This document shows, piece after piece, positions 1 through 56,569 of a DNA stretch of 56,569 bases. Source of the DNA: Pedobacter sp. (GTDB lineage: Bacteria; Bacteroidota; Bacteroidia; Sphingobacteriales; Sphingobacteriaceae). Position 1 is the stretch's first letter. Each line of letters begins with the position of its first letter. The translations under genes were made by a program, and so were the position numbers. The stretch spans positions 1 through 56,569 of the forward strand of contig JACMND010000140.1 in the NCBI GenBank assembly GCA_014378705.1, written 5' to 3'. The notes below the pieces were generated by a model that was not told the origin of the DNA, ran no database searches, and saw only the letters and a list, made by a program, of their open reading frames with translations.

Positions 1-1271
1 AAAATTGTTTGAATGTCTTTGCGGATGCTGTCCGGCACCTGGTTCAACCATTTACCAAGGTATTCGTAGGAGTTAAGAAAACCCTGACCTGATAATGTGG
101 CAACCCTGCCTGTACCGTTATCCTGGTTAAATACCGCCTGAATATTTTTAACTATTTTCGGATTATCTTCCACAAAAGCCCGTGAGCCGTTTAGACCCTG
201 CTCTTCACTCCCCCAATGCCCTACCAAAATAGTACGCTTTGGGTTTGGATATATTTTTTTTAAAATACGCATGGCTTCCATCATGGTAATTGTTCCGGTT
301 CCGTTATCTGTAGCACCGCTGGCACCATCCCAGGAATCAAAATGCGCTGATAGGATTACATATTCTTCCGGCTTTTCTGTTCCGCGAATTTCAGCAAGGG
401 TATTGAAAGTGGGCACAACGCCCAGTTCTTTTGAATCTGCGGTTACATTAATTTCCGGCCGTTTTCCTGATTCCGTTAAACGATAAAGCAATCCGTAATC
501 TTCCAAAGAAATATCTATTGTGGGGATTTTTTTGGTATAAGCGCCAAATATTTTATTCACCCCAAAACCTGCCGACCAATATGAGCTTACAATCCCAGCA
601 GCACCAGCATCCTCAAGGGCTAATGCCAGCGTTTTAGTATTATACCCGGTATTGCTTATTCGTTGACGCCATGCCGCTGATTGCGCAGTTCTTTCGGCTT
701 TCATTTTCTCAAATGATGCTTTGGTGCCAAATTCTTCCCAGTTGTCGTCATCACGGCCAGTGGGCTGAAGCATTGAGATCATCACAAACTTACCCTTTAC
801 CTTGGGCAACCATTTTTGAAAGGCTAAAGAGTCAATAGCATCAGCAATAATAATTAGTTCGGCTTTTACTCCTTTCGCAGAAGTGGCAGGGCTCCACGCT
901 AGCTGGGTTCCTTCTAAAGATTTTATTCGTGGCGAAACCATGGTGATCTGCGAAGCACCTCGCTGCCAGCCTCTCCATTCACCCCATTTATCGTTTTTAG
1001 CCGAAATTCCCCAGCTTTTATATTTTTCTACTGCCCAGTCATGGGCTTGTTTCATTTGCGGCGTTCCTACCAGTCGCGGACCGATCTGATCCATAAGTTC
1101 ATGCGCCAGAATTTCTAGCTTTGAGTTCTCTGTCGCTTCCTTAACTATCTTATCCACGACAGTTTTGGTATTCTGCCCAAAAGCAAAGCTTCCTGAAAGC
1201 ATAAAAACAACAAAAAACTTTTTAAAAGCAGTGGTTGGTTTAACTATTCTGAAGTAACTATTGATTTCCAT
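1..1271 (-). CDS. M28 family metallopeptidase, secreted (3' end cut off by window)
   Basis: Reading the minus strand from an ATG at 1271 gives an open frame of about 423 residues that runs off the window edge, so the C-terminus is missing. Residues 1-33 form a signal peptide ending in a small-residue stretch before Gln. A PA-like insertion domain follows. The catalytic region shows the M28 zinc pattern: SAHFDSWDGASGATDNGTG gives the first His and bridging Asp, SEEQGLNGS gives the catalytic Glu pair, and NQDNGTG gives a later Asp. Family knowledge says this is a periplasmic or extracellular aminopeptidase/carboxypeptidase-Q-like enzyme with two zinc ions. It is divergent from the transporter gene at 1428. 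Exact peptide specificity cannot be told. Confidence 0.9.
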   Translation of the reverse strand, partial: MEINSYFRIVKPTTAFKKFFVVFMLSGSFAFGQNTKTVVDKIVKEATENSKLEILAHELMDQIGPRLVGTPQMKQAHDWAVEKYKSWGISAKNDKWGEWRGWQRGASQITMVSPRIKSLEGTQLAWSPATSAKGVKAELIIIADAIDSLAFQKWLPKVKGKFVMISMLQPTGRDDDNWEEFGTKASFEKMKAERTAQSAAWRQRISNTGYNTKTLALALEDAGAAGIVSSYWSAGFGVNKIFGAYTKKIPTIDISLEDYGLLYRLTESGKRPEINVTADSKELGVVPTFNTLAEIRGTEKPEEYVILSAHFDSWDGASGATDNGTGTITMMEAMRILKKIYPNPKRTILVGHWGSEEQGLNGSRAFVEDNPKIVKNIQAVFNQDNGTGRVATLSGQGFLNSYEYLGKWLNQVPDSIRKDIQTI

Positions 1272-1376
1272 TTCGCTAATATATTTAATTGAAAATAGAT
1301 TGAAAAGAAGTAACCTATTTAATACGTTAAGGCACAATCATCAGGTAAATTCTTCAAACAATAATTACATTTTTCG

Positions 1377-1409
1377 TTTTAATAATATGTTTAACAAATA
1401 TTAGTTTTG
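1377..1409 (+). promoter_or_regulatory. Bacteroidota-type promoter for the AI-2E transporter gene
   Basis: TAGTTTTG at 1402-1409 matches the TAnnTTTG -7 box exactly. A TTTT at 1377-1380 sits 21 bp upstream, in the place of the TTTG -33 box. Transcription would begin near 1415, which makes the in-frame TTG at 1407 impossible as a start and supports the ATG at 1428. Confidence 0.5.
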
Positions 1410-1427
1410 TTAACTTTTAAAAAAATC

Positions 1428-2549
1428 ATGGAAGAAATGCCCATAACTGTAAAAAGATCGCTTGAATTACTTGGTTTATTTTTAGTTGGTGCACTTATTA
1501 TACTGGGTCACGACATTATTATGCCCCTGCTAACGGCATTTTTTGTGAGTATTGTTCTGTTACCTGTTTACCGTTTTTTTAAAAGAAAAAAATTCCCGGA
1601 AACTTTAGCGATCATGCTGCCGATATTGGCCCTAATCATTTTTTTGGCCGGAATTGTCTGGTTCTTTTCTTCTCAGATCAGCTCTTTAGCCTCAGATTTT
1701 CCGCAGATTAAAGAAAATGTGAATAAGCATTTAACTTCATTAAGTTCATGGGTTAATGATGTTTTCAATTATTCAACAACCCAGCAACTAAAATTTATTA
1801 ACAAGCAAAGCGACGGGCTCCTTAATTCAGTTGGCAATATACTTGGAGGAGCGGCCGGTTCATTAACCTATATTTTCCTGTTCTTTGGCTTGTTACCTAT
1901 TTACATTTACCTGTTCTTATTTTATAAAAATCTTCTCCTTCGTTTTGTGTTCATGTGGTTTGATGCCCCGGATCATAAAAAAGTTGAGGAAGGCATGAAA
2001 CAAACTGAAGTCATTATCAAAAGCTATCTCCTGGGGCTATTAATTCAGATAACCTATGTGACTATACTGTTAGGGGGTATTCTGCTGTTGTTCGGAATTA
2101 AGCACGCTATTTTAATAGGAGTCATCTTTGCCTTTTTAAATTTAATTCCATACGTTGGGGCGCTTATCGGTAACTTAATCGGCGTATTATTAACGTTAAC
2201 TTCTTCACAGGAAATAAGTCCCATTTTTACAGTTCTGCTCTGTATAGCTTTCGTGCAATTTTTAGACAACAATATTTTAATGCCACGCATTGTCGGTTCT
2301 AAGGTTAAAATAAATGCTTTAAGTGCGATAATGGGGGTTTTTATAGCCGGTGCCCTTGCGGGAATAACGGGTATGTTCCTTGCTTTGCCTGTTATAGCCG
2401 TTCTCAAAATTATTTTCGATCGTACAGATTCATTTAAACAATGGGGAGTATTGTTAGGTGATGACATGCCGGCCAAAAGCCCGATGAGTTTTCCGAGGTT
2501 TAGAGCTAAACGAGAACTGAATGAAGCAGAAGTAAAGAACCCAAATTAA
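1428..2549 (+). CDS. AI-2E family transporter (PerM/YdiK type)
   Basis: 373-residue polytopic membrane protein with about eight hydrophobic segments: two close to the N-terminus, one around residues 60-80, and a C-terminal block of four to five. A soluble amphipathic stretch rich in Lys/Ser lies between (about residues 85-130). The C-terminal part has the Pro-Tyr-x-Gly loop (PYVGALIGNLIG) and a DNNILMPRIVG segment typical of the AI-2E/PerM family. Members export diverse small molecules, and the true substrate here is unknown. The start is the ATG at 1428, because a promoter box overlaps the upstream TTG. The stop is immediately followed by the ATG of the flavin oxidoreductase, so the two are probably co-transcribed. 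Confidence 0.9.
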   Translation: MEEMPITVKRSLELLGLFLVGALIILGHDIIMPLLTAFFVSIVLLPVYRFFKRKKFPETLAIMLPILALIIFLAGIVWFFSSQISSLASDFPQIKENVNKHLTSLSSWVNDVFNYSTTQQLKFINKQSDGLLNSVGNILGGAAGSLTYIFLFFGLLPIYIYLFLFYKNLLLRFVFMWFDAPDHKKVEEGMKQTEVIIKSYLLGLLIQITYVTILLGGILLLFGIKHAILIGVIFAFLNLIPYVGALIGNLIGVLLTLTSSQEISPIFTVLLCIAFVQFLDNNILMPRIVGSKVKINALSAIMGVFIAGALAGITGMFLALPVIAVLKIIFDRTDSFKQWGVLLGDDMPAKSPMSFPRFRAKRELNEAEVKNPN

Positions 2550-3572
2550 ATGGAGGTCGGAGTAGATAGTTTTGCTGCTGCCATGATTGGCGATGCGGAA
2601 GATAAGGCCATAAATAGTATGAATGCTTTGTCTGAACTTCTTGAACGTATTGAACATGCGGATAAAGTTGGTTTAAATGTATTTGGTATTGGTGAACATC
2701 ACCGCAGCGAATTTCTTGATTCAGCCCCTTCTATGATCCTGGCCGCTGCCGCGAGCCGGACTAAAAATATTCGTTTAACCAGTGCGGTTACTGTTCTTAG
2801 TGCCGCAGATCCGGTGAGGGTTTTTCAAAATTTCGCGACCTTGGATTTGATATCTAAAGGAAGAGCAGAAATTGTTGCCGGACGGGGTTCATTTACAGAA
2901 GCCTATCCGCTTTTTGGTTTGAACCTACAGGATTACGATCAGTTATTTGCTGAAAAACTTGAGCTTTTACTCAAAATCCGGGATCAGGAATATGTATCCT
3001 GGTCTGGTAAATTTCGTCCTGCTTTACATAACCAGGCAGTATATCCAAGGCCGCTTCAAAATCCCTTACCAATCTGGTTAGGAGTTGGTGGAACACCTGC
3101 TTCTTTTGTTAGAGCTGGAACTCTTGGCCTTCCTTTAATGGTAGCGATTATTGGAGGCGAAACTCACCGGTTCCGCCCCTTAGTTGATCTTTATCGCGAT
3201 GCTGGTAAAAAAGCGGGGCATCTACCTGAAAAATTAAAGGTTGGGTTACATTCACTCGGCTACATCGCATCAACCAAAGAGAAAGCAATTAATGATTTCT
3301 ATCCCGGTTATGCCCAAACTTTTACAAGGATAGGCAAAGAACGGGGCTGGCCACCTGTAACACGCCCCCATTTCGATTTACAAACAGGACCTTTGGGTGC
3401 CTTAATTGTAGGCGGACCAGAAGAAGTTGCCGAAAAAATAAGACGTCACAGTATCGCTCTCGGAGGTATCTCCCGGATCACTTTTCAAATGGACAACGCC
3501 AGGCTATCTCACGGGCAACTGATGCAATCCATTGAATTGTTAGGTACCAAGGTTATTCCATTGTTGAAATAA
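2550..3572 (+). CDS. LLM class (luciferase-like) flavin-dependent oxidoreductase
   Basis: 340-residue single-domain protein of the bacterial luciferase-like TIM-barrel family. Visible hallmarks are GIGEHHRSEF near the N-terminus, the SAVTVLSAADPVRVFQ strand-loop, the FATLDLISKGRAEIVAGRGS region that binds FMN phosphate, and a C-terminal GPLGALIVGGPEEVAEKI stretch. Such enzymes use FMNH2 or F420 and O2 to oxidise small organics. No reductase partner is encoded next to it. The ATG follows the transporter stop codon with no spacer, suggesting translational coupling. The substrate is not predictable. It ends 13 bp from the convergent glycosidase. Confidence 0.9.
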   Translation: MEVGVDSFAAAMIGDAEDKAINSMNALSELLERIEHADKVGLNVFGIGEHHRSEFLDSAPSMILAAAASRTKNIRLTSAVTVLSAADPVRVFQNFATLDLISKGRAEIVAGRGSFTEAYPLFGLNLQDYDQLFAEKLELLLKIRDQEYVSWSGKFRPALHNQAVYPRPLQNPLPIWLGVGGTPASFVRAGTLGLPLMVAIIGGETHRFRPLVDLYRDAGKKAGHLPEKLKVGLHSLGYIASTKEKAINDFYPGYAQTFTRIGKERGWPPVTRPHFDLQTGPLGALIVGGPEEVAEKIRRHSIALGGISRITFQMDNARLSHGQLMQSIELLGTKVIPLLK

Positions 3573-3585
3573 ATCCGGCAATTAA

Positions 3586-5712
3586 TTAATCCCACATAAA
3601 AATCAGTACCGGTTTTTTAAGTTGCATATCAATATCCATAGTAACCATTTGATCTTGATAAGCATATTTTTGCGATTTTCCGTTCACCAATATTGTAATT
3701 GGACTTTTGCTGCTGTAAGCTTTAAAATTACCCCCTTCGTAAAGGATAACTTCTGCTTTTTTCCCGATCCATTTATCTGAAATTATAGTGGCCGGGGCAT
3801 TGTATTTATCGATTATCCCAAAAGGAGCAAAACCATTTTTAATTGGTATTACATATGCTAACTGATACCCCATTCTCGGTAAACTCACATTAAAACTTTC
3901 GTCATATTTTGCCAGCCTCAGCTTACCTGAAAAGTATTCGTAAAGGGCAAACTCGTTTCCTTTTAACCCGTTAACATCTGCTGCTTTAAAACTGCCTGTA
4001 ACTTCATCCGCATCCGCCGCATTATACAAAGCTAATAATCCCTTATTCCCTACTTTAGAATAAGCTTTAAACAAGCGTGGCTCTTGCACCTGAAATAAAC
4101 AATCTTCCGTAGGCAGTAAAGAAGTTTCAGACCTGATAGATTTTCCATCAGAAAAGGCAATGCGGTTTAGGATATTAAAGTTTTGCTCCCCCGGTTTATC
4201 AGTTAAATAAATAGGACCATTATTGATGGTCCTGGTTATGGCATGTAATACCGCATTGGGGTTGTGAGATTGAAAAATATCAAAATCGGTGAAAACCATC
4301 TGAGAAAAATAAATACAATTATAAATTCCCTGCAAAATATGAGCAGCCGCATTTCCGGCCTGCAGATTATAATTTTCGTCTCTTTTATATGGGAAATAAT
4401 CTTCTACTGTTCTGGCCACAGCTGAAGACCCAAAATTAAAGTACGCATCAGCAGTCATATCCATGCAATTAATAACCGCACCACTGAACTGCCCATTAGC
4501 CGATTTATAAAGTGCTTTATGCATTTTTTCCGATAAACTGAAGATAGGATAATTGTTTTGAGCCATTCTTTCGGCAACCAACTGGTTATCCACTTTGATA
4601 AAATCAAAGCCTTCGTTTTTTAAATATTTATGCCATTTATTGTAAAAATCAAACTGATTACTTCCTTCGGGTTTCAAGAAGTAATACGTTTTAATTTGAG
4701 AACCGGGATCGTCTGAATTTTCTCTTTGTTTCCAGGAAAACATTCGGTTTTTATGCTCTATTCCCAAAGGAGAATCTGGGTCTATCCCGTTCCAATATCC
4801 ATTAAACGCATGCCAAATACCAGTGTATTTAATGCAATATTCATTTTTAAGCTTACTGACAAGCGGTTTAAATCCATTTGGAAATTTTTCAGGATCAGGA
4901 AGCAGAGATTGAAGTTGGGAGTTTTTATGCTGAAACCAGCCATCATCAATTAAAACCCAGCCCAGAACAAATTTTTTATCCGTAAATGATTTAACGCCCT
5001 CAACAACATGATCCTCACTAAGGTTTTTCCCGTTTTCGGATGAATTCCAGGTACACCAACCAATATATTTAAAAGGCTCAGGAAGTTTTTTATTTGCAAA
5101 TTGGTTTTCGGCTTTCCCCATACTTACAAGGGAGGTTTTGTAGATTCTGGAAAACAACTCAAAAGGATCTTTACCAAAGGCAATGGCCATCGCCGGCACT
5201 TCGTTGACCCCTTTGTTGTCAGCATAGCTCACCGCCTTGCTTCCCCATTTATTTCCCTCGGCACCTAAAGTTGTGCGAAAACCGTTTCCGCTCAAAGGAA
5301 CTGCGGCACCATACAAACCATCCTTGTATTGCCAATAAAAAAACTGTACATCCCAATCGGCCATGTCCGTAGCTTTAAGAATAGTAACCGGTTTAGTCCA
5401 ACTGTTCCAGGGTTTGTAACGCCATAAAGTAAGCCCTTGCTTTAGGTCAGGAATTTCATTAAAAAAAACACCCGCAAATTCCTTAGGTTCCATCCGGCCC
5501 GGCATAAGCAAGTTCATTAAAATAACATCATTCTTTATTTTGCTTTGAATGGTGCCCTTCTGTTGTTTACCGGTTAATGGCGTAGCACTGCTTAATCTAA
5601 TTACTTTCCCAAAATTAATATCGCTTCCGGTTTTTCTCACGGTAATGGAAACCTGTGCTTTTACACAAAATACCAACAAGAAAAGAGTTATACTTATTGT
5701 CAGTTTTTTCAT
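3586..5712 (-). CDS. Secreted GH36-type alpha-galactosidase / raffinose synthase (Sip1)-like glycosidase
   Basis: 708 residues with a signal peptide (about residues 1-19, ending KAQ). The TIM barrel carries YIGWCTWNSS (about 216-225), WVLIDDGWFQ (about 252-261), FIKVDNQ with the presumed nucleophile Asp375, and ARTVEDYFPY with Asp438 as the likely acid/base. These match the plant raffinose-synthase/alkaline alpha-galactosidase branch of GH36 rather than the classical GH36 or GH27 enzymes. The signal peptide places it in the periplasm or outside, so hydrolysis of alpha-galactosides is more likely than synthesis of raffinose. No SusC/SusD pair or sugar regulator lies nearby, so it is an isolated glycan gene. 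Exact specificity is unknown. Confidence 0.85.
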   Translation of the reverse strand: MKKLTISITLFLLVFCVKAQVSITVRKTGSDINFGKVIRLSSATPLTGKQQKGTIQSKIKNDVILMNLLMPGRMEPKEFAGVFFNEIPDLKQGLTLWRYKPWNSWTKPVTILKATDMADWDVQFFYWQYKDGLYGAAVPLSGNGFRTTLGAEGNKWGSKAVSYADNKGVNEVPAMAIAFGKDPFELFSRIYKTSLVSMGKAENQFANKKLPEPFKYIGWCTWNSSENGKNLSEDHVVEGVKSFTDKKFVLGWVLIDDGWFQHKNSQLQSLLPDPEKFPNGFKPLVSKLKNEYCIKYTGIWHAFNGYWNGIDPDSPLGIEHKNRMFSWKQRENSDDPGSQIKTYYFLKPEGSNQFDFYNKWHKYLKNEGFDFIKVDNQLVAERMAQNNYPIFSLSEKMHKALYKSANGQFSGAVINCMDMTADAYFNFGSSAVARTVEDYFPYKRDENYNLQAGNAAAHILQGIYNCIYFSQMVFTDFDIFQSHNPNAVLHAITRTINNGPIYLTDKPGEQNFNILNRIAFSDGKSIRSETSLLPTEDCLFQVQEPRLFKAYSKVGNKGLLALYNAADADEVTGSFKAADVNGLKGNEFALYEYFSGKLRLAKYDESFNVSLPRMGYQLAYVIPIKNGFAPFGIIDKYNAPATIISDKWIGKKAEVILYEGGNFKAYSSKSPITILVNGKSQKYAYQDQMVTMDIDMQLKKPVLIFMWD

Positions 5713-5952
5713 GTCAGCGGCTTATGTAATTGTTTCTGCAAACTAATAATTTTAAATTAATTATGGCTTTGCTGTTTGGAATGTGGTTTTTTAGGCAATC
5801 ACGATTGTTGCCGTGTAAGACAAAGTAGGTTTGGGCTAGTTTACCTTTTTGCATTGAGAAGAGCGCCTGCCCAAATGCCGGGTTTTGTTAACAGGCACCT
5901 TTAAGTATTTAATCTGAAAGTTTAAAACCATAAAACCAGAATTATTTAATAC

Positions 5953-7134
5953 CTAACTTTTAAAACTTGTTTCTAATTTGATGTAAAAAGAAAAATATAA
6001 AGCAATTATTACTGTTGCGCTCGCTGTAATTATAAATGTTACGTTTGAACCAAATTGATACCAAATTAGTCCTGCCAATGAACTTGCAAGCATGGTGCAA
6101 ATACTTTGAAAACCTGCAAAAGTACCAATCGCGGTAGCCGTATCTTTTTTGTTAGTGATGTTGCTGATCCACGCTTTTGAAATTCCTTCTGTTGCGGCTG
6201 CATAAATTCCATAAAGAAAAAATAGTCCGATAATGATATAAAGGTTGCTACTAAAACCCATTCCAAAATATACGATTGTAAAAAATGAAATCCCTAATAC
6301 ATACATTTTTCTGAAACCTATTTTATCTGCAATTATGCCTATTGGGAAAGCAAACAGGGCAAAAACCAAATTATAAAATATGTAAACACCAATTAACATG
6401 GTGTCACTCAATCCTGCTTGTTTTGCTTTAAGCAGTAAAAAAACATCCGAACTATTAAATAAAGTAAATGCCAAAAGTCCGAATACAACTTTACGATACA
6501 TGACAGGGCTATCTTTCCAATAATTTATGAATGAAAAAACAGGTTCTGGTTTTTTAGATTTACTACTGGCTTTCTTTTTTTCTTTTAAAAAGAACGCAGC
6601 AAAAATTGAAAGGCATCCTGGAATAAAAGCGATATAGAAAAGAGTTTTATAATTTTGAGGATGGTAATGGAGGTAAAGCAACGCAAATGCTGGTCCTAAT
6701 ACTGCACCAAAGGTATCCATTGAACGATGAAAACCAAAGATTTTGCCTTTCGTTTGAGAGGTTGCTTCGTCTGAAAGCATTGCATCTCTTGCACCGGTTC
6801 TTATTCCCTTTCCGAAACGGTCAACCGTCCTTGCAAAGAAAATCCATAACGGGTAAATGAAAAGTGCCATCATTGGTTTTGACAGAGCACTAAACGCATA
6901 ACCTATCTGAACAAAGGGAACTCGTTTGCCTGTGTGGTCAGACAGTTTGCCAAAATAACCTTTGCTAAATCCTGCAGTGGCTTCTGCAACGCCTTCTAAT
7001 ATTCCGATTAAGACAATTGAAAACCCAATGCTTTTTAAATAAATGGGCATAATGGGGTACAGCATTTCGCTTGCTGTATCTGTAAACATACTTATCAACG
7101 ATAACGTCCAAACTGTTGGTGTGATGTATTTCAT
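5953..7134 (-). CDS. MFS transporter
   Basis: 393-residue protein with about twelve hydrophobic segments in two halves and a basic central loop (LKEKKKASSKSKKPEP, about residues 183-198). The loop between segments 2 and 3 holds the MFS signature region GKLSDHTGKR, and the equivalent second-half loop reads GIIADKIGFRK. RFGKGIRTGARDAM in the first half is typical of a bacterial MFS subgroup often annotated only as a permease. The substrate cannot be deduced and there are no informative neighbours. The 240 bp behind it and the 166 bp before it contain no other gene. Start ATG at 7134. Confidence 0.85.
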   Translation of the reverse strand: MKYITPTVWTLSLISMFTDTASEMLYPIMPIYLKSIGFSIVLIGILEGVAEATAGFSKGYFGKLSDHTGKRVPFVQIGYAFSALSKPMMALFIYPLWIFFARTVDRFGKGIRTGARDAMLSDEATSQTKGKIFGFHRSMDTFGAVLGPAFALLYLHYHPQNYKTLFYIAFIPGCLSIFAAFFLKEKKKASSKSKKPEPVFSFINYWKDSPVMYRKVVFGLLAFTLFNSSDVFLLLKAKQAGLSDTMLIGVYIFYNLVFALFAFPIGIIADKIGFRKMYVLGISFFTIVYFGMGFSSNLYIIIGLFFLYGIYAAATEGISKAWISNITNKKDTATAIGTFAGFQSICTMLASSLAGLIWYQFGSNVTFIITASATVIIALYFSFYIKLETSFKS

Positions 7135-7300
7135 TTGTTCGAAAAAGAAGTATTTAAAGATTAATTAGAAGGAAACACATTTTTTTCAAAAGCGCAAACG
7201 TCTTTTTTTATTTAAAAAACTTTTTAATAAAACCAAGGGGTTCTTTTTTCATTTCAATGTTTGTTTATACATTCGTATTTTTTCTTAAATATATTTCATT

Positions 7301-8065
7301 ATGGAGTGGCTATCTGATCCGGAAATCTGGATATCATTAATAACGTTAACTGTATTGGAGATTGTTTTGGGAATAGATAATATCATATTTATCTCCATTA
7401 TGGCATCTAAACTGCCGAAAGATCAACAAAAAAAAGCCCGGCAGGTTGGTCTGGCTTTGGCAATGATCACCAGGATATTATTGCTTTTATCCCTCACCTG
7501 GATCATGACACTTACAAAACCTCTCTTCAGTGTTGGCGAACTTATTGGCTTAACCGACCAGGAATGGATAGAGAAACTTTCCATCTCCGGACGGGACCTG
7601 ATATTAATAATAGGTGGTTTGTTTTTAATTTATAAAAGCACTTCAGAGATCCATGACAAACTTGAAGGTGAAGACCACACGGTTGAAAATAAGGTTGTGG
7701 CTACATTTTCTGGTGTGATCATTCAGATATTACTGTTAGATGTAGTATTTTCTTTAGATTCTGTAATTACGGCGGTTGGTATGGCTGATCATATTGGCGT
7801 AATGATCGCAGCCGTTGTTATAGCAGTTGGCGTAATGATGCTTTCTGCCGGTGGCATCAGCGATTTTGTAAACCAACATCCCACTGTTAAAATGCTCGCT
7901 CTTTCCTTTTTATTGCTAATTGGAGTTTCCCTTCTAGCCGAGGGTTTTGAGCAGCACATCCCGAAAGGATATATTTATTTTTCTATGGCGTTTTCTGTGT
8001 TAGTTGAAATGTTGAATATAAAAATGAAAAAAAAGGCTAAACCTATTGAGCTACATCGTAATTAA
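7301..8065 (+). CDS. TerC family integral membrane protein
   Basis: 254 residues, about seven membrane helices. The two family signatures are present: LEIVLGIDNIIFISIMASKL near the N-terminus and LLDVVFSLDSVITAVGM in the middle, each placing an Asp inside a helix as in TerC/Alx proteins. Family members are linked to manganese export, metal loading of secreted proteins and tellurite resistance. No ter genes lie nearby, so metal homeostasis is the more likely role. I looked at the 166-bp leader for a yybP-ykoY type manganese riboswitch and saw no convincing fold. It converges on the heme-binding lipoprotein gene. Confidence 0.88.
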   Translation: MEWLSDPEIWISLITLTVLEIVLGIDNIIFISIMASKLPKDQQKKARQVGLALAMITRILLLLSLTWIMTLTKPLFSVGELIGLTDQEWIEKLSISGRDLILIIGGLFLIYKSTSEIHDKLEGEDHTVENKVVATFSGVIIQILLLDVVFSLDSVITAVGMADHIGVMIAAVVIAVGVMMLSAGGISDFVNQHPTVKMLALSFLLLIGVSLLAEGFEQHIPKGYIYFSMAFSVLVEMLNIKMKKKAKPIELHRN

Positions 8066-8147
8066 AAAGCCTTGATCAAACTCTATTAGATGGTTTTAAA
8101 ACTTATAATACCGTTTTAATAAATCTTTAGTAGAACTTTTACATTTA

Positions 8148-11100
8148 TTATTTTTTAGTAAGCCTGGCCAGATACTCTAACAAATCGGCCTGTTCCTGAT
8201 TAGACATCGTCTGGTCTAAACCTTCCGGCATCATGGATTCTTTAAGCTCTGATATTGTTTTTACATCCGCAGTTTTTATTCTTTGTTTTGCGCCACCAGG
8301 ATACTGAAGATCAATATCTGTTTCTGTTTTACTGGTCATGATTCCACTCAAGGTAGATCCGTCTTTCATATCTAATTGCCAGCCCTCAAATCCAAAGCTG
8401 ATTCCACCAGAAGGATGAACAATTGCTTCTAAAAGACTTTCTTTAGGTAATTTCGATCCGATTTCACTTAGCTTCGGACCGAAATCAAAACCTTGTTTGT
8501 TAACCATGTGGCAAACATTACAACTTCTGTTAAAAATTGCTTTCCCATTGGTTGCATCAGGCTTAAACGCTAGCAGCTCCTGTATGGCGGCCGATTGCTT
8601 TTGTACCGCTGAAATGGCATTTGGAAGATAGGTAGCCGCTTCATCCCTAATTGTTTTTCGCCACGCCCAGCTAACGCCTTTAACCATTGGTTGTATTAAT
8701 TCTGCAGGAACCTTATCTTCTTTCAAAAGAGCAATAACAACATCCTCCCCGCTGTAGCTCCTACCAATCATTTCAGCCGAAAGTTTACGAAGGCTAAGTG
8801 TATATGATGATGAGAAGGTAGTGTTTTTAAGAATATCTATAGACTCTTTATTTCCTATTCTGGCAAGCGATCGTAATAGATTCTCTTGTCTCTCAATATC
8901 TTTCCCTTTAATTATGCTGTTTATCAATGAACTTCCTTCAAGCTTTAGCAAAAGTTCCGCAGCATCCTTTCCAACATTTTCATCCGGTTTGTTAATGGCC
9001 AGTTCTAAAAGATTAGCACTTTCTGTTTTTAAATCATACCTGGAAACCAACTCAATATAGTCAGCACTTCCCCGAAGAGACATTAATACATTGGCAAGTA
9101 CGGTTTGTGCATCTTCTGACTTTTTTACAACATCTGCATCCATGTGCCTTAAAACAAGTTTATTGAATTCCAAATCTGATTGGGTACCCTTCTCAAGCAT
9201 TTCTAACAGAAAGGTGGATTTGGTTAATCCGGGATTGAAATCGAAAGCCCTAAAATAGCGTAACCTTGATTTCAAATCTTGCGATTTATTAGAAGCCAGT
9301 TTGGCAAGATATGGAACAGCTTGCTCTGAGCGTGCCCGCCAAACAATATCCTTTTGTGCTGGAGTTTCAAAGGTGTTGTTAACTTTTTTCGCGTAAGCGG
9401 CAAAAAATGGATTCCATTGTTTATCAGCGGCAATTCCCAATGCTTCTAAATACCATCTGTCTTTACCATCATATTGTAAAGCAAGCGCAGCCCATAATTC
9501 CGGGGCTTGTACAGAAGCGTTATGTCTTAAAGCAAGCGCACACTCGCGGCGCACCTGTGCATTGGAATCGTTAACCAATTGGCTAACAAGTTCAATCACA
9601 TTCAATTTTAACTGGCGGGCTGCTCTAAGGGCTGTAATCCGCAAATCCGGATTGGGATTTTTGGCAGCTTGTTGCAGATAACTAACTGCGTTACCACCCG
9701 GCATTTTTACCAAAGCCCAAAAAGCACGGGCTTGCATTCGTGGGTTAGATGAAGATTTCCATACTTTTTCAAGGTGAGGTATCGCCTTGCTTCCCAAACT
9801 TTGTAAAGCGTTCCATGCATGGTGCCTTACGGCGAGATTTGGGTTTTGCAAAGCCTTTACAGCCTCAGCGGGTTTGGTATAATCATACGTTGGGATTTTG
9901 TATTTCGTTCCCGGCGGGGCTACACGATAGATCCGGCCTCGCTGTAAATCACCAACCTGATGCCCTCCAACTCCCGGATCATACCAATCTGCAACAATCA
10001 ATGAGCCGTCTGGAGCAACACCAACATCTGCCGGCCGGAACCACTGATCCTTTTCACCCTTTAAAATATTTATTATTTCAGCAGTATACCCGGCACCGCT
10101 ATTTTGTACAGGATAAGAACGAACAACATTGGGCCCTGCGTCGGTATGGATCATTTGATTGTGAAATTGTTTTGGCAATAAACCGCCTTCATAAATCACC
10201 ATTCCCGTGGGTGAACCTGCTCCCGTTTGCAAAAGGTTTGGTACTACGCCCGGATCATTTAAATGCCAATGACGAAGGGGGATAGAATCTTCGATATTTG
10301 TACGGTTCGCCTGCCAGCCGGCACCGGTAATTTCATCCGTATATCCATAGTTCCCGTAATCCATTACGTAGTTAATTCTTACACCTTTGTTTCCATCGTC
10401 ATCATTATCACTTTGCCACATGGTGCCGTAACTATCCACAGCCACTTCATAATTATTTCTGAAATTCTGACCCAGACATTCTACGTTAGTTCCATCAGGA
10501 TCTGAGCGGAAAACCATACCCTGAGTGTATTTTCCAGGACCGATCGGATCTCCATCCTGGTCTAACACAACCTGGTTGTTTTTATCCTTAAGCGTTTTTC
10601 CGGCATTGCCAAAATTAAAATATAGCTTTCCGTCCGGACCGAAAATAAAAGCATGCATTCCATGATCGTGTTGTTCGCCGTCAATTCCCTGGAAAACGAT
10701 TTCTTTGCGATCAGCCTTATCATCGCCATTGTCATCATAAAAGGCCCAAACGTAAGGGCTTTGGGATATTAAAACTCTTTTACCTAAAACCGCAATACCC
10801 AATGGTGCGTTTAGTTCCGGTCCCTGGTAAAACACTTTACTTGAATCAGCTTTTCCATCTCCATTAGTATCTTCCAATATGATAATCCGATCGCCTTTAG
10901 GATTGGTAGGGTTCCCCGTAATATCCGGACGATAATTGTATGCTTCAGTTAGCCAAACCCGGCCTCTCTCATCTACATCAATATTGGTGGGATTCTTCAG
11001 CATCGGTTCGGCAGCAAAAGTTTCTACCTGTAAACCTTCGTAAACCGTTAGACTATTTAGTCCGTTTAGAGCAGACCTTTTTGAAGTATCTGTAAGATTG

Positions 11101-11225
11101 GCTTTTACTGTTTCGCTGCCGCGGATGTTTCTGTTGACTGTACAACCGGCAACAATAACCAGTACTAAAATGGAGACATGATATTGTAAAAATATCAATT
11201 TGATACTTCTAAAATTATAGGTCAT
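8148..11225 (-). CDS. Lipoprotein with dehydrogenase-like beta-propeller, HEAT-like repeats and C-terminal cytochrome c (PVC-type heme-binding)
   Basis: 1025 residues. The N-terminus has a hydrophobic stretch ending IVAGC, a plausible lipobox, so it is probably lipid-anchored. Residues about 55-440 form a soluble-glucose-dehydrogenase-like propeller (EAMLKNP-type opening, DxNGDGKAD calcium-like loops, GMHAFIFGPDGKLYF, VAPDGSLIVADWYDPG). Residues about 450-850 are alpha-helical HEAT-like repeats (LRITALRAAR, VRRECALALRH). A mono-heme site C902-x2-C905-H906 lies near the C-terminus, followed by the GISFGFEGWQ segment common in these proteins. The family (membrane-bound dehydrogenase domain plus c-type heme) is abundant in Planctomycetes and Bacteroidota. 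The role is presumed to be periplasmic oxidation of a carbohydrate, and the substrate is unknown. Confidence 0.88.
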   Translation of the reverse strand: MTYNFRSIKLIFLQYHVSILVLVIVAGCTVNRNIRGSETVKANLTDTSKRSALNGLNSLTVYEGLQVETFAAEPMLKNPTNIDVDERGRVWLTEAYNYRPDITGNPTNPKGDRIIILEDTNGDGKADSSKVFYQGPELNAPLGIAVLGKRVLISQSPYVWAFYDDNGDDKADRKEIVFQGIDGEQHDHGMHAFIFGPDGKLYFNFGNAGKTLKDKNNQVVLDQDGDPIGPGKYTQGMVFRSDPDGTNVECLGQNFRNNYEVAVDSYGTMWQSDNDDDGNKGVRINYVMDYGNYGYTDEITGAGWQANRTNIEDSIPLRHWHLNDPGVVPNLLQTGAGSPTGMVIYEGGLLPKQFHNQMIHTDAGPNVVRSYPVQNSGAGYTAEIINILKGEKDQWFRPADVGVAPDGSLIVADWYDPGVGGHQVGDLQRGRIYRVAPPGTKYKIPTYDYTKPAEAVKALQNPNLAVRHHAWNALQSLGSKAIPHLEKVWKSSSNPRMQARAFWALVKMPGGNAVSYLQQAAKNPNPDLRITALRAARQLKLNVIELVSQLVNDSNAQVRRECALALRHNASVQAPELWAALALQYDGKDRWYLEALGIAADKQWNPFFAAYAKKVNNTFETPAQKDIVWRARSEQAVPYLAKLASNKSQDLKSRLRYFRAFDFNPGLTKSTFLLEMLEKGTQSDLEFNKLVLRHMDADVVKKSEDAQTVLANVLMSLRGSADYIELVSRYDLKTESANLLELAINKPDENVGKDAAELLLKLEGSSLINSIIKGKDIERQENLLRSLARIGNKESIDILKNTTFSSSYTLSLRKLSAEMIGRSYSGEDVVIALLKEDKVPAELIQPMVKGVSWAWRKTIRDEAATYLPNAISAVQKQSAAIQELLAFKPDATNGKAIFNRSCNVCHMVNKQGFDFGPKLSEIGSKLPKESLLEAIVHPSGGISFGFEGWQLDMKDGSTLSGIMTSKTETDIDLQYPGGAKQRIKTADVKTISELKESMMPEGLDQTMSNQEQADLLEYLARLTKK

Positions 11226-11373
11226 AACAGTTTAATTAAGATAATACTAAAGGTGAAAATACAATATGAATTTTGTATTCAAAAATTTAATATCGCGTCC
11301 ATCCATTTAACCCTGGCAATTATTGCTCTAAGTTTAGGTTCTGGAAAAGGAGAAAGAAGTGTATGGCTGGATG

Positions 11374-11940
11374 TTAAATATGCCGCTCAACAAAGTCGAC
11401 AAGTGAATGAATTACCTTTATGTGAATTTCCTGGACTCTGTCGGCAAATTCTGACTTGGGTGCCCGAATTTCTACATCACACAAGGAAGCCATTTTGCCC
11501 CCATCTTTTCCGGTAAGCCCGATAATTTTTAAACCTTTTTCCTTTGCGGATTCAATAGCTCTTAGAACATTTAGAGAATTTCCGCTGGTGCTTATCGCAA
11601 ACAAAACGTCTCCCTGCCGGCCCAAAGCTTCTACCATTCTTGAAAAAACAAATTCAAAACCATAATCATTTGCAACACAGGTTAAATGGGAAGGATCGGA
11701 AATGGATATAGCAGCCAACGCTTTTCGATCATTTCGGTAACGTCCGGAGAGTTCTTCCGCAAAATGCATCGCATCACACATAGAACCTCCATTGCCGCAT
11801 GACAGAATTTTGTAATTATTTTTTAGAGCCTCTACAAGCAATACACCGGCCTTCTCAATGTTTGAAAAGTTGTTTTCATCAGCAAGAAAAGAAGTTAATA
11901 TGGATTCCGCTTCTTTAAAATGAGATTTAATGCTCTCCAT
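11374..11940 (-). CDS. gmhA: Phosphoheptose isomerase (sedoheptulose-7-phosphate isomerase), SIS domain
   Basis: 188 residues, the usual GmhA length. The protein shows [20 protein letters not shown] (sugar-phosphate loop and the metal/active-site His), a GRYRNDR segment, [16 protein letters not shown], and the SIS motif ISTSGNS followed by GLTGKDGG. GmhA converts sedoheptulose-7-phosphate to D-glycero-D-manno-heptose-7-phosphate, the first step of LPS inner-core heptose synthesis in the cytoplasm. It lies 10 bp after pfkA and is probably the last gene of the birA-dsbD-pfkA run. A general SIS-domain phosphosugar isomerase is the alternative, but the motif spacing fits GmhA well. Confidence 0.88.
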
Positions 11941-11950
11941 ATTAACTAAT

Positions 11951-12928
11951 TTATATTGATAGAATCCGCATCAGCTTTAATAATTCCTGATCAGTTTCAG
12001 AGATATGCTTAATCGCATTCTTGAAAGGGGTAAAATGAATTTTTCCGTTAACAACTCCCGCCATAGCACCTTTCTTCCCATCGCGTAAAGCTTCAACCGC
12101 AGCAATTCCCAAACGGCTGGCAAGTACCCTGTCCATACATGAAGGTGGGCCGCCACGCTGGATGTGCCCTAAGATGGATACCCGGGTATCAATCCCAGGG
12201 TATTTGTCTTTAACTGCGGCAGCTATTTCAAAAGCCCCGCCTGCATCATCACCTTCTGCTACAATAATTATTTTAGAAGCTTTAACGCGGCGGCCTTCAC
12301 CCAGGAGGTTTAAAAGTGACTGAACATCTGTTTTTGTTTCGGGAATTAAGATTGATTCGGCACCGGCGCCAATTCCGCTTCTTAACGCAATCAGTCCAGA
12401 ATCACGTCCCATAACTTCAACAATAAATAAACGGTCATGTGACTCTGCCGTATCCCGAATCTTATCAACAGCTTCCACTACGGTATTTATGGCTGTGTCG
12501 TAGCCTATAGTAAAATCTGTACCCGCAAGATCATTATCAATAGTTCCTGGCAAGCCAATTACAGGAATATTAAATTCCTTTATAAAAATGTCCGCCCCGG
12601 TAAATGTTCCGTCACCTCCGATAGCAACTAAACTATCAACGTTATGCTTTTTTAATTGTTCAAACGCCTTTTGCCGGCCTTCTTTAGTTCTGAATTCTTC
12701 ACTGCGGGCCGTTTTCAAAATAGTTCCACCTCTCTGAATTATATTGGCAACAGAACCTGCGTTCATGGAAATTATTTCTCCGCTGATCATGCCATCATAC
12801 CCCCTTATGATGCCGCTTACCTCTATGTCATAATATAGCGCCGATCTTACAACCGCACGAATTGCTGCATTCATTCCAGGGGAATCGCCGCCTGATGTGA
12901 AAACACCGATGTTTTTTACTTTATTCAT
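11951..12928 (-). CDS. pfkA: ATP-dependent 6-phosphofructokinase
   Basis: 325 residues, typical of bacterial Pfk[17 protein letters not shown] at the N-terminus binds [12 protein letters not shown] is the second nucleotide loop, and [20 protein letters not shown] contains the catalytic Asp of the TIDND motif. The Gly in GGDGT is the residue that distinguishes ATP-dependent from PPi-dependent enzymes. VEVMGRDSG and [13 protein letters not shown] bind fructose-6-phosphate. It carries out the committed step of glycolysis. Only 2 bp separate its ATG from the stop of dsbD upstream, a strong sign of co-transcription. Conserved neighbours in many Sphingobacteriaceae cannot be checked here. Confidence 0.95.
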
Positions 12929-12930
12929 AA

Positions 12931-14973
12931 TTATTTTTTACCGAATGCCGCTCTGCCGGCATTTAAAAATTTAATGTAATTATTTATATCCAGGTTAAAT
13001 GATTGCGGAGGTACTAGTGTGGTTCCATCGCCATCTGTTATTACATAGTACGGTTGCGAATTGGTTTTGAATTTGCCGGTTTGAAAATCACTCCACTTAT
13101 TACCAACGGTTTTGATTCTCTTACCGCTGAAGGTCGAATTATAGACATCCGCCTGTGCTAATTCAGTTTTATCATCTACATATAGAGAAACCAAAACAAA
13201 ATCTTCTTTAAGTATACGAAGTACTTCTTTATCAGACCAAACACTTGCTTCCATTTTGCGGCAGTTAGTGCAACTCCATCCTGTAAAATCAATTAAGAGC
13301 GGCTTATTAACAATTTTTGAGTAAGCCAGAGCTTGTTCATAATCGTAGAATGCATCCAAGTCGTAAGGAGCATCAAACAGAGAAGCATATTTTTTGATTC
13401 CGTTAAATTTAATTGCTGATGAAGAAGTCTGCGCACTTTCAATCTTATTAAGATCAAAATCCTGCGTTGTCTGAGGGGGAAGCCAGGCGCTGATCGCTTT
13501 TAAGGGCGCACCCCACAAACCCGGTATCATATATATTGTAAAACCAAGTATCAGCATAGAAAAAAATAATCTGGGCAAAGAAAGGAAACCAATCTCTGAA
13601 TCATGTGAAAGCCGGATCTTGCCTAAAAGATAAAAACCCCATATCCCAAAAATAATGATCCATAATGCAAGAAATATATCCCGATCAAAAATACCCCAAT
13701 GATAGGCAAGATCAACGTTTGACAAAAATTTAAAGGCAAGTGCCAATTCTAAAAACCCCAAAGACACTTTTACAGTGTTTAACCAGCCCCCCGATCTGGG
13801 CATTTCTTTTAACCAGGATGGGAAAATCGCAAAAAGCGTAAATGGAATAGCCAGTGCAGAAGAAAATCCAAACATTCCAACAGCGGGGCCAAGGTAAGAA
13901 CCTTTTGAAACCGCATCGACAAGCAAGGTCCCAATTATTGGACCTGTACATGAAAAAGAGACTAATGAGAGCGTAAAGGCCATAAAAAACAAGCCGATAA
14001 ATCCACCCCGGTTAGATTTCTCGTCCATCGTATTTACCAGCGAGGTTGGTAATGTTATTTCGAACGCCCCTAAAAAAGAAATAGCGAAAACAATCAGCAT
14101 CACAAAAAATAACAGATTGAACGTTGCGCTGCTTGCTGCTTCATTGAGTGCCGAGGGGCCAAAAATTACGGTGACTAAAAGACCAAGAGCCACGTAAATA
14201 ATAATAATTGAAAGACCATAAATAATGGCACTTTCAATTCCTTTGGCCCTGGAACCGGTCTTTTTAGTAAAAAAAGAAACGGTTAAAGGTATCATCGGGT
14301 AAATGCAGGGCATAAAAAAAGCAGCCAGACCGCCAATAAAGCCCAATATAAAAATCGACATTAGCGAATTTGTACCCGTAACAGGAGCCTCAATTTCCTT
14401 GTTCATTTTTAATGAATCAGCCGGCATCAGTTTTTTACGTGTTGGAGCTGGTGAAGGGAGAAATGCAGCACTATCGCTGTTTACCGGTTGGGATGAGGTA
14501 GTAGCAGAGGTAAAAGATGAGGCGGATAAATTAACCGGAATGTTAAATTCAACTTCTGAAGCCGGAAGACATCGTTCATCATTACAAACCATAAATTCCA
14601 GTTTCCCGGTTATGTTGGTTTGAGGTTTTGTAAGCTTTACCCTTTGTGCAAATGTTACTTCGTTTTTATGCCAGGCGATTTGCATATCAAAAGTTTCATC
14701 AAAAGCTGATTCTGCTTTCGGCGATTCAGTTACTTTACCTACAAGTTTATAATCAACGGAAGGGTTAAAATTGAAGCTTGTTGGTATAGGACCACCTTCT
14801 CCAATAAATTGAGAATAAACATGCCAGCCGGGTTCAATTTTAGCGGTGATAATCAGATCCGCTTCTTTATCATTTACTTTCTTTGACCCGAAACTCCATT
14901 TAACCGGATCAAAAATTTGAGCCTGCGCACTGCTTATTATTAAAAATAAAAGCAAGCTTAATAATTTGTTCAT
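12931..14973 (-). CDS. dsbD: Thiol:disulfide interchange protein DsbD
   Basis: 680 residues in the three-part DsbD order. A signal peptide (1-19) leads into a periplasmic alpha domain with the pair C130/C135 (VCNDERC). The eight-helix membrane domain follows, with C223 in FFMPCIYPMIP and C342 in FSCTGPIIG. The C-terminal thioredoxin-like gamma domain has C568-x2-C571 (GWSCTNC). It carries electrons from cytoplasmic thioredoxin across the inner membrane to periplasmic acceptors, including cytochrome c maturation, relevant to the c-type heme lipoprotein nearby. The alpha-domain cysteines are spaced by four residues rather than the five of E. coli DsbD. It starts 41 bp after birA and abuts pfkA. 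Confidence 0.93.
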   Translation of the reverse strand: MNKLLSLLLFLIISSAQAQIFDPVKWSFGSKKVNDKEADLIITAKIEPGWHVYSQFIGEGGPIPTSFNFNPSVDYKLVGKVTESPKAESAFDETFDMQIAWHKNEVTFAQRVKLTKPQTNITGKLEFMVCNDERCLPASEVEFNIPVNLSASSFTSATTSSQPVNSDSAAFLPSPAPTRKKLMPADSLKMNKEIEAPVTGTNSLMSIFILGFIGGLAAFFMPCIYPMIPLTVSFFTKKTGSRAKGIESAIIYGLSIIIIYVALGLLVTVIFGPSALNEAASSATFNLLFFVMLIVFAISFLGAFEITLPTSLVNTMDEKSNRGGFIGLFFMAFTLSLVSFSCTGPIIGTLLVDAVSKGSYLGPAVGMFGFSSALAIPFTLFAIFPSWLKEMPRSGGWLNTVKVSLGFLELALAFKFLSNVDLAYHWGIFDRDIFLALWIIIFGIWGFYLLGKIRLSHDSEIGFLSLPRLFFSMLILGFTIYMIPGLWGAPLKAISAWLPPQTTQDFDLNKIESAQTSSSAIKFNGIKKYASLFDAPYDLDAFYDYEQALAYSKIVNKPLLIDFTGWSCTNCRKMEASVWSDKEVLRILKEDFVLVSLYVDDKTELAQADVYNSTFSGKRIKTVGNKWSDFQTGKFKTNSQPYYVITDGDGTTLVPPQSFNLDINNYIKFLNAGRAAFGKK

Positions 14974-15014
14974 TTATACTTTGGATGTTAATATCAAGTT
15001 ATATGCAATTTTAT

Positions 15015-15794
15015 TTATGATTGTGTTACTTTACAAAATTGAATTTCTTTTATCCCAAAAGTTCGTAACTCCTGTTCAGTTTCTACTCTTAAAAATCCTT
15101 CTGATGTAACCCCACAAATTTTGCCTTTTTTAACTGAGCCGTCAATTATAAAATCTGCCCATTTGTGAAACAGGTATAGTTTGCCGAGATATGCAGCAAA
15201 GAGTTCTTTGCCCTTTCCTGCTTTTAATTGTAAATATCGGGCTTCTATTGAACTGCAAATTTCGTTCTTTAACCTATTTAAATCATAATCAGTATGCAAC
15301 ATTTTTTTAAACGAAGTTACATTTGTGAGTTCTTCAGGAAAAATTGTTTGATTAATATTCAGACCAATTCCGATAATGGCATGTTTTAAAAGGTTCCCCT
15401 GAATGAGGTTTTCAATTAAAATCCCTCCTATTTTATACTGCCCGATGTAACAATCATTTGGCCATTTAATTAAAGCCAAATCACCGAAATAGTTTGTTAA
15501 AACGTCGTTTAATCCTAAACTTACCACTATGTTTAAATCAAATTGATTTTTAACCCCTAAAAATTTGGGATTAAGTAAAATACTTAATGTAATGTTTTTG
15601 CCTTCTTCACTTTGCCAACTATTTTGTGCCTGTCCGCGGCCATTTGTTTGCTTTCCTGCCATTATAACAGTACCTTCTGGTAATGGCTTAGAATTTGACA
15701 ATAGTTGTTTTAAATAAATATTTGTTGAATCTACTTCATTTAATGTGACAGTATTATGGCCAACAAATAATCCTAAAAAAATGTTATTTTGCAA
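15015..15794 (-). CDS. birA: Biotin--[acetyl-CoA-carboxylase] ligase, monofunctional, TTG start
   Basis: 259 residues, catalytic and small C-terminal domains only, with no N-terminal DNA-binding HTH. It should therefore be a ligase and not the repressor. Motifs: EVDSTNIYLK, KQTNGRGQAQNSW (the GRGRRG biotinyl-AMP loop, here degenerate as GRGQAQ), KWPNDCYIGQYKIGGILIE, and GIGLNIN. The frame can only begin with TTG at 15794, since an in-frame TAA lies two codons upstream and the next ATG is inside the catalytic loop. Biotin carboxyl carrier proteins are the substrates. Its 5' end is only 43 bp from divergent rsfS, so the two promoters overlap. Confidence 0.9.
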   Translation of the reverse strand: MQNNIFLGLFVGHNTVTLNEVDSTNIYLKQLLSNSKPLPEGTVIMAGKQTNGRGQAQNSWQSEEGKNITLSILLNPKFLGVKNQFDLNIVVSLGLNDVLTNYFGDLALIKWPNDCYIGQYKIGGILIENLIQGNLLKHAIIGIGLNINQTIFPEELTNVTSFKKMLHTDYDLNRLKNEICSSIEARYLQLKAGKGKELFAAYLGKLYLFHKWADFIIDGSVKKGKICGVTSEGFLRVETEQELRTFGIKEIQFCKVTQS

Positions 15795-15837
15795 GGTTTA
15801 GAAGCATATATTATTCGTTCAAAACTAAAATTTTTTA

Positions 15838-16212
15838 ATGGTAATAAACAAAAGTTCACTGGAATCTACATCCATTTCTGAAATCGCTGTTACAGGCATC
15901 CAGGAAAAAAAGGGAAATGAAATTGTAAGATTAGATTTAAGAAACCTTCACAGTTCGGTCGCAGATTACTTTATCGTGTGCCACGCTGATTCTACTACAC
16001 AAGTAAAAGCCATTGCATTAGGCGTTGAAGAAGAAATTTTTAAGGCTTTAAAATTAGAACCCCGCCGTAAAGAAGGACTGCAATATGGCGAATGGATAAT
16101 TTTGGATTACATCGATGTTGTAGTTCACATTTTTAAAACCGACAAACGTGAATACTACGGAATTGAAGACCTGTGGGGCGACGCTGAAATGCAGTTTTAT
16201 AAAAGCGCATAA
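15838..16212 (+). CDS. rsfS: Ribosome silencing factor RsfS
   Basis: 124 residues of the RsfS/Iojap family. Visible are LRNLHSSVADYFIVCHADSTTQVKAIA (the DxFVI-type strand), EGLQYGEWIILDYIDVVVHIF and the C-terminal REYYGIEDLWGDA. RsfS binds L14 on the large ribosomal subunit and blocks subunit joining under nutrient limitation. Start ATG at 15838. It is divergent from birA, and ftsH follows 48 bp downstream. A hairpin overlapping its stop codon may partly insulate it from ftsH. The rsfS-ftsH order is common in Bacteroidota. Confidence 0.95.
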   Translation: MVINKSSLESTSISEIAVTGIQEKKGNEIVRLDLRNLHSSVADYFIVCHADSTTQVKAIALGVEEEIFKALKLEPRRKEGLQYGEWIILDYIDVVVHIFKTDKREYYGIEDLWGDAEMQFYKSA

Positions 16213-16226
16213 AATTATGCGTTTTT
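16206..16226 (+). terminator. Candidate intrinsic terminator after rsfS
   Basis: A 7-bp perfect inverted repeat (CGCATAA / TTATGCG) with a 2-base centre overlaps the rsfS stop codon and is followed by TTTTT. The stem is AT-rich, so termination may be only partial, leaving some read-through into ftsH. Confidence 0.45.
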
Positions 16227-16260
16227 CGTTAATGCGAATACCTCTTATTGAAAAACAAAA

Positions 16261-18345
16261 ATGAAAGAAAATAACTCGAATAATAAAAAATCTATAAAAA
16301 AGATACCCGGAAAGAAGTTAATGCCCAATACACCTAAATTTAATATTATGTGGTTGTATGCCGCAATTATTATAGGGCTTTTTGTAGTACAATACATTTT
16401 TAGCGGAAACAACGCTAAAAGTGTAAATTATCAAAAGTTTGAGAACGAAATGCTCAAACCGGGAGATGTCGAAAAATTAGTTGCTTACAAAAGCAATGAG
16501 TTGATAAAAGTAGAGGTATATATCAAAAAAGATCGAATTAATCAATCTAAATATGATAATACACGTACTAAAAGCAATTTTAATGTTTCTGCGAACAGCC
16601 CGCAATTTGAATTTACAGAAGGTTCTTTTGAAGGACTAGAAGCAAAATTAAAAGAAGCCATCCCGATAGCAGATCAGCGCCCGCCTCTCAATATTGAAAG
16701 CAGGGAAAGTCCGTATGCTGGCTGGTTCATGTCTTTTATTCTCCCAATTCTTTTATTAATTGGTTTTTGGGTATTCATTATGCGCAGGATGGGCGGTGGA
16801 GCAGGTGGTGGAGCAGGTGGGCAGATATTCAATATTGGGAAATCAAAAGCTACTTTATTTGATAAAGAAACTCAGGTCTCAATAACTTTTAACGATGTTG
16901 CCGGCTTAGAAGAAGCGAAACAGGAAGTTATGGAGATTGTAGATTTTCTAAAAAATCCAAAAAAGTATACAAACCTGGGAGGTAAAATACCCAAAGGCGC
17001 TTTGCTTGTTGGCGCCCCTGGTACCGGAAAAACGTTGATGGCTAAAGCCGTCGCGGGCGAAGCCCAGGTTCCATTCTTCTCGTTATCAGGCTCTGATTTT
17101 GTTGAGATGTTTGTAGGGGTTGGTGCTTCCCGTGTTCGCGATTTGTTTAAGCAAGCCAAAGAAAAAGCGCCCTGCATAATTTTTATTGATGAAATTGATG
17201 CTATAGGCAGGGCACGGGGCAAAAATAACATTGTAGGCGGTAATGACGAGAGGGAGAACACCCTTAATCAGCTTTTGGTCGAAATGGATGGTTTTGGTAC
17301 CGATTCAGGAATTATCATCCTTGCAGCAACTAACCGCCCCGATGTGCTGGATACAGCTCTCTTACGCCCTGGCCGTTTTGACAGGCAAATTTCAATTGAC
17401 AAACCGGATCTTGTCGGCCGCGAACAAATCTTTAAAGTACATCTTAAGCCACTAAAATTAGCAGGTGAAGTTGACGCTAAAAAATTATCGGCTCAAACTC
17501 CTGGTTTTGCCGGTGCTGAAATAGCAAACGTTTGTAATGAAGCCGCTCTAATTGCAGCACGTCGAAATAAGGAAGCGGTAGATATGCACGACTTCCAAGA
17601 TGCGATTGACCGTGTAATTGGAGGTTTAGAGAAGAGAAATAAGATAATATCTCCTGAAGAAAAACAAATTGTAGCTTTTCATGAAGCCGGTCATGCCATA
17701 GCAGGCTGGTTTCTAGAACATGCGGATCCTTTGGTAAAAGTTTCAATTGTACCGCGTGGGGTAGCCGCGTTAGGTTATGCACAATACTTGCCTAAAGAAC
17801 AATTTTTGTACACCACCGAACAGCTTTTGGATGGTATGTGCATGACTTTAGGCGGACGCGTAGCGGAAGATATTGTTTTCGGAAAAATCTCCACCGGCGC
17901 CCAGAATGATCTTGAAAGGATTACTAAACTATCTTATGCTATGGTTACGATCTATGGCATGAATGAGAAAGTTGGTAATGTTTCTTTTAATGATACACAG
18001 GGTGAATACCAGTTTAACAAACCCTACTCTGAAAAAACATCTGAGATAATTGATATTGAAGTTAGAAATCAAATTGACCGTGCTTACCAGAGGACTAAAA
18101 CGCTTTTAACAGATAAACGTGAAGGCTTGGATAAATTAGCTCACAAATTACTTGAAAAAGAAATTCTTTTTCAATCTGATCTTGAAGAGATTTTAGGCAA
18201 ACGTCCGTTTGATAATCGCACTACATATGATGAGTTTGTAAACGGTATACCCGAAGTCGGCGAAGATATAATAGAAAATTTAGAGCATGAAGGAGTTGTT
18301 GATCACAATGCGGATCTCCCCGAAAACCGTTCTACGCAAGTATAA
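16261..18345 (+). CDS. ftsH: ATP-dependent zinc metalloprotease FtsH
   Basis: 694 residues. Basic Asn-rich N-terminus, TM1 at about 29-49, a periplasmic domain, and TM2 at about 154-174, followed by a Gly-rich linker (GGGAGGGAGG, 178-187). AAA+ ATPase: Walker A GAPGTGKT (251-258), Walker B IIFIDE (306-311), and a second region of homology with [20 protein letters not shown]. The protease active site is H474-E-A-G-H478. FtsH degrades misassembled membrane proteins and selected cytosolic regulators. It is slightly longer than E. coli FtsH because of the N-terminal and acidic C-terminal tails. A long hairpin follows its stop. Confidence 0.97.
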
Positions 18346-18352
18346 GTTTAAT

Positions 18353-18399
18353 ATATAAGAAGTTGAGTGCTAAATTTTTAAGCACTCAACTTCTTATAT
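18353..18399. terminator. Long perfect hairpin between ftsH and the LUD gene
   Basis: The arms at 18353-18371 and 18381-18399 are perfect 19-bp inverted complements around a 9-base A/T loop. It lies 8 bp after the ftsH stop and has no clean T-run after it, although the arm ends in TTCTTATAT. It is best read as the ftsH terminator or mRNA 3'-end stabiliser. The right arm runs into the -7 box of the next gene. Confidence 0.65.
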
Positions 18400-18402
18400 T
18401 TG
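18395..18402 (+). promoter_or_regulatory. Bacteroidota -7 box for the LUD-domain gene
   Basis: TATATTTG is a perfect TAnnTTTG box. Its first five bases belong to the right arm of the ftsH hairpin. A transcript would start near 18409, giving a leader of only about 7 bases before the ATG at 18416. No good TTTG -33 box is seen; the hairpin loop (ATTTTTA) occupies that position. Confidence 0.45.
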
Positions 18403-18415
18403 TCCAGGTCATTTG

Positions 18416-19051
18416 ATGAGAGAAACAACATCGAAAGAAAAGATGCTTAAAAAGATCCGTAAGGCTCTTTTAGAAAAACGTGACAATCCATATCCCACCC
18501 TTGAAGATACACCTGTATACCCAGAAAACACTCAACATCTGGAAATTACATTTGCGGAGCAATTTACATCTGTTGCTGGTAACTTTATTTATTGTGCTGA
18601 TGAAATTCAATTTATAGAAAACTTAATCCAGCTTGCTGAAGATAAACAACTTCGCAAGATCTTTTGCTGGGAACCTCCTTTACAACAACTACTTCAAACT
18701 TACGAATATCCATTTTATAGCACAGATACAGACTTTAATCAGGCCGATGTGGGCATAACATTATGCGAAGCACTGATTGCCAGAAACGGGAGCATTCTGG
18801 TTTCAAATGGGAATGCATCAGGCAGGCGTTTAAGCATTTACCCAAATATTCATGTTGTTTTAGCTTATACATCACAATTACTTTTAGATCTTAAAGACGG
18901 CTTTGCGCTTCTTAAAAAGAAGTATGGTGATCACTTACCTTCTATGATCTCCAACATAACCGGGCCAAGCCGTACGGCCGACATCGAAAAGACCTTGGTT
19001 ATCGGTGCACACGGCCCAAAAGAACTGTTCGTGTTTTTAATAGAGGGGTAA
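18416..19051 (+). CDS. LUD domain protein (LutC/YkgG-like)
   Basis: 211 residues of the LUD (DUF162) family. Features: an N-terminal helix KKIRKALLEKRDNPYP, the central stretch DVGITLCEALIARNGSILVS with the family Gly-Ser, and the C-terminal SMISNITGPSRTADIEKTLVIGAHGPKELFVFLIE, where GPSRTADIE is the LutC hallmark. LutC works with LutA and LutB to oxidise L-lactate. No lutA or lutB is visible next to it, so either they are elsewhere or this is a standalone paralogue. Start: ATG at 18416 with TTG one codon upstream. A later ATG at 18443 is possible given the short leader. Confidence 0.85.
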   Translation: MRETTSKEKMLKKIRKALLEKRDNPYPTLEDTPVYPENTQHLEITFAEQFTSVAGNFIYCADEIQFIENLIQLAEDKQLRKIFCWEPPLQQLLQTYEYPFYSTDTDFNQADVGITLCEALIARNGSILVSNGNASGRRLSIYPNIHVVLAYTSQLLLDLKDGFALLKKKYGDHLPSMISNITGPSRTADIEKTLVIGAHGPKELFVFLIEG

Positions 19052-19146
19052 TTACTCCATTCACTTCATACAATTACCTGGTTAATAACTCCCTTCTAGC
19101 TTTAAAATTACCTTATTTTGCAATTGAAAACCCTCACGAACAAAAA

Positions 19147-19178
19147 AATGCCCCGGAACTTTCGTTTGCCAGGGCATT
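19147..19178 (-). terminator. Terminator of the secreted protein gene at 19192
   Basis: AATGCCC (19147-19153) pairs with GGGCATT (19172-19178), with further partial pairing inside. On the minus strand the stem is followed by a run of T (the A-run 19142-19148 on plus). It lies 14 bp past the stop of the minus-strand gene. Confidence 0.65.
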
Positions 19179-19191
19179 AAACTAACCTAAA

Positions 19192-19725
19192 CTACCTTTG
19201 CTTTTTGATCATTGAAGTAACAGAGCCTGAAGGAGAGGCGTTCTGCATACGCGACATTTCAATAATTTTATCATTTTCAATGGCGGCCTGTATGTATTCA
19301 GAGGGTGATTGTAATCCCACTATCCATATATACCGGTTGGCCTGGTCAAAAATAAAGCTGCGGTAAATGGTGTAGCCGCTATAATGTGATTTTACGAGGC
19401 TTTTAACCCCTGCCGGCAAGTTGTTTTCAAAACCATAACCAACATGATAAACCATGTAGCCACCTTTCTTGTAAAGTGCCTTGTGGTTCATGTCGTTTTG
19501 GTTAAAATTTACTAAGAACCGGTCATTGAGTTGTATCCATCGAATCTGCGATGCATCCTTAAAGGACCTTGCAAAGTTTCTCAATACCCTTTCTGAAATG
19601 GCATTTGGAGAAGTGATGGTTACTTGTGGCAGCACATTTGTTTTAGGCTGCTGTGCAGAGGCGCTGTTTACTACCATGAGTGAGAACAGGCATCCGCTGA
19701 TTGCGGAGATAATTTGTGTTTTCAT
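19192..19725 (-). CDS. Secreted protein of unknown function
   Basis: 177 residues with a clear signal peptide (1-24, cleaved after NSASA). The mature part reads as a single alpha/beta domain of about 110 residues rich in aromatic residues (FARSFKDASQIRWIQLNDRFLVNF, KKGGYMVYHVGYG, SHYSGYTIYRSFIFDQ). This is reminiscent of the PepSY/BLIP-like small periplasmic proteins of Bacteroidota. The tail 155-177 is low-complexity Ser/Lys. No catalytic motif is recognised. Its upstream region carries a 22-bp-period direct repeat, which suggests dedicated regulation. Homology is not certain. Confidence 0.75.
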   Translation of the reverse strand: MKTQIISAISGCLFSLMVVNSASAQQPKTNVLPQVTITSPNAISERVLRNFARSFKDASQIRWIQLNDRFLVNFNQNDMNHKALYKKGGYMVYHVGYGFENNLPAGVKSLVKSHYSGYTIYRSFIFDQANRYIWIVGLQSPSEYIQAAIENDKIIEMSRMQNASPSGSVTSMIKKQR

Positions 19726-19781
19726 TTTGTTAATTGTTTAATTGATTTATAAATTATTTATTTGAGTTTAAAGGATTTACA

Positions 19782-19819
19782 CTGGTACTTAAATTTGATA
19801 CTCCTGGTACTTAATTTTG
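19782..19819. repeat. Two 16-base direct repeats with 22-bp period upstream of the 19192-19725 gene
   Basis: CTGGTACTTAAATTTG (19782-19797) and CTGGTACTTAATTTTG (19804-19819) differ at one position and are spaced 22 bp start to start, two helical turns. They lie 57-94 bp upstream of the start codon at 19725. A third GTACTTAA occurs at 20843-20850, about 92 bp upstream of the start of the next minus-strand gene. The spacing fits a dimeric activator binding one DNA face, such as a LytTR-type regulator, but that is inference. Confidence 0.5.
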
Positions 19820-19920
19820 TATTGGATTTATAGCAGCTTAGATATTTAATCCTATTGCTGGTAACTTTGCTTGTTAATGCATTGGCGGATTGGGTGATGT
19901 ATATTTCCATAGATTAATAT

Positions 19921-20751
19921 TTAAAATGCAATACCCAAACTGAAACCCAGTCCGCGAACACCCACAAAAGGGCCGTCTATCTTTCCGCTTATTCCCTGGT
20001 TGTTCACCGTACTTGCAAGCACATGTTTACCACCTATCACCAGAATATCATCCAGGTTTTGTTTCAGCTTTTGTATATCCGCAGGACTGAGTGAACTTAA
20101 ATCTTTAACCCCGCTTGACGAACCTGAAAGTTTACCATAATGCCCGCCCAGTATATACCAATCAAAGGTTACGCGTTTCGCGACAAGCCATTGTTTACCT
20201 AACATCAAGCCCCCGCCATAACCGTTAGCCTTCGATTTAAGTGGGATGCTGATCACATCGTTATTTGCCGTAGTAAATTGATAGTTGTAATTATGATTGA
20301 ACTGAGCATAACGGCCGTACACCGCCAGATAAATGCCCCGGGCACCAGGCTTTTTGCCACCGTAAAAGCGAAACTCGCCGGTATAAGCATTTCCTCTGGT
20401 CTGCATCCGATTAATGCCTGTAAGAATTTCATCGCCCCCATTAATTTTATCATTTAATTTTTTTACGATGGCCAGCTCTCCCAAGTTGGTGGTCGGCATG
20501 GTACGGAAACCTGCGCTGAAGGATATTTTCCGCGAAAGCGAACGCTCCAAAAAGAAACTGTAATTGTTTAATGCCAGCGACGACAGGTTGATCTTGACGT
20601 TGTTTTTTGGGAATTTCAATTCCGTTGCCGCCGCCTCATCCTGGTTAATCGAATTCGGTATCTGGGCAAAAATGGCTGGTGCTGATAGCATTATTCCCAT
20701 CATGGAAAAAGTACTGATGAAATTTTTGAGGTAGAATAAATTTGTTTTCAT
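19921..20751 (-). CDS. Putative outer-membrane beta-barrel protein, unknown function
   Basis: 276 residues. A signal peptide lies at about 1-29 (ending AIFAQ). The mature protein opens with KNNVKINLSSLALNNYSFFLERSLSRKISFSAGFRTMP, a pattern of alternating hydrophobic residues seen in DUF3575-like Bacteroidota barrels. Later strands such as YTGEFRFYGG, GIYLAVYGRYAQF, KANGYGGGLMLGKQW and a C-terminal GVRGLGFSLGIAF ending in Phe also look like barrel strands. Function is unknown. It is on the same strand as the secreted protein gene at 19192, with a 195-bp gap, and shares the GTACTTAA motif upstream. Confidence 0.75.
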   Translation of the reverse strand: MKTNLFYLKNFISTFSMMGIMLSAPAIFAQIPNSINQDEAAATELKFPKNNVKINLSSLALNNYSFFLERSLSRKISFSAGFRTMPTTNLGELAIVKKLNDKINGGDEILTGINRMQTRGNAYTGEFRFYGGKKPGARGIYLAVYGRYAQFNHNYNYQFTTANNDVISIPLKSKANGYGGGLMLGKQWLVAKRVTFDWYILGGHYGKLSGSSSGVKDLSSLSPADIQKLKQNLDDILVIGGKHVLASTVNNQGISGKIDGPFVGVRGLGFSLGIAF

Positions 20752-20940
20752 GGCCTGATATTGAATGTTTGTTCATATCAAAGTTCATGTTACAGCCTAT
20801 GCGCATCCACAGGAAGAAGACCCAAAAGCACCGGGTTTTTTAGTACTTAAAAGAGGGTTAAAACACGGGGTATGATTGGGGATAGAAGGACTTATCTTAG
20901 TTCTAATTAACTAAATTTTAAACCTTTAAAAAATCTTACT

Positions 20941-21330
20941 ATGGACCCCAACACACAAACACTACTTAATTGTGATGAAGTAAGTGAAGATCAGCTTAAG
21001 AAATTATCAGACAATTTTTACAAGCAATTTTTAAAATTTGATGAAAATGATCATTTAAGAAAGCTAAACAAAACAAAAGACTCAGGTGCTGTTTGGATTT
21101 CTAAAGCTGACTTAGATGCTCTTTTTCACAACTGTTCATCCGGTAACGAAGAAGCTGGATTAACTATTTACTTTATCGTCCATAATAAGAATATGGATAT
21201 ACCCTTACCAAACTATAATGATTATCACAATCAGTTAAGCGTAGTCTTTCAAACCCATTGTTCTGGTTTAACTCAGGCAAGAATAACCAGTAAATCAATA
21301 TGTCCTCCGGCTACAAACTGTAGATCCTGA
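20941..21330 (+). CDS. Small cysteine-containing protein of unknown function, first gene of a two-component operon
   Basis: 129 residues with no signal peptide or membrane segment. It contains five Cys (C11, C65, C107, C121, C127), the last four in HNCSSG, THCSGL, SICPPA and TNCRS. A helical N-terminal half (EDQLKKLSDNFYKQFLKF) is followed by an alpha/beta part with GLTIYFIVHNKN. I do not recognise the family. It is five bases ahead of the membrane protein gene, whose 3' end overlaps the histidine kinase, so it is probably part of the sensing unit or its output. Confidence 0.75.
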   Translation: MDPNTQTLLNCDEVSEDQLKKLSDNFYKQFLKFDENDHLRKLNKTKDSGAVWISKADLDALFHNCSSGNEEAGLTIYFIVHNKNMDIPLPNYNDYHNQLSVVFQTHCSGLTQARITSKSICPPATNCRS

Positions 21331-21335
21331 AAAAC

Positions 21336-21989
21336 ATGTATGATTACTTTTTCTTGTTTCAGCTAGCCGCTTTACTGGTTTATAGCATTCAATTTAATAA
21401 ATTAAAAAGCACGCTCTATAAATGGTTTTTGCCATATTTAATTGTAATGGCGGTTTATGAGTTTGGAACATTTAACGGTTGGTTTACTGTCAGTGGAAGT
21501 AATCATTGGAGTTTTAACATTATTTCAACTTTGGAGTTTTTATTCTATGGCTATTTTCTGTTTAGGCTATTGCGAAAAAATAAAGCAAAGAGGATTTTCA
21601 CACTTGCTCTTTGCTTTACTCTTTTTGTAACCACACTGAATATCTTCTTTATACAGGGATTCTGGAAATTGCATACGTACTCCTACCTGTTGCAATCGGT
21701 AGTTATTATTGCTGCAACCTGCATGTTTTTCTATCAGCTAATGCAAAATGTACAAAGCAAAATACCGCTGTTCAGGAATCCGGATTTTTGGTTATGCACG
21801 GGTTTATTATTTTATTATCTGGGCAGTTTTATGTTTTTTGCTTCTTTCTCTCATATGGCATATAAGGGAAATCCCAATTATACAATGCTCTATCAGGTTA
21901 TTTATAATTTTTACAATATTATTCTCTACGTGTGTTTAATCAATTCATTCTTATGCTTCAGGAAGACAAAGATGTTATCATATTTATAA
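21336..21989 (+). CDS. Integral membrane protein, unknown function, possible sensor module
   Basis: 217 residues with about six to seven hydrophobic helices starting at the very N-terminus (FLFQLAALLVYSIQF) and short polar loops. There are no recognisable catalytic motifs. Its last 37 bases overlap the histidine kinase gene, which itself has only one membrane segment and no ligand-binding domain. The natural inference is that this protein provides the membrane sensing part for the kinase, as in 7TM-type sensors of Bacteroidota. Confidence 0.8.
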   Translation: MYDYFFLFQLAALLVYSIQFNKLKSTLYKWFLPYLIVMAVYEFGTFNGWFTVSGSNHWSFNIISTLEFLFYGYFLFRLLRKNKAKRIFTLALCFTLFVTTLNIFFIQGFWKLHTYSYLLQSVVIIAATCMFFYQLMQNVQSKIPLFRNPDFWLCTGLLFYYLGSFMFFASFSHMAYKGNPNYTMLYQVIYNFYNIILYVCLINSFLCFRKTKMLSYL

Positions 21990-22783
21990 TTGCCGGTACT
22001 GCGATACTACTCTTGCTTGGCATTTTCATTATAAGCTTTTTGTTTTTTTATCAGAAAAAACAAAATAGCTACATTAAAGAGAAGAATCAATTGAAAAACA
22101 ACTTTCGACAGGAACTCCTTAAAACTCAACTGGAAGTTCATGAACATACTTTAAATCATGTTTCACATGAGATTCATGATAATATAGGGCAGGTTTTGGC
22201 CTTCATTAAACTAAACCTTGGAAGTATTAAAGACCTGCCTCAGGCTGAAAAACAGGTGCGGATAGATGAAAGTCGGGATCTGGTTTCGCATGTAATTACT
22301 GATCTGCGGGATCTGTCTAAAAGTTTAAGTTACGAAACCTTGGTTACCAAAGGCCTGGCAGAAACTATCCGAATGGAAATAAACCGGATTAATAGAGCCG
22401 CGAATTTCTCCCTTGAATTTAATATAACCGGCCAGGTACTTCCGCTAAGTCAGCAGAGGGAATTGGTTGTGTTTCGAATCTTCCAGGAATGTATGCAGAA
22501 TATCATCAAACATTCTGAGGCTAATCAGCTTAAAATAACCTTGCAGTATTCAACCGAATTGTTTAATTTGATAATTGAAGATGATGGCATAGGTTTTTGT
22601 CCGGATGATGCGATAGAACAGGGAGGGGCCGGGCTGGAGAACATGAAAAGTAGGGCGAAACTTATTGACGCAACCATTTCTATAACCAGTTCATCGGGCA
22701 AAGGTTGTACTATAAAAGTCAGCCTAAACCCATCACAAATGCAAGTTAGTTTTGATGGATTGTACCCAAGTGGCCCTGATTGA
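21953..22783 (+). CDS. Sensor histidine kinase, NarX/HisKA_3 type
   Basis: 276 residues from the ATG at 21953 (an in-frame GTG at 21932 would add 7 residues). One membrane helix at about 8-33, then a coiled linker. The HisKA_3 motif SHEIHDNIGQ has phosphoacceptor His75. A HATPase_c domain has FQECMQNIIKHS (N box) and DDGIGF (G1), then GAGLENMKSRAKLI (G2). There is no extracytoplasmic sensing domain, so the signal must come from the membrane or a partner, probably the overlapping upstream membrane protein. Its 3' end overlaps the response regulator gene by 29 bp. Confidence 0.92.
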   Translation: MLQEDKDVIIFIIAGTAILLLLGIFIISFLFFYQKKQNSYIKEKNQLKNNFRQELLKTQLEVHEHTLNHVSHEIHDNIGQVLAFIKLNLGSIKDLPQAEKQVRIDESRDLVSHVITDLRDLSKSLSYETLVTKGLAETIRMEINRINRAANFSLEFNITGQVLPLSQQRELVVFRIFQECMQNIIKHSEANQLKITLQYSTELFNLIIEDDGIGFCPDDAIEQGGAGLENMKSRAKLIDATISITSSSGKGCTIKVSLNPSQMQVSFDGLYPSGPD

Positions 22784-23390
22784 TGATCATACCCTTTTTC
22801 GAAACGGGCTTGCTCGAATGGTAAATTGCTATCCCGGTTACCATGTATTGCTCGAAGCAGATAACGGTGAAGATTTCATCAGAAAAATTAGCAAAAAATT
22901 TAAACCCGATTTAGTTTTGCTGGACATCAGCATGCCTGTTATGGATGGGCCGGCTACTGCAACATGGCTCCGGCAGAATTTTCCGGAAATAGCTATTCTT
23001 GTACTAAGCACATTTGATGATGACGAAAAGGTACTCTCCATGATTAGCCTGGGCGTAAAAGGCTATATCCTGAAAGACTCTAAAGAGGATGAATTTATAA
23101 ATGCCTTAAACCTTGTGTCAGATTCAGGCACCTATTTCCCTGCATTTGTAACCAAGCACTTGGTGAAAAATTTCAATACCCGGAATGAAAAAATCAACTT
23201 AAATCCCAGGGAAATTGATTTTTTAAAGTTAAGCTGCAGCGAACTGACTTATAAAGAAATTGCCGGTAAGATGAACGTAAGTGCCCGCACCGTGGATGGA
23301 TACCGCGATCAGTTATTTGAAAAAATCCATGTTAAAAATCGCGTAGGGCTGGTGCTTTATGCCATTAAAAATAAATTTGTAGAACTCTGA
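22755..23390 (+). CDS. LuxR/NarL-family response regulator
   Basis: 211 residues. The receiver domain has acidic pair D10/D11, phospho-site Asp57 (VLLDISMP), the conserved Thr/Ser in VLSTFDDDE and Lys in YILKDS. The output domain is a GerE/LuxR HTH (LNPREIDFLKLSCSELTYKEIAGKMNVSARTVDGYR). It overlaps the kinase gene by 29 bp, so kinase and regulator are made together. The start is the ATG at 22755, just after an in-frame TTG. Targets are unknown; the gene train beginning at 23611 is the obvious candidate. A weak hairpin (23440-23456) follows. Confidence 0.93.
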   Translation: MDCTQVALIDDHTLFRNGLARMVNCYPGYHVLLEADNGEDFIRKISKKFKPDLVLLDISMPVMDGPATATWLRQNFPEIAILVLSTFDDDEKVLSMISLGVKGYILKDSKEDEFINALNLVSDSGTYFPAFVTKHLVKNFNTRNEKINLNPREIDFLKLSCSELTYKEIAGKMNVSARTVDGYRDQLFEKIHVKNRVGLVLYAIKNKFVEL

Positions 23391-23610
23391 TTGACAACCT
23401 GCACTATTATTTTACTAAAAGTTACTTCAAAATAAGTGCTGTTGATAATCTCAACAAATAATTTTAAATTGTAGCGTAATTCCTATCCATACGGCTTACA
23501 AACATCCGATTTTCTCAGATCCCATTCAATATAATTTCCAACAATCATTTGCTGATTTTTTTAACGGGTTTAATAAATCCTGAAAATGTGGTTTCAATTG
23601 TATTATTTGT

Positions 23611-24624
23611 ATGCCTGATCATTCTTTTGATATCTTTCCCTTCAAGGCTATTGATGGCTTTAAGTGCAATTTGTGGCGGTTAAGATCTGGTTCGGTCAAA
23701 GAAAAAGGTCCTGTGCTATTAGTTCATGGGGCGGGCGTTCGCAGTAATATTTTCAATCCGCCCAACGGCAAAAACCTGCTTCATGTTTTAAGTGTCGCGG
23801 GTTATGATGTATGGCTTGAAAACTGGCGAGGAAGTATGGAATGCCAAAAAAACGAATGGAATCTGGATCAGGTTGCATTTAACGATCACCCCGCGGCCGT
23901 TCAGGAAGTTTGCCGGGTTACAGGAGCAAAAAAAATTAAAGCTATTATCCACTGCCAGGGCTCAACAAGCTTTATGATCTCTGCCGTAAACGGATTTATT
24001 CCAGAGGTAGAAACGATTGTTTCCAATGCGGTTTCACTGCATCCTGTTGTTTCCAGTTTTGCCGCACTTAAACTTAATTACATTGTTCCCTTAGTAAAGC
24101 CAATTACTAAATACTTAAACCCGCAATGGGGCGACCATGCATCCGGCTTAAAGGAAAAGGCATTTCAGTTGCTTGTAAAATTTACGCATCGTGAAAAAGA
24201 TACCAACGTAGGGAAATTTGTAAGCTTTACCTATGGCAACGGTTATCCCGCGTTATGGGAACTTGAGAATTTAAACCCCGAAACAATGGAATGGATCAGG
24301 AATGAATTTGGGAATGTGCCTCTTTCATTTTTCGATCACATCAAAAAATGTGTCAGTACCGGAGCACTGGTATCGGCTAACGGCCAAATAAACTATAGTT
24401 CGTTCAAACCAAAAACCAATGCCCGAATTGTTTTTATTACAGGGAAAAAAAATAAATGCTTCAGCAGCAAAAGCCAGGAAGAAAGCTACACTTATTTTAA
24501 TGCTAAAAAGCCTGGCTATCACCGCTTTTATCAATTTGATCAGTACAGCCATTTGGATATTTTTTTAGGAAAAAATTCCATTAATGACATTTTTCCAACT
24601 ATTGTTAAAGAACTAAACATTTGA
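23611..24624 (+). CDS. Alpha/beta hydrolase with Cys at the nucleophile elbow, PhaC/acid-lipase-like
   Basis: 337 residues, no signal peptide. PVLLVHGAGVRSNIF (about 34-48) is the oxyanion-hole strand, and GYDVWLENWRGS (64-75) recalls acid lipases and PHA synthases. The nucleophile elbow reads AIIHCQGSTS, placing Cys115 where lipases have Ser. His314 in YSHLDIF is the likely catalytic His. Cys nucleophiles occur in PHA synthases and dienelactone hydrolases. Similar domains are, from memory, found fused to GMC oxidoreductases in other bacteria, and a GMC gene is in this cluster. A lipid-like ester or thioester substrate is inferred. Confidence 0.82.
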   Translation: MPDHSFDIFPFKAIDGFKCNLWRLRSGSVKEKGPVLLVHGAGVRSNIFNPPNGKNLLHVLSVAGYDVWLENWRGSMECQKNEWNLDQVAFNDHPAAVQEVCRVTGAKKIKAIIHCQGSTSFMISAVNGFIPEVETIVSNAVSLHPVVSSFAALKLNYIVPLVKPITKYLNPQWGDHASGLKEKAFQLLVKFTHREKDTNVGKFVSFTYGNGYPALWELENLNPETMEWIRNEFGNVPLSFFDHIKKCVSTGALVSANGQINYSSFKPKTNARIVFITGKKNKCFSSKSQEESYTYFNAKKPGYHRFYQFDQYSHLDIFLGKNSINDIFPTIVKELNI

Positions 24625-24636
24625 AGATTTTTGGTT

Positions 24637-25527
24637 ATGGGATTACCGCAACGCATTAAAGATTATACCGGGAGGTTTGCCCTCGTTGACGGCATCCCAT
24701 TTACCATGCCTGTTCAGGCTAAAAATTCGCCGGCACTAATGGCCGGTTTTTTCTGCGATTATAACAAAGCCCGAGAATTGCTTCCCGGAAACGAGATCCA
24801 TCCCGTAAGGTACTTTAACGGCAAGGCAATTTTTATGGTAACCGTAATTGATTACCGTGAAACAAGCATTGGAAAATATATTGAATACAGTATCGCTCTT
24901 GCCTGTACCCGCGGATTAAAACCAGCGCCGCTTATGCTACCTGTCGTTTTTATGAAATATTACCATACCGGACAGTTTATACTTGATTTGCCTGTTAGCT
25001 CAGAAATTTCTGTAAAAGGCGGTAAAGGTATTTGGGGGATGCCCAAGCACAAGGCAAGTCTTGATTTTTTAATCAGTGACCAAACAGTATCATCTCAATA
25101 TGAAAAAGACGGGCAATTTGCTTTTAGAATAGAGATTGAAAAACCCACTAAATGCAATTTACCGGTAAAAATTGGCTCAGTAAATTACAGCCATTTTAGA
25201 AATATGCTGATGGCATCCTATGTTAATATAAATGCAAAAGCCGGAATCCGTTTAGGGAAAAACGCCAAGGGAAAATTGTACATCGGCGATCATCCCCGAA
25301 CTCAATTTATGAAGAGTCTGAACATCGAAAGCAAACCCTTTTTTACTTTTTATACCCCTTCGGCTATCGGCGTTTTAGACGATCATTTTGAATGTTGGTT
25401 TATAACTTACCCAAATAATCCAGATAAAGTAACACCGGAAGGTTTCGAAAGCGTGGCCGATCTTGGCCTTAACGAAGATTGGCTACCTGCTCCATCCTTT
25501 ACAGATTATGCAAAATATAAAATCTGA
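24637..25527 (+). CDS. Acetoacetate decarboxylase-fold protein
   Basis: 296 residues from the ATG at 24637 (TTG two codons earlier is less likely). The segment GIWGMPKHKA (131-140) aligns with the Pro-Lys-Lys active site of acetoacetate decarboxylase, so Lys137 is the presumed Schiff-base lysine. The neighbouring pKa-tuning Lys is replaced by His138. Other family signs are PVRYFNGKAIFMVTVIDYRET and the C-terminal GVLDDHFECWFITY. Many such proteins are not decarboxylases but act as aldolase/dehydratases. It lies 12 bp after the hydrolase. The role is likely a small-molecule C-C bond or imine chemistry step in the locus. Confidence 0.82.
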   Translation: MGLPQRIKDYTGRFALVDGIPFTMPVQAKNSPALMAGFFCDYNKARELLPGNEIHPVRYFNGKAIFMVTVIDYRETSIGKYIEYSIALACTRGLKPAPLMLPVVFMKYYHTGQFILDLPVSSEISVKGGKGIWGMPKHKASLDFLISDQTVSSQYEKDGQFAFRIEIEKPTKCNLPVKIGSVNYSHFRNMLMASYVNINAKAGIRLGKNAKGKLYIGDHPRTQFMKSLNIESKPFFTFYTPSAIGVLDDHFECWFITYPNNPDKVTPEGFESVADLGLNEDWLPAPSFTDYAKYKI

Positions 25528-25543
25528 CCGTAATTTATTTGCG

Positions 25544-26032
25544 ATGAATAAAACAAAAAATACATTCCTCGACATAAATAATGCCTACATCTTTTTTTGC
25601 GCTTCTGTTTACCTGGGTATGTTCTGGTCATTGCATTTTTTCTGGTTTCCCAATTATCCCAAAACTTTAAATGTTGGCAACTACTACGATGCCATTATTC
25701 CGCAAACTAACCAGGCCACCAAATTCTTTTTCATCACTATTCCAATTATGGCATTGGCTATTCTCATTATGCTGATTACAGAATGGCGTAGCAAGTTAAT
25801 TTGGGTTCCACTAGCATGGATACCCGGTTTGACTGCACCGGTAATTATTCAGCAAAAATTTATAGAAGATATAAATAATCAGTTTAAGGCAGGTGTAACT
25901 GATCCGGTAATACTTCAAAAATTATTAAAAGACTGGATGTTTTGGAACGATGTCCGCTGGATTATCCTGACTGTAATGTGGCTGATCACCATGTATTTTT
26001 TTATTGCTAAAACGAGGAGGCATGAAGAATGA
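25544..26032 (+). CDS. Small integral membrane protein (DUF1772-like), unknown function
   Basis: 162 residues from the ATG at 25544, 16 bp after the previous stop (earlier in-frame starts would overlap it). There are four predicted helices: FFCASVYLGMFWSLHFFWF, FFFITIPIMALAILIMLI, IWVPLAWIPGLTAPVII, and WIILTVMWLITMYFFIA near the end. A loop holding FNPxxP-like NYPKTLNVGNYYDAIIPQTNQATKFF lies between helices 1 and 2. The overall form resembles the DUF1772 group, but that is a weak call. Position in the gene train suggests a membrane role in the same pathway. Confidence 0.7.
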   Translation: MNKTKNTFLDINNAYIFFCASVYLGMFWSLHFFWFPNYPKTLNVGNYYDAIIPQTNQATKFFFITIPIMALAILIMLITEWRSKLIWVPLAWIPGLTAPVIIQQKFIEDINNQFKAGVTDPVILQKLLKDWMFWNDVRWIILTVMWLITMYFFIAKTRRHEE

Positions 26033-26094
26033 TAAAATAAGAATTAGGATTACGGTTTAGGCTATTGTTTTATCTCATTAATCAATTCTCTCCT

Positions 26095-26475
26095 ATGAAA
26101 AAATATCTAAAACTCATCATTCTCCTCATATCCATAACCACCATTTTTTCTGGCATTCTTCAAATTATCTCACCGGGTTATGTTCTCAATTTTATAGGTG
26201 CAGATATTACCTCTGCGACAAAACATTTTTTTGCCATTTTAGGCATGTTCATGGCTCTTTTTGGCGGGATGATGATTCAGGCGTTATACAGTGTTCATAC
26301 AAATGAAGCTGCAGTTTTATGGGCTTCATTTCAAAAACTGGGTGCTTCATTGGCTGTTGGCTTAGGAATTTTTTATGGAATATTTAATGAGTTTGCATTA
26401 AGTGTGGCGATTTTCGACCTACTCTCAGGCTGTATAATTTTATGGTATTACGTAGGAGAAAGGAACAATGATTAA
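26095..26475 (+). CDS. Small integral membrane protein, unknown function
   Basis: 126 residues from the ATG at 26095 (a TTG at 26065 is the only earlier start). Four hydrophobic helices, including a signal-anchor-like N-terminus, and the middle stretch HFFAILGMFMALFGGMMIQALY. No catalytic motif was found. It resembles the DUF4345 type of small four-helix proteins. It is 62 bp after the previous gene and 60 bp before the next, so operon membership is likely. Confidence 0.7.
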   Translation: MKKYLKLIILLISITTIFSGILQIISPGYVLNFIGADITSATKHFFAILGMFMALFGGMMIQALYSVHTNEAAVLWASFQKLGASLAVGLGIFYGIFNEFALSVAIFDLLSGCIILWYYVGERNND

Positions 26476-26535
26476 AAATTATTCTTTCCTCAAACTCACA
26501 ACTCACAACTCTGTGCTCCTTTATTCCTGCTCTTT

Positions 26536-26958
26536 ATGAAACTGACAAGCAATTTTTTCTTTTATACGTATACAGGCTTGATAGTTTTGAGGGAGTTTGG
26601 GGGTGCTTTTATCAATCCGGATTTTAATTTCCGTTTCCTTTTCGGGATGGAAGTTTCGGCATTGCCGGATTCAAATCGTATTAATTTAATAAGTCACTAT
26701 CACTTTTTGAGAGCTCTGGAATTAGGATTTGGCATTTTTACGCTGATATTTCAAAAAGAAATTTTCTCTGATCACAAGTTCAATAGCCTGTTCCTATTCA
26801 TCTTGGCTTCCTTAATACTTGGCCGGATGGTATCGCTTGTTGCGGATGGAATACCAAATGGTCTGACTCCATTTTTCATCGCTTATGAATTCATCGGCCT
26901 GATCATAATTTATATGTATACAAAAAGACATATAGGGTTTTATACCATGGCATCCTAA
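26536..26958 (+). CDS. Small integral membrane protein (DUF4345-like)
   Basis: 140 residues with four hydrophobic segments. The loop after helix 1 (NPDFNFRFLFGMEVSALPDSNRINLISHYHFLRALELGFG) fits the DUF4345 pattern, in which a short charged His/Arg patch follows the first membrane span. A second polar patch is DGIPNGLTP. Function is unknown. Four bases separate it from the patatin-like gene. Confidence 0.7.
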   Translation: MKLTSNFFFYTYTGLIVLREFGGAFINPDFNFRFLFGMEVSALPDSNRINLISHYHFLRALELGFGIFTLIFQKEIFSDHKFNSLFLFILASLILGRMVSLVADGIPNGLTPFFIAYEFIGLIIIYMYTKRHIGFYTMAS

Positions 26959-26962
26959 ACTA

Positions 26963-28369
26963 ATGGAAAATGAACACGAAATCAAACGCTCACTGATTCT
27001 TGCCGGAGGAGGCGTACGCCTGGCCTACCATGCGGGAGTTTTACAAGCTTTAGAACAGGCAGGAATATCTTTTAACCACGTTGATGGAACTTCGGGTGGC
27101 ATTTTTGGTACAGCCATGATGGCTTCGGGTGTAAGCCCTACCGAGGCGGCCAAACGCTGGAGAAACCTAAACCTGAAGGGATTTATGCGAATACTTCCGA
27201 TTAAAAATTATTTAAGCCGCCATAACCTCGAGGCTATGGGAAGTGCAGACGGTATACGCAAAAAAATATTCCCCGGGTTAGGCATCGACTTAACAAAAAT
27301 TAATGCCCTTAACGCTTTAAATGCCACTTTTAATGTTTGCAATTTTTCAAATAAAAGAATAGAATCCATACCTCATAACGAAGTAACAGAAGATCATTTG
27401 ATTGCAGGTATGTCCCTGCCAATTTTTATGCCTGCAATTAAAATTAAAACGGATTGGTATACAGATGCAGTTTGGATAAAAGATGCCAATTTAACCGAGG
27501 CAATTAATCGGGAAGCAGAAGAAATCTGGTTAATCTGGTGCATCGCTAATACCCGCTCTTATCTAAACGGCGCTTTAAATCAATACGTTCACATGATTGA
27601 AATGAGTGCCAACGGCGGGTTGTTTACAGAAATAGAGTTGCTTCAACAAATAAATCTCCAACGTTTGCAGAATAGTCTAAAACCGATTCAACTTCACATC
27701 ATCAAACCTGAATATCCTTTACCGCTTGATTCAGATTTTTTGTTAAACCACATTAACGCGGATACGCTAATTAATATGGGTTATGCGGATGCCAGCCAAT
27801 ATATTTTAAACAGGTTACCTTTTAATATGGCTATGGATTTCAGCCAGTCAACTTCAATGAAACAACCCGGAATAACGGTTCATTTTAGACAACAGTTTAA
27901 AGGCAGAATAATGCTGAATGGCAAGAATCGAACTGCTAGTATTCACCTGTCATTTTTCTTAAGAGAAATCAATATGCAAGTAGTTACAACTTGCTATTCT
28001 TCAATTTCGTGTGATACCGAGAATTTTATATCGGGGTACCAAAACCAGGTGGTAAATGCTGGAAATGGCGTGATTCAGCCGGAATTTATATTTATATTTA
28101 ATAAGCAAAAATATGTAATGAAGGTAGAAATCAAAATGAAAAATTTAATAGATTTTTTATTGGGATTAGAATGTAAAACAGCAGTAGTTAGTTTAATTAA
28201 AAATGGCAATGATTTGGAAAAATCCCTTTTTATTCAGCCAGCTTTGAATCGTGTTATCAACTTGTTTTATTTATACACCATAGCAGAATTGTCATGGATA
28301 AAGAAAAGAGAGGCAAAATTAAGAATTCTAAAAACGTTGTTTAAAACACATTTAAAAAATTCTACTTAA
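26963..28369 (+). CDS. Patatin-like phospholipase
   Basis: 468 residues, no signal peptide. The patatin core is at the N-terminus: oxyanion-hole GGGVRLAYHAG (15-25), nucleophile elbow GTSGG with Ser44, and the catalytic Asp in WYTDAVW (Asp168). The usual DG is replaced by DA, and the following NP is NL. Residues beyond about 270 form a C-terminal part of roughly 200 residues that I do not recognise. It is predicted to be an acyl hydrolase on phospholipids or other lipid esters. Codon use and composition look like its neighbours. Confidence 0.85.
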   Translation: MENEHEIKRSLILAGGGVRLAYHAGVLQALEQAGISFNHVDGTSGGIFGTAMMASGVSPTEAAKRWRNLNLKGFMRILPIKNYLSRHNLEAMGSADGIRKKIFPGLGIDLTKINALNALNATFNVCNFSNKRIESIPHNEVTEDHLIAGMSLPIFMPAIKIKTDWYTDAVWIKDANLTEAINREAEEIWLIWCIANTRSYLNGALNQYVHMIEMSANGGLFTEIELLQQINLQRLQNSLKPIQLHIIKPEYPLPLDSDFLLNHINADTLINMGYADASQYILNRLPFNMAMDFSQSTSMKQPGITVHFRQQFKGRIMLNGKNRTASIHLSFFLREINMQVVTTCYSSISCDTENFISGYQNQVVNAGNGVIQPEFIFIFNKQKYVMKVEIKMKNLIDFLLGLECKTAVVSLIKNGNDLEKSLFIQPALNRVINLFYLYTIAELSWIKKREAKLRILKTLFKTHLKNST

Positions 28370-28418
28370 TTGCAAATACCTTTCTTATAGCCTGATTGCT
28401 ATATTCAAAACTATTTGA

Positions 28419-30149
28419 ATGAACAACAAATACAAACAGTCTGGAATGGTCAATTGGTTCGAGCCAAGAATACTATTTCAAACAGGACTTAAATCAGCAT
28501 TCTCCAGCCTTTTAGGAAACTATGCCGATCGCCGCGAAATGCAGGCGGCGTTGGATGTTCCTCTTCCGGGAAGCAAAATTAGTAATGAGATTGCGGAGTA
28601 TACTGCTCTTGATGAGATCTGGATAGATTTTATCAGCGATACTGGTGATGGGTTTAATTCCACATATTCGGTGGCTGTAACTGCTGCCCAGCCGCAACTA
28701 TCCGTAAATTTAAAGGGTTTAGAGAAGATACTTCCAAGAGCCAAAGTTTTAATATTGGGTGGTGATCAGATTTACCCGACACCTACCAGCGATATTTATG
28801 ATAATAAGTTTCGCATCCCGTTTGAATCTGCTTTACCTACAATTAAGGGCGACGATAATTACCCGCATATGTATGCTATCCCCGGCAACCACGACTGGTA
28901 CGACGGGCTGGGAAGTTTTTTAAAGGTTTTTTGCCAGCAGCGCTGGATCGGAAACTGGAAAACGATGCAAACGAGGAGCTACTTTGCAATTCCAATGCCT
29001 TATAATTATTGGATTTGGGCTACCGATATCCAATTGAACGAAGATATTGATAAACCACAGCTCAATTATTTTATGGATGTGGCCAAAAATAAAATGCAGC
29101 CCGGCGCCAAGGTTATATTATGTACCGCGGAACCTGCTTGGATATACAAGGAATTGTATGTTAACGACAAATCTTATGACCGATTGCGTTTTTTTATTGA
29201 AACGTATATTACCGATGACAAAGCCGGTATTATAGGGCAGAAATTCAAGTTAGCCACGGTACTTACTGGAGACCTGCACCATTATTCACATTATTGTTTT
29301 AAAGATGAAAACGGGGAAGCAAATCATTATATCGGTGCTGGCGGCGGCGGGGCATTTTTGCATCTAACCCATAATCTTCCTAAAAAACTTAATAAATTAA
29401 AGGAAAGTGGAATTGCACTTCAAAGTGCCTTCCCAGAAAAAGCAGACTCCATCCGCTTGTTGTTTGGCAACCTGATTTTTCCTTTAAAAAACTATTATTT
29501 CTCTATTCTCCTTGGAGGAATTTACCTGCTGATTTACTGGTTGCTTCAAAGTCGTTTTGCACAAGCAAAAAGCCAAAATTATATTTTACACTTAAATAGT
29601 CAGCCATTTTTAGAGTATTTGAAGGATACTTTTAATACCATTTTGTACACGCCCTTTCTGGCCTTGTTGACGCTTGCGCTATTGGCCGGTTTTTACAAAT
29701 TAACAGATGTGAAAACCGGTATGAAAGGAGTTAAGCTGTGGGGATTTTCCCATAGCTTGCTTCAAATATTTTTAATTTATCTGATGATCTGGCTTTTTGC
29801 GAATAGCCCGCATCAAAGCATCGACCCTACAGATTGGCAGTTCATTTATATTCTTGAACTCTGGATTGCAGGTAGTTTTGTTGGCGGTTTATTAATGGGG
29901 TTTTACTTACTGATCTCAAATTTATTATTCGGAATTCATATAGATGAATCTTCTTCTTCACTGGCTTCCCAACATTACAAAAACTTTCTGCGAATGAGTA
30001 TTAATCACGAAGGATTAACAATTTATCCTATTGGCATTAAAAAAGTAACTACCCATTGGCAGCAAACAGCAGAAGGTGAACATCTTCGTTTTAATGGTAA
30101 ACTGCCTGAATACCATCTCATCGAAAAACCAATATTCATTAAAAAATAA
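28419..30149 (+). CDS. Membrane-anchored metallophosphoesterase
   Basis: 576 residues. The calcineurin-like core has DTGDGF (about 74-79, in the place of the usual DxH), GGDQIYP (114-120), GNHDW (156-160), and TGDLHHYSHYCF (about 284-295), giving the ligands of a dinuclear metal site. The C-terminal third has four to five hydrophobic helices (FSILLGGIYLLIYWLL, FLALLTLALLAGFY, LLQIFLIYLMIWLFA, GSFVGGLLMGFYLLI) that should anchor it in the membrane. The N-terminus lacks a signal peptide, so the catalytic domain is probably cytoplasmic. Substrate unknown. It ends 4 bp before the GMC gene. Confidence 0.85.
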   Translation: MNNKYKQSGMVNWFEPRILFQTGLKSAFSSLLGNYADRREMQAALDVPLPGSKISNEIAEYTALDEIWIDFISDTGDGFNSTYSVAVTAAQPQLSVNLKGLEKILPRAKVLILGGDQIYPTPTSDIYDNKFRIPFESALPTIKGDDNYPHMYAIPGNHDWYDGLGSFLKVFCQQRWIGNWKTMQTRSYFAIPMPYNYWIWATDIQLNEDIDKPQLNYFMDVAKNKMQPGAKVILCTAEPAWIYKELYVNDKSYDRLRFFIETYITDDKAGIIGQKFKLATVLTGDLHHYSHYCFKDENGEANHYIGAGGGGAFLHLTHNLPKKLNKLKESGIALQSAFPEKADSIRLLFGNLIFPLKNYYFSILLGGIYLLIYWLLQSRFAQAKSQNYILHLNSQPFLEYLKDTFNTILYTPFLALLTLALLAGFYKLTDVKTGMKGVKLWGFSHSLLQIFLIYLMIWLFANSPHQSIDPTDWQFIYILELWIAGSFVGGLLMGFYLLISNLLFGIHIDESSSSLASQHYKNFLRMSINHEGLTIYPIGIKKVTTHWQQTAEGEHLRFNGKLPEYHLIEKPIFIKK

Positions 30150-30153
30150 TGTT

Positions 30154-32505
30154 ATGGACAAATTATCACAACCTATAACCCGTTTACAACCAGAGTACGA
30201 TGTCGTTATAATTGGAAGTGGATATGGTGGTAGCATTGCTGCCAGTCGTTTTTCGCGAGCCGGTTTAAAAGTTTGCTTATTAGAAAAAGGTAAAGAGTTT
30301 CAGCCCGGAGACTATCCGTCTACGATGGCCGAGGCAACGAAAGAGATGCAGATTAATGCCGATCAGCGTGAAGCTAAAAAAAACGGTTTATATGATTTGC
30401 ATATCAGCAAAAACATATCGGTATTTAAAGGTTGCGGGCTGGGTGGCACATCGCTTGTTAACGCCAATGTCTCCATCAAACCAGAGGAGCGGGTATTTCA
30501 TGATGAGTGTTGGCCAGAAGCCATTCGCAACCATCGCGAGGGGCTAGATGAGGGATATGAAAGAGCCAGAGAAATGCTTAAACCGATGCCATACCCGGTA
30601 AATGTAAACGGCTATCCAGAGCTTTCGAAGGCAAAAGCAATGCAGAAATCAGCAGAAAAAAATCAACAACCCTTTCAATACGCAGATATAAACGTTTGTT
30701 TTGAAACCGGCATCAATCATGTCGGCGTTCAACAGCACAAATGTATTAACTGTGGTGATTGTGTAACCGGATGCAATCATCACGCTAAGAATACCCTTAT
30801 CATGAATTATCTGCCTGATGCCGTTAACCATGGCACCGAAATATTCTGCAACATAAATGTGGAGTATGCTGAGCAGGTTGCTGGTAAGTGGGTAGTATAT
30901 TTTGATGTTTTAAATACGAGCCGGGAGGATTTTAAAGCACCTTACCTATTTGTGAGGGCGACTACCGTTATTATTTCAGGCGGTGCTTTAGGGAGTACAG
31001 AAATTTTGCTTCGTTCCAAACAAAAGGGGCTTGAAGTTTCTAAAAAATTGGGCAAGCATTTTACAGGAAACGGAGATGTTCTTGGGTTCGCATACAATTG
31101 TGAAGATGAAATTAACGGAATTGGCTTGGGGAAACTTGCTAATGAAGACCGCTATAAACCAATTGGCCCTGTTGGTCCCTGCATTACAACGATTATTGAT
31201 CTGCGCAACCAGGAAAAATTGGAAGACGGAATGACCCTGGAAGAGGGTAGTATTCCTGGCCCTGTTGCCAATGCCATAAACATGAGCATGCTTTCCCTGT
31301 CCGGAACCATTGGTGTTGATACCGATGGTGGGTTTTCTGACTGGATGAAAGAATGCCAGGAAGAAGCCGAAAGCCTTATCCGGGGACCTTATCATGGAGC
31401 CACTAATAAAACGCAGACTTTTTTGGTTATGACTCACGACGATGGAAAAGGCGAGATGAATTTAAAAGATGGAAAGCTTAATATTGATTGGCCTGATGTT
31501 GGGAAACAACCTATTTTTAAAAAAGTAAGCAACACCATGCTTAAAGCAACCGCGGCGCTTGGCGGAAAGTACATTAAAAGTGTGGCCTGGAATAAACTTA
31601 TGGATTTTCAGTTAATTACCGTTCATCCCCTTGGCGGATGCAGTATGGCTGATAACGCGACAGATGGGGTTACCAATGATATCGGAAATGTTTACTTTGG
31701 CAATAACGGAACTCTTACCCATCCAGGCTTATACGTTCTTGATGGCGCCATTATCCCAAGGCCGCTGGGCACCAATCCCTTGTTTACCATATCAGCTTTG
31801 ACAGAAAGGGCCTGCAAAATAATACTGGAAAGAATGAACCTGCAAACGTCTTACGATTTTCCAAAAGTGATGGCCAAAACTTTTCAGCCAAAACCAACGG
31901 TACAGTTTACAGAAACCATGCGGGGATATTTTAGCAAGGATGAAAAAGAGGATTTTGAAATTGGTTACCGACAAGGGAAAGAAAACTGTTCGCCGTTTAT
32001 GTTTACCCTTACCATACAAGCCGTAGATATAAATATGTTTGTGACTGATCCCGGTCATACCGGTTACATGGCAGGTAGTGTTATAGCGCCTGCCTTATCT
32101 GATAAACCGTTAACTATCAGTAACGGTGTCTTTAATCTTTTTGTGAAGGAAGAGGATACAAACCACAAAAAAATGAAATACCAAATGCAATTAAATACCT
32201 ATGACGGGCGGCAATATTTTTTTTGCGGTTACAAAAAGGTAGAAGATGATGCCGGTTTTGACATGTGGAAAGACACGACCATTCTTTACATCACTGTTTT
32301 TGATGGCAAAAATAACACCGCGGCAATTTTAGGTAAAGGGGTTTTAAAAATTATCCCGATAGATTTTGCCACCCAGATGGGAACAATTAAAGCACTAAAT
32401 ACAAATAATAAGCTGGAATCTTTAATGGCTATTAAATCATTTTCTACTTTTTTCAGCAGCAATATTGTTGATACTTACTTTAGCAAATTTTTTGGAAATG
32501 ATTGA
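30154..32505 (+). CDS. GMC-family FAD oxidoreductase, cholesterol-oxidase-like, with ferredoxin-type cysteine motif
   Basis: 783 residues from the ATG at 30154. FAD Rossmann motif YDVVIIGSGYGGSIAASRF (15-33) and GMC signature GCGLGGTSLVNANV (93-106). C197-x2-C200-x2-C203-x3-C207 matches a 4Fe-4S ferredoxin motif. The catalytic region HPLGGCSMADNATDG comes near residue 494, followed by GTNPLFTISA. Residues past about 600 form a beta-rich extension. An Fe-S cluster would make this a dehydrogenase passing electrons to a carrier instead of an O2-using oxidase. Cholesterol-like substrates are typical of this branch, but Bacteroidota rarely make sterols, so hopanoids or other alcohols should be considered. 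Confidence 0.85.
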   Translation: MDKLSQPITRLQPEYDVVIIGSGYGGSIAASRFSRAGLKVCLLEKGKEFQPGDYPSTMAEATKEMQINADQREAKKNGLYDLHISKNISVFKGCGLGGTSLVNANVSIKPEERVFHDECWPEAIRNHREGLDEGYERAREMLKPMPYPVNVNGYPELSKAKAMQKSAEKNQQPFQYADINVCFETGINHVGVQQHKCINCGDCVTGCNHHAKNTLIMNYLPDAVNHGTEIFCNINVEYAEQVAGKWVVYFDVLNTSREDFKAPYLFVRATTVIISGGALGSTEILLRSKQKGLEVSKKLGKHFTGNGDVLGFAYNCEDEINGIGLGKLANEDRYKPIGPVGPCITTIIDLRNQEKLEDGMTLEEGSIPGPVANAINMSMLSLSGTIGVDTDGGFSDWMKECQEEAESLIRGPYHGATNKTQTFLVMTHDDGKGEMNLKDGKLNIDWPDVGKQPIFKKVSNTMLKATAALGGKYIKSVAWNKLMDFQLITVHPLGGCSMADNATDGVTNDIGNVYFGNNGTLTHPGLYVLDGAIIPRPLGTNPLFTISALTERACKIILERMNLQTSYDFPKVMAKTFQPKPTVQFTETMRGYFSKDEKEDFEIGYRQGKENCSPFMFTLTIQAVDINMFVTDPGHTGYMAGSVIAPALSDKPLTISNGVFNLFVKEEDTNHKKMKYQMQLNTYDGRQYFFCGYKKVEDDAGFDMWKDTTILYITVFDGKNNTAAILGKGVLKIIPIDFATQMGTIKALNTNNKLESLMAIKSFSTFFSSNIVDTYFSKFFGND

Positions 32506-32615
32506 GATTGTTTGAAATTAAAGACCAACGAACAAGGATTAAAGCCACACTAAATTTATAAGCAAAGCATGGATTAAGAGTAAACTGATTGGTTTTTGTT
32601 CCTTACTCTTTGTTT

Positions 32616-33434
32616 CTACTTTCCCAAATATTTAGTAAAAACCCATCCTTCCAAATCCATTAAACCATCAACTATATCATCCACTTCCACAAAAGACCAG
32701 TTGCCTTGGGTTTTAAGCATAGTTACCTTCGTGCCTTCCGGCAGAGGGTTAGCAAGAGTATTATATGCAGTTCCTGGTCCTGAACGTATGTTTAAAACAC
32801 TTAAAGTAATGTAGCTGTCGATGTTTTCATTCCTTCTTCCCATGGCACGGCCTCTAAAACTTTTCATCGGAAAAGCCGGGCCCGGGTCTGATTTTCGGAT
32901 AGGCGAAATATCCTCATGACCCAAAATATCAACCAGCTTATAGGTTTTTACTAATAGCGCAGCAATCTCTTGCGTAACTTCAAGCTGTGCTTCGGTATAC
33001 TCCTGCCATAAAGATTCTTGTGTTTCATTTTTATGAATGGCAATCATCACGTCGTCGTCACTTACCGACTTTTTATCAACCGGGCAAATGCATTTTTCCC
33101 CAATTTTTGATAATCGGCCAGCATTGACAAGTTCAATCCCAATTGAATATTTATTCATGCCATTTAAACCGGCCCATATACTTTTACCGGCATGCCACGT
33201 AATTAAATTAAAAGGTGCTAATTGTGTTATGGTTCCTTCCCTGCCAATAATCAAATGCGCTGATGCCTGGGCAATTGGACTAATTAACCAACTTATCGCA
33301 GATTGTTCTGTAGTTGCAGCGGTATAATGGATAATTAAATATTGCGGTATATACCTTCCTCCTTTATTTGGAGTGGGACGATAATTGACCTGTACATCAT
33401 CATGGCCATATAACTGGTGATTTAAGATTTTCAT
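32616..33434 (-). CDS. N-acetylmuramoyl-L-alanine amidase (Amidase_2) with C-terminal SH3 domain, no signal peptide
   Basis: 272 residues from the ATG at 33434 (a TTG ten codons earlier is possible). The Amidase_2 core has zinc ligands His36 (LIIHYTA), His173 (LGHEDI) and Asp183 (KSDPGPAF), plus Lys181. The C-terminus is an SH3-like domain (LNIRSGPGTAYNTLANPLPEGTKV). The enzyme cleaves the MurNAc-L-Ala bond of peptidoglycan. No signal peptide or membrane helix is visible, so it should be cytoplasmic unless released by a lysis or secretion system. It is the last gene of a five-gene minus-strand run. Confidence 0.87.
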   Translation of the reverse strand: MKILNHQLYGHDDVQVNYRPTPNKGGRYIPQYLIIHYTAATTEQSAISWLISPIAQASAHLIIGREGTITQLAPFNLITWHAGKSIWAGLNGMNKYSIGIELVNAGRLSKIGEKCICPVDKKSVSDDDVMIAIHKNETQESLWQEYTEAQLEVTQEIAALLVKTYKLVDILGHEDISPIRKSDPGPAFPMKSFRGRAMGRRNENIDSYITLSVLNIRSGPGTAYNTLANPLPEGTKVTMLKTQGNWSFVEVDDIVDGLMDLEGWVFTKYLGK

Positions 33435-33504
33435 TTGAATAGATATTAGATTACAAATTAGCAAGTGTTTTGATGGGTCTAAAAACTCAAACAGTACTTA
33501 TTAC

Positions 33505-33849
33505 TTATACGGCCCCAAAAGGCAAGGCAATGTTTAAGGCACTTTCAATGGCCTTCTGGACTATAGAAAAAACAGCGTTTACAACATTTTGAGCAGCTAC
33601 AAGACCTATTCCTTCTATGGTTAACAATACGTTTTTTAACGATAACCTTTGTATCTCCACTCGGGCAGCCAACTCTTCTTCCCCAATTTGACCTGCGAGT
33701 TTTAAGCTGGCTAAAAATTCTGCATTTTCTGTAAATTGTCTGAACTCATGTTCCGCGTAAGGCTCCAGTTTATTCCAGGACTTTTTTAGGATATCTTTAG
33801 ACACAATAAAACTTTCATTCAATATTTTGGTGAAATCTAACTTTGCCAT
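33505..33849 (-). CDS. Small protein of unknown function
   Basis: 114 residues, mainly helical. Acidic-basic N-terminal half (DILKKSWNKLEPYAEHEFRQFTENAEFLASLKLAG) and a hydrophobic C-terminal half (VLLTIEGIGLVAAQNVVNAVFSIVQKAIESALNIALPF) that could be one amphipathic or membrane-associated helix pair. No known domain was recognised. It starts 11 bp after the lipoprotein gene and precedes the amidase gene. Confidence 0.65.
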   Translation of the reverse strand: MAKLDFTKILNESFIVSKDILKKSWNKLEPYAEHEFRQFTENAEFLASLKLAGQIGEEELAARVEIQRLSLKNVLLTIEGIGLVAAQNVVNAVFSIVQKAIESALNIALPFGAV

Positions 33850-33860
33850 CGCCTTGTAAA

Positions 33861-34352
33861 TTATTTATTATTGATTGAGCCTGTAGTTTTTAGCTCTTCC
33901 TGAAGCCTGATAACAGCATCTATATTACTGTTAATGGCTTTTCGAATATCCCGCCGATCGTCTAAACGACTATCTGGAAGACCATCTTTGTGAACCCTGA
34001 TAAATACTTGCATCGCACTATCCAAATTAATTATCTGTTTTTTAACCTGAGCAGATTTACTTTCTAAAAATTGAGTACGGTCTTTTATAATCATTAGGTC
34101 TACTTCCAGGTTATCGTAATAGCTGAGAAAATTTTCAAACTTTTGGTTATCAGGGTCATTATCCTGTAGGGTGCGCAACAATCTGATGAAATGCAGGTTA
34201 AAATCCTTTTTAATTTTGGTAGCAGTTTCGTCAATAACAGGATCATAACCAGAAATAAATGTTACCCTGCAAGCCGAAAAAATGCTTGCTAAAATAACTG
34301 CGATGCAAATTAAGTTTAAAGCCGTACGCCGAGTTTTTATTGCTGGTATCAT
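33861..34352 (-). CDS. Putative lipoprotein of unknown function
   Basis: 163 residues. The N-terminal hydrophobic stretch ends IFSAC, a lipobox, so the mature protein should be lipid-anchored. The rest is helical and charged with coiled-coil character (LEVDLMIIKDRTQFLESKSAQVKKQIINLDSAMQ). It starts 26 bp after the large membrane protein gene. No function can be assigned. Confidence 0.7.
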   Translation of the reverse strand: MIPAIKTRRTALNLICIAVILASIFSACRVTFISGYDPVIDETATKIKKDFNLHFIRLLRTLQDNDPDNQKFENFLSYYDNLEVDLMIIKDRTQFLESKSAQVKKQIINLDSAMQVFIRVHKDGLPDSRLDDRRDIRKAINSNIDAVIRLQEELKTTGSINNK

Positions 34353-34378
34353 CCTATTAATTTTATAAGAACCTAAAT

Positions 34379-35653
34379 TTATTTTACTTCAGGATTTAAA
34401 CTTCCGCTATTAAGCGCCGAATCTCCATCTTTAGTTTTTACGATAATTGAATTTGACGCTGCAACACGGTCATCAGTCATTGTGTTGGTAGAAGTAGTTT
34501 CGTGTTTAATAGAACTTCTTAATTTCATTAGCTTGTTTAACAAATCAAACCAGAAAGGGGCACCTAAGGAAATGGCGATCGCGGTGAGCAGAAATCCAAA
34601 AAAGTGCTTTTTCACCATTCGAAAGAAATAAAGCCGTTTATCTTTCCCATTAAAATCAAGGTAATAATTGGTTGTTAAAAATTTGGAATATTGATCATGC
34701 GGCAGTATATCTTTTTCTATCCCAACCGGATAAATTCTGCTTTTTTTTATTGGATTTACCTCAATCAACATTTTATCGGGTAACCAGCTTCCGCTACCCA
34801 ATAAAGTGCTTGCGTTTATAACCGCATCTTCCAGATTTTTTCTTACACCCAAAAGTGAATCAAGTCGTTCAGAATATACCGTAGCCTCATCCCTGGTTAA
34901 GGCTGCTTTAATGCTTTCAGGGCTTTGTTTAATATTTTGCTGATAAACATTTGCCATGTTAACCATTTGTTCTCTGGCACTTTTATCCTGAGACAATTTT
35001 TTAACCATAACCAGTGTATCTGCATTAAATATCCAGGCTAAAAAAAATCCTATAACCAGCAAGACCAATTGTATTTTGCGCTTGTACCATTCCGTTGCCT
35101 GTTCCATGGTGCGCTCAAACCAAGCTTCTAACTGCTGTTTAAAACGGGTCACATCGCCGTAAGACTCCTCCCATAAACTAAGTACATAAGATGCCGTTTC
35201 CTTACCTAAAATTTTAGGGGCGTTATTTCTGAGCTCAGATTCAATTTTTAAAGGATCAAGCGTTCCACTTCCATTTAAAATGTACATCATGGTTTTAGAA
35301 AAACTTACCGCTTTAAAAGACGAGGGGTTTCTAAAAATGCCGGAACTTCCCAGATACTTTATTTCCGGATGATTGTAAAAATTTGTTACATGTACATTTT
35401 TAGGATTTTTCATTAAGCGTAAAGAGTCGATACTGCGCTTTATTTTATCCCAGATCCAGCCTATTGGATGATTTAGCGATTTAATATTTTCGTTTTCATC
35501 ATTGAGCATCCGGTCTATCGCTTCTTTCAGATTGCGGGCTCTTAAACCAAGGTTGGTGGCTATAATTTCGGCGAGAACGGTCGCCAATAGACTATATAAT
35601 AAGTAAATAAAAACCAGACCTATTACTACATCTAATGCAACGCTATTGAACAT
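34379..35653 (-). CDS. Large membrane protein of unknown function
   Basis: 424 residues with an N-terminal helix (LDVVIGLVFIYLLYSLLATVLAEIIATNLGLRARNLKEAI) whose pattern I associate with a widespread but uncharacterised membrane family. Further helices are at about residues 200-218 and 350-375, with a large polar domain (220-340) between them and a Ser/Thr-rich tail. Topology would put the middle domain outside. It is the second gene of the five-gene run and the largest product, so it is likely the scaffold of whatever the cluster makes. Confidence 0.7.
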   Translation of the reverse strand: MFNSVALDVVIGLVFIYLLYSLLATVLAEIIATNLGLRARNLKEAIDRMLNDENENIKSLNHPIGWIWDKIKRSIDSLRLMKNPKNVHVTNFYNHPEIKYLGSSGIFRNPSSFKAVSFSKTMMYILNGSGTLDPLKIESELRNNAPKILGKETASYVLSLWEESYGDVTRFKQQLEAWFERTMEQATEWYKRKIQLVLLVIGFFLAWIFNADTLVMVKKLSQDKSAREQMVNMANVYQQNIKQSPESIKAALTRDEATVYSERLDSLLGVRKNLEDAVINASTLLGSGSWLPDKMLIEVNPIKKSRIYPVGIEKDILPHDQYSKFLTTNYYLDFNGKDKRLYFFRMVKKHFFGFLLTAIAISLGAPFWFDLLNKLMKLRSSIKHETTSTNTMTDDRVAASNSIIVKTKDGDSALNSGSLNPEVK

Positions 35654-35781
35654 ATGCCCGATATTAAAATCTGTACAACGATATTGGCAGGAGAGCGGCT
35701 ATTAAATTTGCGGTATTAAAAGGAAGATGCTTTAAAAAAAGGCTTTATTTATTATGAAAAATAACTGTATTCAGTGAGGTA

Positions 35782-36141
35782 CTAATTATCCTTATCATTA
35801 CAAATCTCATCAGACAGGCCAATAAATTTATTAACAGCCAAATCTACTTTGGGGCCTGTAAAAATCTGTATTGTCTTAAGTAAGGTTTTAATTTGTAAGC
35901 TGCTGTAAACCAGGCAAAATTTACCTTGTCCGCCTGTTGCTTCACCAATTCCATCGGCAGCAACTTCAAGTTGATCCAACCGTTTATCAATTTTTTTACC
36001 AGTTATTAATTTCACCAGGCTTAATGCCGGCTTAATAGTTCCCTGCCAGATCAGGGAAAATTGCTCAATTGAATTTTCAGATTTCTCTGCATTGTTTAAA
36101 ACTTCTGTAACGTTCGATTCGATTTCCTGTTTAGTCATCAT
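35782..36141 (-). CDS. Small protein of unknown function, first gene of the minus-strand cluster
   Basis: 119 residues, no signal peptide. An acidic helical N-terminus (KQEIESNVTEVLNNAEKSENSIEQF) precedes a stretch with three Lys-Leu-rich helices (LSLVKLITGKKIDKRLDQLEVAADGIGEATGGQGKF). No domain was recognised. A gap of 128 bp separates it from the membrane protein gene, so it may be co-transcribed or independent. The divergent region to 36348 is very AT-rich and probably holds promoters for both directions. Confidence 0.6.
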   Translation of the reverse strand: MMTKQEIESNVTEVLNNAEKSENSIEQFSLIWQGTIKPALSLVKLITGKKIDKRLDQLEVAADGIGEATGGQGKFCLVYSSLQIKTLLKTIQIFTGPKVDLAVNKFIGLSDEICNDKDN

Positions 36142-36353
36142 AACGGTTAAGAAGTTAGGTTACTTAAATTTAAATATCTAAATCCGAATAGACAATAGCT
36201 ATTATTAAATATTTTTAATTTTATCGTTGCTACTAAATATTTAAATACCTTTTAATTATTTAAGTAACCTTTCTTAAATTATAAATAAAATTTAAGATTA
36301 TTAATAACTAAAAAAAGTATGAAATTTAGCTAATTTTTTTAGCAAATTTGTAT

Positions 36354-37427
36354 GTGTCAGACATCCAACATTCAGAATTTTTTAAAGGCAGAGGAGCTCA
36401 GATTAATTCTACAAACAAATTTTTAAAAGCTGGTTATGAAACTCTTCATCCGGAAGGGCTTGATGAAGCTTTCCTAATTAATTCAACAACACAGCTTTAT
36501 CAAGAACATCCCAAAAACATAGTAAGCATCTCCAACAGTCCTGATCTACCTTTTATGCATTCCATAAATCCATATCAGGGGTGTGAGCATGGCTGCGTAT
36601 ATTGTTACGCCCGTAATTCCCATGAATATTATGGCTTTAGCGCAGGTTTAGATTTTGAAAGAAAAATAATTGTAAAAAAACAAGCGCCTCAATTACTGGA
36701 GAAATACTTTAATAAGAAGAATTATAAAGTTGTGCCTATTATGTTGTCCGGAAATACAGATTGTTACCAACCAATAGAACGAAAATTGAAAATAACCAGA
36801 GAACTATTGAAAGTTTTTTTAAAATATAAACACCCGGTTAGTTTGATAAGTAAAAACAATTTAATGCTTAGGGATATAGATATTTTGGCTGAACTGGCCA
36901 AAGAAGATCTTGTTCATATTTCTATAACCTTAAATTCTTTAAATGAAGACCTTCGCCTTAAACTGGAACCCCGAACAGTAACGGGTAAAAGCAGGTTAAA
37001 ACTTATTGAAAAGCTGTCATCTAAAAATATTCCAGTCAGACTAATGCTCTCCCCCATTATTCCTGGTTTGAATAGTGATGAAATACCCTCGGTAATTAAG
37101 TTTGCAGCAGAAGCAGGAGCAATGGATGCATCTTATACTTTGGTAAGATTGAACGGCTCTGTAGCAGAAATTTTTAAAGACTGGATTCATAAATCATTTC
37201 CACAGCAGGCATCAAAGGTTTTGCACCTGATTGCTGAATGCCACCAAGGTAAGTTAAACGATAGCAGATTTGGATTTAGGATACATGGCGACGGTCATAT
37301 TGCAGATAGTATTAATCAATTATTTAAAGTATCTGTAAAAAAGTATTTAAGTGGAAGGTCTCTAAAGCCATTTAACCTTACTGCTTTTAAGTCAACGGCA
37401 GACAAACAACTAAAAATGTTCGGCTAG
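36354..37427 (+). CDS. PA0069-family radical SAM protein (alternative start TTG at 36348)
   Basis: 357 residues from the GTG at 36354 (359 from TTG 36348; the start is uncertain because no ATG is in frame near the N-terminus). NPYQGCEHGCVYCYARN holds the radical SAM CX3CX2C cluster ligands. The segment HEYYGFSAGLDFERKI and MLSGNTDCYQPIERKLKITR are typical of the PA0069/Rv2578c group, the C-terminus of which lacks extra Fe-S sites. The function of this group is unknown. It is divergent from the small-protein gene at 36141 and is followed by the KASIII-like gene, which has its own promoter. Confidence 0.85.
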   Translation: MSDIQHSEFFKGRGAQINSTNKFLKAGYETLHPEGLDEAFLINSTTQLYQEHPKNIVSISNSPDLPFMHSINPYQGCEHGCVYCYARNSHEYYGFSAGLDFERKIIVKKQAPQLLEKYFNKKNYKVVPIMLSGNTDCYQPIERKLKITRELLKVFLKYKHPVSLISKNNLMLRDIDILAELAKEDLVHISITLNSLNEDLRLKLEPRTVTGKSRLKLIEKLSSKNIPVRLMLSPIIPGLNSDEIPSVIKFAAEAGAMDASYTLVRLNGSVAEIFKDWIHKSFPQQASKVLHLIAECHQGKLNDSRFGFRIHGDGHIADSINQLFKVSVKKYLSGRSLKPFNLTAFKSTADKQLKMFG

Positions 37428-37432
37428 AGCTT

Positions 37433-37463
37433 TTTGCGCAAATCTAAAAATCTTGTATATTTG
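37433..37463 (+). promoter_or_regulatory. Bacteroidota promoter for the KASIII-like gene
   Basis: TTTG at 37433-37436 (-33 box), a 19-bp spacer, and TATATTTG at 37456-37463 (-7 box) form a full match to the Bacteroidota sigma consensus. It begins 6 bp after the radical SAM stop, so the KASIII-like gene is transcribed on its own. The expected transcription start is near 37470, 33 bp ahead of the ATG. Confidence 0.7.
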
Positions 37464-37502
37464 AACATTAAACCATAATAGTATTTAGTTCAAAAACACT
37501 GC

Positions 37503-38576
37503 ATGAGCTCTAATATCAAATCAGTAATTATTGGAACAGGTAGTTTTATACCTGAAAACATTATACCGAACCAACATTTTATTAATCATAAATTCTTTGA
37601 GCTTGATGGCCGGTTAATTACCCGGGAGAACCTTGATGTTATATCAAAGTTTAAAGATATAACCGAAATTGAAGAAAGACGTTATGCCGATAAAGAACAT
37701 TCTGCCTCCGACCTTGGCTATTTTGCAGCAAAAAAAGCTTTGGAATCTTCTGGAGTTGACCCAGAAACATTAGATTATATTATTGTAGCTCATAATTTTG
37801 GCGACATCGCACATGGCGTAACAAGAAATAATGTAATTCCAACTTTAGGTGCGAGAATTAAACATAAACTGGAAATTAAAAATCCGAATTGTGTGGTTTA
37901 CGATCTTCCTTTTGGTTGCCCTGGCTGGTTGCAGGGAATTATTCAGGGCGACTATTTTATAAAGTCCGGCGATGCTAAACGCGTTCTGGTTATCGGAACC
38001 GAAACTCTTTCAAGGGTTACAGACCCGCATGACCGGGATAGCATGATTTACGCTGATGGTGCAGGAGCTACAATTTTAGAAGCACAAATGGGTGATAGAG
38101 GTATTTTATCTCACAAAACACAATCTCATACCTATTCTGAAGCTTACTACTTATTTTCTGGCAAATCCAGTAACCCAGAGTTTACAGGTGAAGATTTCTT
38201 TATAAAAATGCAGGGCCGTAAAATTTACGAGTATGCGATTACAAATGTTCCGCTTGTTATAAAACTGGCTTTAGAAAAATCAGGCAAATCAATACATGAT
38301 GTTACAAAGGTTTTAGTACATCAGGCTAATGGCAAAATGGACGAAGCAATCTTAAAGCGGCTTTTTAAGCTATATGAGATTTCAACGATACCAAACGGCA
38401 TTATGCCAATGACGATCTCTAAATTTGGGAACAGTTCTGTGGCCACTATACCGACTTTACTTGACTTAATTTTAAAAGATCAATTTCCTGAGCAAAAAAT
38501 AAACTCCGGGGATCTGATTATTTTTGCCTCCGTTGGTGCCGGAATGAACATAAACGCGATGGTTTATCAATTTTGA
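37503..38576 (+). CDS. Beta-ketoacyl-ACP synthase III-like protein
   Basis: 357 residues of the thiolase fold. Catalytic residues: Cys139 (FGCPGWLQG), His272 (VLVHQANGK) and Asn309 (KFGNSSVATIP), as in FabH. The sequence around Cys139 differs from the ACAGF of housekeeping FabH, and the protein is about 30 residues longer. It may therefore be a specialised KASIII (for example acyl-CoA primed secondary lipid or pigment synthesis) and not the primary fabH. No fatty-acid genes are adjacent. It ends 50 bp before a strong bidirectional terminator. Confidence 0.85.
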   Translation: MSSNIKSVIIGTGSFIPENIIPNQHFINHKFFELDGRLITRENLDVISKFKDITEIEERRYADKEHSASDLGYFAAKKALESSGVDPETLDYIIVAHNFGDIAHGVTRNNVIPTLGARIKHKLEIKNPNCVVYDLPFGCPGWLQGIIQGDYFIKSGDAKRVLVIGTETLSRVTDPHDRDSMIYADGAGATILEAQMGDRGILSHKTQSHTYSEAYYLFSGKSSNPEFTGEDFFIKMQGRKIYEYAITNVPLVIKLALEKSGKSIHDVTKVLVHQANGKMDEAILKRLFKLYEISTIPNGIMPMTISKFGNSSVATIPTLLDLILKDQFPEQKINSGDLIIFASVGAGMNINAMVYQF

Positions 38577-38625
38577 TCTAAAATAGTTTAAATCCCTTTA
38601 ACTATACTCAAAGTTACCTGGTAAT

Positions 38626-38650
38626 AAAAAAGCGGCTAAGCCGCTTTTTT
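38626..38650. terminator. Bidirectional intrinsic terminator
   Basis: The arms at 38626-38637 and 38639-38650 are perfect 12-bp complements containing AGCGGCT/AGCCGCT, with A-runs and T-runs on both sides, so it works in both directions. It separates the convergent KASIII-like gene and zinc-ribbon gene. Confidence 0.9.
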
Positions 38651-38663
38651 ATTTTAAACTACT

Positions 38664-39422
38664 TTATTGACTTATTGCTTCCTGCGGTTCTTCACCTAAA
38701 ACAAAACCTTCATCAACTAATATTCTTCCACAATGCTCACAAACTATAATTTTTTTACGCTGACGGATATCTAATTGTCTTTGGGGTGGAATTTGATTAA
38801 AACAACCTGAGCAAGAATCACGCTGAATGGTAACTACAGCTAAGCCGTTTTTGGTATTGTTACGTAAACGATTGTAAGCAATAAGTAAGCGTTCGTCTGT
38901 TTTTGTTTGCGATTCAGAAGCCTTTTCTAATAGTACCGCTTCTTCTTTTTCAGTCTCAGCCGTTATGGTATCTAACTCAGATTTCTTAGTTTCCAAGTCA
39001 TTCTTACGGGAAGCAAGATCAGCAAGGGTTTTTTCATAACCTTCTGTTCTGTTGCTTATTTCAAAGGTAAATTCTTTGATTTTTTTTTCTGAAACTTGAA
39101 CCTCTAAGCCCTGAATTTCTACTTCTTTAGTGATGGCGTCGTACTCCCGATTGTTTTTTACGTCGTTTAATTGAGTTTCGTACTTTTTTGTAGCCGCTAA
39201 AGCTTCCTTGATCATGTTTTTACGATTCACTATTGAATCTTCCAAATCATCTAACTCCGCTTTTATTTTTTGAATTCGAGTTTCAAGGCCTGCAACTTCA
39301 TCTTCAAGATCCAAAACTTCCATTGGAAGGTCGCCACGAATCTGACGTATTTTGTCAATTTGAGTATGAATTGTTTGTAGCTCAAACAGAGCTCTTAATT
39401 TATGTTCTACGGTTTGTTCCAT
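38664..39422 (-). CDS. C4-type zinc-ribbon coiled-coil protein
   Basis: 252 residues from the ATG at 39422. Residues about 1-170 are a long coiled coil (Lys/Glu-rich, e.g. EDLEDEVAGLETRIQKIKAELDDL). The C-terminus is a zinc ribbon with CSGCFNQIPPQ and CEHCGRILV. The family (DUF164/zf-RING_7) is conserved beside Nif3 in Bacteroidota and many other bacteria. The function is not settled; a nucleic-acid-binding role is suspected. Its ATG overlaps the nif3 stop as TGATG, so translation is coupled to that gene. Confidence 0.85.
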   Translation of the reverse strand: MEQTVEHKLRALFELQTIHTQIDKIRQIRGDLPMEVLDLEDEVAGLETRIQKIKAELDDLEDSIVNRKNMIKEALAATKKYETQLNDVKNNREYDAITKEVEIQGLEVQVSEKKIKEFTFEISNRTEGYEKTLADLASRKNDLETKKSELDTITAETEKEEAVLLEKASESQTKTDERLLIAYNRLRNNTKNGLAVVTIQRDSCSGCFNQIPPQRQLDIRQRKKIIVCEHCGRILVDEGFVLGEEPQEAISQ

Positions 39423-40519
39423 CAAATCAGATATTTTATGGGGTTTGTATTTTGTTTTGTTAAATGGAGCGCAAATTTAGGAAATTTTTTTGATATTGAT
39501 TCCTGCAAAAGTTCTTGTGTAAACTGCTCACTTTCAAAGTGCCCAATATCCGCAATAATGATTTTTTTCTCAGCCTCAAAAAATTCGTGATATTTAAGAT
39601 CCGAAGTAATAAAAATATCAGCTCCAGCCGTGATTGCCTTTTGTAACAGAAATCCTCCCGATCCACCACATACTGCCACTCGCTTAATTTTCTTATTTAA
39701 AAGGGATGTATGTTTGATTACAGCACACTTAAATATTAATTTAATGTGGTTTAGAAAATCCGTTTCACTCATTTCATGTTCGAGATTTCCGATCATTCCA
39801 GAACCGACTTCAGAAAAATTATTAGCTAAAGAATAAAGGTCGAACGCAACTTCCTCATATGGGTGCGCCTGATGAAGAGCTGCTAAAACCTGTTGTTCTT
39901 TATAATCTGGTAAGATTACTTCTATACGCGTCTCTTTTTCTACGTGTCTGAGTCCTTTATTACCAAGATAAGGGCTTGCGTTCTCGCCCGCAAGATATGT
40001 TCCGTTACCATCAACGTTAAAACTGCATTCAGAATAGTTGCCAATATTGCCTGCACCGGCATTAAAAAGCTCCGTTCTTAAATGTTCTGCATGGGACAGA
40101 GGAACATAGGTAACCAGCTTTTTGAGCAAATTTCTTTTTGAATGCAGAATGTTGCAATTTTTTAAACCTATAATCTCGCAAATTTTAGAATTGACACCAT
40201 TTAACACATTGTCAAAATTTGTGTGAATGGCATATAAAGCAATTTCATGTTTAATGGCTTTAATTACCACTCGTTCTACATTATTGCTTCCGGTAAGATT
40301 TTTTAAGCCTTTAAAAACAATCGGATGATGCGAAATAACCAGATTGCAACCTCTGGAAATTGCTTCGTCAACAACTTCTTCTGTGCAATCCAATGAAATT
40401 AACGCACTGGTTATTTCAATTTCCGGACTGCCGACCAGTAATCCCGAATTGTCGTAATCCTCCTGGTAACACAATGGCGCAATGGATTCTAAAAAAGTGG
40501 CCAGTTCCTTGATCAGCAT
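39422..40519 (-). CDS. Nif3-like dinuclear metal centre protein (DUF34 / GTP cyclohydrolase I type 2 homologue)
   Basis: 365 residues, the long form with a PII-like insert in the middle. N-terminal LAPLCYQEDYDNSGLLVGSPE and VISHHPIVFKGLKNL hold the metal-binding His residues, and the C-terminal half has VAVCGGSGGFLLQKAITAGADIFITSDLKYHEFFEAEKKIIIADIGHFESEQFT with the second set. Family members are hexameric toroids; the role is unknown despite frequent mis-annotation as GTP cyclohydrolase. It is translationally coupled to the zinc-ribbon gene. Confidence 0.92.
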   Translation of the reverse strand: MLIKELATFLESIAPLCYQEDYDNSGLLVGSPEIEITSALISLDCTEEVVDEAISRGCNLVISHHPIVFKGLKNLTGSNNVERVVIKAIKHEIALYAIHTNFDNVLNGVNSKICEIIGLKNCNILHSKRNLLKKLVTYVPLSHAEHLRTELFNAGAGNIGNYSECSFNVDGNGTYLAGENASPYLGNKGLRHVEKETRIEVILPDYKEQQVLAALHQAHPYEEVAFDLYSLANNFSEVGSGMIGNLEHEMSETDFLNHIKLIFKCAVIKHTSLLNKKIKRVAVCGGSGGFLLQKAITAGADIFITSDLKYHEFFEAEKKIIIADIGHFESEQFTQELLQESISKKFPKFALHLTKQNTNPIKYLI

Positions 40520-40565
40520 TACAAGAAAAGTATAATGAAATATTTAATTAAAATGGATAACGCTT

Positions 40566-40937
40566 TTATCTTGAAGCACTATTCATAGAGTGAATCATCT
40601 GAGCGCATTCATAAGCCATCTTTTGATTGTAATCTGATGTTAAAGATTTAAAATTAACTAAATCAACGATTGTGCCAACCAGACATAAACCCCCGGTAAA
40701 AAAATACAAAATTCCCATCCCTATCTGACCAAGTATAAACCGTTGTACCCCTGCAATAATCACAAAGCCTAAAAGCGTAAATAATAAAATATCCTGTGGA
40801 TCTTTTCTTTTCCCTGAATAAAATACAATGAAAGATTTTGCCTGTTCTTCATTCATATTCTTCATCACTTGTTCCAGATAGAGAAGTTCACTAGGAGTTA
40901 CTCCCCTTAAATTCATTACTAAATTTTGGTAGGTCAT
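40566..40937 (-). CDS. TM2 domain protein
   Basis: 123 residues. Two membrane helices (about 51-67 and 75-93) separated by a short turn, with an acidic patch around the second helix: the TM2 pattern (LLGFVIIAGVQRFILGQIGMGILYFFTGGLCLVGTIVDLV). The N-terminus is a helical cytoplasmic region. It overlaps the upstream DUF2752 gene by 47 bases, which suggests tightly linked expression. Function unknown. Confidence 0.85.
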   Translation of the reverse strand: MTYQNLVMNLRGVTPSELLYLEQVMKNMNEEQAKSFIVFYSGKRKDPQDILLFTLLGFVIIAGVQRFILGQIGMGILYFFTGGLCLVGTIVDLVNFKSLTSDYNQKMAYECAQMIHSMNSASR

Positions 40938-41229
40938 GTTTAAAGTGGCTGAGATTATAATTTACAAGAAATATAGTGAATAAGTTCCAAATGCGATTTA
41001 GGAGGATTAAAAGCGCCGGAATACCGAACCAGTGCTGTTTAATAGAGATAGAAAATTCTAAATGAATTAATGAAATTAATGCCCTCCCAAGACCACAGCC
41101 GGGACACCAAGCTAATTTTAAAAGATTAAAAGGGCATATTGTATAATGGTGCGAAGCTGGGTTACTAAATGCCAAAACTGTAATTACTGTAATCCATGCT
41201 AATAATTCCAGTGGAAACCTTGGTTTCAT
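40891..41229 (-). CDS. DUF2752 membrane protein
   Basis: 112 residues. Three helices, with the DUF2752 signature CPFNLLKLAWCPGCGLGRALISLIHLE. The three Cys residues (CP...CPGCG) are characteristic of the family. Its start overlaps the DUF4199 stop by one base (TAATG), and its end overlaps the TM2 gene, so three genes make a single coupled unit. Function unknown. Confidence 0.88.
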   Translation of the reverse strand: MKPRFPLELLAWITVITVLAFSNPASHHYTICPFNLLKLAWCPGCGLGRALISLIHLEFSISIKQHWFGIPALLILLNRIWNLFTIFLVNYNLSHFKHDLPKFSNEFKGSNS

Positions 41230-41639
41230 TACAAATACTTTTGTTTATTCATTAACGATATTGAAATGGCCAGGTTAAATAAAATTCCAACAATTCCGGC
41301 TCCACCAATCCGGCCCATGTAATCTGTATTGAGTACAGATGGAGAATATTGGACATACACTACCGCACAAAACGCGGCAATTACACCCCCAACTATCATA
41401 ATTTTAAAGCCTTCAAATAAACCTTCAAAAAACTCCATCTTTCCACCATTTATATTATCCCTGAAATTTTTAATTCCAAAAAACAATCCTATAAACGGAA
41501 TTAAGATAGATGCATACTCTAACAAGGCAAAATTCCCATTTCCCTGGCTGGTTTCATAAACTCCCGCAAGATGAAGAATGAGTATCCAGATACCACTTAA
41601 AATGCCAATAATCAGTCCGAATTTTATTGCGTTTCCCAT
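41229..41639 (-). CDS. DUF4199 membrane protein
   Basis: 136 residues with four helices and the family's central GIKNFRDNINGGKMEFFEGLFEGFKIM pattern. It is a common Bacteroidota membrane protein. First gene of a three-gene overlapping unit (DUF4199, DUF2752, TM2). It is divergent from mfd across 151 bp. Function unknown. Confidence 0.85.
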   Translation of the reverse strand: MGNAIKFGLIIGILSGIWILILHLAGVYETSQGNGNFALLEYASILIPFIGLFFGIKNFRDNINGGKMEFFEGLFEGFKIMIVGGVIAAFCAVVYVQYSPSVLNTDYMGRIGGAGIVGILFNLAISISLMNKQKYL

Positions 41640-41765
41640 TAGTTAAAGTATAAAATCAAATGTTATTTTAGGTTAAATATCAAGTTTAAAGGTAAATATT
41701 TCTTACAGAAATATGCCATCGGCTTTTATTTTAAAGGTATTTAACAGCTTTCTTTATCGTTAATG

Positions 41766-41773
41766 TATATTTG
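41766..41773 (+). promoter_or_regulatory. Bacteroidota -7 box upstream of mfd
   Basis: TATATTTG matches TAnnTTTG exactly, 18 bp ahead of the GTG start at 41791. The predicted transcription start is near 41780. No good TTTG is present at the -33 position. Confidence 0.5.
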
Positions 41774-41790
41774 CCTCGTAATTTTTAACA

Positions 41791-44700
41791 GTGAACATTC
41801 GGGATTTATTAAACCTTTACAAGTCAGATCATCGGGTTGATCATTTGGCTAAAGCATTAAATTCAAATAAGAATTTACGTATTCACTTAAAGGGGCTCGT
41901 TGGGTCAAGTGACAGTATTATCTCAGCGGCACTTTATCTCTTGCAGCAAAGGCACATGGTATATGTGATGCCTGACAGAGAAGAGGCTGCCTATTTTTTA
42001 AGCGATCTGGAAAATCTTCTAGATAAGGAACTTTTATTTTTTCCCTCCTCCTACAGAAAATCATTTGATTTTACGCTTACAGACAGCGGAAATATATTGC
42101 AACGTGCAGAAGTTTTAAATGAATTAAATCATAGTTCAGAGTTCGGAAAGATTATCGTTACTTATCCGGAAGCACTGGCTGAAAAAGTAATTGACCGACA
42201 GGCTTTAGAAAAAAATACGCTAGAAATTTCTACAGGAAACAAGCTTGGGATTGACTTTATAAATGAGTTTTTAATTGAATATGATTTTAATCGCGTTGAT
42301 TTTGTTTATGAACCCGGGCAGTTTTCAATCCGTGGAGGAATTGTAGATATTTTTTCTTTTTCTCATGATCTGCCGTACCGCATAGAATTTTTTGCAGATT
42401 TTATTGAAAGTATCAGAACGTTTGAAATTGAAGATCAGCTTTCAGTAAAACAGGTCAAAAGCATCACAATAGTACCTAACGTACAATCAAAATTTTTAAC
42501 AGAAAATAATATTTCGTTGCTGGAATACATAGATCCTGACACGGTGATATGGTTTAAAGACGTACAATTTTCATTTGATGTAATTAAAGAGGGTTACAAA
42601 AAAGCACGCGAATTTTGGAAAGCACTTCCACAGGAAGATAAGCAGCAAAATTCTCACTGGATAGATCCAAAATTTAATTTTACTGACGAGAAGCTGATCG
42701 CTGACCAGTTGGGTGAGTTTTCAATAATTGAGTTTGGGAAACAGTTTTTTTATACTTCCAATGAAAATATAGGTTTTGATATTAAACCTCAGCCATCTTT
42801 CAATAAAGATTTTAATTTACTGATACATAATATTAAACAAAACGAGGATCAAAAAATAGAAAATTTTATTTTTACTGATTCAACTAAACAGATTGAGCGT
42901 CTTTATTCCATATTTGATGATATAGATAAATCGGTAAAATTTACACCGGTTCATTTATCATTGCGGGAAGGATTTGTTGATTTTGGCCAAAAGTTAGCCT
43001 GCTATACCGATCATCAAATTTTTGATCGTTATTACAAGTACAAACTTAAAAAAGGGTATGTGCGCTCTCAAGCAATCACACTTAAAGAACTTCGCGACTT
43101 AAAACCAGGTGATTATATTACCCACATAGACCATGGAATAGGCAAATACGCTGGGCTTGAAAAAGTGGAAGTAAACGCAAAAACGCAAGAAATGATACGG
43201 CTGGTTTATGCTGATAATGATCTGCTTTATGTAAATATTAATTCGCTTAACCGCATCTCCAAATACTCCGGCAAAGATGGCGCAACCCCAAAAATGAATA
43301 AGCTGGGAACCGATGTATGGGATAAATTAAAGAAAACTACTAAAAAAAAAGTTAAAGATATCGCCCGGGATTTAATTAAGCTTTACGCTAAACGCAAATC
43401 ACAAACCGGAAACGCTTTTTATCCTGATACTTATCTTCAAACAGAACTGGAGGCCTCTTTTATTTACGAAGACACCCCGGATCAGGTTAAAGCCACCGCC
43501 GATGTTAAAAAGGATATGGAATCACCGCATCCGATGGACCGTCTGGTTTGCGGTGATGTAGGTTTCGGCAAAACTGAAATTGCTATCAGAGCGGCTTTTA
43601 AGGCTGTGGCCGATAGCAAACAGGTAGCCATCTTGGTTCCTACAACTATTCTCGCTCTTCAGCATTTTAAAACATTCTCATCGCGATTAGCAGATTTCCC
43701 CTGCAACATTGATTACATAAACCGCTTTAAATCAAGCAAACAAATTAAAGAAACCCTTCAAAAACTTGCCGAAGGCAAAGTGGACATCATTATTGGAACA
43801 CATCGTATTGTGAGTAAAGATGTAAAGTTTAAAGATCTTGGCTTGTTAATTATAGATGAAGAGCAGAAATTTGGTGTAAGTGTAAAAGAAAAGTTAAAGC
43901 AGTTTCGGATAAATGTAGATACACTGACTTTAACCGCCACGCCTATCCCAAGAACGCTGCATTTCTCGTTAATGGGGGCTCGCGACCTAAGCATTATCAG
44001 CACGCCGCCACCAAACCGGCAACCTGTTCAAACTGAACTTCATGTTTTTAATGAAAAATTAATTAAGGAGGCTGTAGAATTTGAAATTGACCGTGGCGGA
44101 CAGATCTTTTTTATTCATAACCGGGTTCAGGATTTAATGCAGTTGGGTGGATTAATTTTAAAACTAGTTCCGAAAGCAAAAATAGGAATTGCACACGGAC
44201 AGTTAGAGGGTGATGCGCTGGAAGACGTGATGATGAAATTTGTAAGCGGAGAATATGATGTTCTGGTTGCCACTACGATCATTGAATCAGGTTTAGATAT
44301 TGCCAATGCAAATACAATTTTGATCAATCATGCACACATGTTTGGCCTGAGTGATCTTCATCAAATGCGGGGAAGAGTAGGCCGATCTAACAAAAAAGCA
44401 TATTGTTATCTGCTAAGTCCACCACTTTCTACGTTAACCAGCGAGGCCAGAAAACGCCTGAGTGCGATAGAAGAATTTTCTGATTTAGGAAGCGGTTTTA
44501 ATGTTGCCATGCGTGATCTGGATATCCGCGGAAGCGGAAACCTTTTAGGGGCAGAACAAAGTGGTTTCATTGCCGAAATAGGCTTTGAGATGTATCATAA
44601 AATTTTGGATGAAGCCATTCAGGAACTGAAGGATGACGAGTTTAAAGATTTGTTTACAGATGAAAAACCCCGGCCATTTATTTCTTTTACGCAAGTAGAT

Positions 44701-45153
44701 ACGGACCTTGAAGTTTTGATTCCGGATGAATATGTTACTAATATCGGGGAGCGATATAATTTATATACAGAGCTTTCTAAGCTGGAAGACGAAGCACAAC
44801 TGGCACGTTTTGAACAGCAGCTTATAGACCGGTTTGGCCCGATACCTCCGCCTGTTTATGAGTTATTAAATACCTGGCGTCTTCAATGGCTAGGTAAAAT
44901 GATCGGTTTTGAAAAAATATCATTAAAGAAAAATACTTTAAAAGGATATTTTATTACGAATCAGCAATCCACATATTTTGAATCAGAGCAGTTTAATAGA
45001 GTCTTGCAGTTTGTGCAGGCTCATCCACGAATTTGCAATTTGAGAGAGGTTAAAAAGTCACTTAGGCTGGCTGTGGAACATGTTGGATCAGTGGAAAACG
45101 CAATTGAAATTTTACAGGAAATTGCTGTGCCTGTTACTGAAGTCTCCGTATAA
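41791..45153 (+). CDS. mfd: Transcription-repair coupling factor Mfd, GTG start
   Basis: 1120 residues with the full Mfd layout: UvrB-like N-terminal modules, the RNA-polymerase-interacting domain (KPGDYITHIDHGIGKYAG, about 450), superfamily 2 translocase with Walker A GDVGFGKT (588-595) and DEEQ (689-692), LTATPIPRTLH, the TRG region (FIHNRVQDLMQLG and later ESGLDIANANTILI, QMRGRVGRSNKKAYCY), and the C-terminal regulatory domain. Mfd pushes stalled RNA polymerase off lesions and recruits UvrA. The start GTG is preceded by a -7 box and no in-frame ATG is near. It is convergent with the TonB-like gene. Confidence 0.97.
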   Translation: MNIRDLLNLYKSDHRVDHLAKALNSNKNLRIHLKGLVGSSDSIISAALYLLQQRHMVYVMPDREEAAYFLSDLENLLDKELLFFPSSYRKSFDFTLTDSGNILQRAEVLNELNHSSEFGKIIVTYPEALAEKVIDRQALEKNTLEISTGNKLGIDFINEFLIEYDFNRVDFVYEPGQFSIRGGIVDIFSFSHDLPYRIEFFADFIESIRTFEIEDQLSVKQVKSITIVPNVQSKFLTENNISLLEYIDPDTVIWFKDVQFSFDVIKEGYKKAREFWKALPQEDKQQNSHWIDPKFNFTDEKLIADQLGEFSIIEFGKQFFYTSNENIGFDIKPQPSFNKDFNLLIHNIKQNEDQKIENFIFTDSTKQIERLYSIFDDIDKSVKFTPVHLSLREGFVDFGQKLACYTDHQIFDRYYKYKLKKGYVRSQAITLKELRDLKPGDYITHIDHGIGKYAGLEKVEVNAKTQEMIRLVYADNDLLYVNINSLNRISKYSGKDGATPKMNKLGTDVWDKLKKTTKKKVKDIARDLIKLYAKRKSQTGNAFYPDTYLQTELEASFIYEDTPDQVKATADVKKDMESPHPMDRLVCGDVGFGKTEIAIRAAFKAVADSKQVAILVPTTILALQHFKTFSSRLADFPCNIDYINRFKSSKQIKETLQKLAEGKVDIIIGTHRIVSKDVKFKDLGLLIIDEEQKFGVSVKEKLKQFRINVDTLTLTATPIPRTLHFSLMGARDLSIISTPPPNRQPVQTELHVFNEKLIKEAVEFEIDRGGQIFFIHNRVQDLMQLGGLILKLVPKAKIGIAHGQLEGDALEDVMMKFVSGEYDVLVATTIIESGLDIANANTILINHAHMFGLSDLHQMRGRVGRSNKKAYCYLLSPPLSTLTSEARKRLSAIEEFSDLGSGFNVAMRDLDIRGSGNLLGAEQSGFIAEIGFEMYHKILDEAIQELKDDEFKDLFTDEKPRPFISFTQVDTDLEVLIPDEYVTNIGERYNLYTELSKLEDEAQLARFEQQLIDRFGPIPPPVYELLNTWRLQWLGKMIGFEKISLKKNTLKGYFITNQQSTYFESEQFNRVLQFVQAHPRICNLREVKKSLRLAVEHVGSVENAIEILQEIAVPVTEVSV

Positions 45154-45202
45154 AATAAATATACCGGAACAGGCTGAACATTTTTCTTTTAAAATACCCC
45201 AG

Positions 45203-46255
45203 TTAATTTTCGGCCAACTGAAACGTTACCGGAAATGTATACGACGTTCTGACAGGCTTACCCTCAAATGTTCCGGGCTTCCATGCCGGACTATTTTGCA
45301 ACACCCTTAAAGCTTCTTCATCGCAGCCACCGCCTATGCCTTTAATTATTTTCAGATCTGTAAGCTCCCCGGATTTTTCTACCACAAAACCAATATAAAC
45401 CTTTCCCTGTGTGTTATTTTCCCGGGCTGATGCCGGATAACGAATATTGGAACCCAAAAATTTGCCAAAAGCGTTTTGACCACCCGGAAATTCAGGTGCC
45501 TGATCAACGGAGCCCAAGTCATAAAGTTTGCCTTCATACAAAGCCTCAGTATTGGATGGAGGCGTTACCGTTTCTATGTCTACACCCGGCTCTGTGTAAC
45601 CGGTTTCTTCACCCAAGCTATCTGGTGTTGTGATAACCGTAAAAGATGAAAAATTTTTTTGTTGAAGTTCCTTAAGTGAAATAATTTTGCCTTCGGAATT
45701 TATAATCATTTCGTTCTTTATATCAGCTGACTCTTGCTTACCCCAATCTTTTTTAAAATAACTTACACTGTTCCAATATGTTACAACAAGGTTATCCCCA
45801 TCCCGGTTAAAATCTAAAGAAGATACAATCCAGTTTTGATTTAAATTTTGCAATTCTCTCAACCTGCTATTGTGAACTTCCAAAAGCCGTGGATAGGTTA
45901 AATTGTGATACTTATAATAGGTATCTGTGATGCTTGCGAAATAGCTTGGAGGATCAAAATATCCTTTACGCTGATCGTAATAAAATGCCTCAATAAATTT
46001 AATCAATGATCGTTTTACTTGCTCATCATCCATTTCAGAATTTTTATCAAGTAATCCATTCCGGTTATCAATTACGGTTATGGTTTCTTCTTCGTTAGAA
46101 AACAACGTGTTTAAATCTTCGACAAAAAATGTCAGATAACCCATAACCCCAATAACAATTCCAAAAAAAATGGCCATGTAAAGCAGTGAACGATCTTTTT
46201 TAACGGGTTCGTTTTCAGATATCTTAGAAGGTTGACGATTAGAATTTTCTTCCAT
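45203..46255 (-). CDS. TonB-like energy transducer protein
   Basis: 350 residues. Cytoplasmic N-terminus, one membrane helix (about 25-43), then a periplasmic domain with a helical segment (50-200) and a C-terminal TonB domain: PEFPGGQNAFGKFLGSNIRYPASARENNTQGKVYIGFVVEKSGELTDLKI and GCDEEALRVLQNSPAWKPGTFEGKPVRTSYTFPVTF. It lacks the usual Pro-rich linker. TonB domains connect inner-membrane energy to outer-membrane receptors, but no SusC-type receptor or ExbB/D is encoded here. It could be a standalone TonB paralogue. Confidence 0.85.
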   Translation of the reverse strand: MEENSNRQPSKISENEPVKKDRSLLYMAIFFGIVIGVMGYLTFFVEDLNTLFSNEEETITVIDNRNGLLDKNSEMDDEQVKRSLIKFIEAFYYDQRKGYFDPPSYFASITDTYYKYHNLTYPRLLEVHNSRLRELQNLNQNWIVSSLDFNRDGDNLVVTYWNSVSYFKKDWGKQESADIKNEMIINSEGKIISLKELQQKNFSSFTVITTPDSLGEETGYTEPGVDIETVTPPSNTEALYEGKLYDLGSVDQAPEFPGGQNAFGKFLGSNIRYPASARENNTQGKVYIGFVVEKSGELTDLKIIKGIGGGCDEEALRVLQNSPAWKPGTFEGKPVRTSYTFPVTFQLAEN

Positions 46256-46339
46256 TTACTTTTACGGTAATTATAGGAACCTATACTAAAAATCGTTCCA
46301 TAGCATTTAACCTACAGATTTTTTTCAATGGTACACGGC

Positions 46340-47146
46340 TCAATAAGCTTTAACAATCTGCAAATAAACGAATACTAAAGGTGCGGCTAAAAACAACCCG
46401 TCAAACCTGTCCAGCAGGCCTCCGTGGCCAGGCAATATGGTTCCTGAATCTTTTACAGACAGGCTACGCTTTAACATGGATTCAGACAGATCACCGAAAC
46501 TTCCGGAAATTACAATTATGGAAGAAATAGTTAGCCAGTTTATTAAATCTGGATCACTTAAAAAAAAATTGAAGGTGCCTGCTGCAAGTAAACTGGTTAA
46601 AAAACCGCCGGCAAAACCTTCCCAGGTTTTTTTAGGAGAGTGCCTCTCAAACAGTTTATGCTTACCAAATTTTATCCCGAACAAGTATGCCCCGGTATCC
46701 GTAGACCATAGCAAAATTAAAAATCCCAACGGATATTTTATTGAATAACCTGCCTCCGAAAAAGCCATTGCATAAAAAAAACAAAATGGTACTACGGTGT
46801 ATAAAACACCGAATATGGTATAAGCCATATTGTGAATCGGGGTTTGTTTTTTGCGGTATAGTTCTGAAACAATAATTATTATTATACAGGGAATTAAAAA
46901 TAAAAAATAAATGAATGTTTGCTCCAGCAGGTAGAACAGGATTACCGATACAAAAATAAAGAGCGCAAGTAAAAATCCCAGTATTCTGTTTGGCCTTATA
47001 TCTGTATTTTTAAACAACCGGTAGAATTCATCTAAGCTTAAAATACTCAGTATTAAAAAGAAAACCGAAAAAAAGTACGGCCCCGACAGAATGGAAATCA
47101 GCATGACGGTAACAAAAAAAACCCCTGTAATTACTCGTGACTTCAT
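46340..47146 (-). CDS. cdsA: Phosphatidate cytidylyltransferase
   Basis: 268 residues, about eight membrane helices. The CTP-transferase signature is complete near the C-terminus: SESMLKRSLSVKDSG, followed by LPGHGGLLDRFDGLFLAAPL. CdsA makes CDP-diacylglycerol for phospholipid synthesis. Four bases separate its start from the DUF2007 stop upstream, so CPBP-DUF2007-cdsA form one run. Confidence 0.95.
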   Translation of the reverse strand: MKSRVITGVFFVTVMLISILSGPYFFSVFFLILSILSLDEFYRLFKNTDIRPNRILGFLLALFIFVSVILFYLLEQTFIYFLFLIPCIIIIIVSELYRKKQTPIHNMAYTIFGVLYTVVPFCFFYAMAFSEAGYSIKYPLGFLILLWSTDTGAYLFGIKFGKHKLFERHSPKKTWEGFAGGFLTSLLAAGTFNFFLSDPDLINWLTISSIIVISGSFGDLSESMLKRSLSVKDSGTILPGHGGLLDRFDGLFLAAPLVFVYLQIVKAY

Positions 47147-47149
47147 TAA

Positions 47150-47353
47150 TTAAAGCTGGTTTTTGATAATAATTTCCAGTGCCTGCTGAAAATAATCTTT
47201 GTGAATATATACTTCTACTTCACCTATACGATACGGAAAACCTTGTTTGTTAAGTAGTATAGCATCCATATTCTCATCCGTTAGTACATGCCTTACCATT
47301 TCTGATTTAAAAAAATCATGGGATGTATAAATTTTAACCCAATCTTGCTCCAT
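47150..47353 (-). CDS. DUF2007 protein (putative signal-transducing)
   Basis: 67 residues: VKIYTSHDFFKSEMVRHVLTDENMDAILLN and GEVEVYIHKDYFQQALEII fit the short DUF2007 fold. It overlaps the start-proximal CPBP gene end by 20 bases and lies 3 bp before cdsA. Function unknown; typically seen as a small cytoplasmic companion of membrane genes in Bacteroidota. Confidence 0.85.
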   Translation of the reverse strand: MEQDWVKIYTSHDFFKSEMVRHVLTDENMDAILLNKQGFPYRIGEVEVYIHKDYFQQALEIIIKNQL

Positions 47354-48272
47354 TACCTTTTTCTAATACTGTATTTCTCTTTTTTGCGTTCTGATAAAAA
47401 CCCCAAAGAAAGACAGCGGTTGCCAGTAAACTTAATACGTAAATAAACCATGAGCTTTTTTCAGGTTGATCTAATTGATCCAGACTTTTTCCTTGTTGTT
47501 GATAAACATAGGCGGTAATAACAGCCGCGGCATTATTAACAAAGTGAGCCAAAATTGGCAACCACAAAGTATTGCTCCATACCAACAAATATCCAAACAT
47601 GGCTCCCAATAACATCCTTGGAATAAAACCAAAAAACTGCATATGAATTGCGCTAAAAATGATGGCTGTAGTCCAAACTGCCAGGTGATTATTTTTAAAC
47701 AGATCTTTAAATATTCTTTGAAAACAACCTCTGAAAATTAATTCTTCACCAATTGCAGGGATTACAGCGATCATGATCAGGTTAACCATTAATGCAGTTA
47801 CTGTTTTCATTGTTAAAAGCTGCTTTGTTAATTCAGCCATCTGATTTTCCTGATTGCGCATCCACTCTTCCGCATTTTTTAAAATGGCCGGAAGTTTCAT
47901 GTTTCTGTTGATCTCAATTGAAAGCTCAATGAGAGGAGTAGAGAAAAACATGATAATTATTGTAAATAAAAATAAAACGGGAACAGCCGTGTTTAATTTT
48001 AAGTAGCTTCTCCAATCAGAATCTGCTAATCTTGCATAAATGATCGCGGGGGCTACAAATGTTCCAATACTCGAAAATATTTGAACCAGCTTAATTAAAG
48101 GTTGATTGCTTAGATCGCTGCTTAAAAACTTCGTTACTTCCGAAAATCCATAAATTATTCCGGCTGTTAGCAATCCTGTTAAAGTAAAAACAAAAGCACA
48201 TACCAGAATGATTAAAAGCAACAAGATCAGTGAAACAAAAGGATGACGTTTGGTTGACCCGTAATCAGGCAT
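47334..48272 (-). CDS. CPBP family intramembrane glutamic protease
   Basis: 312 residues with about eight helices. The CPBP (Rce1-like) motifs are present: EELIFRGCFQRIF (EExxxR), FSAIHMQFFGF (FxxxH), and HFVNNAAAV (HxxxN). These proteases cleave inside the membrane, and in bacteria many are linked to peptide maturation or immunity. Here it is the first gene of a run with DUF2007 and cdsA. It is divergent from dusB. Confidence 0.9.
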   Translation of the reverse strand: MPDYGSTKRHPFVSLILLLLIILVCAFVFTLTGLLTAGIIYGFSEVTKFLSSDLSNQPLIKLVQIFSSIGTFVAPAIIYARLADSDWRSYLKLNTAVPVLFLFTIIIMFFSTPLIELSIEINRNMKLPAILKNAEEWMRNQENQMAELTKQLLTMKTVTALMVNLIMIAVIPAIGEELIFRGCFQRIFKDLFKNNHLAVWTTAIIFSAIHMQFFGFIPRMLLGAMFGYLLVWSNTLWLPILAHFVNNAAAVITAYVYQQQGKSLDQLDQPEKSSWFIYVLSLLATAVFLWGFYQNAKKRNTVLEKGNGARLG

Positions 48273-48337
48273 GATACATAATTATTTGTAATTTTGACGC
48301 TTAAATGCGCTTTTTAAAATTGCGATGAAGATAGCTA

Positions 48338-49330
48338 ATGTCTGTTAAGATTGGAAATATTGATTTGGGCGAGTTCCCATTATTGCTTGCCCCTATGGAG
48401 GATGTGAGCGATCCGCCGTTTCGTTATGTTTGCAAAAAAAACGGTGCGGACTTGATGTATACCGAGTTTATTTCTTCGGAAGGATTAATCAGAGATGCCT
48501 ATAAAAGCCGTCAGAAACTTGATATTTTTGAATATGAGCGGCCCATTGGAATTCAAATTTTTGGAAGCGATATTGAAAGTATGCGTGAAGCAACCCGCAT
48601 TGCTTCTGTTGTCGAACCTGATCTGATTGATATAAATTATGGCTGCCCTGTTAAAAATGTTGCCTGTCGTGGGGCCGGGGCCAGCTTACTCCAGGACGTT
48701 GATAAAATGGTTAAGATGACCAAAGCTGTTATTGAATCAACGCATTTGCCCGTAACGGTAAAAACCCGTTTGGGCTGGGACGATCAAACAAAAAATGTTT
48801 ACGAGGTTGCGGAAAGATTACAAGACATTGGTATTAAGGCATTAACGGTACACGGACGTACACGATCGCAAATGTATAAGGGACAAGCAGACTGGTCTAT
48901 TATAAGGGATATTAAAAAAAATCCTAGGGTGTTTATTCCAATTTTTGGAAACGGTGATGTGGATAGCGTAGAAAAAGCCGCCAATTGGCGTATGGAATAC
49001 GAAATTGATGGAATCATGATCGGCAGAGCCGCTATTGGTTACCCATGGATATTTAGAGAAATAAAACATTATTTTAAAACCGGAGAACGTTTGCCTGGAC
49101 CAACCTTAAATGAAAGAGTGCAAGTTTGCCGTACCCACCTTGAGAAATCGATTGCCTGGAAAGGTCCTAAAACTGGTATTTTTGAGATGAGAAGACATTA
49201 CGCCAACTATTTTAAAGGTATCCCAGATTTTAAACTTTATCGCATGAAATTAGTCTCACTTGAAAACATTGAAGACATAATTTCTGTTCTTGAAGAAATA
49301 GAAGTTCAATTTGAAAATGAAATTGCCTAA
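48338..49330 (+). CDS. dusB: tRNA-dihydrouridine synthase
   Basis: 330 residues, FMN-binding TIM barrel. LAPMEDVSDPPFRYVCKKNGADLMYTEF at the N-terminus, the catalytic Cys110 in NYGCPVKNVACRGAGASLL, the FMN/tRNA residues in VKTRLGWDD, and VHGRTRSQMYKGQADW are all present. It reduces uridines in the tRNA D-loop using FMN and NADPH. The ATG at 48338 is 41 bp after a good -7 box TAATTTTG (48289-48296). Confidence 0.95.
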   Translation: MSVKIGNIDLGEFPLLLAPMEDVSDPPFRYVCKKNGADLMYTEFISSEGLIRDAYKSRQKLDIFEYERPIGIQIFGSDIESMREATRIASVVEPDLIDINYGCPVKNVACRGAGASLLQDVDKMVKMTKAVIESTHLPVTVKTRLGWDDQTKNVYEVAERLQDIGIKALTVHGRTRSQMYKGQADWSIIRDIKKNPRVFIPIFGNGDVDSVEKAANWRMEYEIDGIMIGRAAIGYPWIFREIKHYFKTGERLPGPTLNERVQVCRTHLEKSIAWKGPKTGIFEMRRHYANYFKGIPDFKLYRMKLVSLENIEDIISVLEEIEVQFENEIA

Positions 49331-49384
49331 ATATTTGATTTTTGTTTGAGCCAAATATTCCTATATTGATTTAAAAATTTATTT

Positions 49385-49771
49385 ATGGTAACTGAAATTA
49401 CTGAAGGCGTTAAAGTTTCTGTTGAAACTATTTATCAACCAGAATATTCAAACCCGGCAAATGAGCACTTTATGTTTGCTTACAAAGTCAATATTGAAAA
49501 TTTAACAGAATATAGTTTACAATTGCTTAACCGTCATTGGCAAATATTTGATTCCAGTGGAGCCCATCGTAAAGTTGACGGTGAAGGTGTTGTTGGACAA
49601 CAACCTGTTATAGAGCCAGGCGATAATCATGAATATGTTTCTGGATGTAATTTAAAAACAGACATGGGTAGTATGAAAGGAAGCTACGAAATGAAACGCG
49701 TTGTTGATGAAGAAAAATTTGATGTTAACATTCCTGAATTTTATCTGATTGCCCCTTACAAACTGAACTAA
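49385..49771 (+). CDS. apaG: ApaG family protein
   Basis: 128 residues, the normal size. LQLLNRHWQIFDSSGAHRKVDGEGVVGQQPVIEPGDNHEYVSGCNLKTDMGSMKGSYEM is the whole immunoglobulin-like ApaG core, written here in parts: LLNRHWQI, GEGVVGQQPVI and YVSGCNL. The family is linked to divalent-cation efflux phenotypes in Salmonella and to F-box homologues in eukaryotes. It follows dusB by 54 bp and is followed by a strong terminator. Confidence 0.93.
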   Translation: MVTEITEGVKVSVETIYQPEYSNPANEHFMFAYKVNIENLTEYSLQLLNRHWQIFDSSGAHRKVDGEGVVGQQPVIEPGDNHEYVSGCNLKTDMGSMKGSYEMKRVVDEEKFDVNIPEFYLIAPYKLN

Positions 49772-49781
49772 TTTTTATCAT

Positions 49782-49821
49782 AAAAAAAAGTCCGTTTGAC
49801 TAAACAAACGGACTTTTTTTT
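49782..49821. terminator. Strong bidirectional terminator
   Basis: Perfect 17-bp arms at 49782-49798 and 49805-49821 with a 6-base loop (ACTAAA). A GTCCGTTTG core lies between an A-run and a T-run. It sits between the convergent apaG and zinc peptidase genes and should stop transcription from both sides. Confidence 0.95.
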
Positions 49822-49832
49822 GTAATTAATTT

Positions 49833-50525
49833 TTAGTTTCTTCTATTTAACAGCATACTGCCATAGTAAACCAAGGTGGCCAATGAGCCTAAAGCGGCCA
49901 CTACATAAGTCATGGCGGCCCACCATAAAGCATCTTTAGCCTGATCGTGCTCTTCATTCCCCTGCATAACTCCTCTATTTAATTCAAGCCATACCAGCGC
50001 CCTATTGCTGGCATCAAACTCTACCGGTAAGGTAATAAAAGCAAATATGGTTACAAGTGCCAGTGCAGCAACTCCAACAGCTAATATCATTGGGTTACCC
50101 GAAAACATGAGTAATATCACACCAATCATTAACGTCCATTGAACAACTTTTGAAGCAACATTAACTGCAGGTACAACTGCAGATCTAAATTTTAGCCATC
50201 CGTACGCTTTGGCATGTTGAACAGCATGTCCACATTCGTGTGCTGAGACAGCCGCCGCTGCAACACTCCGACCATTGTAAACCTCCGGACTTAAATTAAC
50301 AGTTCGATCTGCCGGATTGTAATGATCTGAAAGTTGACCTTCAGCAGAAATAATTTTTACATCAGAAATGCCGTTATCAGCAAGCATTTTCTCTGCAATG
50401 TCTTTGCCGCTTAAACCAGAAGCAAGCGGCATTTCTGAGTACTTTTTAAATTTATTTTTAAATCGCCATTGCACTATAAAACTTACAAGTGCGATACCTA
50501 TCATTAAAATTATCCCTATATTCAT
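49833..50525 (-). CDS. YugP-like zinc metallopeptidase, membrane-bound
   Basis: 230 residues. N-terminal membrane helix, the HECGH motif (His96-Glu97-x-Gly-His100) and two to three C-terminal helices. NLSPEVYNGRSVAAAAVSAHECGHAVQHAKAYGWLKFRS is the family core (written as separate parts: NLSPEVYNG, HECGHAVQHA). The DASNRAL region and GALWWAAMTYVVAALG are typical of the neutral zinc-metallopeptidase 2 group. Role unknown. Confidence 0.93.
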   Translation of the reverse strand: MNIGIILMIGIALVSFIVQWRFKNKFKKYSEMPLASGLSGKDIAEKMLADNGISDVKIISAEGQLSDHYNPADRTVNLSPEVYNGRSVAAAAVSAHECGHAVQHAKAYGWLKFRSAVVPAVNVASKVVQWTLMIGVILLMFSGNPMILAVGVAALALVTIFAFITLPVEFDASNRALVWLELNRGVMQGNEEHDQAKDALWWAAMTYVVAALGSLATLVYYGSMLLNRRN

Positions 50526-50649
50526 TTTTGTCTTTTAACAATGGTTATTCAAAAAGCATTCCGAATATAGCTCCCATAATTTCCTCTTAAATATATTACA
50601 ATAACGGCCTATATCCGGGCTTTCGCCAACAACAAATAAAGGTTTAATA

Positions 50650-51795
50650 ATGCATAGCAACTATTCTTATTGGGAAGATAAAACATTTTTTAAGCATTAC
50701 GATGTGATTGTAATTGGTAGCGGAATAGTTGGTCTAAATGCTGCTTACCAATTAAAATTTAAAGAGCCAGTGTTAAAGGTTGGTGTTATTGAAGCTGGGT
50801 TTTTGCCAACCGGGGCAAGCACCAAAAACGCTGGTTTCGCATGCTTTGGAAGCATATCTGAAATACTTAATGAATTAAAAACCTCAACTGAAGAAGAAGT
50901 TCTTGAGGTTGTTGAAGCACGATGGAAAGGCCTTGTAAAATTAAAAATGATTTTGGGTGAAAAAGCCATTGATTACCAAAATTTTGGAGGTTATGAAGTT
51001 TTTAAGGGCGGTGAAGAATTTTCTTCACTAACATGTATAGAAAACATTCCATACTTCAATAAACTATTTAAAAGCATAACCGGCCAAACTGACATATATG
51101 CAGTTGCAAATAAAAATAAAGCTGCCGTTTTTGGCTTTAGCCATGTTAATTCAATGATCTACAACCGATGTGAGGCTCAAATTGATACAGGTAAAATGAT
51201 GTCCGCACTTTTAGGTAGGGTTCAAGAAGTAAATACGCCCGTTTTTAACAATTGCAAATTATTAGAGATTATCCATCAAGAAAACCACGTTATTTTAAAA
51301 ACGAATCAGGGAGTTTTTAAAACTAATAAAGTAATTATTGCAACCAATGGCTTTATCAATGAATTCTATCCTGATTTGCAAGTTTTTCCTGGTCGCGGAC
51401 AGGTTTTAGTTACTCAACAGATACCTACTCTAAAGATAAAAGGGACTTTCCACTATGATAAAGGATTTTTCTATTTCAGGAATATTAATAATCGTATTTT
51501 ACTTGGTGGCGGACGCAACATTGATTTTAAATTAGAGGAAACAACCCAAGCAGGGATTACAGATCAGGTTCAATCAGCATTAGAAGAACTTTTGTATGAA
51601 ACAATAATCCCTGATGAAAAACCCATAATTGAGTATCGTTGGAGCGGAGTGATGGCATTTGGGAATGAATTAAAACCCATTATTAAAAAATTGGAACCCA
51701 ACGTATTTTGTGCTGTTCGATGCAATGGGATGGGTGTTTCGATGGGAAGTTTGTCCGGCCAACAAGTTGCTGATCTGGTCTTAAACGAAATGTAA
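50650..51795 (+). CDS. FAD-dependent oxidoreductase, DAO family
   Basis: 381 residues. N-terminal FAD dinucleotide motif YDVIVIGSGIVGLNAAYQL, then GASTKNAGFACFGS, which is the DAO-type loop, and the C-terminal motif with GVMAFGNELKPIIKKL and CNGMGVSMGSLSGQQVADL. It oxidises an amino acid or amine. No partner gene indicates the substrate. The gene is flanked by the zinc peptidase (divergent) and rmuC (same strand). Confidence 0.9.
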   Translation: MHSNYSYWEDKTFFKHYDVIVIGSGIVGLNAAYQLKFKEPVLKVGVIEAGFLPTGASTKNAGFACFGSISEILNELKTSTEEEVLEVVEARWKGLVKLKMILGEKAIDYQNFGGYEVFKGGEEFSSLTCIENIPYFNKLFKSITGQTDIYAVANKNKAAVFGFSHVNSMIYNRCEAQIDTGKMMSALLGRVQEVNTPVFNNCKLLEIIHQENHVILKTNQGVFKTNKVIIATNGFINEFYPDLQVFPGRGQVLVTQQIPTLKIKGTFHYDKGFFYFRNINNRILLGGGRNIDFKLEETTQAGITDQVQSALEELLYETIIPDEKPIIEYRWSGVMAFGNELKPIIKKLEPNVFCAVRCNGMGVSMGSLSGQQVADLVLNEM

Positions 51796-51853
51796 AACCA
51801 TTTAAAAAATCTAAAATTTTTAGTTATTTTCCCTTTAATTTAGATGTAATTTT

Positions 51854-51861
51854 TAAATTTG
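51854..51861 (+). promoter_or_regulatory. Bacteroidota -7 box upstream of rmuC
   Basis: TAAATTTG is a complete TAnnTTTG box; transcription should start near 51868. Its last G is the first base of the in-frame GTG at 51861, so that GTG cannot be a start codon in this transcript; the ATG at 51879 is supported. Confidence 0.5.
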
Positions 51862-51878
51862 TGGTAAAATATTTAGTA

Positions 51879-53222
51879 ATGGAAATAACTGTTTTAATAA
51901 CTTCCGCTATCATATTATTGGTGTCATTACTTTTATACTTAAAGCGGCCTAAAGTTTTAACGAATGATCTTGATCTGCTTCAAATTAATGAATTGCGATC
52001 TGAAAATAACCAATTAACACTTCTTCTTGCCAGAACCGAGGAACGATCAGCCATTTTCAAAGCAGAACATGAGCGTATCATTATTGACCTTAATGGGGAA
52101 CGGGAAAAGCTCTCTGAAGCAAATAAGTCACTGGAAAGTTCCAGATCTTATTTTAAAGCTCAGCAGGAAAAAATATCGGAATTGAACCAGGAAAGAGATA
52201 AGAACCAGGAAAAATTTAACAAAGATTTTGAACTGATCGCATCCAGGATTTTGGAAGAAAAAACTACAAAGTTCACAGAACAAAACAGAGCTAATCTGGA
52301 CATACTTTTAAATCCCTTAAAAGAAAATATTAAAGCCTTTGAAGATAAAGTAGATAAAGTCTATAAAATTGAGGCTGATGAGCGAAATATACTGAAAGGT
52401 GTAATTACCCAATTAATGGATCTCAATAAAATGATGAGTGTAGAAACTCAAAATCTTACAAAAGCATTAAAAGGAGATAGTAAAAAGCAAGGAAATTGGG
52501 GGGAAATGATCCTTGAAAGGGTTCTTGAAAGATCTGGGCTGGTCAAAGATCAGGAATACCGTATTCAAGCCAGTATGCAGTCTGCGGATGGAAATAGATT
52601 TCAGCCTGACGTAATCATTGATCTCCCGGATAACAAACACTTAATTATAGATTCTAAAGTTTCACTCATTGCTTATTCCCGCTTTGTAGATTGTGAAACT
52701 GATCTAGAGAAGGATACGCACATTAAACAGCATATTTCTTCTCTTAAGAACCATATAAATGAACTCTCTGGCAAGAATTACAGTGATCTATATAAAATTA
52801 ATTCACCTGATTTTGTAATGCTGTTTATTCCGATAGAATCCTGTTTTAGCATTGCGGTTCAAAAAGATACTGAAATCTTCAATTACGCGTGGGATAAGCG
52901 GGTTGTTATTGTTAGTCCTTCAACACTTCTGGCCACTTTAAGAACTATTGCAAGCATTTGGAAGCAGGAAAGACAAAACCGAAATGTAATGGAAATTGCC
53001 CGCCTGAGCGGCGACATGTATGATAAATTCGTAGGTTTTGCAGGCGACATGGAAAGTATTGGTAAAAATATCAAGCAAAGTCACGAATCATATGAAAAAG
53101 CGGTCAATAAGTTATCTACAGGCAGGGGTAATTTAGCAGCAACTGCAGAAAAAATTAAAAAATTGGGCGCTAAAACAGGAAAACAAATTGATCAGAAATT
53201 TTTAACTGAGGTTGAAGATTAG
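51879..53222 (+). CDS. rmuC: DNA recombination protein RmuC
   Basis: 447 residues from the ATG at 51879. N-terminal membrane helix, a long coiled coil (about 30-170), and the RmuC nuclease-like domain with GNWGEMILERVLERSGL, FQPDVIIDLPDNKHLIIDSKVSL, and FVMLFIPIESCF. RmuC limits inversions and is thought to be a membrane-linked nuclease. The stop overlaps the stop of convergent thiL by two bases. A -7 box supports the ATG over the GTG at 51861. Confidence 0.93.
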   Translation: MEITVLITSAIILLVSLLLYLKRPKVLTNDLDLLQINELRSENNQLTLLLARTEERSAIFKAEHERIIIDLNGEREKLSEANKSLESSRSYFKAQQEKISELNQERDKNQEKFNKDFELIASRILEEKTTKFTEQNRANLDILLNPLKENIKAFEDKVDKVYKIEADERNILKGVITQLMDLNKMMSVETQNLTKALKGDSKKQGNWGEMILERVLERSGLVKDQEYRIQASMQSADGNRFQPDVIIDLPDNKHLIIDSKVSLIAYSRFVDCETDLEKDTHIKQHISSLKNHINELSGKNYSDLYKINSPDFVMLFIPIESCFSIAVQKDTEIFNYAWDKRVVIVSPSTLLATLRTIASIWKQERQNRNVMEIARLSGDMYDKFVGFAGDMESIGKNIKQSHESYEKAVNKLSTGRGNLAATAEKIKKLGAKTGKQIDQKFLTEVED

Positions 53223-54265
53223 TTTTTAGATTTAAAAGTATTCCACCCCTGTGCTTTAATCTCATGAACAATTTCAGATTTAGATATTAGATTACAACCC
53301 GCAGATTTTTCTGTTATATGCCCTATGATTGTAATGTCTGCACTATTTTTAATCTTTTCGTAATCAGATTGTTTAATGGTAAAAAGTAATTCGTAATCTT
53401 CCCCGCCGTTCAAAGCACAAACGGTGGGATCAATACCAAATTCTCTGGCTGTATCATAGGTCATCGGGTCAATGGGTATTTTTTCTTCGTATAATTTACA
53501 CCCTTTATCAGATTGTTTACAGATATGAAGTATCTCAGAGGCAAGTCCGTCAGACACGTCAATCATCGAAGTTGGTAATACACCAATATCTCTTAAAACC
53601 TCAATAATATCTTTTCTTGATTCTGGTTTTAATTGACGCTCAACTATATAATCTTTACCTTCCAGGTTAGGTTGAATCTGCGGATTTTCAAGGTAAATGC
53701 CTTTCTCTCTTTCTAATAATTGTAATCCGATATAAGCCCCGCCGAGGTCTCCTGAAACACAAATCAAATCACCTTCTCCTGCACCGTTCCGGTAACATAT
53801 TTTATTCTCATCCACGTAACCGATACTGGTTACACTAATAATTAAACCTTGTTTTGACGAGCTGGTATCGCCGCCCACCAAGTCAATATTATATTTTTCA
53901 CAAGCAATTGAAATTCCAAGGTAAAGCTCTTCTACAGCTTCTAATGGGAATTTACTTGAAATCCCAATAGAAACAGTAACCTGGCTGGGAGTGCCATTCA
54001 TGGCATATATATCACTCAAATTAACTTGAATCGCCTTATAACCCAAATGTTTTAGAGGAGTATACGCCAAATCAAAATGGATTCCTTCAAGTAAAAGATC
54101 TGTTGATATCAGCGTTTTATTTCCCTCAAAATTTAAAACTGCTGCATCATCACCAACTCCCCTTATCGTAAATGGATGATTGATTTTGAAATTTTTTGTC
54201 AGATGCTCTATCAGGCCAAATTCACCCAGCTCCTCAATTTCAGTAACTCCCTTATTTTCAAACAT
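53219..54265 (-). CDS. thiL: Thiamine-monophosphate kinase
   Basis: 348 residues from the ATG at 54265; the frame extends to a TTG at 54319 but the extra Lys/Asn-rich residues are not typical. VGDDAAVLN (N-terminal ATP/Mg site), GGDTSSS, CVSGDLGGAYIG, DVSDGLASE and NGGEDYELLFT are all ThiL motifs. It makes thiamine pyrophosphate from thiamine phosphate. Convergent with rmuC; the stops overlap. A 273-bp non-coding gap precedes it. Confidence 0.94.
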   Translation of the reverse strand: MFENKGVTEIEELGEFGLIEHLTKNFKINHPFTIRGVGDDAAVLNFEGNKTLISTDLLLEGIHFDLAYTPLKHLGYKAIQVNLSDIYAMNGTPSQVTVSIGISSKFPLEAVEELYLGISIACEKYNIDLVGGDTSSSKQGLIISVTSIGYVDENKICYRNGAGEGDLICVSGDLGGAYIGLQLLEREKGIYLENPQIQPNLEGKDYIVERQLKPESRKDIIEVLRDIGVLPTSMIDVSDGLASEILHICKQSDKGCKLYEEKIPIDPMTYDTAREFGIDPTVCALNGGEDYELLFTIKQSDYEKIKNSADITIIGHITEKSAGCNLISKSEIVHEIKAQGWNTFKSKN

Positions 54266-54538
54266 CGAATTATTTTTAGATTGATATTTTCTATTCTTTT
54301 TTAAATTTATACCCTTCAAAAAACTTGTATTGTGACCGTTAAATATGAATTAATACAACTATAAAACACTATTTTTTATAATCAGTTACAAAACTCATGT
54401 CTTAGTTAGTCCTATTATAAGATTTAATTATTTTGTCCAAAGGAGGTAAATATTTTTTTACTTCAACCAGCTTTATTAAATTCAGACATTTACGACTGGC
54501 ACAGACTCAAATAATTTACACAGCTTAAACCTTCAAAC

Positions 54539-55531
54539 TTACAGCCCGTACCTTGCTGAAATTTCTAACATACGCTCAATTGGTTTTTGAGCTTTTAAAA
54601 TGATATCCATTGGCACTGTAACTTCCGGAAGCCCGTTTTTTAAACACAAATAAAGCTTTTCTAAGGTATTACGTTTCATATGCGGACAATCATTACAAGC
54701 ACATGCATTATTTGGAGGTGCAGGAATAAAAACCTTATCCGGATTGGCTTTTTCCATTTGATGAATAATACCGCTTTCTGTAGCTACAATAAATTCTTTT
54801 GCTGGGCTACTAATCGTGTATTTTAACAAACCGGTTGTAGAACCAATGTAGTCGGCCATCTGCAAAACCACTTCTTCGCATTCCGGATGAGCTATAAATT
54901 TGGCCTCCGGATGGCGCTCTTTCAACTTAAATATTTTCTTCTTCGAAAATATTTCGTGAACCATGCACGCACCGTTCCATAAAACCAAATCTCTACCTGT
55001 TTTTTTTGCCACCCAAGCTCCTAAATTCTTGTCTGGCCCAAATATAATTTTTTGATCTTTTGGTAAACTTTCAACTATTTGAACCGCATTTGTTGAGGTA
55101 CAAACAATATCACTTAAAGCCTTTAATTCTGCCGTACAATTTACATAGGTAATAACCAAATGATCCGGATATTTTTCTTTAAACTTTTCGAATAACTTAG
55201 GGGGACAACTGTCTGATAACGAACATCCTGCCTTTAAATCTGGTAGTAAAACTATTTTATAAGGTGATAATATTTTGGCTGTTTCCGCCATAAAGTGAAC
55301 TCCTGCAAAAACTATAACATCAGCATCTGTTTTTGCCGCTTCTTGCGATAATCCCAAACTATCGCCTATGTAATCGGCTATATCCTGGATATCCGGTTCC
55401 TGGTAATAATGGGCTAAGACTACAGCATTTTTCTCCTTTTTTAATTTTTTAATTTCATCAAACAAGTCCAGTGTTGGATCAATTGGCTCATCAATAAATC
55501 CCTTAATATTTAACTCTTCGAAAGTATTCAT
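54539..55531 (-). CDS. nadA: Quinolinate synthase NadA
   Basis: 330 residues from the ATG at 55531 (334 from the ATG at 55543). [24 protein letters not shown] and [19 protein letters not shown] are the NadA N-terminal motifs. The three 4Fe-4S Cys residues are in [18 protein letters not shown] and [10 protein letters not shown]. It joins iminoaspartate and DHAP to give quinolinate in de novo NAD synthesis. It is divergent from nadB across a 452-bp intergenic region. Confidence 0.95.
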
Positions 55532-55983
55532 TCTTAACGTCATCAATAAATACAATTATTATTTATATAAATTACTTATTGTTTATTAGTGTGTTGGTAG
55601 TGTTGGAAAGTTCATACACATTTATTAGAGGATTTTGTTTTTAATTATTTGTTAACAATTTTTTAACATTATTACCATTTTAATTTCTTGATTATGAGGC
55701 ACTAATAATAAATAATATATTTTTAAATAAGTTATTTGTGCAATTATTTGTTTATCGAAAAAGTTGAATAACATCACAAGTAGGCTCATAACTTTATCAA
55801 AAATAATTTAAATTTAACATGGCATCATAATAAGTCTGTAAGTTTTACAATAAACAGAGGGGTTGTTACACAATATTAACATCTTTGATGTAGTTGTTAA
55901 CAGCCTTATAAGGCCTAATGCCGCTCATATTTAACAGATGACTAAATGAATAGTTTATTTAGTACGTTTCTTATAAAAGTTTA
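55532..55983. other. nadA-nadB intergenic region (no gene)
   Basis: 452 bp, very AT-rich, no ORF of interest. It holds promoters for two divergent NAD genes. Visible features are a 12-bp perfect palindrome GCCTTATAAGGC at 55903-55914, an ACATC-TTT-GATGT inverted repeat at 55890-55902 region, and several GTTAACA copies. No recognised NAD riboswitch or NadR/NrtR site could be confirmed. Confidence 0.5.
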
Positions 55984-56569
55984 ATGAAGGATATAGATTT
56001 TTTAGTTGTAGGTTCTGGAATTGCAGGTTTAAGTTTTGCGCTAAAAGCAGCTAAACATGGAAAGGTTTTAATTATTACCAAAGCTAATGAGGATGAATCA
56101 AATACAAAGTATGCACAGGGTGGTGTAGCCGTCGTTGTTGACAAGGAGGATTCTTTTAAGAAACATATTGAAGATACTTTAATAGCCGGTGATGGATTGT
56201 GTGATGAAGGTATAGTTGAGATGGTTGTTAAGGAAGGGCCTCAGCGTATAGATGAAATAATCCAATACGGTACTCATTTTGATAAAGATAAGAATGGAAT
56301 TTTTGATTTGGCAAAAGAAGGTGGCCACTCAGAACACAGGGTTTTGCATTATAAGGATATTACGGGTTTTGAAATTGAACGAGCATTGTTGGTAAGGATA
56401 CACGAGGAACCCGATATTGAAATTTTAACACATTACTTTGCAATAGAATTAATTACGCAGCACCATTTAGGTGTTTTTGTTGATAAAAGTACAACGGATA
56501 TTACCTGTTATGGTGTTTATGCATTAAATACCGTAAACAATAGTGTTGAGAAAATACTATCAAAAGTTA
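55984..56569 (+). CDS. nadB: L-aspartate oxidase NadB (3' end cut off by window)
   Basis: About 195 residues from the ATG at 55984, open to the window end. FAD motif VVGSGIAGLSFAL at the N-terminus, YAQGGVAVVVDKEDS, DTLIAGDGLCDE, and GGHSEHRVLHYKDITG with the family active-site and FAD loops. NadB oxidises aspartate to iminoaspartate, the substrate of NadA. The C-terminal half is missing only because the window ends. Confidence 0.93.
   Translation, partial: MKDIDFLVVGSGIAGLSFALKAAKHGKVLIITKANEDESNTKYAQGGVAVVVDKEDSFKKHIEDTLIAGDGLCDEGIVEMVVKEGPQRIDEIIQYGTHFDKDKNGIFDLAKEGGHSEHRVLHYKDITGFEIERALLVRIHEEPDIEILTHYFAIELITQHHLGVFVDKSTTDITCYGVYALNTVNNSVEKILSKV

Follow-up and report, generated by a model that had tools for sequence, protein, structure and literature searches.

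Eight close-set genes on the plus strand of a 56,569-nucleotide stretch of Pedobacter sp. DNA (the window) raise the question of whether they work as one system and, if so, on what substrate. The first-pass annotation had read them as a possible undescribed lipid or isoprenoid redox/hydrolysis locus, and its account of the gene content at 23611-32505 agrees with the open reading frames, their gaps of 4-62 bp and the Pfam families. In order, the gaps within the eight-gene set are 12, 19, 62, 60, 4, 49 and 4 bp. The features are as follows, hydrophobic segments being those found by a crude hydrophobicity scan with a threshold:

21932..23390, + strand: two-component kinase and LuxR-type regulator, upstream of the cassette (Pfam)
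23611..24624, + strand: ABH, alpha/beta hydrolase, 337 aa, acid-lipase/PHA-synthase-like (Pfam, profile against PDB)
23953-23955, + strand: codon of ABH Cys115, nucleophile elbow (alignment column)
24637..25527, + strand: ADC, acetoacetate-decarboxylase-like, 296 aa, conserved Lys137 (PF06314)
25547..26032, + strand: TM1, small membrane protein, Anthrone_oxy (PF08592)-like via a Pedobacter ortholog, 3 hydrophobic segments
26095..26475, + strand: TM2, small membrane protein, no family, 3 hydrophobic segments
26536..26958, + strand: TM3, small membrane protein, DUF4345 (PF14248), 2 hydrophobic segments
26963..28369, + strand: PAT, patatin-type lipase, 468 aa, Ser44-Asp168 dyad (PF01734, alignment)
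28419..30149, + strand: MPE, purple-acid-phosphatase-like, 576 aa, alternative start 28446 (Pfam, structure model)
30154..32505, + strand: GMC, cholesterol-oxidase-like FAD oxidoreductase, 783 aa, with C-terminal domain X (Pfam, structure model)
30742..30774, + strand: GMC Cys motif C197, C200, C203, C207 (alignment columns)
31951..32490, + strand: domain X of GMC, ~170 aa, common to ABH fusions, stand-alone proteins and some patatins

A sigma-70 promoter scan was uninformative (30 sites against 29.5 expected). Terminator-like sites numbered 16 against 9.4 expected, lay inside genes and were left unused.

Conservation and distribution of the gene set

ABH, ADC, patatin and GMC occur together in 12 of the 101 loci examined, and these full cassettes span Bacteroidota, Proteobacteria, Acidobacteriota and Actinomycetota. 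The order ABH-ADC-TM-patatin is identical in all 12, with TM2 present in every one, TM1 and MPE in 11 each, and TM3 in six. Association was also assessed in 83 MPE loci, 80 of which were picked by MPE closeness as the best 80 of 288 MPE relatives; some of the contigs are short, and the same loci served to build the labelling profiles. ABH is close to MPE in 22/29 of the loci with GMC vs 1/54 of those without, ADC in 11/29 vs 0/54, and patatin in 9/29 vs 1/54. The control families, the upstream kinase (2/29 vs 3/54) and the upstream regulator (4/29 vs 7/54), showed no association. Divergence of the cassette proteins is correlated, the pairwise distances of five of them giving Mantel r 0.42-0.85 (p <=0.0052), and in a phylum sample of 395 genomes GMC was found in seven, MPE in six and both in five, an overlap with a chance probability of 1.6e-9 by genome or 4.5e-7 by genus, kinship being handled by genus only. 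The grouping of the eight families is beyond chance. The first-pass annotation had made its proposal hinge on co-occurrence in other genomes, and the families do co-occur, in fixed order and across phyla.

The set is also found in parts. MPE has no GMC nearby in 54 of the 83 MPE loci, which counts against the explanation preferred below, and a genome search of 14 selected genomes with such loci found no close GMC anywhere in 12; two of eight genomes searched have GMC without MPE. One locus (L108) carries GMC-ABH-ADC-TM-PAT without MPE, and single loci place patatin (L033) or, on a 3.3 kb contig, ABH (L041) near MPE with GMC absent. Fusions of GMC with ABH occur without ADC, TM1-TM3 or patatin nearby, and since ADC can be missing beside them, its step is not essential everywhere. 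The best reading is of an operon that is accessory and patchy in its distribution.

Several cassette copies are carried on plasmids, among them a Cupriavidus plasmid (L094) with MPE-GMC beside a molybdenum-enzyme pair. Across 46 loci compared, six neighbouring families recur in at least three; two are of potential relevance, a membrane protein and a molybdenum-hydroxylase pair (three loci each), and the others include, by eye, sensor-kinase-like, protein-kinase-like and Bug-type binding proteins. Clustering of the 83 neighbourhoods revealed no additional recognisable partner family for GMC-bearing loci. The two-component kinase and regulator are both kept in a relative of the same genus (L011), and among the ten other full cassettes the regulator is matched only in L013, the culturable Pedobacter westerhofensis DSM 19036, and the kinase only in L104. 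The pair is a possible regulator of the cassette. A phage collection gave only three partial GMC matches, of identity <=32 %, and the cassette is therefore not a phage feature.

Folds, active sites and fusions of the encoded proteins

GMC matches both Pfam domains above cut-off (GMC_oxred_N E 4.5e-15, GMC_oxred_C E 1.1e-8), and the best structural match of its predicted fold is cholesterol oxidase (Z 36.1, rmsd 2.8 over 443 residues), the rows of the structural alignment covering mostly residues 1-563. It resembles the GMC-type cholesterol oxidase of Streptomyces (1b4v) in fold, FAD site and His/Asn positions: His491 is found in 47/47 rows and Asn541 in 43/47 (His or Lys in the other four), row counts here and below including near-identical pairs (Azospirillum L050 and L095), and both fall in stretches aligned with the HPLGGC and GVNPF of the catalytic region of 4u2l. 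Unlike cholesterol oxidase it carries domain X at its C terminus and has partners in an operon or a fusion, and its Cys motif of Fe-S type has no counterpart in the aligned stretch of 4u2l. C197, C203 and C207 are present in 46/46 rows with a residue there, and C200 in 39/46. The spacing C-x5-C-x3-C, compared as spacing and without structural superposition, is that of Cys212, Cys218 and Cys222, given in passages of PMC6719666 as the 3Fe-4S ligands of the Burkholderia FAD glucose dehydrogenase BcGDH. Because of this match, GMC is probably a dehydrogenase. The GMC fold is likewise shared with the 3Fe-4S FAD glucose and fructose dehydrogenases (6a2u, 8jej; Z ~31). Unlike these, the cassette has no match to a hitchhiker small subunit or multihaem cytochrome c among its eight genes (Pfam, NCBIfam) and no evident export, as no hydrophobic segment exceeds the threshold in ABH, ADC, PAT or GMC. 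Passages of PMC12542777 treat a GMC enzyme that makes gluconate and draw no link between that enzyme and the paper's patatin.

ABH falls slightly below the PF00561 cut-off (E 1.3e-5, 25.4 bits vs 25.8). A profile of 20 of its relatives nevertheless finds solved lipases in the PDB, gastric lipase at the top (E 2.3e-15), together with lysosomal acid lipase/cholesteryl ester hydrolase, PHA synthase and PhaZ7. The profile match and a local Y/xHLD motif are shared with gastric and lysosomal acid lipases; unlike them, ABH has Cys in place of the Ser nucleophile and Asn at the presumed acid position. Its motif is HCxG, where the lipases have GxSxG, with Cys115 in 33/34 rows and Ser in one; Asn281 and His314 are each found in 33/33 rows.

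GMC, domain X and ABH lie in a single frame in 11 of the 101 loci, two of them from Azospirillum oryzae. The first-pass annotation had mentioned actinobacterial proteins of this kind, and such a GMC-ABH fusion does occur in a mycobacterium (L067), as well as in Bacteroidota, Alphaproteobacteria, Variovorax and Leptospira. An Ensifer protein of 1908 aa extends the arrangement to GMC, ABH and a PhoD-like phosphatase (PF09423 E 3.4e-22). Domain X is found in GMC and ABH, in the patatin of 6 of the 13 loci where one was matched, and also as stand-alone proteins. Searches with it returned nothing usable from Pfam (E as high as 1 for three stand-alone copies) or NCBIfam (one copy searched), and the best hit of a PDB profile search was unrelated (E 0.3). 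The C-terminal third of the window's own patatin sits where other patatins have domain X; homology is not claimed, hhalign giving E 0.46 and other cuts <=16 % probability and E 0.0016, against 5e-66 for a positive control that aligned X of patatins with X of the rest.

The window's patatin is itself above cut-off (PF01734 E 5.9e-19), and Ser44 (in GxSxG) and Asp168, each in 13/13 rows, presumably form the catalytic dyad. ADC belongs to PF06314 (E 3.4e-12, 46.8 bits, cut-off 29.8), with no significant sequence match among solved structures. It shares the Pfam family with acetoacetate decarboxylase, and its invariant Lys in a PK motif, Lys137 (14/14 rows with a residue there, in an alignment of its own relatives), is a candidate for the Schiff-base lysine. 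In the classical enzyme a further Lys follows, where ADC has His. The chemistry of such enzymes requires a beta-keto acid. Among the small membrane proteins, TM3 matches DUF4345 above cut-off (E 9.5e-7), TM2 has no Pfam match, and TM1 has none itself; its Pedobacter ortholog matches Anthrone_oxy above cut-off (E 5.2e-7), the Aquiflexum ortholog below it (E 0.032).

In MPE a purple-acid-phosphatase-like domain comes first, then membrane helices and, at the C terminus, a beta segment. The Metallophos match is above cut-off (PF00149 E 1.2e-4, 23 bits, cut-off 21.5), and the structure model (pLDDT 87) has human purple acid phosphatase as its best Foldseek hit (E 4.1e-8); overall similarity to 1war is moderate (TM-score 0.53 by target). 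D65, D107, Y110, N148, H149 and H278, each in 92/92 rows, are residues that we take to be metal ligands. Fold and metal-site-type residues are shared with purple acid phosphatase, PhoD and SMPDL3 phosphodiesterases, from which MPE differs by its C-terminal membrane domain.

Candidate function and competing readings

The reading preferred here, to which we give somewhat less than an even chance, is that the eight genes form one accessory operon, presumably transcribed as a single message, whose products act on the cytoplasmic side of the inner membrane to break down or remodel a lipid that is hydrophobic and bears oxygen. Patatin, through its Ser-Asp dyad, and the Cys-nucleophile ABH would remove or transfer acyl groups, and the membrane-anchored MPE would take off a phosphate or phospho-head group. 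GMC could then oxidise the freed secondary hydroxyl in the fashion of cholesterol oxidase, electrons passing from its FAD via the predicted Fe-S cluster to an acceptor in the membrane; were the oxidised hydroxyl beta to a carboxyl, ADC would decarboxylate the resulting beta-keto acid. TM1-TM3 may hold or accept substrate or electrons, and domain X may be a docking or lipid-contact module of GMC, ABH and patatin. A bolder form, which we think somewhat unlikely, is a lipid pathway so far undescribed and spread horizontally among several phyla. In it ABH would be a Cys-His-Asn acyl transferase, GMC an Fe-S dehydrogenase delivering electrons from a membrane-lipid alcohol to the membrane via TM1-TM3 as new small membrane proteins, and domain X, itself new, would bring hydrolase, patatin and dehydrogenase together on a single substrate.

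Two narrower chemistries draw on the same enzymes. One is the use of sterol or hopanoid esters: a sterol or triterpenoid ester would be hydrolysed by ABH and patatin, the 3-hydroxyl oxidised by GMC and a C-4 carboxylate then removed by ADC. Cholesterol oxidase as the closest solved relative of GMC, and gastric lipases and lysosomal acid lipase/cholesteryl ester hydrolase as those of ABH, would fit; this is set against the score of GMC on the cholesterol-oxidase equivalog NF058674 (167.3 bits, far under the 850-bit cut-off) and against the gene content of eight genomes, none of which has a squalene-hopene cyclase above cut-off (one match, in G318, lies below) or a 3-oxosteroid dehydrogenase above cut-off, the latter family being unspecific, with below-cut-off matches in all 14 control genomes. 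Hopanoid synthesis and that step of steroid breakdown are thus not evident, use of a scavenged sterol is compatible with these results, and the reading as a whole seems quite unlikely. A similarly small probability is given to PHA-like or beta-hydroxy-lipid metabolism, with ABH as a PHA synthase or depolymerase, GMC oxidising a beta-hydroxyl and ADC yielding a methyl ketone. The similarity of ABH to PHA synthase and PhaZ7, the Cys nucleophile that PHA synthase also has, and the beta-keto acid that ADC would need all suit it, yet ABH reaches only 17.9 bits on the PHA-synthase model TIGR01836 (cut-off 365.3), carries Asn281 at what is presumed, rather than aligned, to be the position of the catalytic Asp of PHA synthases, and has no phasin or beta-ketothiolase match among its companions in the eight-gene set (Pfam, NCBIfam).

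The genes might instead be a mosaic, with GMC-X-ABH a unit of its own and ADC-TM-patatin and MPE separate modules co-carried on mobile DNA. Such a view, which we consider unlikely, accounts for the subsets found alone (GMC-ABH without the rest, MPE by itself, L108 without MPE), the Cupriavidus pairing with a molybdenum-enzyme pair and the plasmid-borne copies; it sits poorly with the order fixed in every full cassette across several phyla, the correlated divergence, the shared domain X and the GMC-ABH-PhoD fusion. That the locus is an anti-phage or envelope-attack island is highly improbable. Patatins are known defence effectors, and Amidase_2 genes are found downstream of the cassette here and beside L104, but PADLOC returned one weak phospholipase match (E 0.0039) from ten proteins (seven of the eight cassette proteins, TM3 left out, and three flanking ones), no sensor or nucleotidyltransferase was matched among the eight genes (Pfam, NCBIfam), and metabolic-type enzymes predominate.

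The first-pass annotation is supported in part. Lipid redox and hydrolysis agree with the enzyme folds and active sites, as judged from family knowledge; the isoprenoid element found no support, squalene-hopene cyclase being the sole isoprenoid gene searched. Its term "undescribed" accords with the literature searched, in which no description of the gene set was found. The preferred reading, of one accessory lipid operon, makes three predictions: that GMC, an enzyme of cholesterol-oxidase type, contains an Fe-S cluster, that the acid-lipase-like ABH uses Cys as its nucleophile, and that the two are linked by the so far unnamed domain X. An order kept over several phyla and repeated part fusions point to a real pathway without description in the literature searched. 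Annotated plasmid records label the cassette proteins merely hydrolase, metallophosphoesterase or GMC oxidoreductase, and knowing them as one system would redirect both annotation and lipidomics.

Organisation of the cassette and its surroundings

Eight open reading frames are present on the plus strand at 23611-32505, with successive intergenic gaps of 12, 19, 62, 60, 4, 49 and 4 bp, which bears out the first-pass annotation of a closely spaced gene train (gaps of 4-62 bp). The cassette comprises:

23611-24624, plus strand, alpha/beta hydrolase (ABH; family matches)
24637-25527, plus strand, acetoacetate-decarboxylase-like protein (ADC; family matches)
25547-26032, plus strand, small membrane protein TM1
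26095-26475, plus strand, small membrane protein TM2
26536-26958, plus strand, small membrane protein TM3 (family matches)
26963-28369, plus strand, patatin (family matches)
28419-30149, plus strand, membrane-anchored metallophosphoesterase (MPE; family matches)
30154-32505, plus strand, cholesterol-oxidase-like FAD oxidoreductase (GMC; family matches)

Family matches identify two genes 5' of the cassette, one for a histidine kinase and one for a LuxR-type regulator, both of which are retained in the genus relative, L011 (L-numbers denote compared loci). Among the ten remaining full cassettes, defined as loci with ABH, ADC, patatin and GMC, the only matches are to the regulator in L013 and to the kinase in L104. 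Immediately 3' of GMC is an Amidase_2 gene with an SH3 domain (32619-33464, minus strand); an Amidase_2 gene is also found immediately 3' of the L104 cassette. The membrane protein encoded at 34382-35653 (minus strand), which has no Pfam family above cut-off, may be a further cassette partner, because relatives lie directly 5' of the L081 cassette and, on a Rhizobium phaseoli plasmid (L093), directly 5' of an MPE that stands alone. A small protein without a Pfam family (35785-36141, minus strand) lies near the cassette in both the window and L011, with no match beyond these two among the loci searched.

Grouping of the families across genomes

MPE is rare: among the 247 genomes sampled from the class, three carry it. 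Genome contigs were searched with a three-protein MPE alignment, and the best 80 of 288 relatives, together with the window, L011 and L012, gave 83 MPE loci, 29 of which have GMC near MPE. ABH occurs in 22 of these 29 loci versus 1 of the 54 without GMC, and patatin in 9 versus 1, while ADC (11/29), TM1 (8/29), TM2 (9/29) and TM3 (5/29) occur in none of the 54. For the 59 loci in which the sequence extends beyond 5 kb to either side of MPE, the figures are 18/21 versus 0/38 for ABH, 10/21 versus 0 for ADC, and 8/21 versus 1 for patatin. The upstream regulator genes, used as a control, were not associated with GMC presence across the 83 loci. The grouping of the eight families is not chance; the co-occurrence elsewhere that a functional link had been expected to show was found, with ABH, ADC and patatin concentrated in MPE loci that have GMC.

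Full cassettes make up 12 of the 101 loci examined (the 83 MPE loci plus 10 and 8 further loci). Those from the window's phylum, taken to be Bacteroidota because a Pedobacter is the nearest named relative by MPE, are the window, L011, L013 (Pedobacter), L014 (Cyclobacterium), L019 (Aquiflexum), L081 (Prolixibacteraceae), L104 and L108; the others are L059 (Rhizobium), L030 (Rhodocyclales), L043 (Holophagaceae, Acidobacteriota) and L097 (Arthrobacter plasmid). The order ABH-ADC-(TM)-patatin on a single strand is kept in all 12, with TM1 missing from L030, TM2 and TM3 swapped in L104, and TM3 present in six. MPE is found in 11, and in nine immediately precedes GMC among labelled genes. Protein distances are correlated in all ten pairs of five proteins (r 0.42-0.85; 11 or 12 loci).

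Several loci show individual peculiarities. The unannotated Arthrobacter plasmid carries its cassette, lacking TM3, at 7212-16333 in the order GMC-MPE-ABH-ADC-TM1-TM2-patatin. In L108, where MPE is missing, a gene beside patatin (3234-4337, minus strand) appears metallophosphoesterase-like by eye, with no Pfam match. L087, from a Thermoleophilaceae MAG, appears to have ADC and a second GMC near MPE (13487-15747) in broken or shifted frames, with the first GMC gene and an ABH gene that carries domain X (described below) upstream on the opposite strand.

Sampling independent of neighbourhood covered 395 genomes of the phylum (GMC at E <= 1e-40, MPE at E <= 1e-30), and found GMC in seven, MPE in six and both in five. 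Counted by genus, six of 170 are GMC-positive and four MPE-positive, with an overlap of four genera (chance 4.5e-7). With G157 added to the seven GMC genomes, MPE adjoins GMC in five of eight, lies elsewhere in one (G520), and was not found in two (G399 and G497). Only 2 of 20 genomes of the genus carry ADC at E <= 1e-30. In both, one flank has LUD-type and secreted-protein genes and the opposite flank radical-SAM and ketoacyl-synthase genes, as compared and named by eye from sequence. The cassette is accessory, yet inherited by common descent in this pair, since the same genes flank it on both sides.

Fusions and domain X

The GMC-hydrolase fusion mentioned at first pass does exist: GMC, an unnamed C-terminal domain (domain X, about residues 600-776 of GMC) and ABH form a single reading frame in 11 loci (L012, L025, L050, L054, L067, L095, L105, L113, L114, L115 and L116; Azospirillum oryzae is the source of both L050 and L095). 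L022 has a GMC-ABH fusion and, apart from it, a separate domain X. A 1908-residue protein on an Ensifer plasmid (L117, 9821-15544) joins GMC, ABH and a PhoD-like phosphatase (PF09423, E 3.4e-22). At least once, therefore, a single chain has come to combine oxidation with acyl hydrolysis or transfer and with cleavage of phosphoesters.

Beyond the GMC end, domain X is placed between GMC and ABH, at the ABH N-terminus (L028, L087), alone (L022, L029, L118), and at the patatin C-terminus in 6 of the 13 loci having a patatin match (L030, L033, L043, L059, L104 and L108; E 9e-54 to 1e-62). It was not demonstrable in the window's own patatin by sequence comparison. No match was obtained in Pfam with the three stand-alone copies (E <= 1), in NCBIfam with one copy, or among PDB sequences (best E 0.3).

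Predicted chemistry of the cassette

The AlphaFold2 model of GMC (pLDDT 78, pTM 0.85; under 50 in parts, including the Cys loop at 204-211) best matches cholesterol oxidase (Foldseek E 3.2e-26; Z 36.1, rmsd 2.8 over 443 residues), with fructose and glucose dehydrogenases ranking next (Z about 31). Within the stretch aligned with the cholesterol oxidase 4u2l, His491 is kept in 47/47 rows (aligned sequences) and Asn541 in 43/47 (three His, one Lys). C197, C203 and C207 are present in all 46 rows with a residue there, at a position where 4u2l has no Cys. Their C-x5-C-x3-C spacing equals that of Cys212, Cys218 and Cys222, which bind the 3Fe-4S cluster of Burkholderia FAD glucose dehydrogenase (PMC6719666). 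From these motifs we infer that GMC carries an Fe-S cluster and works as a dehydrogenase; the mostly conserved C200 (39/46) may make the cluster 4Fe-4S instead of 3Fe-4S.

The leading matches of the ABH profile are gastric lipase (E 2.3e-15) and lysosomal acid lipase; PHA synthase and PhaZ7 come after these. Unlike the lipases, ABH has Cys115 in place of Ser at the nucleophile elbow (33/34 rows; one Ser). His314 and Asn281, the presumed acid position, are each kept in 33/33; together with Cys115 they would make up a Cys-His-Asn set and favour acyl transfer or thioester chemistry. Conserved residues in the other enzymes are Ser44 and Asp168 of patatin (13/13), Lys137 of ADC (14/14), and D65, D107, N148, H149 and H278 of MPE (92/92). 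The MPE model (pLDDT 87) is similar to purple acid phosphatase (E 4.1e-8) and also to SMPDL3 and PhoD. In 14 genomes chosen from the 54 loci without neighbouring GMC, a close GMC lies elsewhere in two and is absent genome-wide in 12; MPE is therefore a broad family with other uses too.

Molybdenum-cofactor enzymes of the MoCoBD type often oxidise aldehydes or heterocycles. On a Cupriavidus plasmid (L094, 7123-9877), one such enzyme (MoCoBD_1 and _2) and a [2Fe-2S] subunit are encoded immediately 5' of MPE-GMC; in L014 and L019, relatives are located downstream of the cassette at a distance of about 6 kb. The pair would suit an oxidation series as a possible further partner, three loci being too few for a claimed link.

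The searched literature, whose scope left out most subscription papers and all preprints, showed no description of the eight-gene set, in keeping with its initial designation as undescribed. Rivals to a chain acting on a hydroxy-lipid are a sterol reading, a PHA-type reading and a mosaic reading. A simple scan found no hydrophobic segment in ABH, ADC, patatin or GMC, which suggests that the enzymes would work at the cytoplasmic face. It is plausible that they form a lipid-processing chain, in which hydrolases, a membrane phosphoesterase, a putative Fe-S alcohol dehydrogenase and a decarboxylase, the last requiring a beta-keto acid, would act on an esterified, phosphorylated hydroxy-lipid.
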